Positions 1-36,177 of a stretch of 36,177 bases of DNA are shown here, one piece after another. This DNA comes from Symploca sp. SIO1C2 (GTDB taxonomy: Bacteria; Cyanobacteriota; Cyanobacteriia; Cyanobacteriales; Coleofasciculaceae). The stretch's first letter is position 1; every line of letters begins with the position of its first letter. The stretch is from assembly GCA_010672925.1 (NCBI GenBank), contig JAAHFP010000057.1, forward strand, positions 1 through 36,177, given 5' to 3'. Below the pieces are notes generated by a model. That model made no database searches, had not been told where the DNA came from, and saw only the letters and a list, made by a program, of their open reading frames with translations. The translations under genes were made by a program, and so were the position numbers.

Positions 1-77
1 AGTTAGCGCAACTGCAAACTCAAGAGAAGCAGACCAAATTAGCCGAATTTAAACTACTACTAACACCACAGGTATAA
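1..77 (+). CDS. 3' end of coiled-coil hypothetical protein (L copy, cut by window edge)
   Basis: Codons from base 3 read LAQLQTQEKQTKLAEF...LLTPQV and stop at 75-77. This is the C-terminus of the 221-residue protein encoded at 21005-21670. The first 67 bases are identical to the reverse complement of 21015-21081. The stop lies 3 bases before the ATPase start, as in the other copy, so the two genes form an operon. The gene start is outside the window. Confidence 0.75.
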   Translation, partial: LAQLQTQEKQTKLAEFKLLLTPQV

Positions 78-80
78 GCA

Positions 81-2222
81 ATGAGAAAGCAGATAATCAT
101 TGGTGGATTAGCTGGGTTCAGTTTAACTGTTTTAGCACTGACAACTGGACTGCTCAAGCCGACTATCAAGCTGGTAGCTTTGAGTAGTCTGGGAATCATC
201 CCAGTTAGCATAATTGTCAGTGAGAATATCCACCGTAAAGCCAATCAAAAAGTTCTCTCCTTAGAGAAAGCATTAGGTGGTGCTAGAGCCTCCAGAGAGC
301 AGTTGGAGAATGTCCAGGATGATAATACCCGGTTATCTATTGGCATAGCCGAATTGAAAACTGAATTGTCGAGGGTGAAAAATTCACTGTCGAGCTTGAA
401 AACAGAGAACTGTAATCTAAAAGAATCACTTCAATTTACTCAAGCACAATTAGCAGTATCTTCTTCTCAGCAAGCCAAGCTCTCAGAACAGGTTATTGAG
501 TATGAGGAATCTTACTCCAATGAACTTGAAAGCGAGGTACAGCAGAAGGTTCAGGAATATATTACTCAGGATAGAGAAGCGCTCAAAAGTAAATACAGAG
601 CACTTTTAGAGGAAGGTGAAGTCATCTATGCTGAGGCAATGTCAATAAGTGAAAAGTACAAGGCTTGGGCTGGTGAGGTAGCTAAGAGACATCAAGACAG
701 GAAAGCTTACATGATGGGACTCACAGGTGAATTCAATAAGCGCATCGGGGAGGCACAATCCGCTTGGGAAGTTGAGCGTAGTCATCTAATCACACAGGTT
801 GAGGCTCTAAATGAGAAAGTAGCAAGGCTCCAGCAACAATTAGTCGGTGATTTGGTTGAGCCTGAGTATGGTCAGTTCGGCTACTCAGTAGAGGGAAAGA
901 TAGCCAATGATATAGCCCGTTGGTGTTGGGATAACTTGCAAGTCCCCTTGTCTGTCAAAGGCTTCTACAAGCGTTCTGAAGGGACTGTAGACACTGGATA
1001 TGGTTACAGTAACTCAACCCCAATAGAAGCGCTCTTACGGGATTTACAGAAGCACTCAGATAACATTGCTAGAAGCCTAGGTCTCCACAAAATCGTAAAC
1101 GTCCGCAAACTTGAGATAGCTGATTTATTGGTTCTCAGCTTCCGTCGTGAGCCAGCAATCAAAGAAGATGACCTCAAACGATTATTGACTCCAATAGACA
1201 AGTTAGCTACTCAAGTAATCCGTGAGATGTCCCGAAAGGGAACTGTCCGAATCATGGGAGCCACTGGGGATGGTAAGAGTGTTTGTGCAAGATATCTGCT
1301 CTCAAGAATAGTTACTACCCAGAACTGGTATATCAGGCTTCATGACCCACAACATGGTAGTGAGCAAGACCACTGGGGTATCCCCAAGGTTAGCAAGTCT
1401 GGGAAAGAACTTAAGCAAGCTCTTTCAATGATTACTGCTCAAATGAAAGATAGGGAAATTACTAAGATTCATTCCCCAGTCACTTTAGACATCCTAGATG
1501 AGATTGACACTCAACTTGAGAAGGAAGATAAAGGACAGTTCCTCAACCTAATTTCTCGAATTCGTCACTTGGGAATGAAGTTAATCTTGATTGGTCAAAA
1601 CCCCAAGGTTAGCCGTGCTGGTTTTCAGTGGTCAGACATGGCTCAAATGATAGCCTTCTATCAAGGATCTAGTGCCTTAGATGCCATCAAAAATAATCCA
1701 GCACTTGAGTTAAAGAGGGATATCCTACTCAAGCAATACAACGAGATATCCTCGGTGTTTGAAACAAAGAATGAGTGGCTTGATGACCATAAAAAACACT
1801 ACTTTGGTCTTTGTGTGATTCCTGGAAAGAATCCACAGTGGTATGAACTGCCTGTAGTAGACGAAATCGAAATTGATAGCGATTTACCAATAATCGGTAA
1901 AAGCTTTGAAATTACTGTTAGTAATCAGGAGTTTGTGGAGGGACAAAATAACGCCAAGGTAGAGGCGTCCGTAGTGACTGATAGTTGCCAAGAGCCAAAT
2001 AGTGGCAAAGCTGAAATCAATACACAGCAAGAGATGGCCACCAATTCTGTCCCGCCGTCCGTAATCTCCCATGTAGGGGGTAGCGCCAAGAGTTGCCCAA
2101 CCGCCAAAACTATCTGTAAAAAACATCCTGGTGTGGAATTGACGCAGGGAAAAGATGGTCGCTACTATTGCCCTGGATGCAAGAAAAAGTTGCGTAAAGA
2201 TGAGTTAGCTGTGGAGGTGTAG
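81..2222 (+). CDS. Membrane-anchored coiled-coil P-loop ATPase, HerA/FtsK-like (L copy)
   Basis: 713 residues. The N-terminus (about 4-48) has two hydrophobic segments. A long charged coiled coil covers about 55-275, and a P-loop ATPase domain about 350-600. Walker A is GATGDGKS at 393-400. Walker B is LDILDEID at 469-476, followed by a LILIGQNPK segment like the sensor strand of HerA/FtsK-type motors. The tail carries a small zinc-ribbon-like set: C679-x3-H683 and C697-x2-C700. A membrane-tethered DNA motor is the best inference; whether it works in transfer, partition or packaging is unknown. It sits between the coiled-coil gene (3-base gap) and the GIY-YIG gene (2-base gap), so it is probably co-transcribed with them. 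A diverged inverted copy lies at 18860-21001. Unlike that copy, this one keeps the Walker A serine. Confidence 0.75.
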   Translation: MRKQIIIGGLAGFSLTVLALTTGLLKPTIKLVALSSLGIIPVSIIVSENIHRKANQKVLSLEKALGGARASREQLENVQDDNTRLSIGIAELKTELSRVKNSLSSLKTENCNLKESLQFTQAQLAVSSSQQAKLSEQVIEYEESYSNELESEVQQKVQEYITQDREALKSKYRALLEEGEVIYAEAMSISEKYKAWAGEVAKRHQDRKAYMMGLTGEFNKRIGEAQSAWEVERSHLITQVEALNEKVARLQQQLVGDLVEPEYGQFGYSVEGKIANDIARWCWDNLQVPLSVKGFYKRSEGTVDTGYGYSNSTPIEALLRDLQKHSDNIARSLGLHKIVNVRKLEIADLLVLSFRREPAIKEDDLKRLLTPIDKLATQVIREMSRKGTVRIMGATGDGKSVCARYLLSRIVTTQNWYIRLHDPQHGSEQDHWGIPKVSKSGKELKQALSMITAQMKDREITKIHSPVTLDILDEIDTQLEKEDKGQFLNLISRIRHLGMKLILIGQNPKVSRAGFQWSDMAQMIAFYQGSSALDAIKNNPALELKRDILLKQYNEISSVFETKNEWLDDHKKHYFGLCVIPGKNPQWYELPVVDEIEIDSDLPIIGKSFEITVSNQEFVEGQNNAKVEASVVTDSCQEPNSGKAEINTQQEMATNSVPPSVISHVGGSAKSCPTAKTICKKHPGVELTQGKDGRYYCPGCKKKLRKDELAVEV

Positions 2223-2224
2223 GG

Positions 2225-2737
2225 ATGGTATTTGATGACAGCACCTACAGAAACAAACCAGGTTACGTCTACTTGATTCATGCAGTAGGAAGTGACAGAT
2301 ACAAGATTGGGCTAACAACACGCTCTGTAGAAGCGAGATTAGCTGAGTTAAACAGTTCTCAATCCCCTTATCCATTAGAGTTAATCGACTGGTTCGAGAC
2401 TGATAATGTCACGGATGATGAAAATTATCTTCATGAGAAGTTTGTAGATTATCGCGTACATAACGAGTGGTTTTCTTTTGACACCAAAACCCTTAAGCAA
2501 GTTCGTAAAGAGTATCGTGATGATGTTGGTTTCTCACTCCCACAACTACCCAGGATTAGCCTTCCAGCGTTCTCAAGACTACCTACAATCAGTCGGAATA
2601 AAGTAGCTTTAGCAATGGCTAGTATCGGGGCATTATGGCTGATTGTAGTGATGACAGGATGCTTGCCAAAAACCACACCAAGCAACAGTACTCCTTCACC
2701 ACCACAAGAATCATTATTGACTATGGCTCATGAGTAG
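2225..2737 (+). CDS. GIY-YIG nuclease-domain protein, T5orf172/Mug113 type, with C-terminal membrane segment (L copy)
   Basis: 170 residues. The N-terminal 90 residues show the T5orf172-type GIY-YIG pattern: GYVYLI then YKIG, an arginine in TRSVEARLAEL, the glutamate of YLHEKF, and NEWFSF. The C-terminus has a hydrophobic helix (about 135-155, ALAMASIGALWLIVVMTG) followed by a Pro/Ser-rich tail, so the nuclease domain may be held at the membrane. The start is 2 bases after the ATPase stop. The last 17 bases overlap the convergent recombinase gene. The homologue is at 18354-18857. A DNA-nicking or processing role is expected from the family; the substrate is unknown. Confidence 0.75.
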   Translation: MVFDDSTYRNKPGYVYLIHAVGSDRYKIGLTTRSVEARLAELNSSQSPYPLELIDWFETDNVTDDENYLHEKFVDYRVHNEWFSFDTKTLKQVRKEYRDDVGFSLPQLPRISLPAFSRLPTISRNKVALAMASIGALWLIVVMTGCLPKTTPSNSTPSPPQESLLTMAHE

Positions 2738-3386
2738 TCTGGGTATGGTCATTATAGGTAAGATGAGTTTCGAGTCCGGAAAATGGCTGTTTTCCGGACT
2801 CATTTTCGACTGGGGAAAGTAAGCTTAGTCCGGTGACTGCTCCTAAGACTTGCTCATCTCTAACCTCAATGTAGGCTTGGAGTTGTTGCAGGTTTCGGTG
2901 TCCTGATATCTCTTGGATCACCCTTAGTGGTGTTCCATTGTCACTCATCTGGGTTAGTGCTGTCCTCCGAAAACTGTGGCTACTCACCCCGATTAACCCC
3001 ACCCGTTTACAAGCTTTTCTCAAGATTTTGTCTGCTGAGTCAGGCTGGAGATATTCACCAAAACGTCCAGGGAAGAGATACACAACACCAGCGTCTGGGT
3101 AATAGTTGGTTAATAATGTTCTCAAGTCAGAGATGATGGGGATAGTACGGGTTGCTAACTTTCCTTTGGTGTTACCTTTACGGATTATCAGTTTGGGTAG
3201 GACTATACCAGAGTTATCATAGACATCCCCAGTCCGTAGAGTACAAGCTTCTCTCACTCTACACGCACAGAATAAACAGATGCCGAACAAAGCTTTGTCT
3301 CTATTGGATTGCAACCCCTCACTGAAGAGTAGCTGAATCTCTTGTTGAGACAAAATTTTAGCCTTCCCGTGGCGGTCTATCTTCAT
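2721..3386 (-). CDS. Small tyrosine recombinase (catalytic domain only, L copy)
   Basis: 221 residues from the ATG at 3386, chosen because AGGA lies about 8 bases upstream; an in-frame ATG at 3413 would add 9 residues. Tyrosine-recombinase signature residues are visible: R43 (CACRVREA), a lysine near 70 (IIRKGNTKGK), H137-S-F-R140, H163 (SGHRNLQQ) and nucleophile Y172. The N-terminal core-binding domain of full integrases (usually over 300 residues) is missing. The gene diverges from the protelomerase across an ACCGGT operator region. A matching copy is at 17705-18370 and a fragment of the start region at 33382-33420. It may serve site-specific recombination or dimer resolution; the target is unknown. 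The 3' end contains a strong hairpin (2772-2801). Confidence 0.8.
   Translation of the reverse strand: MKIDRHGKAKILSQQEIQLLFSEGLQSNRDKALFGICLFCACRVREACTLRTGDVYDNSGIVLPKLIIRKGNTKGKLATRTIPIISDLRTLLTNYYPDAGVVYLFPGRFGEYLQPDSADKILRKACKRVGLIGVSSHSFRRTALTQMSDNGTPLRVIQEISGHRNLQQLQAYIEVRDEQVLGAVTGLSLLSPVENESGKQPFSGLETHLTYNDHTQTTHEP
2772..2801. terminator. 12-bp stem hairpin between convergent genes
   Basis: GAGTCCGGAAAA (2772-2783) and TTTTCCGGACTC (2790-2801) pair perfectly around a 6-base loop, TGGCTG. The stem lies inside the recombinase 3' coding region and just past the GIY-YIG stop, so it could end transcription from both sides. The same stem with a different loop occurs at 18290-18319. Confidence 0.6.
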
Positions 3387-3427
3387 GACACATATCCTGA
3401 GTATTAGTCTCAAACTATCATTTCATT

Positions 3428-3504
3428 ACCGGTTATATAAAATACTTGACATCTCATTACCGGTAACGTTATATTGTAACCGGTAACCTAAATTGATAAC
3501 CGGT
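3428..3504. promoter_or_regulatory. Four ACCGGT operators in the recombinase/protelomerase divergent region (L)
   Basis: ACCGGT-centred sites (about ATTACCGGTTA) start at 3428, 3459, 3479 and 3499, with spacings of 31, 20 and 20 bp. The second lies in the -35/-10 spacer of the protelomerase promoter, the third near the expected transcription start, and the fourth abuts the ATG at 3506. The layout fits steric repression. The same core occurs in the telomere at the right end. Confidence 0.7.
3446..3475 (+). promoter_or_regulatory. Predicted sigma-70-type promoter of protelomerase L
   Basis: TTGACA (3446-3451) and TATATT (3470-3475) are separated by 18 bp, and the ATG follows 30 bases after the -10 box. 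Both boxes and the spacing are conserved in the inverted copy (17616-17645), although surrounding bases differ. An ACCGGT site fills the spacer. Confidence 0.6.
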
Positions 3505-3505
3505 A

Positions 3506-5353
3506 ATGACTAAGACACTTGAACAAGCACTCTTAATTTACGAGTCAGTTAGCTGCTTCAGTGACCTGGAAACTAGAGCCAAAGGTATCTATGATGCTTT
3601 GGATGGTTTGATGGGTGAGGAAAATATAGCTCAGATTGCTAACGCTGAAAACAAATATCTCAGAGAACGCTACAGTGCCAACTCCATTGGAACCAAGATG
3701 AGTCAGGCTGGATATAACAAGTTAATCCGTCAAATCACTTTGGTTGATGGGGAAAATGCCTATCAAGAGACAAAACGGGATGGTTCCAAAGTACTTAAGC
3801 ACTATTTCTTCCAGTACTGTGGTTTGAAAGCACAAGAGTGGGATGAGCGTAACGCATCTAATCGCGTCTACAACAGATTACAGAAGAATATCGAAGTAGA
3901 CCCCACACATCAGATTGAGACTGGCTACAAGCTACTACAAAATCCTAACCCTTGGGAGATGGGTGCTGGTTTAATAGCTGTATCTGGTAGACGACCTCAT
4001 GAGATTGTAGCCCGTGCTAAGTTCACTCCTGTTGAGGGTGAAGAATACCAGGTTCTGTTTGAGGGTCAGGGAAAAAAGCGAGGTGAGAAACCAGTCTTCC
4101 CAATTTCCTTGCTTGTACCTGTTGAGGAATTTTTAAAAACTTTCAGGAAATTTCGAGCGCATCCAGATGTCAAAGCAATCATTAATGAAGCCAAAACAGA
4201 AGCTTCTGGGGATATCCCTAAACAGAATCGGATTATCGATAGACGCTCCAATAAGTGTCTAAACAGAGTGGTCAAGGCTAAGTTCGAGGAAATTTTACCA
4301 CCACGTAACGAGAATGAAAACCGTGAGGATGATGAAGCTGATATCAACTGCACAGCACTTAAGTCAGCCTATCTCGCTATTGCTACCAAAAGAGATTGTT
4401 CTGGGTCACCGGCGCGTCAAATGCTGTTTGCTTCTAAGTTAGCAGGTCACTTTATTGACGTTGACCCTAATGACCAAAACCGTCTGAAGAAAATTGACCG
4501 TGAATTGCAACACTTGGTTACCACGCTGGGATACATGGGTTATCACATCAAAGGTGAGGTTCCATTCTTTCAACCTCCAAAAACAACAGTGCCTTCAAAC
4601 AAGCTAGCTCGAACACGTTTACTTCCAGAGGATAGAAAGCAGCTAGATGAATGGGAAAAACTGTGGGGGATGTCAAACCAAGCTGAAACCATGCACAAGG
4701 TGTTCGAGTTAGCACGTATTGCTTTATCACAACCGACTACTGAAACAAAACAAGAGGAGACTGAACCGATGAATGATGCGACTATCAAACAACTAGAGCA
4801 GAAGTTTGAAGCTTACCAACAGCAAACTGATGAGAAATTCAATCAGTTGTTACAGCTACTTCAAAATCCACAGACTACCGAAGTGGTTACCACACCAGAA
4901 GTATCCAACACTTCAGAAGTACCCACCACATCAGAAGTGCAAGCACCTAAGTCTGAAAGGAAGCAAACCCCTAAGCAACCATCACGGGACTGGGTTTCAG
5001 TGAGTAAGGCTGAACTGTTTGGTGAGGGTGAGTACAAGACTCCAGTCAAGGGGACTGGTGCTACAGAGGAAAGAGTAAAAAGGACTATTGAGGCTATCAT
5101 GACCTGGAACGACCAATTCCCTGCTGAGAGTAATCAAGAGTGCAAGTGGTCAATCAATATCCGAGCTGTACGCGACTTAGCCGGTGTTAATAATCAGGCT
5201 GTGAAGGATTTTATTGAGGGTCATCCACTGTTGGTTAGTGACCACAACATTAAGCACGGAATTGACAACCAGTATCACAACCGGTGTCACAAGGCTGAAG
5301 GTAAAACGTCCACAGACCTTATCCGAGAGGATGTTTATCCGTTGATAAGATAA
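3506..5353 (+). CDS. Telomere resolvase (protelomerase)-like protein, L copy
   Basis: 615 residues. The core (about 60-350) resembles TelN/TelK-type telomere resolvases, a tyrosine-recombinase relative that cuts palindromic telomere junctions and seals them as hairpins. Matching features are VSGRRPHE (R162/R163), then GQGKKRGE (K190/K191), an ISLLVP strand, LAGH (H315) and a late tyrosine pair in GYMGYHI (Y343/Y346). I cannot say which tyrosine is the nucleophile, and the H-to-Y spacing is longer than in TelK. A Gln-rich coiled segment and a Thr/Val/Pro linker (about 415-490) lead to a conserved C-terminal domain (RDWVSVSKAELFGEGEY...), probably for DNA binding. The ATG overlaps the flank of an ACCGGT site and no clear Shine-Dalgarno is seen. 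Supporting context is the 102-bp palindrome at the window end. A diverged copy is at 15765-17585. Confidence 0.75.
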   Translation: MTKTLEQALLIYESVSCFSDLETRAKGIYDALDGLMGEENIAQIANAENKYLRERYSANSIGTKMSQAGYNKLIRQITLVDGENAYQETKRDGSKVLKHYFFQYCGLKAQEWDERNASNRVYNRLQKNIEVDPTHQIETGYKLLQNPNPWEMGAGLIAVSGRRPHEIVARAKFTPVEGEEYQVLFEGQGKKRGEKPVFPISLLVPVEEFLKTFRKFRAHPDVKAIINEAKTEASGDIPKQNRIIDRRSNKCLNRVVKAKFEEILPPRNENENREDDEADINCTALKSAYLAIATKRDCSGSPARQMLFASKLAGHFIDVDPNDQNRLKKIDRELQHLVTTLGYMGYHIKGEVPFFQPPKTTVPSNKLARTRLLPEDRKQLDEWEKLWGMSNQAETMHKVFELARIALSQPTTETKQEETEPMNDATIKQLEQKFEAYQQQTDEKFNQLLQLLQNPQTTEVVTTPEVSNTSEVPTTSEVQAPKSERKQTPKQPSRDWVSVSKAELFGEGEYKTPVKGTGATEERVKRTIEAIMTWNDQFPAESNQECKWSINIRAVRDLAGVNNQAVKDFIEGHPLLVSDHNIKHGIDNQYHNRCHKAEGKTSTDLIREDVYPLIR

Positions 5354-5396
5354 GAGTCTATGGGACGGTTTCTTTATATTTTAGTTGACTGAATTG

Positions 5397-5720
5397 TTAA
5401 TCCTTAAATGGTTCCTCAATGTCATCTTCACTATAGTCGAACGAAAACTCAAAATCGTGCAAAAGAACCACACCATTAAGTTCATGTTGCACATGATTAG
5501 GAGTACCACTTCCAACAGGATATTCAAACAACTCCCAAGTTACGTTACATTCATCATCAAGTTCAACTGTTGTAGAGTGAGCTAATTCCATTCCCATAGG
5601 TCTTTCACCTTGAGACTCGGACTCCCACTCTAACTGAGAACAATCAACAATAAAAAATACTTCAGTTTCACCTTCTACAGAAACTTTTTTAAATATAGCT
5701 AAACCTTCACAATTAATCAT
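5397..5720 (-). CDS. Acidic hypothetical protein
   Basis: 107 residues, strongly acidic (C-terminus DFEFSFDYSEDDIEEPFKD), with no membrane segment and no recognised domain. The start is supported by GAGGG about 8 bases upstream of the ATG. It converges on protelomerase L, leaving 43 bases between stops. Small acidic proteins on phage-like elements sometimes mimic DNA, but there is no direct evidence of that here. Confidence 0.6.
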   Translation of the reverse strand: MINCEGLAIFKKVSVEGETEVFFIVDCSQLEWESESQGERPMGMELAHSTTVELDDECNVTWELFEYPVGSGTPNHVQHELNGVVLLHDFEFSFDYSEDDIEEPFKD

Positions 5721-5910
5721 AATTTCAACCCTCGTTTACAGAGTTTTTAACTTAGCAATTACATTGTAACTTGTTGGAAAATATATAAGGTTTTCCTGTA
5801 AATTTCAAATAGTTTCTAACAAAAAATGTGATAATTAAAAGTGACTTTAGCAAAAACTTCCGGTTTTTCCCGTTGTCCAAAGAATAAATATAAAGAACTC
5901 ATTATTTACG

Positions 5911-6561
5911 GTGAAAAATATGTTAAAACCGGCTAAAAAACGAGTAACACCATACGCTTGGGTTACTTGGCTTGCTAAAGTTATGGCTGGGGAGAAACAG
6001 TGCGAATATGCTGTATGGAAGCTAGCCCAATACCAATTTGACAAATTACCTAGCGACTACGATTCATCGGAACACGACCAAATGGTCATTAAACGCGCTT
6101 CTCAGCTTCGAGCTGAAGGCTTCACAGTATATGTAGAAAATGCCAATTCTCTGAAAGTTAACGGTAGAGACTATAACATCTGTATTGCTGGTAGACCAGA
6201 CATAGTAGCCATCAAAGATGGTTGCGTAGTTGTAGAAGACTGTAAAAGTGGTAAACATCGTGATTCACACCGATTTCAGGTACTGCTCTATATGCTGCTA
6301 CTACGCTATGCACCAGAAACCAAAAAACGATGTCAAGGAATGGAACCACATGGACGGTTGATATATCGAGAAGATATTGTAGATATTCCTGCCGAAGCTG
6401 TTGATAATCAGTTTATACAGCTACTTCGTCAAACCATTGAAACCATTGTAAACACCACACCCCCAAGTCCAAAAGCTAGCACCTGGGAATGTAGGTATTG
6501 TAATATTCCAGGTACATATTGCTCTGCTCGAATTGATTCTGGTTTGCAAACAGTAGCTTGA
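5911..6561 (+). CDS. Cas4-like PD-(D/E)XK nuclease with four-cysteine cluster
   Basis: 216 residues from a GTG at 5911; an ATG at 5920 is possible. The nuclease core is visible: G94-R95-P96-D97, then E109-D110-C111-K112, then Q123 in HRFQVLLYMLL. This is the PD-(D/E)XK order of RecB/Cas4 enzymes. One cysteine before the core (C31, GEKQCEYAVWKL) and three after it (C193-x2-C196-x6-C203) match the Cas4/AddB iron-sulfur layout. No cas genes are nearby, so a role in plasmid or phage DNA end processing or recombination is more likely than spacer acquisition. It stands alone, with a 190-bp AT-rich upstream region. Confidence 0.75.
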   Translation: MKNMLKPAKKRVTPYAWVTWLAKVMAGEKQCEYAVWKLAQYQFDKLPSDYDSSEHDQMVIKRASQLRAEGFTVYVENANSLKVNGRDYNICIAGRPDIVAIKDGCVVVEDCKSGKHRDSHRFQVLLYMLLLRYAPETKKRCQGMEPHGRLIYREDIVDIPAEAVDNQFIQLLRQTIETIVNTTPPSPKASTWECRYCNIPGTYCSARIDSGLQTVA

Positions 6562-7022
6562 ATAGCTCGAAGCTACAAAATTATCTTGAACCCACAAGCC
6601 CTTAGACTGAGTTCTGAGGGTGATGTTATCCGAGTGACCTTTTAAACCGGTCTAAAAATGACCTAATTCACACTTTATATTATTTGTCAATTATTTGTAA
6701 CATTTAGTTATACATGGTAGCCCATTTGTACGTTTATATATCGGTATTTTGTCAGGTTAATTTTTCTCAAAGGGTAGGCAAAAAATGTGCCAAAAAATCC
6801 AATTTTTCGATTTTTGGGGGATTTTGGCACATTTTGAATCCCATAACCACGCGGGTTTGAACATATATTGGACGCAAAAATCGCTAACTATGGGGTATAG
6901 GGTTTTGCGTCCGATTAGCACTTCCAAATTTCACATTGTACATACAAAATTCTATACCCCATCCGAGACATCCCCAAACCCACCAAATTGGTAAAATTGG
7001 CAATAACGAACAATAGTTGCAA
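6562..7022. other. Gene-free region with nested and interlocking inverted repeats
   Basis: No convincing gene. AAAATGTGCCAAAA (6782-6795) pairs with TTTTGGCACATTTT (6822-6835). GGACGCAAAA (6870-6879) pairs with TTTTGCGTCC (6903-6912). GGGGTATAG (6892-6900), inside that second loop, pairs with CTATACCCC (6952-6960), which is a pseudoknot-like topology. This could be a structured leader or small RNA upstream of the HTH gene at 7023. Confidence 0.45.
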
Positions 7023-7484
7023 ATGCTCACAGACAAACAACATCGAGCCATTCAAGTCTTAGCCCGTGGTGGCAGTCAGCGTGAGGCTAGTCGAGTATGT
7101 GGGGTAAGCCATCCCATCATTGCTAAATGGCTCAAAGATGAGGAATTTAGCCAGCGACTAGATGAAGTACAGCAAGGTCTTGATGAGGCTCACATCGAGG
7201 TTACCGCAACGTACAAAGACGCAATGCTCGAAGCGAGTCGCCACAGTTTCGAGTGCATCGAAATCTTGATGTCACTAGCTCGAAATGAGACTCTAAGACC
7301 CCGTGACCGTATTCGGGCTATAGAAGTTATCCTGAGTAAACCAGAACGTCTCAGTGACCTGTTAGCAGGCTATAAGCGATTACCAGAGGATGCTGCTCAA
7401 TTCTTAGATGCTGATGGCAACTCTCTTGATGATTTGGAAAGAAGTATCGAAGCGAGAATCCTGACGCTAGGTCAAGATGACTAG
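7023..7484 (+). CDS. HTH protein resembling phage terminase small subunit
   Basis: 153 residues from the ATG at 7023; an in-frame TTG at 7017 would add two. An N-terminal helix-turn-helix (about 8-40, GGSQREASRVCGVSHPIIAKWLKDEEF) is followed by a helical region (EAHIEVTATYKDAMLEA...DRIRAIEVILSKPERL). It is a clear paralogue of the protein at 29637-30206, with shared EEF...LD...A.LEA...C..IL...DR..A.E..L..P spacing. Such HTH-plus-helical proteins include small terminase subunits that recognise packaging sites. The terminase large subunit is over 23 kb away, so this copy may instead act as a DNA-binding regulator of the adjacent repeat array. Confidence 0.6.
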   Translation: MLTDKQHRAIQVLARGGSQREASRVCGVSHPIIAKWLKDEEFSQRLDEVQQGLDEAHIEVTATYKDAMLEASRHSFECIEILMSLARNETLRPRDRIRAIEVILSKPERLSDLLAGYKRLPEDAAQFLDADGNSLDDLERSIEARILTLGQDD

Positions 7485-7690
7485 ACTCATAAACCAGATA
7501 TTCCCCCAACCCCTACGAGATTGGCTCTCAAGCTTCTGAAATCAGTTGCAGGTATATTCTATCGTTTAGACTGTTAACACCCCTTATACGTTGTCCTAGA
7601 CCCAATGTTTCGATTTCGTGTTCGGTGGTCGTCAAAATGTTTCCGTTGACCCTGAGTCAAGTCGGTATGACTACTCATCACCATCTTGTT
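7485..7690. other. Short gene-free spacer before the repeat array
   Basis: I see no gene, hairpin or promoter with good support between the HTH stop and the first ACCGGT repeat. Confidence 0.4.
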
Positions 7691-8515
7691 ACCGGTTATC
7701 TAAAATATCACCGGTTATCTAAAACCTTACCGGTAACTATTATCATAACCGGTAATTATAATAAGGTAACCGGTTATCTAGAACTCATCACCAGTAGTCT
7801 CCTAATTGGTGACCCACCTCAAATCATTACCGGTTAGCGAAAAGTCATTACCAGTTGTTAGCTGACTCATTACCGCTCAATATTCCTGTGGCTGAAACCC
7901 TCACCCCACAACACTTTCAAATTGGAAGCTCTCATCCACCGGTAACCATATTAGATAACCGGTTAGATTATTAGACTACCGGTGATATAGTATTCATTAC
8001 CGGTGGATTTGGAGTGGGCAATTTAAGATTACCGGTCGTTCCCAGAGCTTAACCTCATTAAATCACCAGTCGTATAATCTTTGCTACATAAGGGTTTCAG
8101 CAACCACCAAAGACAGGTAGAATGACCGGTGATGTTCATTTAACTGGACAGACATTACCGGTTATCCTGGATTAGCACCGGTCATCTTTTTAATCATTAC
8201 CGGTCAATTATGGTCTCCAGTTTTACATAACCGGTCACCTCAAACGGCAAGTAATTATTATCACCGGTTAGCAATCGTATGACCGCTTACCAGAGTAGCT
8301 CCATCGAGGTCACGACTGATATTGTGAGTACAATACATCTTAATGGTTGTTCTCAAGCTTTGTGATGTAACGTATATAACTGCCTCATACTATATTTTTC
8401 TCTTCCCTGGACTCGCTTCACTTTCTCAGTACAAGTATATCTGTTAGGCTGACAATAACTGCAATGATTCTTGGAAGTCCCTGAGATTCTCCTCTCTATA
8501 ACTTTGCTCACCGGT
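7691..8515. repeat. Internal ACCGGT repeat array (18 copies)
   Basis: ACCGGT starts at 7691, 7710, 7729, 7748, 7769, 7829, 7938, 7958, 7978, 7999, 8031, 8125, 8157, 8177, 8199, 8230, 8263 and 8510. Many spacings are 19-22 bp, or two helical turns, so sites face the same side of the DNA. Variants with ACCAGT or ACCGCT lie between them. The usual flank is CATTACCGGTTA. The same sites make up the right subtelomere and telomere. Candidate roles are binding sites for the protelomerase or a replication or partition protein. Confidence 0.8.
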
Positions 8516-8547
8516 CACTTTAATCAGATTTAGGACGGTTGTGAGCC
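7890..8547. other. Fossil head-to-head telomere junction
   Basis: The centre is TAACCGGTTA near 7956-7965, with CACCGGTA (left) and TACCGGTG (right) placed symmetrically. The right side is inverted and colinear with the right subtelomere. 7958-7985 matches 36110-36083 (28 bp), 8089-8113 matches 36000-35976 (25 bp) and 8521-8547 matches 35269-35243 (27 bp). The left side (GCTGAAACCCTC at 7891, CAAATTGG near 7918, then CACCGGTA) follows the forward subtelomere order in weaker form. The central 30 bp of the terminal telomere (between its inner ACCGGT sites) is missing here. Confidence 0.55.
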
Positions 8548-8627
8548 AATCTAGCGATCGCAAAAGGCGGTGCTAACATTGGTGACCCACAACCTTAATA
8601 AGCTACAGAACACTACAATTGTGTGAC

Positions 8628-8712
8628 GGTAGGCAGCACTGGTAATAGTAACTATATATATCAAACCGTGCCTACCAAATCCTGCCTACCAAGTGCTGCC
8701 TACCGACTACTG
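8628..8712. repeat. CTGCCTACC repeat cluster with inverted partner
   Basis: GGTAGGCAGCACT (8628-8640) is perfectly inverted at 8692-8704. Between and after them, CCTACC-containing units of about 14-16 bp repeat (CCGTGCCTACCAAATCCTG, CCTACCAAGTGCTG, CCTACCGACTACTG). A further unit appears near 9460-9475. Function is unknown. Confidence 0.5.
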
Positions 8713-8958
8713 CCGACAAAAAAAAAGGAAAAAACCCCATTACTCACCTTGATTCAATTTAGCTTTGCTGTTGCGTGAAGATTGATTCAATAGAGCTTTG
8801 ATGGGATGAAGGCTGAGCTAGTAGAGGATTGCTCTTGAAGAGTCTTCGGTGTCCCAGACGGCTCAACGCAGCTCCCCCGTGATGTATAGGGGTTAAGGAT
8901 TTGAGGTAATGCACTACATCTAATTAAATCGAAACTAATCACAATAAATCCCATTGTG
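8713..8958. other. Gene-free spacer
   Basis: I find no gene here. GATTCAAT...AGCTTTG occurs twice within about 50 bp (near 8750 and 8780). No transposon end or RNA gene is recognised. Confidence 0.3.
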
Positions 8959-8985
8959 TGGAGAAAATATTTAAAAGATTATAAG

Positions 8986-9345
8986 TTACCTCAGATGCGG
9001 ATGCTGCCGACTATGACTCCCATCAACTTCTCCCAAAAACGCCCTGCGCCATTGAGCAACCTCAAGCTCGGCAATTTCAGACCTTAAAGATTTAAGCCGC
9101 TCCCCACTCTCTAATCCACTCCAGGGACTTTCAATCAGCTGGTCAATAAACTCTAATAGCGAAGCCTGTCCTTCTGAGGTCAGAATTTCTATTAATCCAG
9201 CAAAAAAGGTAAAATTGTCACCTTGCCAGTCGATTTTCGATGCTAGCTGCTCAAACCCCACAAACATTAGAAGTGCCTTGCGTTGCCTAACTTCTTGAGT
9301 ATTTGGTAACTTTGACAATAATTTCAATAACTGAGGTTTGAGCAT
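8986..9345 (-). pseudogene. Truncated N-terminal copy of the EAD-STAND gene
   Basis: 119 residues, nearly identical to residues 1-116 of the STAND protein at 12214-14562 (same MLKPQLLKLLSKLPNTQEV start and ...GSHSRQHP), then HLR and a stop. It keeps only the effector-associated domain. On the downstream side, 8959-8996 is identical to 12089-12126, the 3' end and flank of the secreted-protein gene. A deletion of about 2.1 kb therefore joined that flank to the EAD segment. The product could still be a free adaptor domain that competes for EAD contacts, but decay is the simpler reading. Confidence 0.75.
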
Positions 9346-9837
9346 GATTTAACGCTTTATTCTTAATACCATCAGCACTTTGTTTTGTCTAAGCTCAGCG
9401 CAAGCTGGTGCTTTTTGCGATTGACTACGTCAGCTAATAATAACTATATCTAGATTCCCGTGCCTACCAAGTGCTGCCGCTTTCAAGGCGATGTCAAACT
9501 GGCTCTCTACAGGTATCATCCTGGCATTTTGGGCTTAAGTTCTGTAACAAAATCCCTGAATCGCATACCTGATATGACTTTCATTTGTTAAGATAGAGTC
9601 CAAATTGGCACATTACTTTGAGACTACTGATAACGCTCCTCTGGCTGAGAGGATAACCAATCTTGAGACAAAGGTAGCAATGCTGGAAGCTGCAACTATA
9701 TCCCAATCAAGACGAGTCAGTGAGATAGATTGAGCTACTGTGCAATTGCTAGGTGTCAGGAGACTCTTTACCCCAAATGTGGAATGTGATGGCTTTTACC
9801 TTATAGTCTAATGCCCTTAATAACTTGCTAGATGCAT
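9346..9837. other. Intergenic region with a possible gene remnant
   Basis: 9346-9405 still matches the region upstream of the STAND gene (14563-14606). At 9605-9733 a plus-strand frame reads LAHYFETTDNAPLAERITNLETK... and stops; it looks like the coiled tail of a lost gene, but it has no start or ribosome site. Nothing else is recognised. Confidence 0.3.
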
Positions 9838-10149
9838 ATGAGACGTTTTCTATCTCATCAACTGATAGTAGCAGCTGTTTCAGCTAGTGTATTAATTCCT
9901 CAAGCCGCTTTATCTAATCCTTTGTTTGATGAAGGCAGTTGGAGAGCACACTCATTCTATACGAAAACGGTTAGAGCCGGACTCTCATCCGGTATTGGTG
10001 GAGGAGAGAGGCAGATTAAAAGCGATCTCGCTTTGGAATCGCCGGATATCTCTGATATTGGCGGATATCGTCGCGCAAACATTGAAGATGAACAGCTAAC
10101 TTTCGCTGACTTTCTTAACACTTTGTTGAGAAGATTCTCAACAACCTAG
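9838..10149 (+). pseudogene. Truncated copy of the secreted membrane-anchored protein gene
   Basis: From the ATG at 9838 the product (103 residues) copies the start of the next gene: signal peptide MRRFL...ASVLIPQAALS, then NPLFDEGSWRAHSFYTKT. After about residue 65 small deletions and a frame change give an unrelated end (FADFLNTLLRRFSTT). The catalytic or structural body and the C-terminal anchor are lost. It is a tandem partial duplicate. Confidence 0.7.
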
Positions 10150-10227
10150 AGAGAAATCAGCGACAGAAAGTTATCTGACCCTTGCTAACTAAGGGTTTTC
10201 AAAATGCCTTTTATTGGGCAGGTACAT

Positions 10228-12114
10228 ATGAGGCGTTTCCTGTGTCAGCGACTGATAGCCGTTACTGTTCTGGCTAGTGTATCTATTCCCCAATCAGCTT
10301 TATCTAATCCTTTATTTGATGAAGGCAGTTGGAGAGCGCACTCATTCTATACAAGAACGGCTAGAGCCGGACTCTCATCAGGGATTGGGGGACTACAAGC
10401 AGAAATTAAGAAGGCTCGTGAGCTTGATTTAGAACCGTCGGATATTTCTTACAGTGACGGATATCTTCGTGCGAACATTGAAGGGCAACAACTAACGGTC
10501 AAAGTCAGTCCCCAAATAGTCCAAGAAGCTATTAGAGTAGTGGAACAGACCGATACCTTCGTGTTCCAAGTATCCGTAGATCAAACGGCGGTGGGAGGAA
10601 ACAATTATATTGATGAGGAATTGCAAGGTACGGAGATTGGGGAGCGACTTTTGGACGGGGACTTGGGCTTCGCTGGTATTGTATCTGGTAAAGTCCCTTT
10701 CCCAAAACCAAGACCGACAAATCCCTACAATGAAGCTCTGCGATTGCTAAAGACCGATGCTGAATACCGTAAACTGCCCACTCAGTGGGAAGGTTTCCCA
10801 GAAAGCTATCCACAGATATATCTAGAGTTCAACCCTGTAGAGCCAGGACTAGTTAGTCTGGAGTTCAAACCCCAAGTATTCTTTCGCGCCCCCTCGGATC
10901 TTCCTTTGGAAGTAGACGAGAACACTCAAGCTCTAGGAGAACTTCCCTATTCACCACTGATTGAGGATGTTAAAGAGCGTCCCCTTGCATATCGAAAAAT
11001 TTCTCGCCCTTTGGAACTTGCTGCTTCGATAACGGCTACTTTGGGACTTTTGGAGGCTGCTTGTCCACAACCAGAAAGCTGTAGTCATCTATATTCTCAA
11101 ACCAGGAAAAGCAGCGAGCCTTCTGAAAATCAAATAGATGAACAACAAGAAGTCGAGACAGACCTATTTAACTGGCTGAAGGAGATTGACAATAGTGAGA
11201 GAGAACTTGAAAAGGAATGGGCAAGCCTTAGTCTTCGAGTTTTTAAACCTGGTGATACTGACGAAGCTTGGGCTTCTGCTTTCGATACTTTACAACGAGC
11301 TATACAGAAACAAAAATATCCTTTTCTTATAGAACAAAAACAGGAAGAGAAGCTAAAACAAGAGGTGGAACAGTTAAAGAAACAAGCCGCACAGCAGTTT
11401 CTCAATTACCCAGTTCCAAATGACTCTCTTTTGCAAGCAGCATCGGCAGTTATCTTTGCTTGGAATGGAGAAGATAAGGTTGCTGAACAACACTTGAATC
11501 GAGCCATTGAACTCTCTGAGAATTTCCCAGGAGACCGCATCGAGGTCTTGCAAATGGGTGAATTAGTTGCTCTGCTTATCAGCGATCTTGGAAATACTCA
11601 GCTAGGAAATTCCATTCAGAATCGGATAGTACCTCTATTGGCTAGTGCCAAGCTCGCAGCCTATGACGAGGTTGATAAATACTTACAAGGTTGTATGGAG
11701 GAGCTAGAAAACTGTCCAGAAAAGGAGTTACGTGAATGGGAAGCTGGTGCATTTCGGGCTGGACTTACCTTGAACAATTGGTATAGACCAGAAAGAGACT
11801 TAGCGTGGTTACACGGGCGATTTGCTTATTTTATAGGAATTCAACTTGAAGACAACAAAGTAAGACAAAGAGATCGCTTACGATTTCTGTCTGAATATGT
11901 AAATAATGCTCAGGGAGAACATCGTTCAAAACTGCGGAAATTAGAAACAGATTTCAAAAGAAGACTCGGGATAATTTCAGTTTCTACATATAAGTATGGC
12001 TGGATTGCTATTGCATTAGTGGGGTTAAGTTTTTATCTGGTCTGGCAACAAATCAGGAAAAGAGAGAGAGAAAAAAAACGTCGCCAATTGGAGAAAATAT
12101 TTAAAAGATTATAA
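10228..12114 (+). CDS. Secreted, C-terminally membrane-anchored protein of unknown function
   Basis: 628 residues from the ATG at 10228, chosen because the signal peptide (MRRFLCQRLIAVTVLASVSIPQSALS) begins there; an ATG at 10204 would add 8 residues. An exported body follows (NPLFDEGSWRAHSF...). It includes a Glu/Lys-rich coiled coil around 300-400 and a helical repeat-like part around 405-560. Near the end is one membrane helix (about residues 590-610, WIAIALVGLSFYLVW) followed by a basic tail (RKREREKKRRQLEKIFKRL). The expected topology is periplasmic body with cytoplasmic tail. No known family is recognised. It converges on the STAND gene with 99 bases between stops. It was duplicated together with the EAD-STAND segment, which suggests a shared history or function. 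Confidence 0.65.
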   Translation: MRRFLCQRLIAVTVLASVSIPQSALSNPLFDEGSWRAHSFYTRTARAGLSSGIGGLQAEIKKARELDLEPSDISYSDGYLRANIEGQQLTVKVSPQIVQEAIRVVEQTDTFVFQVSVDQTAVGGNNYIDEELQGTEIGERLLDGDLGFAGIVSGKVPFPKPRPTNPYNEALRLLKTDAEYRKLPTQWEGFPESYPQIYLEFNPVEPGLVSLEFKPQVFFRAPSDLPLEVDENTQALGELPYSPLIEDVKERPLAYRKISRPLELAASITATLGLLEAACPQPESCSHLYSQTRKSSEPSENQIDEQQEVETDLFNWLKEIDNSERELEKEWASLSLRVFKPGDTDEAWASAFDTLQRAIQKQKYPFLIEQKQEEKLKQEVEQLKKQAAQQFLNYPVPNDSLLQAASAVIFAWNGEDKVAEQHLNRAIELSENFPGDRIEVLQMGELVALLISDLGNTQLGNSIQNRIVPLLASAKLAAYDEVDKYLQGCMEELENCPEKELREWEAGAFRAGLTLNNWYRPERDLAWLHGRFAYFIGIQLEDNKVRQRDRLRFLSEYVNNAQGEHRSKLRKLETDFKRRLGIISVSTYKYGWIAIALVGLSFYLVWQQIRKREREKKRRQLEKIFKRL

Positions 12115-12213
12115 GTTACCTCAGATATTGAACAAGAATATTTACGCTCTAAGCAGAGTAACTTCAGATAAAAATCTTTAAAATAGAGGTAGATTATCAT
12201 TGATATGATTTGA

Positions 12214-14562
12214 TTAATTCAAAAACCACTCCATATCATCATAAATATTTTCAAGACTTCTACGGGTAGAAACAGTATAACGATGTCTAGTGCCTAAGCA
12301 TTTCTCAAATATCTTTAAGGCTTTTTTCAAAAGAAATTTAGCCTTGTTGTATTGCTGTTGTTTAGCATTAATTACACCAAGATTATGAAAACTTTGAGCT
12401 ACATCTGGATGTTCTTCTCCTAAGAGACTTTTTCTTAGTTTTAATGCTTCTTGACACTTTCGTTCAGCTTCTCTGTAACGCTCTTGATTTTCGTAAATAT
12501 GAGCTAAATTATTTAAGGTAGTAGCCACTTCTGGATGATTTCGTCCTAGACACTGTTCCCTAATTTCCAAGGCTAGTTTTAATTTTATTTCAGCCTGAAT
12601 GTAATTGTCTAAAGAAGAATATAAATAAGCCAGATTGTTCAAAATACTAGCCACTTCTGGATGATTTCGTCCTAGACACTGTCCTTTAATTTTCAAGGCT
12701 TTTTGAAAAAGCGCTTCAGCCTCACCATAACGACCTTGTTCGCAGTATAGTAATGCCAAATTATTGAGGACTGTAGCTACATGCAGATGCTTTTCTCCAA
12801 GAAGGCTTGTACACAAATCTAAAGCTTTTTTAAAAAGGGGTCTAGCTTTACTGTAGCGACCCATATTGCGATAAAAATTAGCCAGATTATTTAAGCTAGA
12901 AGCTACTTCTAAATGTTTATCTCCAAAGCGACCTTGAGAGACTGATAAGTACTGTTGATACCAAAACTCTGCTTGCTCGTAGATTCCTTGACCTGCATAG
13001 AACCTAGCTAAACCAACAAAAGGAAAAGAAAAATCTTCGTCACTTAAGCAGTCTTTATATGTGGCAGCAACCTCTACTATATGAGGTATAGCTGTCTTAA
13101 ATTCTAAGATTAGATCTTGAGTAATAAACTGAGGAATTTTCTGCGCTATATTTGCCATTCCCTGACAAAATTTTTCTTGAATAAGTTTCCCCCAGTCTGA
13201 TTGTTGAAGTTGCTCTCTGAAAAATTCTTGAACAAGTGGATGCATTTGATAAGTTCTCTTCTCATTATAAACAAGTAAATTCAAATTCAATAAACTCTCA
13301 TCTCTAATTTCTTCCAAATCTTTTGAACCTTTTGAATCTTGGTCAGTAAAACATAACTCAACTAAATTCCAAGGAATAGGTGCTAATGCAAATAAACTAA
13401 GCAAACAACCTATCTGTTGTGCTAAGATGTCGAGTTCTTTCCAACTCAAAGAAAAAGCTTCTTTAATATCATATTTTGCTGTCATCCCTACCTTTGATTT
13501 TGGTTTTCTAAGGGATTTCTGTTCCAATCCCTCTCTTTCTAGTTTTTCCTTGAAATCTTCTAGGGATAAATCTACTTTTTTTTGTAGGTATCGCCCCACC
13601 AACTCCAAACCAAGAGGCAAATAGCCCAACAAAGAACAAAGCTCTGTTGCTTGGAGCAATTCCTTTTCAATACGCTCTGTTCCTAAGAAAGTATCCAACA
13701 ACTCTCTAGCAGCACTTTCAGGAAGAACCTTTAAAGGTTGTCTCACAAAAGACTGAACTAACCATTGTTTTCGTGTAGTGAATAAAAGTTTAAAACATGA
13801 ATGAAAAAATGGCAGATAAGGTTCAATCTTCTCATAATCAGTCGCATCATCTATAACTACCAATGTGGGCAGTTTTTTCCGCTCAATATTTTTCCAGCAC
13901 CACCTTATTTTTTGTTCAGTATTAAGAAGTTTTCCCCCTAATGAGTTGGGAACAAATAATTCCTGCTCGAGGTTAACAAAGTCAAGAATTTGAGTGTCTA
14001 TATTAGATGCTCTTGGTGTTAGCCAACAGACACCACCTGGATAATATTCCTCCCAATATTTATGTGCATATTGAATCACTAATTCTGTTTTTCCTACTCC
14101 AGCCATCCCAGAGATAATGACAGCCTGATTATGTTGTAAATGGTTGTGTAGTGTTTCCAATTCCTGATCGCGTCCAACAAACTTCACCGCACCGCTACGA
14201 GGAATGTTTTGTTGCGGATGCTGCCGACTATGACTCCCATCAACCTCTCCCAAAAACGCCCTGCGCCATTGAGCAACCCCAAGCTCGGCAATTTCAGACC
14301 TTAAAGATTTAAGCCGCTCCCCACTCTCTAATCCGCTCCAGGGACTTTCAATCAGCTGGTCAATAAACTCTAATAGCGAAGCCTGTCCTTCTGAGGTCAG
14401 AATTTCTATTAATCCAGCAAAAAAGGTAAAATTGTTCCCTTGCCAGTCGATTTTCGATGCTAGCTGCTCAAACCCCACAAACATTAGAAGTGCCTTGCGT
14501 TGCTTAACTTCTTGAGTATTTGGTAACTTTGAAAGTAATTTCAATAACTGAGGTTTGAGCAT
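12214..14562 (-). CDS. EAD-NB-ARC-TPR STAND ATPase (predicted defence sensor)
   Basis: 782 residues. Residues 1-100 are a small helical effector-associated domain. Residues 125-330 are an NB-ARC-type ATPase, with VKFVGRDQELETL entry, Walker A GMAGVGKT (152-159), Walker B LVVIDDA (234-240), an FTTR sensor and the GYLPLGLEL motif (313-321). A winged-helix region follows. From about 530 there are at least five kinesin-light-chain-type TPRs of 42 residues, each with a LNNLA...Y...G.Y.EAE..F..AL..... LG..HP.VA pattern. STAND proteins of this type sense an invader through the repeats and recruit an effector by EAD-EAD contact. The start is 43 bases downstream of the protease stop, so the two are probably one operon (protease first). 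Confidence 0.85.
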   Translation of the reverse strand: MLKPQLLKLLSKLPNTQEVKQRKALLMFVGFEQLASKIDWQGNNFTFFAGLIEILTSEGQASLLEFIDQLIESPWSGLESGERLKSLRSEIAELGVAQWRRAFLGEVDGSHSRQHPQQNIPRSGAVKFVGRDQELETLHNHLQHNQAVIISGMAGVGKTELVIQYAHKYWEEYYPGGVCWLTPRASNIDTQILDFVNLEQELFVPNSLGGKLLNTEQKIRWCWKNIERKKLPTLVVIDDATDYEKIEPYLPFFHSCFKLLFTTRKQWLVQSFVRQPLKVLPESAARELLDTFLGTERIEKELLQATELCSLLGYLPLGLELVGRYLQKKVDLSLEDFKEKLEREGLEQKSLRKPKSKVGMTAKYDIKEAFSLSWKELDILAQQIGCLLSLFALAPIPWNLVELCFTDQDSKGSKDLEEIRDESLLNLNLLVYNEKRTYQMHPLVQEFFREQLQQSDWGKLIQEKFCQGMANIAQKIPQFITQDLILEFKTAIPHIVEVAATYKDCLSDEDFSFPFVGLARFYAGQGIYEQAEFWYQQYLSVSQGRFGDKHLEVASSLNNLANFYRNMGRYSKARPLFKKALDLCTSLLGEKHLHVATVLNNLALLYCEQGRYGEAEALFQKALKIKGQCLGRNHPEVASILNNLAYLYSSLDNYIQAEIKLKLALEIREQCLGRNHPEVATTLNNLAHIYENQERYREAERKCQEALKLRKSLLGEEHPDVAQSFHNLGVINAKQQQYNKAKFLLKKALKIFEKCLGTRHRYTVSTRRSLENIYDDMEWFLN

Positions 14563-14605
14563 GATTTAAGACTTTATTCTTAATACCATCAGTACTTTGT
14601 TTGGT

Positions 14606-15655
14606 CTAATTCGCTAACTTTTCTCTCAGTTCATCGGGCAAGTCAGCTAGAATACTGCCAATCCATATCCCCTCATTGCGAAAGTAACGACGCTGTGTTG
14701 TGGGTTCCCGCATATTTCCTCCAGCATGGTGCAGTGCTACTACTTCCCAACTATCATTAAAAACTGGGGAACCTGACGAACCCCCTAGAGTAGAAGTTAC
14801 ATACTGGACAACATTCGCTCCGACATATTCAACAAAATTATTCTGAAATGAAATCTCTTTGGGTCTTCCCATCGGATGTTGGATAATGTTCACCCGACTA
14901 TTCCGCCGAATATCTCTCGCAGTTAACTGTAAAAACCCCCACTCAATCCCTGGTTCCCATTCTAGCTGAACTACCGTATAATCCAGTTTTTTATTAGTAT
15001 GAAAAATCCCCTTCAACTTGGCTCGATATTCGCTGGGTGTCTGAGCCTCTCCTAAAAAATTATCTTCATATTTAAAACGAAATAATGTATTAGTTAAAAC
15101 ATCAGCATTAGGTAGGACGTGATTATTCGTCAATATCAAATTAGAGGCAATCAAAAAGCCAGTCCCCGACCAACTTGCATCACTGGTGCGAACGCCAATA
15201 TAAGCAACTGACCGCGCCACTTTTAGTCCTTGAGCCAGAAAAGCAATTGGACGTAAAGTATTTTCCCCAATAATCTTCTCAAATACATTTGCTGGGGTTT
15301 CTCTACCTTGCCACTGATTGATGTTCGGTGCAGCGGCAATCGGTGTCATCATGTCATATTTAGTTAACAACCTATCCAGAAATTGTTGCTGCTGAATTCC
15401 TGTAACTCCCTTCAAAGTGTTGAAAAACATTCCTAGAGTTTCATTTTCATAAGTTAATCGCCCATATTTAGACAAATAGCTAACGATTTCGCTAATAGCA
15501 ACATAAGTACTACCAGAAACATCTATCATGGGAATTAACTGCCCCAAGCCAGCATCTTCCAAAATTTGTCGGCGTGAGCGCTCTGTAGCCAACTCTGGTA
15601 AATCTTTTAGTAAGGTAATTAATTGCTTACGCTCTTCAACACTTAGGTTAATCAT
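14606..15655 (-). CDS. EAD-trypsin-like serine protease (predicted effector)
   Basis: 349 residues. The N-terminal 100 residues (MINLSVEERKQLITLLKDLP...) are a helical effector-associated domain. The rest is a chymotrypsin-fold protease: SGTGFLIASNLILTNNHVL with H179, DYTVVQLEW with D225, and GGSSGSPVF with S294 in the GxSGxP motif. There is no signal peptide, so it acts in the cytoplasm. Together with the EAD-STAND protein next door it matches the published idea of EAD-coupled conflict systems, in which a triggered STAND oligomer activates a protease. Substrate is unknown. The gene ends 43 bases before the STAND start. Confidence 0.85.
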   Translation of the reverse strand: MINLSVEERKQLITLLKDLPELATERSRRQILEDAGLGQLIPMIDVSGSTYVAISEIVSYLSKYGRLTYENETLGMFFNTLKGVTGIQQQQFLDRLLTKYDMMTPIAAAPNINQWQGRETPANVFEKIIGENTLRPIAFLAQGLKVARSVAYIGVRTSDASWSGTGFLIASNLILTNNHVLPNADVLTNTLFRFKYEDNFLGEAQTPSEYRAKLKGIFHTNKKLDYTVVQLEWEPGIEWGFLQLTARDIRRNSRVNIIQHPMGRPKEISFQNNFVEYVGANVVQYVTSTLGGSSGSPVFNDSWEVVALHHAGGNMREPTTQRRYFRNEGIWIGSILADLPDELREKLAN

Positions 15656-15764
15656 TTTTTGTTGTCGCTGCTATCAAGATTTTGCAGGAAATTGAAACAA
15701 GCTTGTTGAGGAAGAATTAGTTCCTCACAATTCTTAACAGTCTCAGTGTTAAGAGATGAAGTTC

Positions 15765-17585
15765 TTACCGAATCAACGGATAAACATCCTCTCTGATTAG
15801 GTCTGTAGAAGTTTTTCCCTCAGCCTTGTGACACCGGTTATGATACTGGTTGTCTATGCCATGCTTGATGTTGTGGTCACTAACCAGCAGTGGATGACTC
15901 TCAATAAAGTCCTTAACAGCCTGATTATTAACACCAGCTAAGTCCCGAACTGCTCGAATATTGATTGACCACTTGCGATCGCGATTACTCTCAGAAGGGA
16001 ACTGGTCATTCCAAGCCATAATAGCCTCAATAGCTCGTCTCACCCGTTCGGAGGTCGCTCCTGTTCCCTTGACTGGTGCTTTGTACTCACCCTCACCAAA
16101 CAGTTCAGCCTTACTCACACAAGCCCAGTCCCGTGATGGTTGCTTGGGGGTCAGCTTCCTTTCAGGTTTTGGTTGTTGTACTTCGGGTATGGTGGATGTT
16201 TCGGTGGTTTGCGGATTTTGGAGCAGTTTCAATAACTGATTGAATTTCTCTTCAGTTTGCTGTTGGTAAGCTTCAAACTTTTGCTCTAATTGGCTGAGAG
16301 AGGGATTATCCATTGATTCTGTCTCCTGTTCCTTTTGTTCAGTGGGTTGTGATTGGATTGTTAAAGCAATACGGGCTAGCTCGAACACCTTATGCATTGT
16401 TTCGGCTTGGTTTGGCATTCCCCACAGCTCCTCCCATTCATCTAGCTGCTTTCTATCTTCAGGTAGTAAGCGTGTGCGGGATAGCTGGTTTGATGGTACA
16501 GTTGTTTTTTGGGGTTGAAAGAAAGGAACCTCACCCTTGATGTGGTAACTCATATATCCCAGCGTGGTGACTAAGTGCTGTAATTCACGGTCAATTTTCT
16601 TCAGACGCTTTTGGTCATCAGGATCAACATCAATAAAGTGACCTGCTAACTTAGAAGCAAACAGCATTTGACGCGCTGGTGACCCAGAACAATCCCTCTT
16701 GGTAGCGATCGCTAAATAGGCTGACTTAAGAGCTGTATTGTTGATATCAGCTTCCTCATCCTCCAGACGGTCTTCAACTTCATTACGTGGTGGTAAAATC
16801 TCTTCAAATTCCGCCTTGACCACACGATTGAGCCGTTTGTTTGAAAGCTTATCTATAATGCGATTCTGCTTGGGAATATCCCCAGACGCTTCTTTTCTAG
16901 CTGTCTTGAGTATGGTTTTCAGGTCTGGATTAGCTCTAAATTTTTTGAATGCTTTCAAAAATTCATCAACCGGTACAAGCAAAGAGATGGGGAAAACTGG
17001 CTCCTCACCTCGCTTTTTTCCCTGACCCTCGAATTGAACCTGATATTCTTCACCCTCAACAGGAGTGAACTTAGCACGCGCAACAATTTCATGAGGTCGT
17101 CTGCCAGATACAGCTATTAAACCAGCACCAATCTCCCAAGGGTTAGGACTTTGTAGGAGCTTATAGCCAGTCTCAATCTGATGTGTAGGGTCTACTTCGA
17201 TATTCTGCTGTAATCTTTTGTAGACGCGATTAGAAGCATTACGCTCATCCCATTCAAGCGCATTCAAACCACAGTAACGAAAAAAGTAGTGTTTAAGTAC
17301 TTTGGAGCCATCCCGTTTCGTCTCTTGGTAAGCGTTTTCACCATCAACCAAAGTAATTTGACGGATTAATTTGTAGTACCCAGCCTGACTCATCTTAGTT
17401 CCGACGGATTTAGCGCTGTAGCGACCTCTGAGATATTCGTTCTCAGCGCTGGCAATAGAAGCGATATCCTCCTCTCCCATCAAACCATCCAAAGCGTTAT
17501 AGATACCTAATGCCCTAGTTTCTAGGTCACTCAAGCAGCTAACTGACTCGTAAATTAAGAGTGCTTGTTCAAGTGTCTTAGTCAT
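15765..17585 (-). CDS. Telomere resolvase (protelomerase)-like protein, R copy
   Basis: 606 residues, a close paralogue of the protein at 3506-5353. The core motifs are kept: SGRRPHEIVARAKF, GQGKKRGE, LAGHFIDVDP, and GYMSYHI in place of GYMGYHI. The main change is a shorter linker: TSTIPEVQQPKPER here, versus a Thr/Glu/Val-rich stretch in L. Both appear intact, so both may be active. The start codon again abuts an ACCGGT site. Homology between the blocks ends at the stop codon. The gene lies next to the defence island on one side and diverges from a recombinase on the other. Confidence 0.75.
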   Translation of the reverse strand: MTKTLEQALLIYESVSCLSDLETRALGIYNALDGLMGEEDIASIASAENEYLRGRYSAKSVGTKMSQAGYYKLIRQITLVDGENAYQETKRDGSKVLKHYFFRYCGLNALEWDERNASNRVYKRLQQNIEVDPTHQIETGYKLLQSPNPWEIGAGLIAVSGRRPHEIVARAKFTPVEGEEYQVQFEGQGKKRGEEPVFPISLLVPVDEFLKAFKKFRANPDLKTILKTARKEASGDIPKQNRIIDKLSNKRLNRVVKAEFEEILPPRNEVEDRLEDEEADINNTALKSAYLAIATKRDCSGSPARQMLFASKLAGHFIDVDPDDQKRLKKIDRELQHLVTTLGYMSYHIKGEVPFFQPQKTTVPSNQLSRTRLLPEDRKQLDEWEELWGMPNQAETMHKVFELARIALTIQSQPTEQKEQETESMDNPSLSQLEQKFEAYQQQTEEKFNQLLKLLQNPQTTETSTIPEVQQPKPERKLTPKQPSRDWACVSKAELFGEGEYKAPVKGTGATSERVRRAIEAIMAWNDQFPSESNRDRKWSINIRAVRDLAGVNNQAVKDFIESHPLLVSDHNIKHGIDNQYHNRCHKAEGKTSTDLIREDVYPLIR

Positions 17586-17586
17586 T

Positions 17587-17663
17587 ACCGGTTATCAATT
17601 TATCTTACCGGTTACAATATAACGTTACCGGTAATGTCATGTCAAGTATTTTATATAACCGGT
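17587..17663. promoter_or_regulatory. Four ACCGGT operators in the divergent region (R)
   Basis: ACCGGT starts at 17587, 17607, 17627 and 17658, with spacings of 20, 20 and 31. This is the mirror image of the L region, with all four sites and their spacing kept while nearby bases have changed. Conservation of spacing supports a working binding array. Confidence 0.7.
17616..17645 (-). promoter_or_regulatory. Predicted sigma-70-type promoter of protelomerase R
   Basis: On the minus strand, TTGACA (17645-17640) and TATATT (17621-17616) are 18 bp apart, identical in layout to the L copy. An ACCGGT site (17627-17632) sits in the spacer. Confidence 0.6.
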
Positions 17664-17704
17664 AATGAAATGATAGTTTGAGACTAATACTCAGGATATG
17701 TGTC

Positions 17705-18370
17705 ATGAAGATAGACCGCCACGGGAAGGCTAAAATTTTGTCTCAACAAGAGATTCAGCTACTCTTCAGTGAGGGGTTTCAAACTAGTCGCGATCGCGCT
17801 TTGTTCGGCATCTGTTTATTCTGTGCCTGTCGAGTGAGAGAAGCTTGTACTCTACGAACTGGGGATGTCTATGATAACTCTGGTATGGTCTTACCCAAAC
17901 TGATAATTCGCAAAGGTAACACCAAAGGAAAGTTAGCAACTCGCACTATCCCCATCATCTCTGATTTGAGAACACTATTAACCACCTACTACCCAAACGC
18001 AGGGACTGTTTATCTCTTCCCTGGTCGTTTTGGTGAATATCTCCAGCCTGACTCAGCAGACAAAATCTTGAGAAAAGCTTGTAAACGGGTGGGGTTAATC
18101 GGTGTGAGTAGCCACAGTTTCCGCAGGACAGCACTAACCCAGATGAGTGACAATGGGACACCACTGAGGGTAATCCAAGAGGTGTCGGGTCACCGAAACC
18201 TGCAACAACTCCAAGCCTACATTGAGGTTAGAGATGAGCAAGTCTTAGGAGCAGTCACAGGACTAAGCCTACTTTCCCCAGTCGAAAATGAGTCCGGAAA
18301 AACCCTATTTTCCGGACTCAACACCCATCTCACCCACAATGACCATACCCAGACTACTCAGAAGCCATAG
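17705..18370 (+). CDS. Small tyrosine recombinase (catalytic domain only, R copy)
   Basis: 221 residues from the ATG at 17705 (AGGA about 8 bases upstream). It is a close copy of the gene at 2721-3386 with the same catalytic set: R in CRVREA, HSFRRTAL, SGHRNLQQ and the tyrosine in LQAYIEV. It lacks an arm or core-binding domain. It diverges from protelomerase R. Its end overlaps the convergent GIY-YIG gene by 17 bases. A HIP1 octamer (17790-17797) in this copy is absent from the L copy. Confidence 0.8.
   Translation: MKIDRHGKAKILSQQEIQLLFSEGFQTSRDRALFGICLFCACRVREACTLRTGDVYDNSGMVLPKLIIRKGNTKGKLATRTIPIISDLRTLLTTYYPNAGTVYLFPGRFGEYLQPDSADKILRKACKRVGLIGVSSHSFRRTALTQMSDNGTPLRVIQEVSGHRNLQQLQAYIEVRDEQVLGAVTGLSLLSPVENESGKTLFSGLNTHLTHNDHTQTTQKP
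18290..18319. terminator. 12-bp stem hairpin, R copy
   Basis: The stem GAGTCCGGAAAA/TTTTCCGGACTC is identical to that at 2772-2801, but the loop is ACCCTA instead of TGGCTG. The stem is unchanged although the loop has changed in a coding region, which suggests selection on the RNA or DNA structure. Confidence 0.6.
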
Positions 18371-18857
18371 CCATTAATGATTCTTGTGGTGGCGAAGGAG
18401 TACTGTTGTTGGGTGTGATTTTTGGCAAGCATCCAGAAAGCACCACAATGAGCCATAAAGCCCCGATACTTGCCATTGCTAAAGCAATTCGATTCTTAGT
18501 CCATCTCATACCCTTCCTCAAGCTCAAATTAGGCAAGCTTGGCCAAGTGAAAACGACCGTATCTTGATACTCTATTCTGACTTTCTTGAGAGTCCTTTTA
18601 TCGAAAGAAAACCACTCATTGTGGACTCTGTAGCTAGCAAACTTCTCATGGAGATAACCTTCATCAGCTGTGACATCATCAGTCTCAAACCAATCAATCA
18701 GCTCTAAAGGGAATGGTGACTGAGAACTGTTTAATTCAGCAAACCTGGCTTCTACTGAGCGCGTTGTTAGCCCTATCTTGTATCTATCAGTTCCTACGGC
18801 GCGGATGAGATAGATGTAACCTGGTTTGTTTCTGTAGGCGCTGTCATCAAATACCAT
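18354..18857 (-). CDS. GIY-YIG nuclease-domain protein with C-terminal membrane segment (R copy)
   Basis: 167 residues. The N-terminal GIY-YIG (T5orf172-type) motifs match the L copy (GYIYLI, YKIG, RSVEARFAEL, YLHEKF, NEWFSF). The middle linker differs (TWPSLPNLSLRKGMRWTK), and the membrane helix ALAMASIGALWLIVVLSG is kept. The gene starts 2 bases after the ATPase stop. It is the last gene of the minus-strand operon that begins at 23546. Confidence 0.75.
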   Translation of the reverse strand: MVFDDSAYRNKPGYIYLIRAVGTDRYKIGLTTRSVEARFAELNSSQSPFPLELIDWFETDDVTADEGYLHEKFASYRVHNEWFSFDKRTLKKVRIEYQDTVVFTWPSLPNLSLRKGMRWTKNRIALAMASIGALWLIVVLSGCLPKITPNNSTPSPPQESLMAMASE

Positions 18858-18859
18858 CC

Positions 18860-21001
18860 CTACACCTCCACAGCTAACTCATCTTTACGCAATTTTCTCT
18901 TGCATCCTGGACAATAGTAGCGTCCATCTTTCCTCTGTCTTAATTCCACATCAGGGTGATTTTTACAGATAGTTTTGGCTGTGTGACGGCTAGGGACGCT
19001 ACCCCCTACATGGGGAATTACGGACGGGGGGTCAGATTTCGCCGCCATCTCTTGCTGTGTAATGATTTCACCCTTAGCGCTTTTTGGCTCTTGCCCAAGC
19101 TGTAACACTCCGTAAGGCTCAAGTTTGGCGTTTTTTTGTCCCTCTACAAACTCTTGGCTACTAACAGAAACTGAGAAACTTTTTCCTATTAGAGGTGAAT
19201 CGCTACCAATTTCAATTGAGTCGGCAACAGGTAACTCATACCATTGTGGGTTCTTACCAGGAATTACACATAACCCAAAGTAGTGCTTTTTGTTATCATC
19301 AAGCCACTCGTTCTTACCTTCATACACTGAAGATATCTCATTGTATTGCTTGAGCAAGATATCCCTCTTTAACTCAAGCGATGGATTGTTTTTGATGGCA
19401 TCTAGAGCACTTCCACCTTGGTAGAAGGCTATCATTTGAGCCATGTCTGACCACTGAAAACCAGCACGACTCACCTTGGGATTTTGACCAATCAAGATTA
19501 ACTTCATTCCCAGGTGACGAATTCTAGAAATTAGGTTGAGAAACTGTCCTTTATCTTCCTTCTCTAACTGGGTGTCAATCTCATCTAGGATGTCTAAAGT
19601 AACTGGGGAATGAACCTTAGTAACTTCCCTATCTTTCATTTGAGCAGTAATCATTGAAAGAGCTTGCTTTAGTTCTCTACCTGACTTACTAACCTTGGGG
19701 ATACCCCAGTGGTCTTGGTCACTGCCATGCTGTGGGTCATGAAGCCTGATATACCAAGAAAGAGTAGTGACTATCCTTGATAGGAGGTATCGAGCGCAAA
19801 CACCCTTACCATCCCCAGTGGCTCCCATGATTCTGACAGTTCCCTTTCGGGACATCTCACGGATTACTTGGGTAGCTAACTTGTCTAGTGGGGTGAGCAA
19901 GCGCTTAAGTTCATCTTGCTTAATAGCCGGTTCACGACGGAAGCTGAGAACCAATAAATCAGCTATCTCAAGTTTGCGGACGCTTACGATTTTGTGGATA
20001 CCTAGGCTTCTAGCAATGTCCTCTGAATACCTCTGTAAATCCCTCTTTAGGGCTTCTACTGGTGTTGATTGGCTGTAACCATATCCCACATCTACAGACC
20101 CGTCTGAGCGCTTCTGGTAGCCTTTTATTGACAAGGGGACTTGCAAGTTATCCCAAGTCCAGCGGCCAATGTCGTTGGCTATTTTCCCCTCAATGGCATA
20201 GCCAAATTGACCATACTCAGGCTCGGTTAGGTCACCAGCTAATTGTTGCTGGAGCCTTGCTACCTTCTCATTTAAAGTTTCAATCTGGGTGAGCAAAAGA
20301 CCGCGCTCAATTTCCCAAGCTCCTTGAGCCTCCCCAATCCGCTTGTTGAATTCACCCGTGAGTCCCATTATGTAAGCTTTTCTGTCTTGATGCCTATACG
20401 CTACCTCACCAGCCCAAGCCTTGTACTTCTCACTTATTGACATTGCCTCAGCATAGATGACTTCACCTTCCTCTAAGAGTGCTCTGTATTTACTTTTGAG
20501 CGCTTCTCTATCCTGAGTGATATATTCCTGAACCTTCTGCTGTACCTCGCTTTCAAGCTCATTGGAGTAAGATTCCTCATACTCAATAACCTGTTCTGAG
20601 AGCTTGGCTTGCTGTGAAGAAGATACTGCTAATTGTGCTTGAGTAAATTGAAGTGATTCTTTCAGATTACAGTTCTCTGTTTTCAAACTCGACAGTAAAT
20701 TTTCCACTCTCGATAATTCAGTTTTCAATTTAGCTAAGCACTTAGAAAGTTTGCTGTTATCTGTTTGAACGTTCTGTAATTTCTTCAGTTCCGAGTTGGC
20801 CAAACCTAGTTTATTGTCTAGTTGTTTGACTTTCTGATTAGCTTTTCGGTGAATGAATTCGCTCGATATTACTGTTACAGGTATCGCTCCCAGACTACTC
20901 AAAGCTACCAGTTTGATAGTAGGCTTGAGCAGTCCTGTTGTCAGTGCTAAAACCGTTAAGCTGAATCCAGTTAATCCACCAATGATTATCTGCTTTCTCA
21001 T
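18860..21001 (-). CDS. Membrane-anchored coiled-coil P-loop ATPase, HerA/FtsK-like (R copy)
   Basis: 713 residues, the same length and layout as the L copy: two N-terminal hydrophobic segments, long coiled coil, ATPase, C-terminal CxxC zinc-ribbon-like tail. The coiled coil between about 55 and 100 has diverged most. Walker A reads GATGDGKG: residue 400 is glycine (GGT at 19804-19802) instead of serine as in L. That residue normally binds the Mg ion, so ATP turnover may be weakened, although the lysine and the Walker B LDILDEID remain. The start is 3 bases after the coiled-coil gene's stop. Confidence 0.75.
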   Translation of the reverse strand: MRKQIIIGGLTGFSLTVLALTTGLLKPTIKLVALSSLGAIPVTVISSEFIHRKANQKVKQLDNKLGLANSELKKLQNVQTDNSKLSKCLAKLKTELSRVENLLSSLKTENCNLKESLQFTQAQLAVSSSQQAKLSEQVIEYEESYSNELESEVQQKVQEYITQDREALKSKYRALLEEGEVIYAEAMSISEKYKAWAGEVAYRHQDRKAYIMGLTGEFNKRIGEAQGAWEIERGLLLTQIETLNEKVARLQQQLAGDLTEPEYGQFGYAIEGKIANDIGRWTWDNLQVPLSIKGYQKRSDGSVDVGYGYSQSTPVEALKRDLQRYSEDIARSLGIHKIVSVRKLEIADLLVLSFRREPAIKQDELKRLLTPLDKLATQVIREMSRKGTVRIMGATGDGKGVCARYLLSRIVTTLSWYIRLHDPQHGSDQDHWGIPKVSKSGRELKQALSMITAQMKDREVTKVHSPVTLDILDEIDTQLEKEDKGQFLNLISRIRHLGMKLILIGQNPKVSRAGFQWSDMAQMIAFYQGGSALDAIKNNPSLELKRDILLKQYNEISSVYEGKNEWLDDNKKHYFGLCVIPGKNPQWYELPVADSIEIGSDSPLIGKSFSVSVSSQEFVEGQKNAKLEPYGVLQLGQEPKSAKGEIITQQEMAAKSDPPSVIPHVGGSVPSRHTAKTICKNHPDVELRQRKDGRYYCPGCKRKLRKDELAVEV

Positions 21002-21004
21002 TGC

Positions 21005-21670
21005 TTATACTTGGGGTGTTAGTAGTAGTTTAAATTCGGCTAATTTGGTCTGCTTCTCTTGAGTTTGCAGTTGCGCTAACTCAGCACCTGCTTTAGCTTG
21101 AGCGAGTTTTTCCGACAGTTCTTTTTCTGTTTGATCTGCGATTGATTGGGCTGTACTTGTGCGTAATTTAGCAGTTCCCAGTTCAATATTTTTCTGTTGG
21201 TTATTTTGCAGTTGAATTTGATAGTCTGTTAAGTCAGATTTAACTTTCTCGTATGCAGTAGCAGCTTGAACTCCAGCACCGAAAGTTTTAGCTTTCTTAC
21301 CCTCAACTAGAAGCCTTTCACGGGTTAAATCAAATGCTTTCCCTGTTAGTTGTACAGCGCGTGTTGCACCCTCGTATATTCTGCTAGCTTTGATAAACTC
21401 ACCAAGAGATACTTGTGGTAAACTATCAGGCGGGTTTAGCGGGTCTTTAACGCGATAATCAGCAGGCTGGAACTCTGGTAATTCATCCTGCACACTTTCC
21501 ACACCGAGGGGATTCAACCCACTCATCTCACTGTATTGAGCAGCGTCTTTGACTTGTTTGACAGTATTCTGGACTGCTTTTACTGTAGAAGCTGCTTTTG
21601 AAACAGTTTTCTTAGCGAGAGTCTTTCCTCTACGCTGTGAAGCATTCTTACTTAGGCTTGGTCTTGGCAT
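21005..21670 (-). CDS. Basic/coiled-coil hypothetical protein
   Basis: 221 residues. The N-terminus is very basic (MPRPSLSKNASQRRGKTLAKK), a possible nucleic-acid contact. A Pro-rich middle (ESVQDELPEFQPADYRV...NPPDSLPQV) leads to a long helical coiled coil (about 95-215) rich in Ala, Gln, Lys and Glu. No enzymatic motif is visible. The gene overlaps the upstream 61-residue gene by 19 bases and is followed 3 bases later by the coiled-coil ATPase, so it may form a structural partner of that motor. The end of a second copy is at 1-77. Confidence 0.65.
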   Translation of the reverse strand: MPRPSLSKNASQRRGKTLAKKTVSKAASTVKAVQNTVKQVKDAAQYSEMSGLNPLGVESVQDELPEFQPADYRVKDPLNPPDSLPQVSLGEFIKASRIYEGATRAVQLTGKAFDLTRERLLVEGKKAKTFGAGVQAATAYEKVKSDLTDYQIQLQNNQQKNIELGTAKLRTSTAQSIADQTEKELSEKLAQAKAGAELAQLQTQEKQTKLAEFKLLLTPQV

Positions 21671-21837
21671 CTTAAATCCTCCGATTTGTGGGTAAATATT
21701 CCATGTTTCACTTGCAAATTTTGCTGGGTAGTATCTATTGTTTCAAGTAAATCAAGTAGATAATCATCAAAATCAAACTGTTCAAATGTTTCCTCTACTT
21801 GGTCTTGGTCTACTTGTCTTGTGGCTTCTTCCTCCAT
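21652..21837 (-). CDS. Small acidic hypothetical protein
   Basis: 61 residues, acidic (MEEEATRQVDQDQVEETFEQFDFDDYLLDLLETID). No family is recognised. The stop overlaps the next gene by 19 bases, suggesting translational coupling. No Shine-Dalgarno is seen before the ATG. Instead a hairpin (21845-21865) lies just upstream, so initiation may depend on structure. A real but poorly supported gene. Confidence 0.45.
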   Translation of the reverse strand: MEEEATRQVDQDQVEETFEQFDFDDYLLDLLETIDTTQQNLQVKHGIFTHKSEDLRCQDQA

Positions 21838-21844
21838 AGAATTA

Positions 21845-21865
21845 AGCCGGGAGTTGCACCCGGCT
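21845..21865 (-). terminator. GC-rich hairpin within the minus-strand operon
   Basis: AGCCGGG (21845-21851) and CCCGGCT (21859-21865) pair around a 7-base loop. On the minus strand it is followed by TTAATTCT. It lies 8 bases after the 50-residue gene and 8 bases before the 61-residue gene, so it could be a partial terminator or an attenuator that lowers expression of the distal genes. Confidence 0.5.
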
Positions 21866-21872
21866 ACTGGCT

Positions 21873-22025
21873 CTATCGCTTGCTGATGATTTGGAGATGC
21901 TGGGTAGTAGTCCCGTCAGGGTCAGTGCGAGTGGTGGTTACGTTGACCCACGTCTGGTTACTGGTTTTGGTCTGAGAATACTGGGGTAACGGTGCGAAAT
22001 CTTGTACTGTGGTGGTTTGTGACAT
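21873..22025 (-). CDS. Threonine/glutamine-rich small protein
   Basis: 50 residues beginning MSQTTTVQDFAPLPQYSQTK and ending QHLQIISKR. AAGGA lies about 10 bases upstream of the ATG (22025), which supports the start. There is no membrane segment or recognised domain. The gene sits between the MazG-like gene and the hairpin at 21845. The Thr-rich centre (VNVTTTRTDPDGTTT) suggests a beta-strand structural piece. Confidence 0.5.
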   Translation of the reverse strand: MSQTTTVQDFAPLPQYSQTKTSNQTWVNVTTTRTDPDGTTTQHLQIISKR

Positions 22026-22107
22026 AATTAGTTAGTCCTTTGGTTTTCAAGGGATTGCATTTTGGAGACAGCGCTCGAAGTTTGGACGCCTAGAGCGCTA
22101 CTCTCCA

Positions 22108-22416
22108 TTAAGGGTTATCCAGTTGAGCTACTTTTTGAAGATTCGATACTGCAATATCGCTTAAATTGATTTTCAATTCCGAAGCTAATTGACTCATATT
22201 CCAAAGAATGAAACCCATCACCTCCATAATTTGTAGAGTGGTTTGATAATCCATTTCACCGTCACTCTCATCAATGAGTTGGGTGACCCGCCAAGATAAC
22301 TCACCTGCTTTAGCCGAAACCCCTAACACCCAGGTGATATAGGCTAGCGAGTTTTCAAGATTTGACGGGGGCTGGAAAGTTCTTTCGGCTTGCTGTTGGT
22401 ATTCTGCCAAATTCAT
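22108..22416 (-). CDS. MazG-like protein with degenerate metal site
   Basis: 102 residues. The pattern Y...A..T..., LAYITWVLGVSAKAGEL, ..IMEVMGFILWNMSQLASELKINLSDIAVSNLQKV follows MazG-type nucleotide pyrophosphohydrolases (usual form GLxGEAGE ... ELGDVLWYLAxLAxxLGxxLxEIAxxNxxKL). The usual GEAGE is SAKAGEL here, and the ExxD pair of the second helix reads EVMG, so an acidic metal ligand is missing. It may be a binding or regulatory relative rather than an active enzyme. AGGAGA precedes the ATG at 22416. It belongs to the minus-strand operon. Confidence 0.55.
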   Translation of the reverse strand: MNLAEYQQQAERTFQPPSNLENSLAYITWVLGVSAKAGELSWRVTQLIDESDGEMDYQTTLQIMEVMGFILWNMSQLASELKINLSDIAVSNLQKVAQLDNP

Positions 22417-22494
22417 AGCTGTCTCCTAGGCATTCATGTAAAATAACTGCTTCTTAATTGCTTGGACTGTCTGCAACAACAATATGTAACTGAA

Positions 22495-22809
22495 TCATTT
22501 CATCTCTGAAAATGCTTGATGAATTGCCTGATATTCAGCACGGGAAATGATGAAACCAGGTTTGATGCTAGTGATAACTTTTGCTGCTTGGTGAGCAGAT
22601 TCTAGACTGACCCCAGCTGAGAATAAAAGGATGTCTAGCCTGCTTAAATTGCGCTCCAGTTCTACTTCAGTAGGTTGATAAAGGTAGCACTGGGGATAGT
22701 AAGGTTCATTGTCTATGAAGGCTGTAGCAGTTTCTGAACCTGGTTTTGTCAGTACAGTTTGTGGCATGATTGGTACAGGTATATTCTGTTGGGGTTGCGA
22801 TACTTGCAA
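22495..22809 (-). CDS. Hypothetical protein
   Basis: Up to 104 residues from a TTG at 22809, which has AGGGG about 9 bases upstream; an ATG at 22767 (MPQTVLTKPGSE) would give 90 residues. The N-terminus is Pro/Gln-rich. The C-terminal half is helical (LERNLSRLDILLFSAGVSLESAHQAAKVITS). No family is recognised. A perfect 12-bp palindrome GGGTCGCGACCC (22811-22822) lies just upstream, between this gene and the HTH gene. Confidence 0.5.
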   Translation of the reverse strand: MQVSQPQQNIPVPIMPQTVLTKPGSETATAFIDNEPYYPQCYLYQPTEVELERNLSRLDILLFSAGVSLESAHQAAKVITSIKPGFIISRAEYQAIHQAFSEMK

Positions 22810-22829
22810 TGGGTCGCGACCCCTATCAA

Positions 22830-23546
22830 CTAGGACTTTTTTGCTAAGGGGACATCTCCCTGTAAAATTTGCTGTTTGTCACGCTCCAGAATTGCTCGAC
22901 GCTTCAGCCATTTCTGGGCATTTTTCTTCCGTAGGGTTTGCCATTCCAACTCATCCTGCTGAGTCCACGCTGAGTCCTCAGCTTCCAGTTCTGCTGTGAT
23001 TGAGAGAAAATCCCCGAAATCCTCATCAGCCGCTGAGGAGATAACCTCTAACTCACCTTGCAAGACCTGGACGCGATCTGAAGCTTTGGTGTGAACTGCT
23101 AATCCAGCAAAAGGACTGTCTTCCTGGGTTATGAGGGCTAATCCTCCGGTCACTTCTGGTTGAGATTCTTGTTGAATAGCAACAGCATTTTCATCGTGGA
23201 CTAGCTCTCTGTAAGCCTCTTTTGACTTCATTTCCTTCAGCTTGAGCATCTCAGAGAGAGCAAACTGAGTATAAATACCTTCATTACGGAACTCTGATTC
23301 AGATAGCCAATACCAAACCTCAATCACGTCCTTAACGTATTTGTAAGCCGTCCGCTTGGCTACCTTTAACTGCTGTGCAAGCTCTTTAATGGTGAACCCT
23401 TTGCACTGGGGTGAGTGCATGGATGCACTGTCCATGAGTGCATTGCACTCACCTTGCACTGTGCCTTGCAGTGCATCGTGCAGTGCAGGCTCACTCTTGG
23501 TCGCCTCAATCGTCTCAAATTCAGTCACATCAATCGTTTTAGCCAT
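22830..23546 (-). CDS. HTH DNA-binding protein, first gene of the minus-strand operon
   Basis: 238 residues. A helix-turn-helix at about 50-75 reads FTIKELAQQLKVAKRTAYKYVKD. A long acidic region and a basic, helical C-terminus (LEWQTLRKKNAQKWLKRRAILERDKQQIL) follow. AAGGAG precedes the ATG at 23546. The gene diverges from the RHH regulator gene across 154 bp with short repeats. Its own first 150 bases are packed with TGCA-containing repeats, so it may bind there and control itself. A transcription regulator or replication/partition adaptor is likely; I cannot choose. Confidence 0.6.
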   Translation of the reverse strand: MAKTIDVTEFETIEATKSEPALHDALQGTVQGECNALMDSASMHSPQCKGFTIKELAQQLKVAKRTAYKYVKDVIEVWYWLSESEFRNEGIYTQFALSEMLKLKEMKSKEAYRELVHDENAVAIQQESQPEVTGGLALITQEDSPFAGLAVHTKASDRVQVLQGELEVISSAADEDFGDFLSITAELEAEDSAWTQQDELEWQTLRKKNAQKWLKRRAILERDKQQILQGDVPLAKKS

Positions 23547-23593
23547 TTTGCATTCTCCTTGCAGTGTTATGCAGTGCTGTGCAGTCGTTGCAC
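23402..23593. repeat. TGCA-rich repeat cluster across the HTH gene start
   Basis: About fifteen TGCA cores, mostly as TTGCACT, GTGCAG or TTGCAGTG, occur in 192 bp. They span the first 145 bases of the HTH gene and its upstream region. Many form inverted pairs, such as GAGTGCATTGCACTC. By chance fewer than one would be expected. They may be operator sites embedded in codons. Confidence 0.6.
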
Positions 23594-23619
23594 TATGCCT
23601 TCACATTTGCTAGTATAAA

Positions 23620-23643
23620 CGCAATATCGCAATATCGCAATAT
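23620..23643. repeat. Three tandem CGCAATAT octamers in the divergent regulatory region
   Basis: CGCAATAT is repeated three times without a gap between the HTH gene (minus) and the RHH gene (plus). Exact octamer tandems here suggest a regulator-binding site. No clear promoter boxes were assigned. Confidence 0.55.
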
Positions 23644-23700
23644 AAAAATATCTCACACACAGGATATTTTGATGAAAATGGTTCAATAGAGGTAGATGTA

Positions 23701-23925
23701 ATGAGAGTTAGAAGATTGGTAGACCGTAGAAAAGACCCCGACTATGAACAGGTCACGGGTCACGTTAAAAAAGATTTGTCGAGGGATTTTAAGGCTTACT
23801 GCACTAAAACCCGAATCACTATAGCTGAAGCTCTAGAGGAAGCTATACAACTCTGGCTTACAAAAAAAACTCAAGAAACAGAAAAAGCCAATGAACAGCC
23901 AAAACAAACCAGTCAACTCTCATAA
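23701..23925 (+). CDS. Ribbon-helix-helix-type regulator
   Basis: 74 residues. VTGHVKKDLSRDFKAYCTKTRITIAEALEEAIQLWL fits an RHH fold: one strand then two helices, like CopG or ParG. The basic N-terminus MRVRRLVDRRKD and a polar tail flank it. GAGGT is placed before the ATG. Such proteins repress copy-number, partition or antitoxin operons. It faces the HTH operon and is the first gene of a three-gene plus-strand operon. Confidence 0.65.
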   Translation: MRVRRLVDRRKDPDYEQVTGHVKKDLSRDFKAYCTKTRITIAEALEEAIQLWLTKKTQETEKANEQPKQTSQLS

Positions 23926-23945
23926 AGCTGTGAGGAAGGTTAATC

Positions 23946-24128
23946 ATGATTGCGACTCCCAATGAGGAAAACATCCATTCAGCAACAGACCCGAATCAGT
24001 GTAGGGAGATGGGGCGTAAGTATGGATGGAGGCTAAAAACTATCAGACGAACACGCGACCCAACTCTCAAAGTCAACTGTGTTTTCTACGGACAACAAAC
24101 TTCATTTGAGGATAAACGTTATGACTAA
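23946..24128 (+). CDS. Small hypothetical protein
   Basis: 60 residues, basic centre (CREMGRKYGWRLKTIRRTRDPTLKVNC). A strong ribosome site (GAGGAAGG) precedes the ATG. The stop overlaps the next ATG by 8 bases, so the genes are coupled. No family is recognised. Confidence 0.6.
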   Translation: MIATPNEENIHSATDPNQCREMGRKYGWRLKTIRRTRDPTLKVNCVFYGQQTSFEDKRYD

Positions 24129-24510
24129 CCCTGAAACTTGGATTGTTTACAAATCTGAGACAATGAGTGACCACGGATGGGAGGAACGCCAATTATTACC
24201 TTCTGGTTCAATCACAGATATTCTCAGTGAAGAATGGGATAGTTCTGGTCAGTTACCCGAAGTAGGCGCTCGTATCCGAGAGTATGCCAACCTTGATAAC
24301 CCAGAGGAAGGGGGAGTCACCCACGGTCGGGATGGAGACTGGGTTGTAAATAGGATTCAGCAGTTCGCATCTGGTGACACCGATCAAAGGATTATAGTTT
24401 GCTACTGCTCTTATCAGCCCATCACACCTGACTGGAGGCGACTTAAAAGAGGTAAGCAGGTGGTTGAAATGCTTGAAGCTATTGGTGTTGGGCAAGAGGT
24501 GAAAGTGTGA
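24121..24510 (+). CDS. Hypothetical protein
   Basis: 129 residues from the ATG at 24121, chosen because GAGGA lies upstream and the overlap with the previous gene is short. The sequence is mixed alpha/beta (ETWIVYKSETMSDHGWEERQL...RIIVCYCSYQPI) with no membrane segment. No family is recognised. It is the third gene of the RHH-led operon. Confidence 0.6.
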   Translation: MTNPETWIVYKSETMSDHGWEERQLLPSGSITDILSEEWDSSGQLPEVGARIREYANLDNPEEGGVTHGRDGDWVVNRIQQFASGDTDQRIIVCYCSYQPITPDWRRLKRGKQVVEMLEAIGVGQEVKV

Positions 24511-25023
24511 CTGACAGAGAGCAGCTGAATGCGTAGGACTGGGAGTGCAGAACGCCTCAGATTTTTTACGCTCAAAAGCTATCAGAGGCTTACTGGGCTT
24601 CAGTTATACGCCTCTCCCTTTTTGAGGTTGGTTCAACTCAAAAAGGGAGAGGCTCAAAACCTCTCAATAAAATTGAGATTTGATGACATTGTAATGACAT
24701 TTTTAGAAAGTTTACAAAAATTAAATTTGAAACCTTTATCTGGCAAGGGATACAGCTTTTAATGCTTCCATTAAAATTTCCCCTAAATGCTATGACACAA
24801 TTGGATATAACACGAAAAAGCGGTCAACTTCTTGCTTCCGTTTGAGTCAGGTGCTTTAGTAGAACACCAACAGAGAACAAAAAATCAACCACAAATACAA
24901 AAACTAATTCAAATCTAGCATCTTAGCCCTAGTTAGTGAATCACTAATTCCCCCAAGGGAATTCTCCAAGACTCAAAAAAAGCAAGAGGTTGTCTCCCGT
25001 TTCTCAGCACACGGTGACAACCC
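24511..25023. other. Gene-poor region with hairpins before the rep operon
   Basis: No gene is accepted. GCCTCTCCCTTTTTGAG (24610-24626) pairs perfectly with 24637-24653 around a 10-base loop. It is probably a terminator or attenuator, though no T-tract follows. Further on, TTAGTGA-A-TCACTAA (24933-24947) and AATTCCC (24946-24952) with GGGAATT (24957-24963) form adjacent inverted repeats about 60-90 bases before the leader gene. These could be an operator. Confidence 0.5.
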
Positions 25024-25227
25024 ATGAAAACAATTAAGAATTCAGCACAAAATACTGACAATCGCAAGCTATTTCAGCCAAAGTCAAAACCCCAAATAAG
25101 CAGCGTGCCAGGTGTTGGAGCGAAGGAAAAGTACCGATATCGAGTCGTTTTGGCGGGGAGGATTTTGGGCGCTTGCCTAACTCTGGAGCAAGCCTTAGCG
25201 ATCACGGGACTCGGAGGTGTGCTGTGA
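25024..25227 (+). CDS. Small basic protein coupled to the replication gene
   Basis: 67 residues, basic at the N-terminus (MKTIKNSAQNTDNRKLFQPKSKP). It continues SSVPGVGAKEKYRYRVVLAGRILGACLTLEQALAITGLGGVL, which resembles short plasmid orphans before rep genes. The stop TGA (25225-25227) overlaps the GTG start of the replication gene (GTGA), so its translation probably sets Rep synthesis. Confidence 0.6.
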   Translation: MKTIKNSAQNTDNRKLFQPKSKPQISSVPGVGAKEKYRYRVVLAGRILGACLTLEQALAITGLGGVL

Positions 25228-28200
25228 GCAAATTCATCCCCTCCAAGAAATCCAACCCCTGCGAAATATGCGGCGATACTTCGGGAAAATGCCGTACACA
25301 CCGGGATGGAGAAATCTTGCTGTGTATGAGCTTCAGTGGCTCTAAGTTCGGAGAGATTCAAAACGGCTACAAGTGTATTAAGGAGGATAAAGGTAAGGGC
25401 TGGTCAACCTGGAAAATTGATAATACCCAAGAGTGGACAGAGCAACAACAGAGGGAGTGGAGGCAGCGCCTTGAAGCTAGGAGAAGGCAGCAAGCATCAG
25501 TTGATGAGCAAAAGGCGCTAGCTACTCTATCACAGCAGCAGCGGCATGAGCAGTATTCAAGATTGCTAGCTGAACTGACTCTCCACCCAGAGGATAGGGC
25601 TGATTTAGTTCGTAGGGGCTTTACAGATGAGCAAATTAAGCTCTCTGGGTTCAAATCGGTTGAAAACTGGCAGTTGCTCAAAGGAAAGTACAGCCATCTA
25701 CTACCTGGCATGGGAATAGGCGGCAAGCGCTTGCTAACAGGGAGAGGGTATCTTTGCCCCATCCGTAATGCCCAAGGGCTAATAGTGGCTTGTCAGGTTC
25801 GGCTCAGGGAAGTTAGGAGCGGGGAAGGTCGCTATCGCTGGCTTAGCAGTGTCACTAAGAAAAACCCAGGCGGTCAGTCTCCTCATATTTACCACAAAGG
25901 ATTTGACCCTGAACTGCCTTTGGCTATCCACAAGCCAGTAGGTGAGCCCTTGGGTGTTGCTGTAGTCGAGGGTACAGGAGCTAAACCCTTCCTGGCTAGC
26001 CAGCGGTTAGGTAAGCTTGTCATTGGTGCTGCTGGTGGTCAGTGGGCTAGTAGCCAGAAGCAACTCAAGCAGACGGTAGAGAAGTACTCTCCAGGTGAGC
26101 CAATAACCTTATACCCTGATGCAGGGAGTACATCCAATAAGACTGTTATTGCCCAATACTTTAGGGTCGCCTCTGTGTTAAAAGAGTGGGGCTACTCCAT
26201 TCAATTTGCTTGGTGGGGACAGTCCACCAAAAATGATCCAGATATTGATGAGCTCCCTCCTGAGCGCTATAGCCAAATTGAATATCTCTCTATTGAGCAG
26301 TTCAAACAGCTGGCTACTGAACATGGTGGTTACTCAGAAAGGGAGGATCAGGCGCAGAAATACCTCAAGCCAATCGAGGAACTGCCTACGGTAAGCTTAA
26401 TGGCATCCCGTACAACAATGCAGGAGTTGAGGCGAGTTTTTAGCGCTCTCAATTCCGAGACGGGGAAGGAATGGCTCCAGCTACGGAAATTCACTCCTGA
26501 CCACACAATTAATTCACAGTACTTTGATTGGGAGCCTCCAAAATCTGGAGAAGGATTAGCGGTAAAATCTGGACTGGGAACTGGGAAAAGTTGGTGGGCT
26601 AACCAGAAATACCTAGCCAATCCATCAGATGGAGCTGCTATAGGAGGCTACAGAAATGTACTACTGGAGCAATTCTGTTCTAATGGACACAAGCTCAATG
26701 GAGAGCATTGGAATCAAATCCAAGGCGATTTAAAGGCCAACGGTGAACTGATACTTCTGGCTGACCCTCACTCAAGAATTGCTGGAGCAGTGGACTCCTG
26801 GGGGTACTTCTCCCCCCATCATTTTGAGGACAAGAAAATCATTTTTGATGAGGTTGAGAGCGTTGCTCGTCACCTTCATCACTCCAATACTGCTGTCAGT
26901 CTCTACAGGGAAACTATTAAGCAGCGGGTAGTTGATGCATTACAGAATGGGGATTCATTCTTTCTATCAGATGCAAACTTAACTGACTTCACTATTGAAT
27001 ATTTTGAGAAACTAAGCGGACGGAAAATTACCAAGGTGGAAAATACCTACATTGGTAACCGAGGTAAGATTTATCTATACGATGGCTCAAGTCGCCACCG
27101 TCAAGCTTCCCCCGAAGATGTAGACACTGGATTAGCTTCTCTTGTAGGCGAGTCGATTGAGTTTGATGCCAAACCCGATGACTACTCTCTTCTCCATAAA
27201 ACAATGATGGAGCTACCGCCTGACATTCCCATTATCATCAGTTCTGATTCTCAAGCCAAATGCGAGGCATGGGATTTGACGCTATCAGAGAAAGGGAGGA
27301 AGGTTTTTAGACTAGATAGTACAACTTCAAATACTGAAGAGGGCAAGGAATTCTTACGCGACCCCAAGGCTTTTATCCTCAAGTATGGCATCAATACAGT
27401 GATACTTTCTCCTAGCGCTGAATCTGGAGTCAGCATTGATATGAGAAAAGCTTCTTCAATTATCGATAGCATAGAATCCACAATGCCGAGTTTTTTCAAG
27501 TACGAATTCGCTTTTTTCTTTGGTGTGGCGGCAACGGATACTCAGGTTCAATTTTTAGGGCGTAATCGTGACCCTCAAACAATCAGGTTTGTTTACTGTC
27601 AAAATCATTCCAGCTTGCACACAAAAATAGGTTTTCAAAATCTAACATCGGGTCAACTGCAACAAGCCTTCAAAGAATACACCTTGGATTGTGCTAAGGT
27701 TTCTCTTTCCGGTCTTAGTGAAGTTGAGAGAAAGAACAAACTGCTTGATTTGGCAATTGAATTAGTTGAAAAATCAATAGACCCACATTATGAGTATGAA
27801 TGCCGGGTTATCGCCAAGGAGAATTTTGAGCGAAAGCACCCCAGACTTTGCCTTGAGTATGCCCTACGGGATAGCGGCTGGGATGTCACTGTTGTCAGGG
27901 GACGGGAGGATGATATCTCTGATTTAAGAGAGCAGCAGGAGTTAGTTCAATTCGCCGAGGCGCAAGCCACTCACAAAGTAGAAACAATCAACTCTAGTGA
28001 AGCTGATAAATTAGCCCGTAAACTCAACAAAACCCCTGACGAACGGCGCTCTGTTGTGAAGTCTCGGTTACTCTCAAGGCTCCCAGGTTTTGAGAATAAA
28101 TCGATCCTTGAGGAAAGGAAGTTAGCACCCTCATCAGTGGTTGAGACTGCCGAAAAACACAAAATTCTTCAAATTGATGGGGTTAAAGCCAATGAAGTTG

Positions 28201-29336
28201 GTTTTACTGAAAAGCTCAAGGAAGTACAGAAATTAGCAGTACAAGAGCAGGCAAATTCTGAGTCAAGCACCCCGCAGTCAACCACGGACAATAATACAGA
28301 AGATTTACGGTGTACTAACAACCTCAAAAACGAGGGGGTGACACATTCCGAAACTCAGGCTGCGCAAGGACTTGACCCCGTGACACAACCTGCCGATAAT
28401 TCTAAGAAAACCAGTGCTGTTGTGTCACACCCAGTCAAGGTGGTTTTTGAGAAGCCAGCCTTTGACCCTGAGTTTATCCACACCGTAAGAAATAAAGACC
28501 GAAATCTTATCTCAAGGATTGAGGAACAGTTCTTATTGCTCACCCCTGTTGCGGCTAAGCTTCTACAGCAACAGCGCTGGTATAAGAAACTAAGCATCTT
28601 TACCGACCCGGATGAGCCCGACTGTAAAAAGAAAATCCACCTAGCCACCTATCGGAGTAAATGGCTTCAAGTCCACACCCTGCTTTCTATGGGTATTGGG
28701 TGGTTCCTCAACCCAGAGAATAGCTGGCATAACAAATCCCCAGAGGTGCTGGAATTCTGGGAAAAAGGCAAAGACCTCAAACGTCAACGGAATATCGGTG
28801 TATCTGCTCAGGATACCTCGCCTTGCCAGTATCTGGGTAAAGTTCTCAAAAAGTTTGAGCTCAAGACAAAGTGTAAGCGAAAGAGAATTGAGGGCGAGGT
28901 AGTGCGATTATACTGCATAGATAAACTTCAGCCATTACATCAAGCCATTCTTGAGTCTGTGGCAGAGCGGATAAATTCCCAGATTTCTGAGTTCGTTTTT
29001 GATTGGAAAAAAGTGGCTTCTAATCAGGGTGTGTCACAACCCGTAACTCAGGCTATGCCCTCTCTTGAGTCTGTGACACAACGAGCCGATAATTTCTTAA
29101 AAACCAGTGGTGTTGTGTCACACCAGACTGGGGGGACTGGCTTGCCTGATGATGAAAGGCAATGTACTTTCCAAACCGAAGAAATTTCCCAAGCTGAGTT
29201 TGAACAGCTGAGGCGGATCTCAAAGGAGAGCTCAGAAAAAGGTCACATTTTTAGGTCTATGTTGATGGGGGTCAAGAAAATTACCCGTTTGTTGTACGAG
29301 CAAGTGATGACAGAGTTTGCTTTTGCTTCCTTCTAA
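25224..29336 (+). CDS. CyRepA1-type plasmid replication protein (primase/helicase-like)
   Basis: 1370 residues from the GTG at 25224. That start is preferred because GGAGG lies before it and it overlaps the leader stop. Order: N-terminal zinc cluster (C13, C16, C23, C34 in CEICGDTSGKC...LLC); a Toprim/DUF3854-like part (VAVVEGTGAKPFLAS near 245-260, LYPDAG); a helicase with GLGTGKS (450-456), DEVES (from 542) and QFLGRNRDP (arginines about 780-782); then a long variable C-terminal half. The DEVE-type helicase recalls origin-binding proteins. The layout fits the CyRepA1 family of cyanobacterial plasmids. It should start replication at a plasmid origin, possibly inside its own gene, where paired GTGACACAAC repeats are found. 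Confidence 0.85.
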   Translation: MSKFIPSKKSNPCEICGDTSGKCRTHRDGEILLCMSFSGSKFGEIQNGYKCIKEDKGKGWSTWKIDNTQEWTEQQQREWRQRLEARRRQQASVDEQKALATLSQQQRHEQYSRLLAELTLHPEDRADLVRRGFTDEQIKLSGFKSVENWQLLKGKYSHLLPGMGIGGKRLLTGRGYLCPIRNAQGLIVACQVRLREVRSGEGRYRWLSSVTKKNPGGQSPHIYHKGFDPELPLAIHKPVGEPLGVAVVEGTGAKPFLASQRLGKLVIGAAGGQWASSQKQLKQTVEKYSPGEPITLYPDAGSTSNKTVIAQYFRVASVLKEWGYSIQFAWWGQSTKNDPDIDELPPERYSQIEYLSIEQFKQLATEHGGYSEREDQAQKYLKPIEELPTVSLMASRTTMQELRRVFSALNSETGKEWLQLRKFTPDHTINSQYFDWEPPKSGEGLAVKSGLGTGKSWWANQKYLANPSDGAAIGGYRNVLLEQFCSNGHKLNGEHWNQIQGDLKANGELILLADPHSRIAGAVDSWGYFSPHHFEDKKIIFDEVESVARHLHHSNTAVSLYRETIKQRVVDALQNGDSFFLSDANLTDFTIEYFEKLSGRKITKVENTYIGNRGKIYLYDGSSRHRQASPEDVDTGLASLVGESIEFDAKPDDYSLLHKTMMELPPDIPIIISSDSQAKCEAWDLTLSEKGRKVFRLDSTTSNTEEGKEFLRDPKAFILKYGINTVILSPSAESGVSIDMRKASSIIDSIESTMPSFFKYEFAFFFGVAATDTQVQFLGRNRDPQTIRFVYCQNHSSLHTKIGFQNLTSGQLQQAFKEYTLDCAKVSLSGLSEVERKNKLLDLAIELVEKSIDPHYEYECRVIAKENFERKHPRLCLEYALRDSGWDVTVVRGREDDISDLREQQELVQFAEAQATHKVETINSSEADKLARKLNKTPDERRSVVKSRLLSRLPGFENKSILEERKLAPSSVVETAEKHKILQIDGVKANEVGFTEKLKEVQKLAVQEQANSESSTPQSTTDNNTEDLRCTNNLKNEGVTHSETQAAQGLDPVTQPADNSKKTSAVVSHPVKVVFEKPAFDPEFIHTVRNKDRNLISRIEEQFLLLTPVAAKLLQQQRWYKKLSIFTDPDEPDCKKKIHLATYRSKWLQVHTLLSMGIGWFLNPENSWHNKSPEVLEFWEKGKDLKRQRNIGVSAQDTSPCQYLGKVLKKFELKTKCKRKRIEGEVVRLYCIDKLQPLHQAILESVAERINSQISEFVFDWKKVASNQGVSQPVTQAMPSLESVTQRADNFLKTSGVVSHQTGGTGLPDDERQCTFQTEEISQAEFEQLRRISKESSEKGHIFRSMLMGVKKITRLLYEQVMTEFAFASF
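28338..29123. repeat. Paired GTGACACAAC inverted repeats inside the rep gene
   Basis: GTGACACAAC (28380-28389) is inverted as GTTGTGTCAC (28419-28428). The same pair recurs at 29073-29082 and 29112-29121. Both have exactly 29 bp between arms and similar inner sequence (GCCGATAATT...AAAACCAGTG). Single copies lie near 28338 and 29031. They are in frame, encoding PVTQPADN...TSAVVSH and SVTQRADN...TSGVVSH. They are candidate iterons or an origin within rep. Confidence 0.6.
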
Positions 29337-29636
29337 TTGCTACCATTTCTGATTTTTAGCCTGGAGCTGAAAGTGGGTTCCCATAGCTTGCAGCTGTGAG
29401 ATCCAATCTCAAAAGAATTAATCGCACCGGGAGATTGGCAACTAGTCTCTACAGCTGCAATGAGACAGCACCGAGACAGTGGACTGTGTTATTTATATAA
29501 CCCCTGAAAGTGAAGTATGATGGGAGCTGTAGTCAATTATGCTTGGCGAGTATTATGAAACTGTTATCAGCTTTTTCTCAAAGTTTCATAGAAAACTGAT
29601 AACCCTCTTGTCCCATCCTGTCGCGTGGTGTCTCGT
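29337..29636. other. Intergenic region with hairpin
   Basis: No gene. GTTATCAG (29563-29570) and CTGATAAC (29596-29603) form a hairpin extended by CTTTTT/GAAAA-rich pairing, 34 bases before the next start. CAGCTG-containing repeats occur near 29390 and 29450. No clear promoter. Confidence 0.4.
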
Positions 29637-30206
29637 ATGTCTCTGAGTGAAAAACAGCTAATCGTCATCGAGAAACTGGTAATGGGTTGTAACCATCAGG
29701 AAGCGGCTGATGCTGCTGGTGTGGCACGTTCTACTGTCTATCGGTGGTTGAACTCGGAGGAATTCAAGAGGGGCTTGGACTCAGCAAGAGAATCAATCAA
29801 AGAGGGTCATGAGCAGGTCATGGACTCCTACAAGAGAGCTCTATTAGAGGCTGTAAAGTACTCCCCTGATTGTATGAGCATCCTTTTGGAGATAGCCCAG
29901 AGTCCCGATACCCGTACAGCCGACAGACTCAAAGCAGTTGAGATGCTTTTACAGCAACCTCCCAAGCTAATGGGGTTGCTGACTACTGAAGCTGTTTTCC
30001 CAGAGGAGAGATTAGCCCAGGAGCAGGAAGAAAGATTAAAGAAGCAGCAGTTAGAAGCTATGCTTGAGGCATCCCCAGATTGGCGAAAAACCGATGACGG
30101 GTACTGGACGGATGATTCCTTGAGCGTTTTAGGCCAGTTGCATACTTATAACGTTGAGAAGGCGTATGAGAAGCTGACGAATCCTACAACTTTCTTTGAG
30201 CTTTAG
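29637..30206 (+). CDS. HTH protein resembling terminase small subunit
   Basis: 189 residues from the ATG at 29637; GTG codons at 29625 and 29628 are alternatives and no start has a clear ribosome site. The N-terminal HTH is LSEKQLIVIEKLVMGCNHQEAADAAGVARSTVYRWLNSEEFKRG, followed by a helical region with DRLKAVEMLLQQPPKL. It is a paralogue of 7023-7484. It lies upstream of another HTH gene and the terminase large subunit, so a small-terminase role (binding the packaging site) is reasonable. The extended C-terminal tail (...YWTDDSLSVLGQLHTYNVEKAYEKL) is not in the paralogue. Confidence 0.6.
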   Translation: MSLSEKQLIVIEKLVMGCNHQEAADAAGVARSTVYRWLNSEEFKRGLDSARESIKEGHEQVMDSYKRALLEAVKYSPDCMSILLEIAQSPDTRTADRLKAVEMLLQQPPKLMGLLTTEAVFPEERLAQEQEERLKKQQLEAMLEASPDWRKTDDGYWTDDSLSVLGQLHTYNVEKAYEKLTNPTTFFEL

Positions 30207-30234
30207 GCGATTGCCTCTATGAATGATGTCGCCA

Positions 30235-30400
30235 GGTGACATAAGCGTGAAAGCCATTATGGACAATGGGTACAGAAAAAGAAGATACTGAAAATGTCTC
30301 ACTGTCACCCCTTGAGGGTGACAAGTCCAACAAAAGGTGACATTTTTTCAGCATCAATGTCACTATAATCCTTGCCTTTAGGGGCAATAAGAATGTCACC
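30235..30400. promoter_or_regulatory. GGTGACA operator-like repeats upstream of the second HTH gene
   Basis: GGTGACA or its complement occurs at 30235, 30303, 30317, 30336, 30358 (TGTCAC only) and 30394. The pair at 30303-30310 and 30316-30323 forms an 8-bp-arm palindrome (TGTCACCC...GGGTGACA). The last copy is 6 bases before the ATG at 30406. Six sites in 166 bp point to a regulator or packaging protein binding region. Confidence 0.6.
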
Positions 30401-30405
30401 CCCCT

Positions 30406-30873
30406 ATGTCATTACCAATGCTATCAGTATCCTTGACCTCAAAACAGGCAATAGCCGCTAAAGCCCTGGCAAACGGCTTGACAATAAAGGAGGTGGCTAA
30501 ACTTGCTGGAGTATCTAAAAGGACAGTTTTGCGTTGGAAAAAAATAGACGCTTTCCAGACCGAACTTAATCAAGCTAAACACTTGGTAGCTACAAATTCA
30601 ATAGAGATTATTCGGGAGTCGAAAGAGTCTATTCTCCGAGATTACAGAGAGGAGATTAGCTCAATGATTGACTTAAGTCTTAGCTTATTGAAAGAAGTAA
30701 TGAAGAATCCTGAAGAAACAACAAGGAGTAGACTTAAAGCTGCTGAGATTTTTGGAAACTGGATGGGATTGAAATATATGAATGAAGTAAATATGGCAAT
30801 TGAACTGTTGGAGAAACGCGGATTTAAAGTTGTTGTTGAAAATCTTGAACATTTGGGTAATGAGACGAATTGA
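30406..30873 (+). CDS. HTH protein, likely terminase small subunit
   Basis: 155 residues (ATG at 30406; ATG at 30418 possible). The N-terminal HTH (LTSKQAIAAKALANGLTIKEVAKLAGVSKRTVLRWKKIDAF) and helical body (SIEIIRESKESILRDYREEISSMIDLSLSLLKEVMKN...RLKAAEIFGNWMG) match the small-terminase pattern. It ends 33 bases before the terminase large subunit. The GGTGACA repeats just upstream may be its own binding sites, as small terminases often bind near their gene. Confidence 0.65.
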   Translation: MSLPMLSVSLTSKQAIAAKALANGLTIKEVAKLAGVSKRTVLRWKKIDAFQTELNQAKHLVATNSIEIIRESKESILRDYREEISSMIDLSLSLLKEVMKNPEETTRSRLKAAEIFGNWMGLKYMNEVNMAIELLEKRGFKVVVENLEHLGNETN

Positions 30874-30906
30874 ACTGTTACGTTTTCCATCTACTGAAAG
30901 TTAAAA

Positions 30907-32502
30907 ATGCTGAGGTTATACGGGAGTGATTTAACTCCAAAAACATCTCGTCTAGTCAAAAAGAACACTCTGGCACTGTCAAATAATGCCAAGAATTTCT
31001 CTGAGTATTCCAGCAAACCTGTTGAGTTTGCTCACTGTGTTTTGGGTATCCCCTATCTCACACCAGACACGATTTCTATTCTAGAAAGTGTTCGTGACAA
31101 CAAGGTAACTAATGTACAAGCGTCACACGGTGTAGGTAAATCTTTTATCTCAGGTGCAGTGCTGACAATATGGTGGGTGTTTGCAGTAAAGGGACTGTGT
31201 ATCACCACTGCTCCTACAGAACGTCAGGTAAAACAAATCTTGTGGAGTGAAGCCAGGAAAAGCTTTCGACGAAATAAGCACAAATTAGGTGGCAGAGCTG
31301 GGGAACTGTTTATCAATCTCAACGAGGATGCTAGAGCATTTGGCTTCACCTCCAGAAGCACTGACTCTAATGGTTTTCAGGGCATACATGGGGACAAGCT
31401 ACTGCTGATCGTTGATGAGGCAAGCGGTATTTCTCCACAGGTTGATGAGGGAGCAGATTCGTGTTTGGTAGGCTCAAATAATCGAATGCTGAGGATTGGT
31501 AACCCATTAGCTGACGGGACACCTTTTGCCGCTGCCTGTAAGCGCTCTCATATACAAATACCCGCCTGGACTCATCCTAATGTAGCGTGGGCATACCAGA
31601 AAGAATCAGATGGTATCCACAGAATTAAGCCAGAACTCAGAGAGCATCTGTTTGATGAGAATGGTAAGGTATTGGATCGTCAAAGTTGGGGTAAGCCAGC
31701 ACGGGATACCATGCTCCAATACTTGGAAGAGATGTCCGCCATTGAGATTAATGGTGCTATTTCAGTAGAGTGGATTGAGAATGCCAGGATTAAGTATGGG
31801 GAAGGGTCAGCTTTCTGGGAGTCACGGGTAGAGGCGCGGTTCCCGTTAGATTCCGGTAAATCCATCATCCCCCGCCGCTATTTCCTCATGGGAAGGGTGA
31901 AATTTGACCAACTCACACCCCTCGAATGGAGAGAGAAGCTGAAACGTTACAGACCTCGCTATGGCTTGGATGTGGGTGATGGTGGTGATGAGAGTGCAAT
32001 TTCTAGGTGGCAAGGGTCTGTACTTTGGTTCGTGCGTTCGCAACCAACATTAGGAGATGAACTCGATACAGGGAGAGCGGCTGGTATGGTGTTAGCCGAT
32101 ATGAAGCGCTGGGGTAATGGTGCTGTTGGGGTTGATAATGTTGGGGTTGGTGCTGGCTCACTCGACATTATCAAGCGCTCTAATATTTTAGCCAGAGGTA
32201 TCCGCTGGGGGGTATCAGCTAAAGATAAAGAACGTTTTGCCAACCTTAAGGCTGAGCAGTTCTGGGAGGTGCGGGAGGCTTTAGAAAAAAGAGAGCTGGC
32301 TATTGCACCCCTTGGGGATTATGAGGAAGAGCTTATGGAGGATTGGGCTAACACTTTCTATGAAGAAACAGCCAGGGGTCAGATACGAATAGAGAACAAA
32401 ACCAAGACTAAGCAGCGATTAGGCAGAAGCCCCAATTGTGGGGATGCTGCTATCTACGGTTATCATGCTTCCCCACCTATCAGTCCGCTATTTTTTACGT
32501 AA
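30907..32502 (+). CDS. Phage terminase large subunit
   Basis: 531 residues. The ATPase half shows Walker A SHGVGKS (73-79), CITTAPTERQVKQILW, and Walker B LLIVDEASG (D170-E171), with a GNPLADGTPF coupling segment. The nuclease half has GLDVGDGGDESAI (D355 region), VGVDNVGVGAGSLDII and a late CGDAAIYGY aspartate, matching the RNase H-like terminase nuclease. The protein is of normal length and looks intact. It would cut and pump DNA into a prohead, but no portal, capsid or tail gene is in the window. Confidence 0.85.
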   Translation: MLRLYGSDLTPKTSRLVKKNTLALSNNAKNFSEYSSKPVEFAHCVLGIPYLTPDTISILESVRDNKVTNVQASHGVGKSFISGAVLTIWWVFAVKGLCITTAPTERQVKQILWSEARKSFRRNKHKLGGRAGELFINLNEDARAFGFTSRSTDSNGFQGIHGDKLLLIVDEASGISPQVDEGADSCLVGSNNRMLRIGNPLADGTPFAAACKRSHIQIPAWTHPNVAWAYQKESDGIHRIKPELREHLFDENGKVLDRQSWGKPARDTMLQYLEEMSAIEINGAISVEWIENARIKYGEGSAFWESRVEARFPLDSGKSIIPRRYFLMGRVKFDQLTPLEWREKLKRYRPRYGLDVGDGGDESAISRWQGSVLWFVRSQPTLGDELDTGRAAGMVLADMKRWGNGAVGVDNVGVGAGSLDIIKRSNILARGIRWGVSAKDKERFANLKAEQFWEVREALEKRELAIAPLGDYEEELMEDWANTFYEETARGQIRIENKTKTKQRLGRSPNCGDAAIYGYHASPPISPLFFT

Positions 32503-32511
32503 GGAGTTTCT

Positions 32512-32772
32512 ATGTCAGCTACAATAGAATCAAAAATAACCAAAAACAGTAAAATCAATTCATTCCTGGTTTTTTGGACTTTTTTAAAACTCTCTCTTTA
32601 TACTTTTAAGATTGCCCTAGACCTGCAAAAATTATCGATTCATAACACAGAAGTTGAAATTCAAGTCTGGGTTGATAACTTAACTCTATCTGAACGAGAT
32701 AGTCGATTTTTGTTATCAATTTTAGAAAACCCCCCAGAACCTTCATCAGGTTTGCTGTCTGTGTTTGATTAA
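32512..32772 (+). CDS. Antitoxin-like protein with DUF1778-type C-terminus
   Basis: 86 residues, with a strong AAGGAG site before the ATG. The last 30 residues (LTLSERDSRFLLSILENPPEPSSGLLSVF) match the toxin-neutralising tail of DUF1778/TacA antitoxins (LSERDWERFLxALxNPPxPNxxL). The usual N-terminal ribbon-helix-helix is not evident; instead there is a hydrophobic helix-rich part (SFLVFWTFLKLSLYTFKIAL). It is followed by a GNAT gene, the normal partner of such antitoxins. Confidence 0.6.
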   Translation: MSATIESKITKNSKINSFLVFWTFLKLSLYTFKIALDLQKLSIHNTEVEIQVWVDNLTLSERDSRFLLSILENPPEPSSGLLSVFD

Positions 32773-32797
32773 ATATCACTCTGAGTAAAAACGTATT

Positions 32798-33328
32798 GTG
32801 GATTGGAATATCGTTTCTTTATCAGCTATTGGACGCTCCTCTAGCAGCATTAGAAGAGATCCTTTTAATTCTGGGGAGCCTGAATTAGACAAGTACTTAA
32901 AACAATATGCACTGAAAAATGAAATCATAAACAAAACCTTTGTGGCTTTGCCTAGTGATAATCCCCAAGTAATAGCAGGTTATTATACCTGTTGCATGAG
33001 TCAAATTAATCCCACTGGATTGTCCCAGGAAGAACAAAAAAGATTCCCTAGATACCCCATACCAGTAATGCTTATTGGTAAATTAGCTATTGATAAGTCG
33101 TTTCAAAAAATGGGACTTGGGAAAAAACTTTTAAAACACGCCTTTGAAAGTGCGATTACAACCTCAGATAAAATAGGAGTTTACGCGATTAGAGTAGACG
33201 CACTACACGAAAAAGCTAAAGAATACTATAAAAAGTATGGTTTTTTTGAATTACAGGATGTTCCACTCACTCTAATTCTTCCTTTGTCAACAATCAAAAA
33301 GGCAATACAAATTAAGCAAAAATCCTAA
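32798..33328 (+). CDS. GNAT acetyltransferase toxin (TacT/AtaT-like)
   Basis: 176 residues from a GTG at 32798, 25 bases after the antitoxin-like gene. It shows F23-NSGEPELDKYLKQYALK, the acetyl-CoA loop QKMGLGK (103-109) after IGKLAIDKSF, and AKEYYKKYGF (140-149) with the conserved tyrosine of the GNAT fold. These match TacT-type toxins, which acetylate charged tRNA and stop translation. It probably acts in plasmid maintenance. It is next to the telomere-resolvase remnant, towards the right end. Confidence 0.75.
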   Translation: MDWNIVSLSAIGRSSSSIRRDPFNSGEPELDKYLKQYALKNEIINKTFVALPSDNPQVIAGYYTCCMSQINPTGLSQEEQKRFPRYPIPVMLIGKLAIDKSFQKMGLGKKLLKHAFESAITTSDKIGVYAIRVDALHEKAKEYYKKYGFFELQDVPLTLILPLSTIKKAIQIKQKS

Positions 33329-33381
33329 CACCGTCCTTAAATTCCCTTGAAGTCTTCATATACCTCTATCCAATCACTTCA

Positions 33382-33585
33382 CTTTCCCGTGGCGGTCTAT
33401 TTTCATGGCACATATCCTGAAAGAAAAAACTTCCATGCTTCAGTGAGTAAGGCTGAACTGTTTGGTGAGGGTGAGTACAAGACTCCAGTCAAGGGGACTG
33501 GTGCTACATCCGAAAGGGTGAGACGAGCCAGGGTAAGACTTCTACAGACCTCATCAGGGAGGATGTCTATCCGTTGATTAAGTAG
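33382..33585 (+). pseudogene. Remnant of a third recombinase/protelomerase module
   Basis: 33382-33420 copies the start of the recombinase (minus sense), matching 3363-3400 with a few changes. It is joined directly to a protelomerase C-terminal piece: SVSKAELFGEGEYKTPVKGTGATSERVRRA from 33442, then a deletion, then a frame reading KTSTDLIREDVYPLIK-like sequence ending at TAG 33583-33585. Promoter, catalytic core and most of the C-domain are gone. The orientation towards the right telomere equals that of protelomerase L towards the fossil telomere. Confidence 0.75.
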
Positions 33586-33622
33586 TTCACATTTCTATGT
33601 TCATCTTTGGAAAAAGTCTTTC

Positions 33623-34183
33623 CTACTTATTCGACAGTCCCTCATCTTGTTTAGTCCGCTGCGGTTTATTCAAAATTAGTTCAGACCAACCTTCAAGACT
33701 GCGGTCATCTTGTAGAGTGATTGGCATAACTAGACATAGTTTATTTTTTAGTTCCTTAAGAGACAAAGGTAAGAGTGACTTGATTAGAGGATTGATAGCA
33801 TCACGACGAGAAGTTAATTTTACTTTTTTCAACTTTTGTTCTGATACAAATTTACGAATATCTTGTATGTCAGGTAAAAAAGTCTTGTCTTTCAATCCGT
33901 CGTAAAATTTTACAAGTAATTCTGATTTTTCTGGTTCTGTTTTTTTTAGTTCAATAAGAGTGTTTCGTAATCCTTTATGAGATTGTTTTACTGGAGAAAT
34001 ACTAGTATCATTTTTCGAGACATTTTCAACTTCTTGATCCTTTTTAGAAAGAATCGAAACTAAATGTTCAATCAAATCTTGAGATGAAAGATAATCAGCA
34101 AGACTTTCTGAAAAATCAGGGTAATATTTCTTGATAAGTTTAGCAAGTTCTATCAGTAGTTCAGAATTTATTTTATCTTCCAC
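33623..34183 (-). CDS. Probable partition partner of ParA (hypothetical)
   Basis: 186 residues, mostly helical and lysine/glutamate-rich (LIELAKLIKKYYPDFSESLADYLSSQDLIEHL...KLKKVKLTSRRDAINPLIKSLLPLS). No ParB/Spo0J or RHH motif is visible. The start overlaps the ParA end by 16 bases, so the two are coupled. By position it is the expected centromere-binding adaptor. The family is not recognised. Confidence 0.55.
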   Translation of the reverse strand: MEDKINSELLIELAKLIKKYYPDFSESLADYLSSQDLIEHLVSILSKKDQEVENVSKNDTSISPVKQSHKGLRNTLIELKKTEPEKSELLVKFYDGLKDKTFLPDIQDIRKFVSEQKLKKVKLTSRRDAINPLIKSLLPLSLKELKNKLCLVMPITLQDDRSLEGWSELILNKPQRTKQDEGLSNK

Positions 34184-35022
34184 AAATTAATCCTCTCAGC
34201 GAACTCATTTGCAAACTCGAAGAATTTAAATTTTTTTTCTGTACGAGCTTTAGATGTTTTGAAAATTGGTTTACCTAGCCGTGCACCTTTTGGAAAAGAG
34301 CGAGAATAGGGAACTTCTGCATTGAATACATACCATCCATTCTTCTGTGCTATCAGTCGTACTGTATCCTTTGAATAAGTTTCTTCTGGTAAATAATCGG
34401 ATGTCATATTGAATACAACTCCTGCCAAAATCAAATTATGTTCCTCGTTTTCATTCTTGAAATCATTCATAGAAGTAACTAGTAGATTGAGTCCAATAGC
34501 AGACAAATATTCAGGTTTTACAGGAACTAGTACATAGTCACTTGCTAGATATGCAGCAGTAGTAAGAACTGATTCTGTAGGAGCACAGTCAATCAGTATC
34601 AAATCATATTCATTTTCTAATTTTGATAGAAATTTAGCTAGTTTTTTTTCCTTCATTGCAGGATTTCTTAGAGAAAACGATAACTCTAGTCTCGATGGAA
34701 TCAAATCAACTTTACACCCATCATTAAAAGTAATAACGTTATAGATTGGAGCGTTGATTTCTTCAATTATATTCTGACCTTTTGGTGACCGTATATTTTG
34801 CTCTAAAATATCCCATGTTGTTGGTTTTTCTTCCTCAAGAATTCTTCGATAATCACTCACACCAATTAAGTATTGACTAGCATTAAATTGTGGATCTAGG
34901 TCAACAACTAATACTTTTTTATCCCAACCAATAATAGCAGCGAAATACCAAGCAAGATTTACAGTGAGAGTTGACTTTCCTACTCCACCCTTCATATTAA
35001 TGATAGAGACTTTTTTAGCCAT
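34168..35022 (-). CDS. parA: ParA-family partition ATPase
   Basis: 284 residues. The deviant Walker A KGGVGKST (11-18) follows SIINM. VLVVDLDPQFNASQ is the A' motif and LILIDCAPTES the Walker B. VPVKPEYLSAIGLN and later GVVFNM complete the usual MinD/ParA pattern. AGGAGG lies before the ATG. It lacks the long N-terminal HTH of P1-type ParA, so another protein would repress the operon. It drives plasmid segregation with its overlapping partner gene. The ACCGGT-rich DNA upstream could serve as the centromere. Confidence 0.85.
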   Translation of the reverse strand: MAKKVSIINMKGGVGKSTLTVNLAWYFAAIIGWDKKVLVVDLDPQFNASQYLIGVSDYRRILEEEKPTTWDILEQNIRSPKGQNIIEEINAPIYNVITFNDGCKVDLIPSRLELSFSLRNPAMKEKKLAKFLSKLENEYDLILIDCAPTESVLTTAAYLASDYVLVPVKPEYLSAIGLNLLVTSMNDFKNENEEHNLILAGVVFNMTSDYLPEETYSKDTVRLIAQKNGWYVFNAEVPYSRSFPKGARLGKPIFKTSKARTEKKFKFFEFANEFAERINLWKIK

Positions 35023-35375
35023 ATCAAATCCTCCTAAAGTTTTGGATGCTACTTTGCACCAGTCAGATTAGCTCATAACAGTCCTAAATCTAATTTAAAT
35101 ACTTTCTACCATCCAGTCCAATCAGACAGTTCTAGGCGCGATGCTCTCTTGGTGCTGTTCTAATGGGTCACCAGTCTCAACACATCAGCTGAGTTGCCAG
35201 TAACCCGGTCTACCACCAGTGACCTCTATTCCCGCTTTCCTTGGCTCACAACCGTCCTAAATCTGATTATGGTACTTTTCCATCATCCAGACCTATCAGG
35301 CTGTTCTAAGCGCAATGCTCCCTTGGAGCTGTCCTGGGGTAAAGCAGTCCTGGGGTGGAGCAGTCCTAATGGGTC
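35023..35375. repeat. Subtelomeric tandem duplication
   Basis: About 100-125 bp is repeated: GTCCTAAATCT at 35081 and 35253, CCATCATCCAGACC-like segments, TGTTCTAAGCGCAATGCTC-like segments, and TAATGGGTCACC at 35161 and 35367. A third partial unit (CAGTCCTGGGGT) precedes 35367. 35243-35269 matches 8547-8521 inverted. No gene is seen. Confidence 0.6.
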
Positions 35376-36110
35376 ACCGGTTTGATATTTGACCGGTCAC
35401 GTTTAATATAACCGGTTTATTCGGAGTAAATGTTACCGGTTATCTGAATAAAAGCGATTGCTTCCAGCACCGCTCTCTTGCGATTACCTACGGTAGCGCG
35501 ACGCGATTGCTTCCAGCACCGCCATAGGCGATCGCTCTCAAACACCACCAATGTTGTGCTTTGCTGATGGGTTGTCTTGAGGGAGTCAAGTAGAGCGGGT
35601 GGTGACCCGTCTCGTGGGACGCCAAGGAACAGTCGCGATTGTCATGAGAAGCCCTTGCATACCATAACCGGTAATGTTTGTAAGCTAACCGGTTACAATG
35701 TTGACAACCGGTGATACCTGATAAATAACCGGTTATATTCAATCAACTAACCGGTAATAAGGGGGATGGTAGTGATGTTACCGGTTACCATGAGACTCTA
35801 GGCTATTCCTTGAAACCCATGATATGAGGGGCTTTCAGTATCGGACATCAGTGAGCGGTAATGTTAAATTGGAGTCTTCCGTCCAAGCGGTAATGAAATG
35901 TTGATAACCAGTAACAGGTTTACATAACCGGTAATGGATGTCAAGTAAAATCAACATAACCGGTCATTATCTCGGTCTTTGGTGGTTGCTGAAACCCTTA
36001 TATAGCAATGGTTCTGGAACTGGTTATTTGATAGGGTATAATGAAGGGCACGACCGGTAATGTTAAATTGGGCACTCCCATCTCACCGGTAGTCTAATAA
36101 TCTAACCGGT
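35376..36110. repeat. Right subtelomeric ACCGGT array
   Basis: ACCGGT starts at 35376, 35392, 35411, 35435, 35667, 35688, 35707, 35728, 35750, 35780, 35927, 35959, 36053, 36085 and 36105. The group 35667-35750 is spaced 19-22 bp. A roughly 200-bp unit is repeated: GAAACCC...CGGTAATGTTAAATTGG near 35812-35877 and again 35991-36072. GCGATTGCTTCCAGCACCGC occurs twice near 35453-35522. No gene is supported here. Confidence 0.75.
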
Positions 36111-36176
36111 AATGTCTGTTAATTTAAATTAACAGACATTACCGGTTAGATTATTAGACTACCGGTGAGATGGGAG
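36075..36176. other. Telomere palindrome (predicted protelomerase target or hairpin end)
   Basis: Perfect inverted repeat with 51-bp arms, centred on AATTT|AAATT between 36125 and 36126. Only the outermost pair (36074/36177) fails. Each arm carries ACCGGT sites at fixed distances (36085, 36105 and 36141, 36161). Known protelomerase targets are perfect palindromes of roughly 40-60 bp core. The palindrome at the very edge of the sequence fits reading around a hairpin or across a telomere junction. Confidence 0.8.
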
Positions 36177-36177
36177 A

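Follow-up and report, generated by a model that had tools for sequence, protein, structure and literature searches.

The telomere phages N15, PY54 and phiKO2 are linear plasmids with a protelomerase and hairpin ends. Compared with them, the DNA analysed here, a stretch of 36,177 nt referred to as the window, shows no capsid or portal genes among the proteins scanned. The window is one entire contig (C199, 36177 nt) of a cyanobacterial draft genome of 8.67 Mb in 245 contigs. Gagunashvili & Andresson (2018; PMC5987646) deduced closed hairpins for the plasmids pNPM8, pNPM9 and pNPM10 of Nostoc N6, a lichen-dwelling Nostoc, from palindromic reads in one library and from a drop in coverage without spanning pairs in a second, i.e. 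the hairpin state there rests on library behaviour. Like the window, these three plasmids have the terminal core AAATTAACRGAC, inverted terminal repeats and an annotated protelomerase, and the likeness extends to other genes, since pNPM8 has ParA and pNPM9 a disrupted terminase (PMC5987646), while pNPM10 has a GIY-YIG gene beside its protelomerase. They differ from the window in that pNPM9 and pNPM10 carry one annotated protelomerase gene each, whereas the window has two, and in that the Nostoc N6 boxes are of the TAACNNGTTA type, whereas those of the window are ACCGGT. The word protelomerase is absent from the main text of PMC5987646, although public annotation uses it.

Beyond Nostoc N6, the 37,151-bp linear incision element of Anabaena variabilis ATCC 29413 can be likened to the window by its description in PMC4148955, both in size and in its terminase-like and recombinase-like genes, although its authors report no sign of hairpin repeats at its termini. 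The introduction of a 2013 paper on TelA lists cyanobacteria, in a single sentence, with other bacteria whose chromosomes end in hairpins. Linear replicons and hairpin ends in cyanobacteria are already in print, and public annotation says ‘protelomerase family protein’, but as far as open-licence PMC papers show, the evidence for hairpin-ended cyanobacterial linear plasmids rests on one 2018 report. The same open-licence literature yielded no link between the core and the enzyme family, no box arrays, no TCATGA or TTTAAA tips and no replicon with two resolvases. The comparison presented here ties the telomere core to the protelomerase family in 50 named cyanobacterial loci and gives a consensus target.

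The terminal palindrome and its core

The right edge of the window is occupied by a perfect palindrome of 102 nt (36075-36176), whose arms (36075-36125 and 36126-36176) are each 51 nt long, 100% complementary and without a spacer; an earlier note on this DNA had described it in the same terms, and both a repeat search and a direct scan confirmed the description. The centre lies at 36125|36126, where the core reads AATTTAAATT, and the palindrome stops one base short of the window end, leaving 36074 (A) and 36177 (A) unpaired. Arms of at least 51 nt are expected by chance 2.3e-26 times and the longest arm across 50 shuffles was 10, which excludes a chance origin; by direct scan, no second arm of at least 9 was found in the window.

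The conserved core, GTCTGTTAATTTAAATTAACAGAC, occupies 36114-36137 with the tip hexamer TTTAAA at 36123-36128, and is single-copy in its own genome even when up to 3 mismatches are allowed. Its outer half (36126-36137), AAATTAACAGAC, places a terminal core like that of Nostoc N6 at the end in inverted orientation, and the whole core is the double of the sequence found at the ends of pNPM8-10. Among 388 genomes of the order the exact core occurs in 5, at 8 places, all of them 15-53 nt from a contig end (52; 40 and 40; 53 and 53; 15 and 15; 18), and all 5 genomes hold a protelomerase homologue; at E up to 1e-3, such homologues, many of them distant, are present in 63 of the 388. Allowing up to 2 mismatches added one match, in the middle of a contig of genome G217, which is the level of the reversed-pattern control (1 genome matched). 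Two contigs, of 22857 and 21752 nt, have the core at both ends, one protelomerase gene each and perfect inverted terminal repeats of 689 and 1094 nt, respectively, counted from the contig ends. Positions 3-6, 8, 10 and 11, counted from the tip, do not vary among 25 telomere arms taken from 19 contigs or records. The tip itself is TCATGA, the native hexamer of TelA, in the Zarconia and Spirulina relatives, and TTTAAA in the window and with the other proteins whose tips are known. No core was found in IMG/VR.

The palindrome is, with high confidence, the right telomere of a linear plasmid with putative covalently closed hairpin ends, read through the hairpin tip and resolved by a plasmid-encoded protelomerase, which would place the true end of the replicon at 36125|36126. 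The hairpin telomere of a linear cyanobacterial replicon that the earlier note had proposed is thereby supported by the published Nostoc core, by the contig-end position of 8 of 8 core places and by two protelomerase genes in the window. In the proposed mechanism, the DNA would turn round at the tip, and replication, presumably from the CyRepA1 region, would proceed through the hairpin to give an inverted-repeat junction. One or both of the protelomerases encoded in the window would then bind the core and its flanking boxes, make 6-bp-staggered cuts around TTTAAA, at positions predicted by analogy with TelA, and reseal each half as a hairpin. The left contig end is cut inside a repeated gene module and has no palindrome, and the core is seen at one end of the window replicon; because the left end lies within this module, linearity is deduced from one telomere together with the relatives.

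In each of three assemblies the two telomeres show overhangs of the same length beyond the tip (40/40 on two contigs, 53/53 and 15/15), which suggests that arm length is an effect of assembly. Reads would cross the hairpin tip and the assembler would stop at a length of its own, so the 51 nt need not be a biological boundary. In the window the overhang is 52 nt, the last one unpaired, and a parallel to this odd last base is seen in the unrelated assembly of Spirulina sp. SIO3F2, with 48 paired and 1 unpaired nt at the contig edge. The earlier note had taken the unpaired base either for the true stop of the palindrome or for an error; the 51-bp arm and its last base are probably uninformative on where the palindrome stops. 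Assembler word length was considered as the cause of the 52-nt overhang and rejected: an overlap of exactly 127 nt joins contigs C50 and C18 of the window's own genome, and this predicts 63 by a simple de Bruijn argument. Calothrix brevissima NIES-22 plasmid8 (AP018215), with unequal overhangs of 49 and 73, also breaks the equal-overhang rule.

Protelomerase genes of the window and their relatives

The earlier note had named protelomerases as the enzymes that act on such palindromes, but it missed the two protelomerase genes within the window. Protelomerase 1 (615 aa) is encoded at 3506-5353 on the forward strand and protelomerase 2 (606 aa, 87% identical) at 15765-17585 on the reverse strand, convergent with the first. 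Both contain the ResT/TelK catalytic domain PF16684 (E 6.9e-25 and 2e-25; 88.1 and 89.9 bits against a curated cut-off of 27). An AlphaFold2 model of protelomerase 1 (mean pLDDT 76.5, pTM 0.48) was compared with the PDB by Foldseek, and ranks 1-8 were all TelA, TelK or ResT (E 2.3e-8 to 1.1e-3), the top matches being TelA and TelK, followed by ResT, at 14-19% identity; the family profile reaches all three by sequence too. The domain and the predicted fold are thus common to the window enzyme, TelA (Agrobacterium), TelK (phage phiKO2; 2v6e) and ResT (Borrelia; 8vs5). Protelomerase 1 differs from these in its length, in a C-terminal half of its own and in a candidate second Arg that is Lys in both window copies.

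The Arg of GRRPHE, the Lys of GQGKK, His315 and Tyr343 are invariant in the aligned family, and the second Arg of GRRPHE aligns with the residue mutated in 4f41 (TelA R255A). For TelA the listed active-site residues are Arg255, Lys286, Arg366, His394 and Tyr405. At the site where all 26 other aligned relatives carry Arg (LR), the two window copies carry Lys. This position is taken here to be that of TelA Arg366, the assignment of window residues to TelA sites beyond Arg255 being presumptive, by motif rather than by structure. Because Lys replaces Arg at this presumed Arg366, the activity of the window protelomerases cannot be assumed, and it may differ if the two sites do correspond. The differences between the two genes are mostly silent (dN 0.069, dS 0.72, dN/dS 0.096), which indicates that both have been under selection. 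A FastTree phylogeny built from 28 proteins places the window pair first with Zarconia navalis and next with Spirulina (supports 0.985 and 0.998). Against PHROG, protelomerase 1 matches two families of unknown function (phrog_5272, E 2.7e-18; phrog_26709, E 6e-15); tblastn found no protelomerase relatives in 50,697 phage records, and a pattern-seeded scan of IMG/VR confirmed 0 of 25 stretches.

Scanning GTDB genomes with the family profile gave the 50 named loci, all with cyanobacterial titles. The sequence reaches a contig end downstream of the protelomerase in 39 of them, of which 11 are palindromic just past the tip and 3 end inside a half-telomere; the remaining 25 downstream ends have no telomere, as is possible in draft contigs. 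No palindrome was found at the upstream contig ends of the 16 loci that reach one. In the 11 palindromic loci, 0.36-6.8 kb separate the matched part of the gene from the tip further downstream. These counts are not independent of those from the 388 genomes and the plasmid records, with which the loci overlap: L095 is G362 C76, L108 is G383 C169, L111 is G196 C58, L113 is G201 C53 and L110 is AP018215.

A protelomerase homologue is carried by 14 plasmid records, and 6 of the 9 examined (eight whole, one partial) are labelled circular. The inverted repeats meet exactly at the record junction in three of these six (AP018305, AP018302 and pNPM9); in the two Fischerella NIES-4106 records (AP018305 and AP018302) the junction is an ACCGGT palindrome that lacks the core. 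In AP018215 a core lies close to each end, 49 and 73 nt inside, and none was found in Calothrix PCC 7716 p8 or Nostoc UHCC 0926 pn6 (AP025026 and NZ_CP117767) despite the homologue in each. Nostoc C052 pC052_H (L010, NZ_CP040280.1) is a largely mirrored record, with a 12.4-kb region self-inverted at 99.9%, and its mirror axis carries the same core, as read-through of a closed hairpin would give. Such ends are thus easily hidden: in drafts they look like short palindromes at the edge of a contig, and in some finished genomes like ‘circular’ records. The two Fischerella records, pNPM9 and pC052_H (L009, L013, L015 and L010) look mis-assembled or mislabelled. Cores also lie inside the long Nostoc records C052 pC052_G (L161, 16025) and C057 p057_I (L160, 16026), with inverted flanks of varying identity, and these are either unpolished read-through or true junctions.

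Replicon genes and competing explanations

The right half of the window encodes a CyRepA1-family plasmid replication protein of 1387 aa (25173-29336, forward strand; NF042913, E 2.6e-77, 261 bits against a cut-off of 200), a terminase-small-subunit-like HTH protein (29625-30206, forward; phrog_2538, E 5.8e-12), a terminase-large-subunit-like protein (30907-32502, forward; phrog_2, E 5.2e-23, with phage terminases also matched by tblastn) and a ParA partition ATPase that adjoins the right subtelomere (34168-35022, reverse; PF13614, E 1.1e-36; phrog_164). CyRepA1, ParA, the terminase subunits and an integrase make the replicon a plasmid with phage-derived parts. Between the internal island described below and protelomerase 2 lies a cargo region (12214-15655) encoding an NB-ARC/TPR protein that also has an EAD8 domain, together with an EAD8-trypsin protein; the two resemble a STAND-type defence pair. 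Two direct repeats were also observed, one of 300 nt at 98% (8996-9295 and 14213-14512) and one of 99 nt at 77% (28333-28431 and 29026-29124), both copies of the latter within the CyRepA1 gene.

Three other explanations of the palindrome were weighed against a resolved hairpin telomere. A chimeric fold-back formed at the contig end during assembly or library preparation, with no biological palindrome behind it, is exceedingly improbable. Fold-back artefacts do exist, the Nostoc C052 records having mirrored arms of 89-91% identity that resemble unpolished read-through, and visible arm length varies by assembly; yet independent assemblies share the core at their contig ends, several of them with a box equally far from the tip, and none of 13 readable left contig ends of the same genome folds back (20 were fetched, of which 7 read N). 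The conserved core brings this explanation close to refutation. Very improbable, too, is the reading that a circular plasmid has captured a replication junction or inverted dimer and that there is no closed hairpin end. A replicated telomere junction is the normal intermediate and has the same sequence, an inverted dimer left unresolved would produce an identical contig end, and six related plasmid records are labelled circular. Against this, the meeting of inverted repeats at the junction in three of those six, and the cores inside both ends of AP018215, form the pattern seen when a linear contig is closed by default, and the Nostoc N6 paper lists pNPM9 as linear and reports a coverage drop near the ends and no mate pairs across the palindrome (PMC5987646). 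That the replicon is an N15-like prophage of a telomere phage, with the palindrome as the prophage telomere, is unlikely but deserves more weight. Genes like the large and small terminase subunits and an integrase are present on the contig, the two PHROG families of unknown function match protelomerase 1 with E below 1e-14, and pNPM9 has a terminase too, disrupted by an insertion sequence (PMC5987646). However, none of the 20 window proteins compared with PHROGs matched a capsid or portal family, and the sole tail-type match is weak (phrog_1668, E 0.0011) and belongs to an HTH protein that better matches terminase small subunits. The phage records and IMG/VR, with neither a confirmed relative of the enzyme nor, in IMG/VR, the core, also speak against a phage. 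Because the contig is incomplete on the left, virion structural genes could lie outside it.

Boxes, duplicated module and internal island

ACCGGT occurs 47 times in the window against 6.1 expected, and 43 of the 47 copies fall in four places, namely the right subtelomere with the palindrome, both protelomerase promoters and an island at 7691-8515, often with a spacing of 19-22 bp. The subtelomeric array (35376-36110) comprises 15 boxes, the first centred 18 bp and the second 38 bp from the tip, and a box 18 bp from the tip recurs in L107, L110, L111 and L132. Four boxes, 31, 20 and 20 bp apart (3428-3504), lie in the promoter region common to protelomerase 1 and a divergent integrase gene, and four more, 20, 20 and 31 bp apart (17587-17663), lie ahead of protelomerase 2 and its own divergent integrase gene.

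The equivalent box in relatives is palindromic, of the TAACNNGTTA type, 10 bp long and often repeated at about 20 bp. In 42 of 48 loci at least two such boxes stand within the approximately 550 nt that precede the gene, compared with 3.4% of random windows from the same loci, although the motif was defined after looking at the same sequences; two loci that start inside the gene were omitted, and the misses are L090, L099, L118, L130, L132 and L133. Over the same 48 loci, upstream density is 5.05 boxes per kb vs 0.52, and 51 of 91 neighbouring gaps measure 19-22 bp, while six other palindromic motifs reach 0-0.49 per kb upstream (43 loci). Subtelomeres are similarly equipped, with 5-9 boxes in 600 nt in 10 of 11, none in Spirulina and 10.6 per kb overall. 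When the pattern is relaxed, CG forms the central pair in 6/6 promoter boxes, 7/8 island boxes and 8/9 subtelomere boxes of the window, compared with 0/7 elsewhere in it; in relatives it is CG in 0/118 promoter boxes and 1/55 subtelomere boxes (42 loci, 11 subtelomeres). Zarconia has an AC/GT form in 2 of 3 promoter boxes and in its subtelomere.

The presence of the window's CG variant in both locations suggests that one protein binds telomere and promoters, and a concerted change of the boxes at both sites is what one such protein would produce. Of the predicted binders the protelomerase would be the simplest candidate, in which case it would bind its own promoter, and the divergent integrase is another. 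A telomere with box arrays may therefore couple end recognition to gene regulation. A wider reading, doubtful at present, is that the resolvase is both a telomere binder and its own regulator via the TAACNNGTTA-type box, and that the window replicon arose when two such plasmids fused. If it is true, box specificity switches in step at both sites (CG in the window, AC/GT in Zarconia), telomeric box copies could titrate resolvase synthesis, and a core-less telomere fusion left the two convergent resolvase genes with a dead internal telomere between them.

The protelomerases belong to a 5.3-kb module that is present in two inverted copies (1-5355 vs 15763-21081), with 84.6% identity and open frames in both, and that encodes a 713-aa protein, a GIY-YIG nuclease, an integrase and the protelomerase. 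The 713-aa protein (81-2222, forward strand), which has a weak, sub-threshold AAA-type match, is 85% identical to its second copy (18860-21001, reverse). The T5orf172/MUG113 (GIY-YIG-type) nuclease (2225-2737, forward) shares 77% protein identity with the second copy (18354-18857, reverse); in annotated Nostoc plasmids, too, a GIY-YIG gene adjoins the protelomerase. The tyrosine integrase (PF00589; 2721-3413, reverse) is divergent from protelomerase 1, and its second copy (17678-18370, forward; 93% protein identity) is divergent from protelomerase 2. The island at 7691-8515, with 18 ACCGGT boxes and no core, resembles a telomere and lies between the two convergent modules, and 7963-8165 within it is an inverted copy, on the reverse strand, of the right subtelomere at 35924-36127 (76.7% over a 206-column alignment, E 5.7e-36).

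As a tentative addition to the best explanation, it is possible that two related linear plasmids fused head to head at their protelomerase-side telomeres, leaving the island as a dead, core-less junction. The palindromic end is downstream of the protelomerase in 11 of 11 such loci, where 39 loci reach a contig end downstream and 16 upstream, and both window protelomerases point at the island. In addition, the right half of the island is the inverted copy of the right subtelomere, with 0/300 box-preserving shuffles scoring as high, and the 10-mer GGGTTTCAGC flanks the island centre as an inverted pair (7891 and 8092), occurring elsewhere in the window only at 35988. The arms appear to be of different lineages, 1-867 being 94.5% identical to contig C66 (651 nt compared), 90.5% to C18 and 85.2% to the right arm, although gene conversion could mimic this closeness to C66 and C18. 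The left half of the island fits the fusion less well. It matches the mirrored subtelomere weakly, with 20/300, 54 and 49/500 and 88/2000 shuffles scoring as high, and against the mirrored right half 391/2000 shuffles do so, whereas its reverse complement fits the subtelomere better (0/500, twice), a match read as being to an inboard unit; the island may simply be an inverted subtelomeric array. A simple dimer that later diverged is disfavoured, because C66 and C18 resemble the left arm more closely than the right arm does, and an unpolished fold-back of the kind seen in Nostoc C052 was rejected as the source of the inverted arms, since the reading frames are open in both copies and most differences between them are silent. 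The head-to-head telomere fusion, if confirmed, would show one fate of linear replicons when resolution fails.

Several smaller observations concern the same elements. The GGGTTTCAGC element lies approximately 130-145 bp from the tip in three lineages (L126 at 15152, L135 at 9990 and the window at 35988), running the opposite way in the window, and a further copy in L104 (12934) is away from a known tip. Fragments of the protelomerase module, of 37, 92 and 50-55 nt and 87-95% identical, lie at 33384-33584, after the GNAT gene, and are remnants of a third module copy. Two sibling contigs encode shorter resolvases, C50 (L067, 2219-3262) one of 347 aa (PF16684, E 1e-36) and C54 (L068, 1226-2461) one of 411 aa (PF16684, E 6e-26). 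C50 is joined to C18 by the 127-nt overlap, and the C54 resolvase adjoins the same GIY-YIG and integrase genes as are found in the module of the window. Related plasmids of the same cell may have exchanged their resolvase, as if the slot had been swapped.
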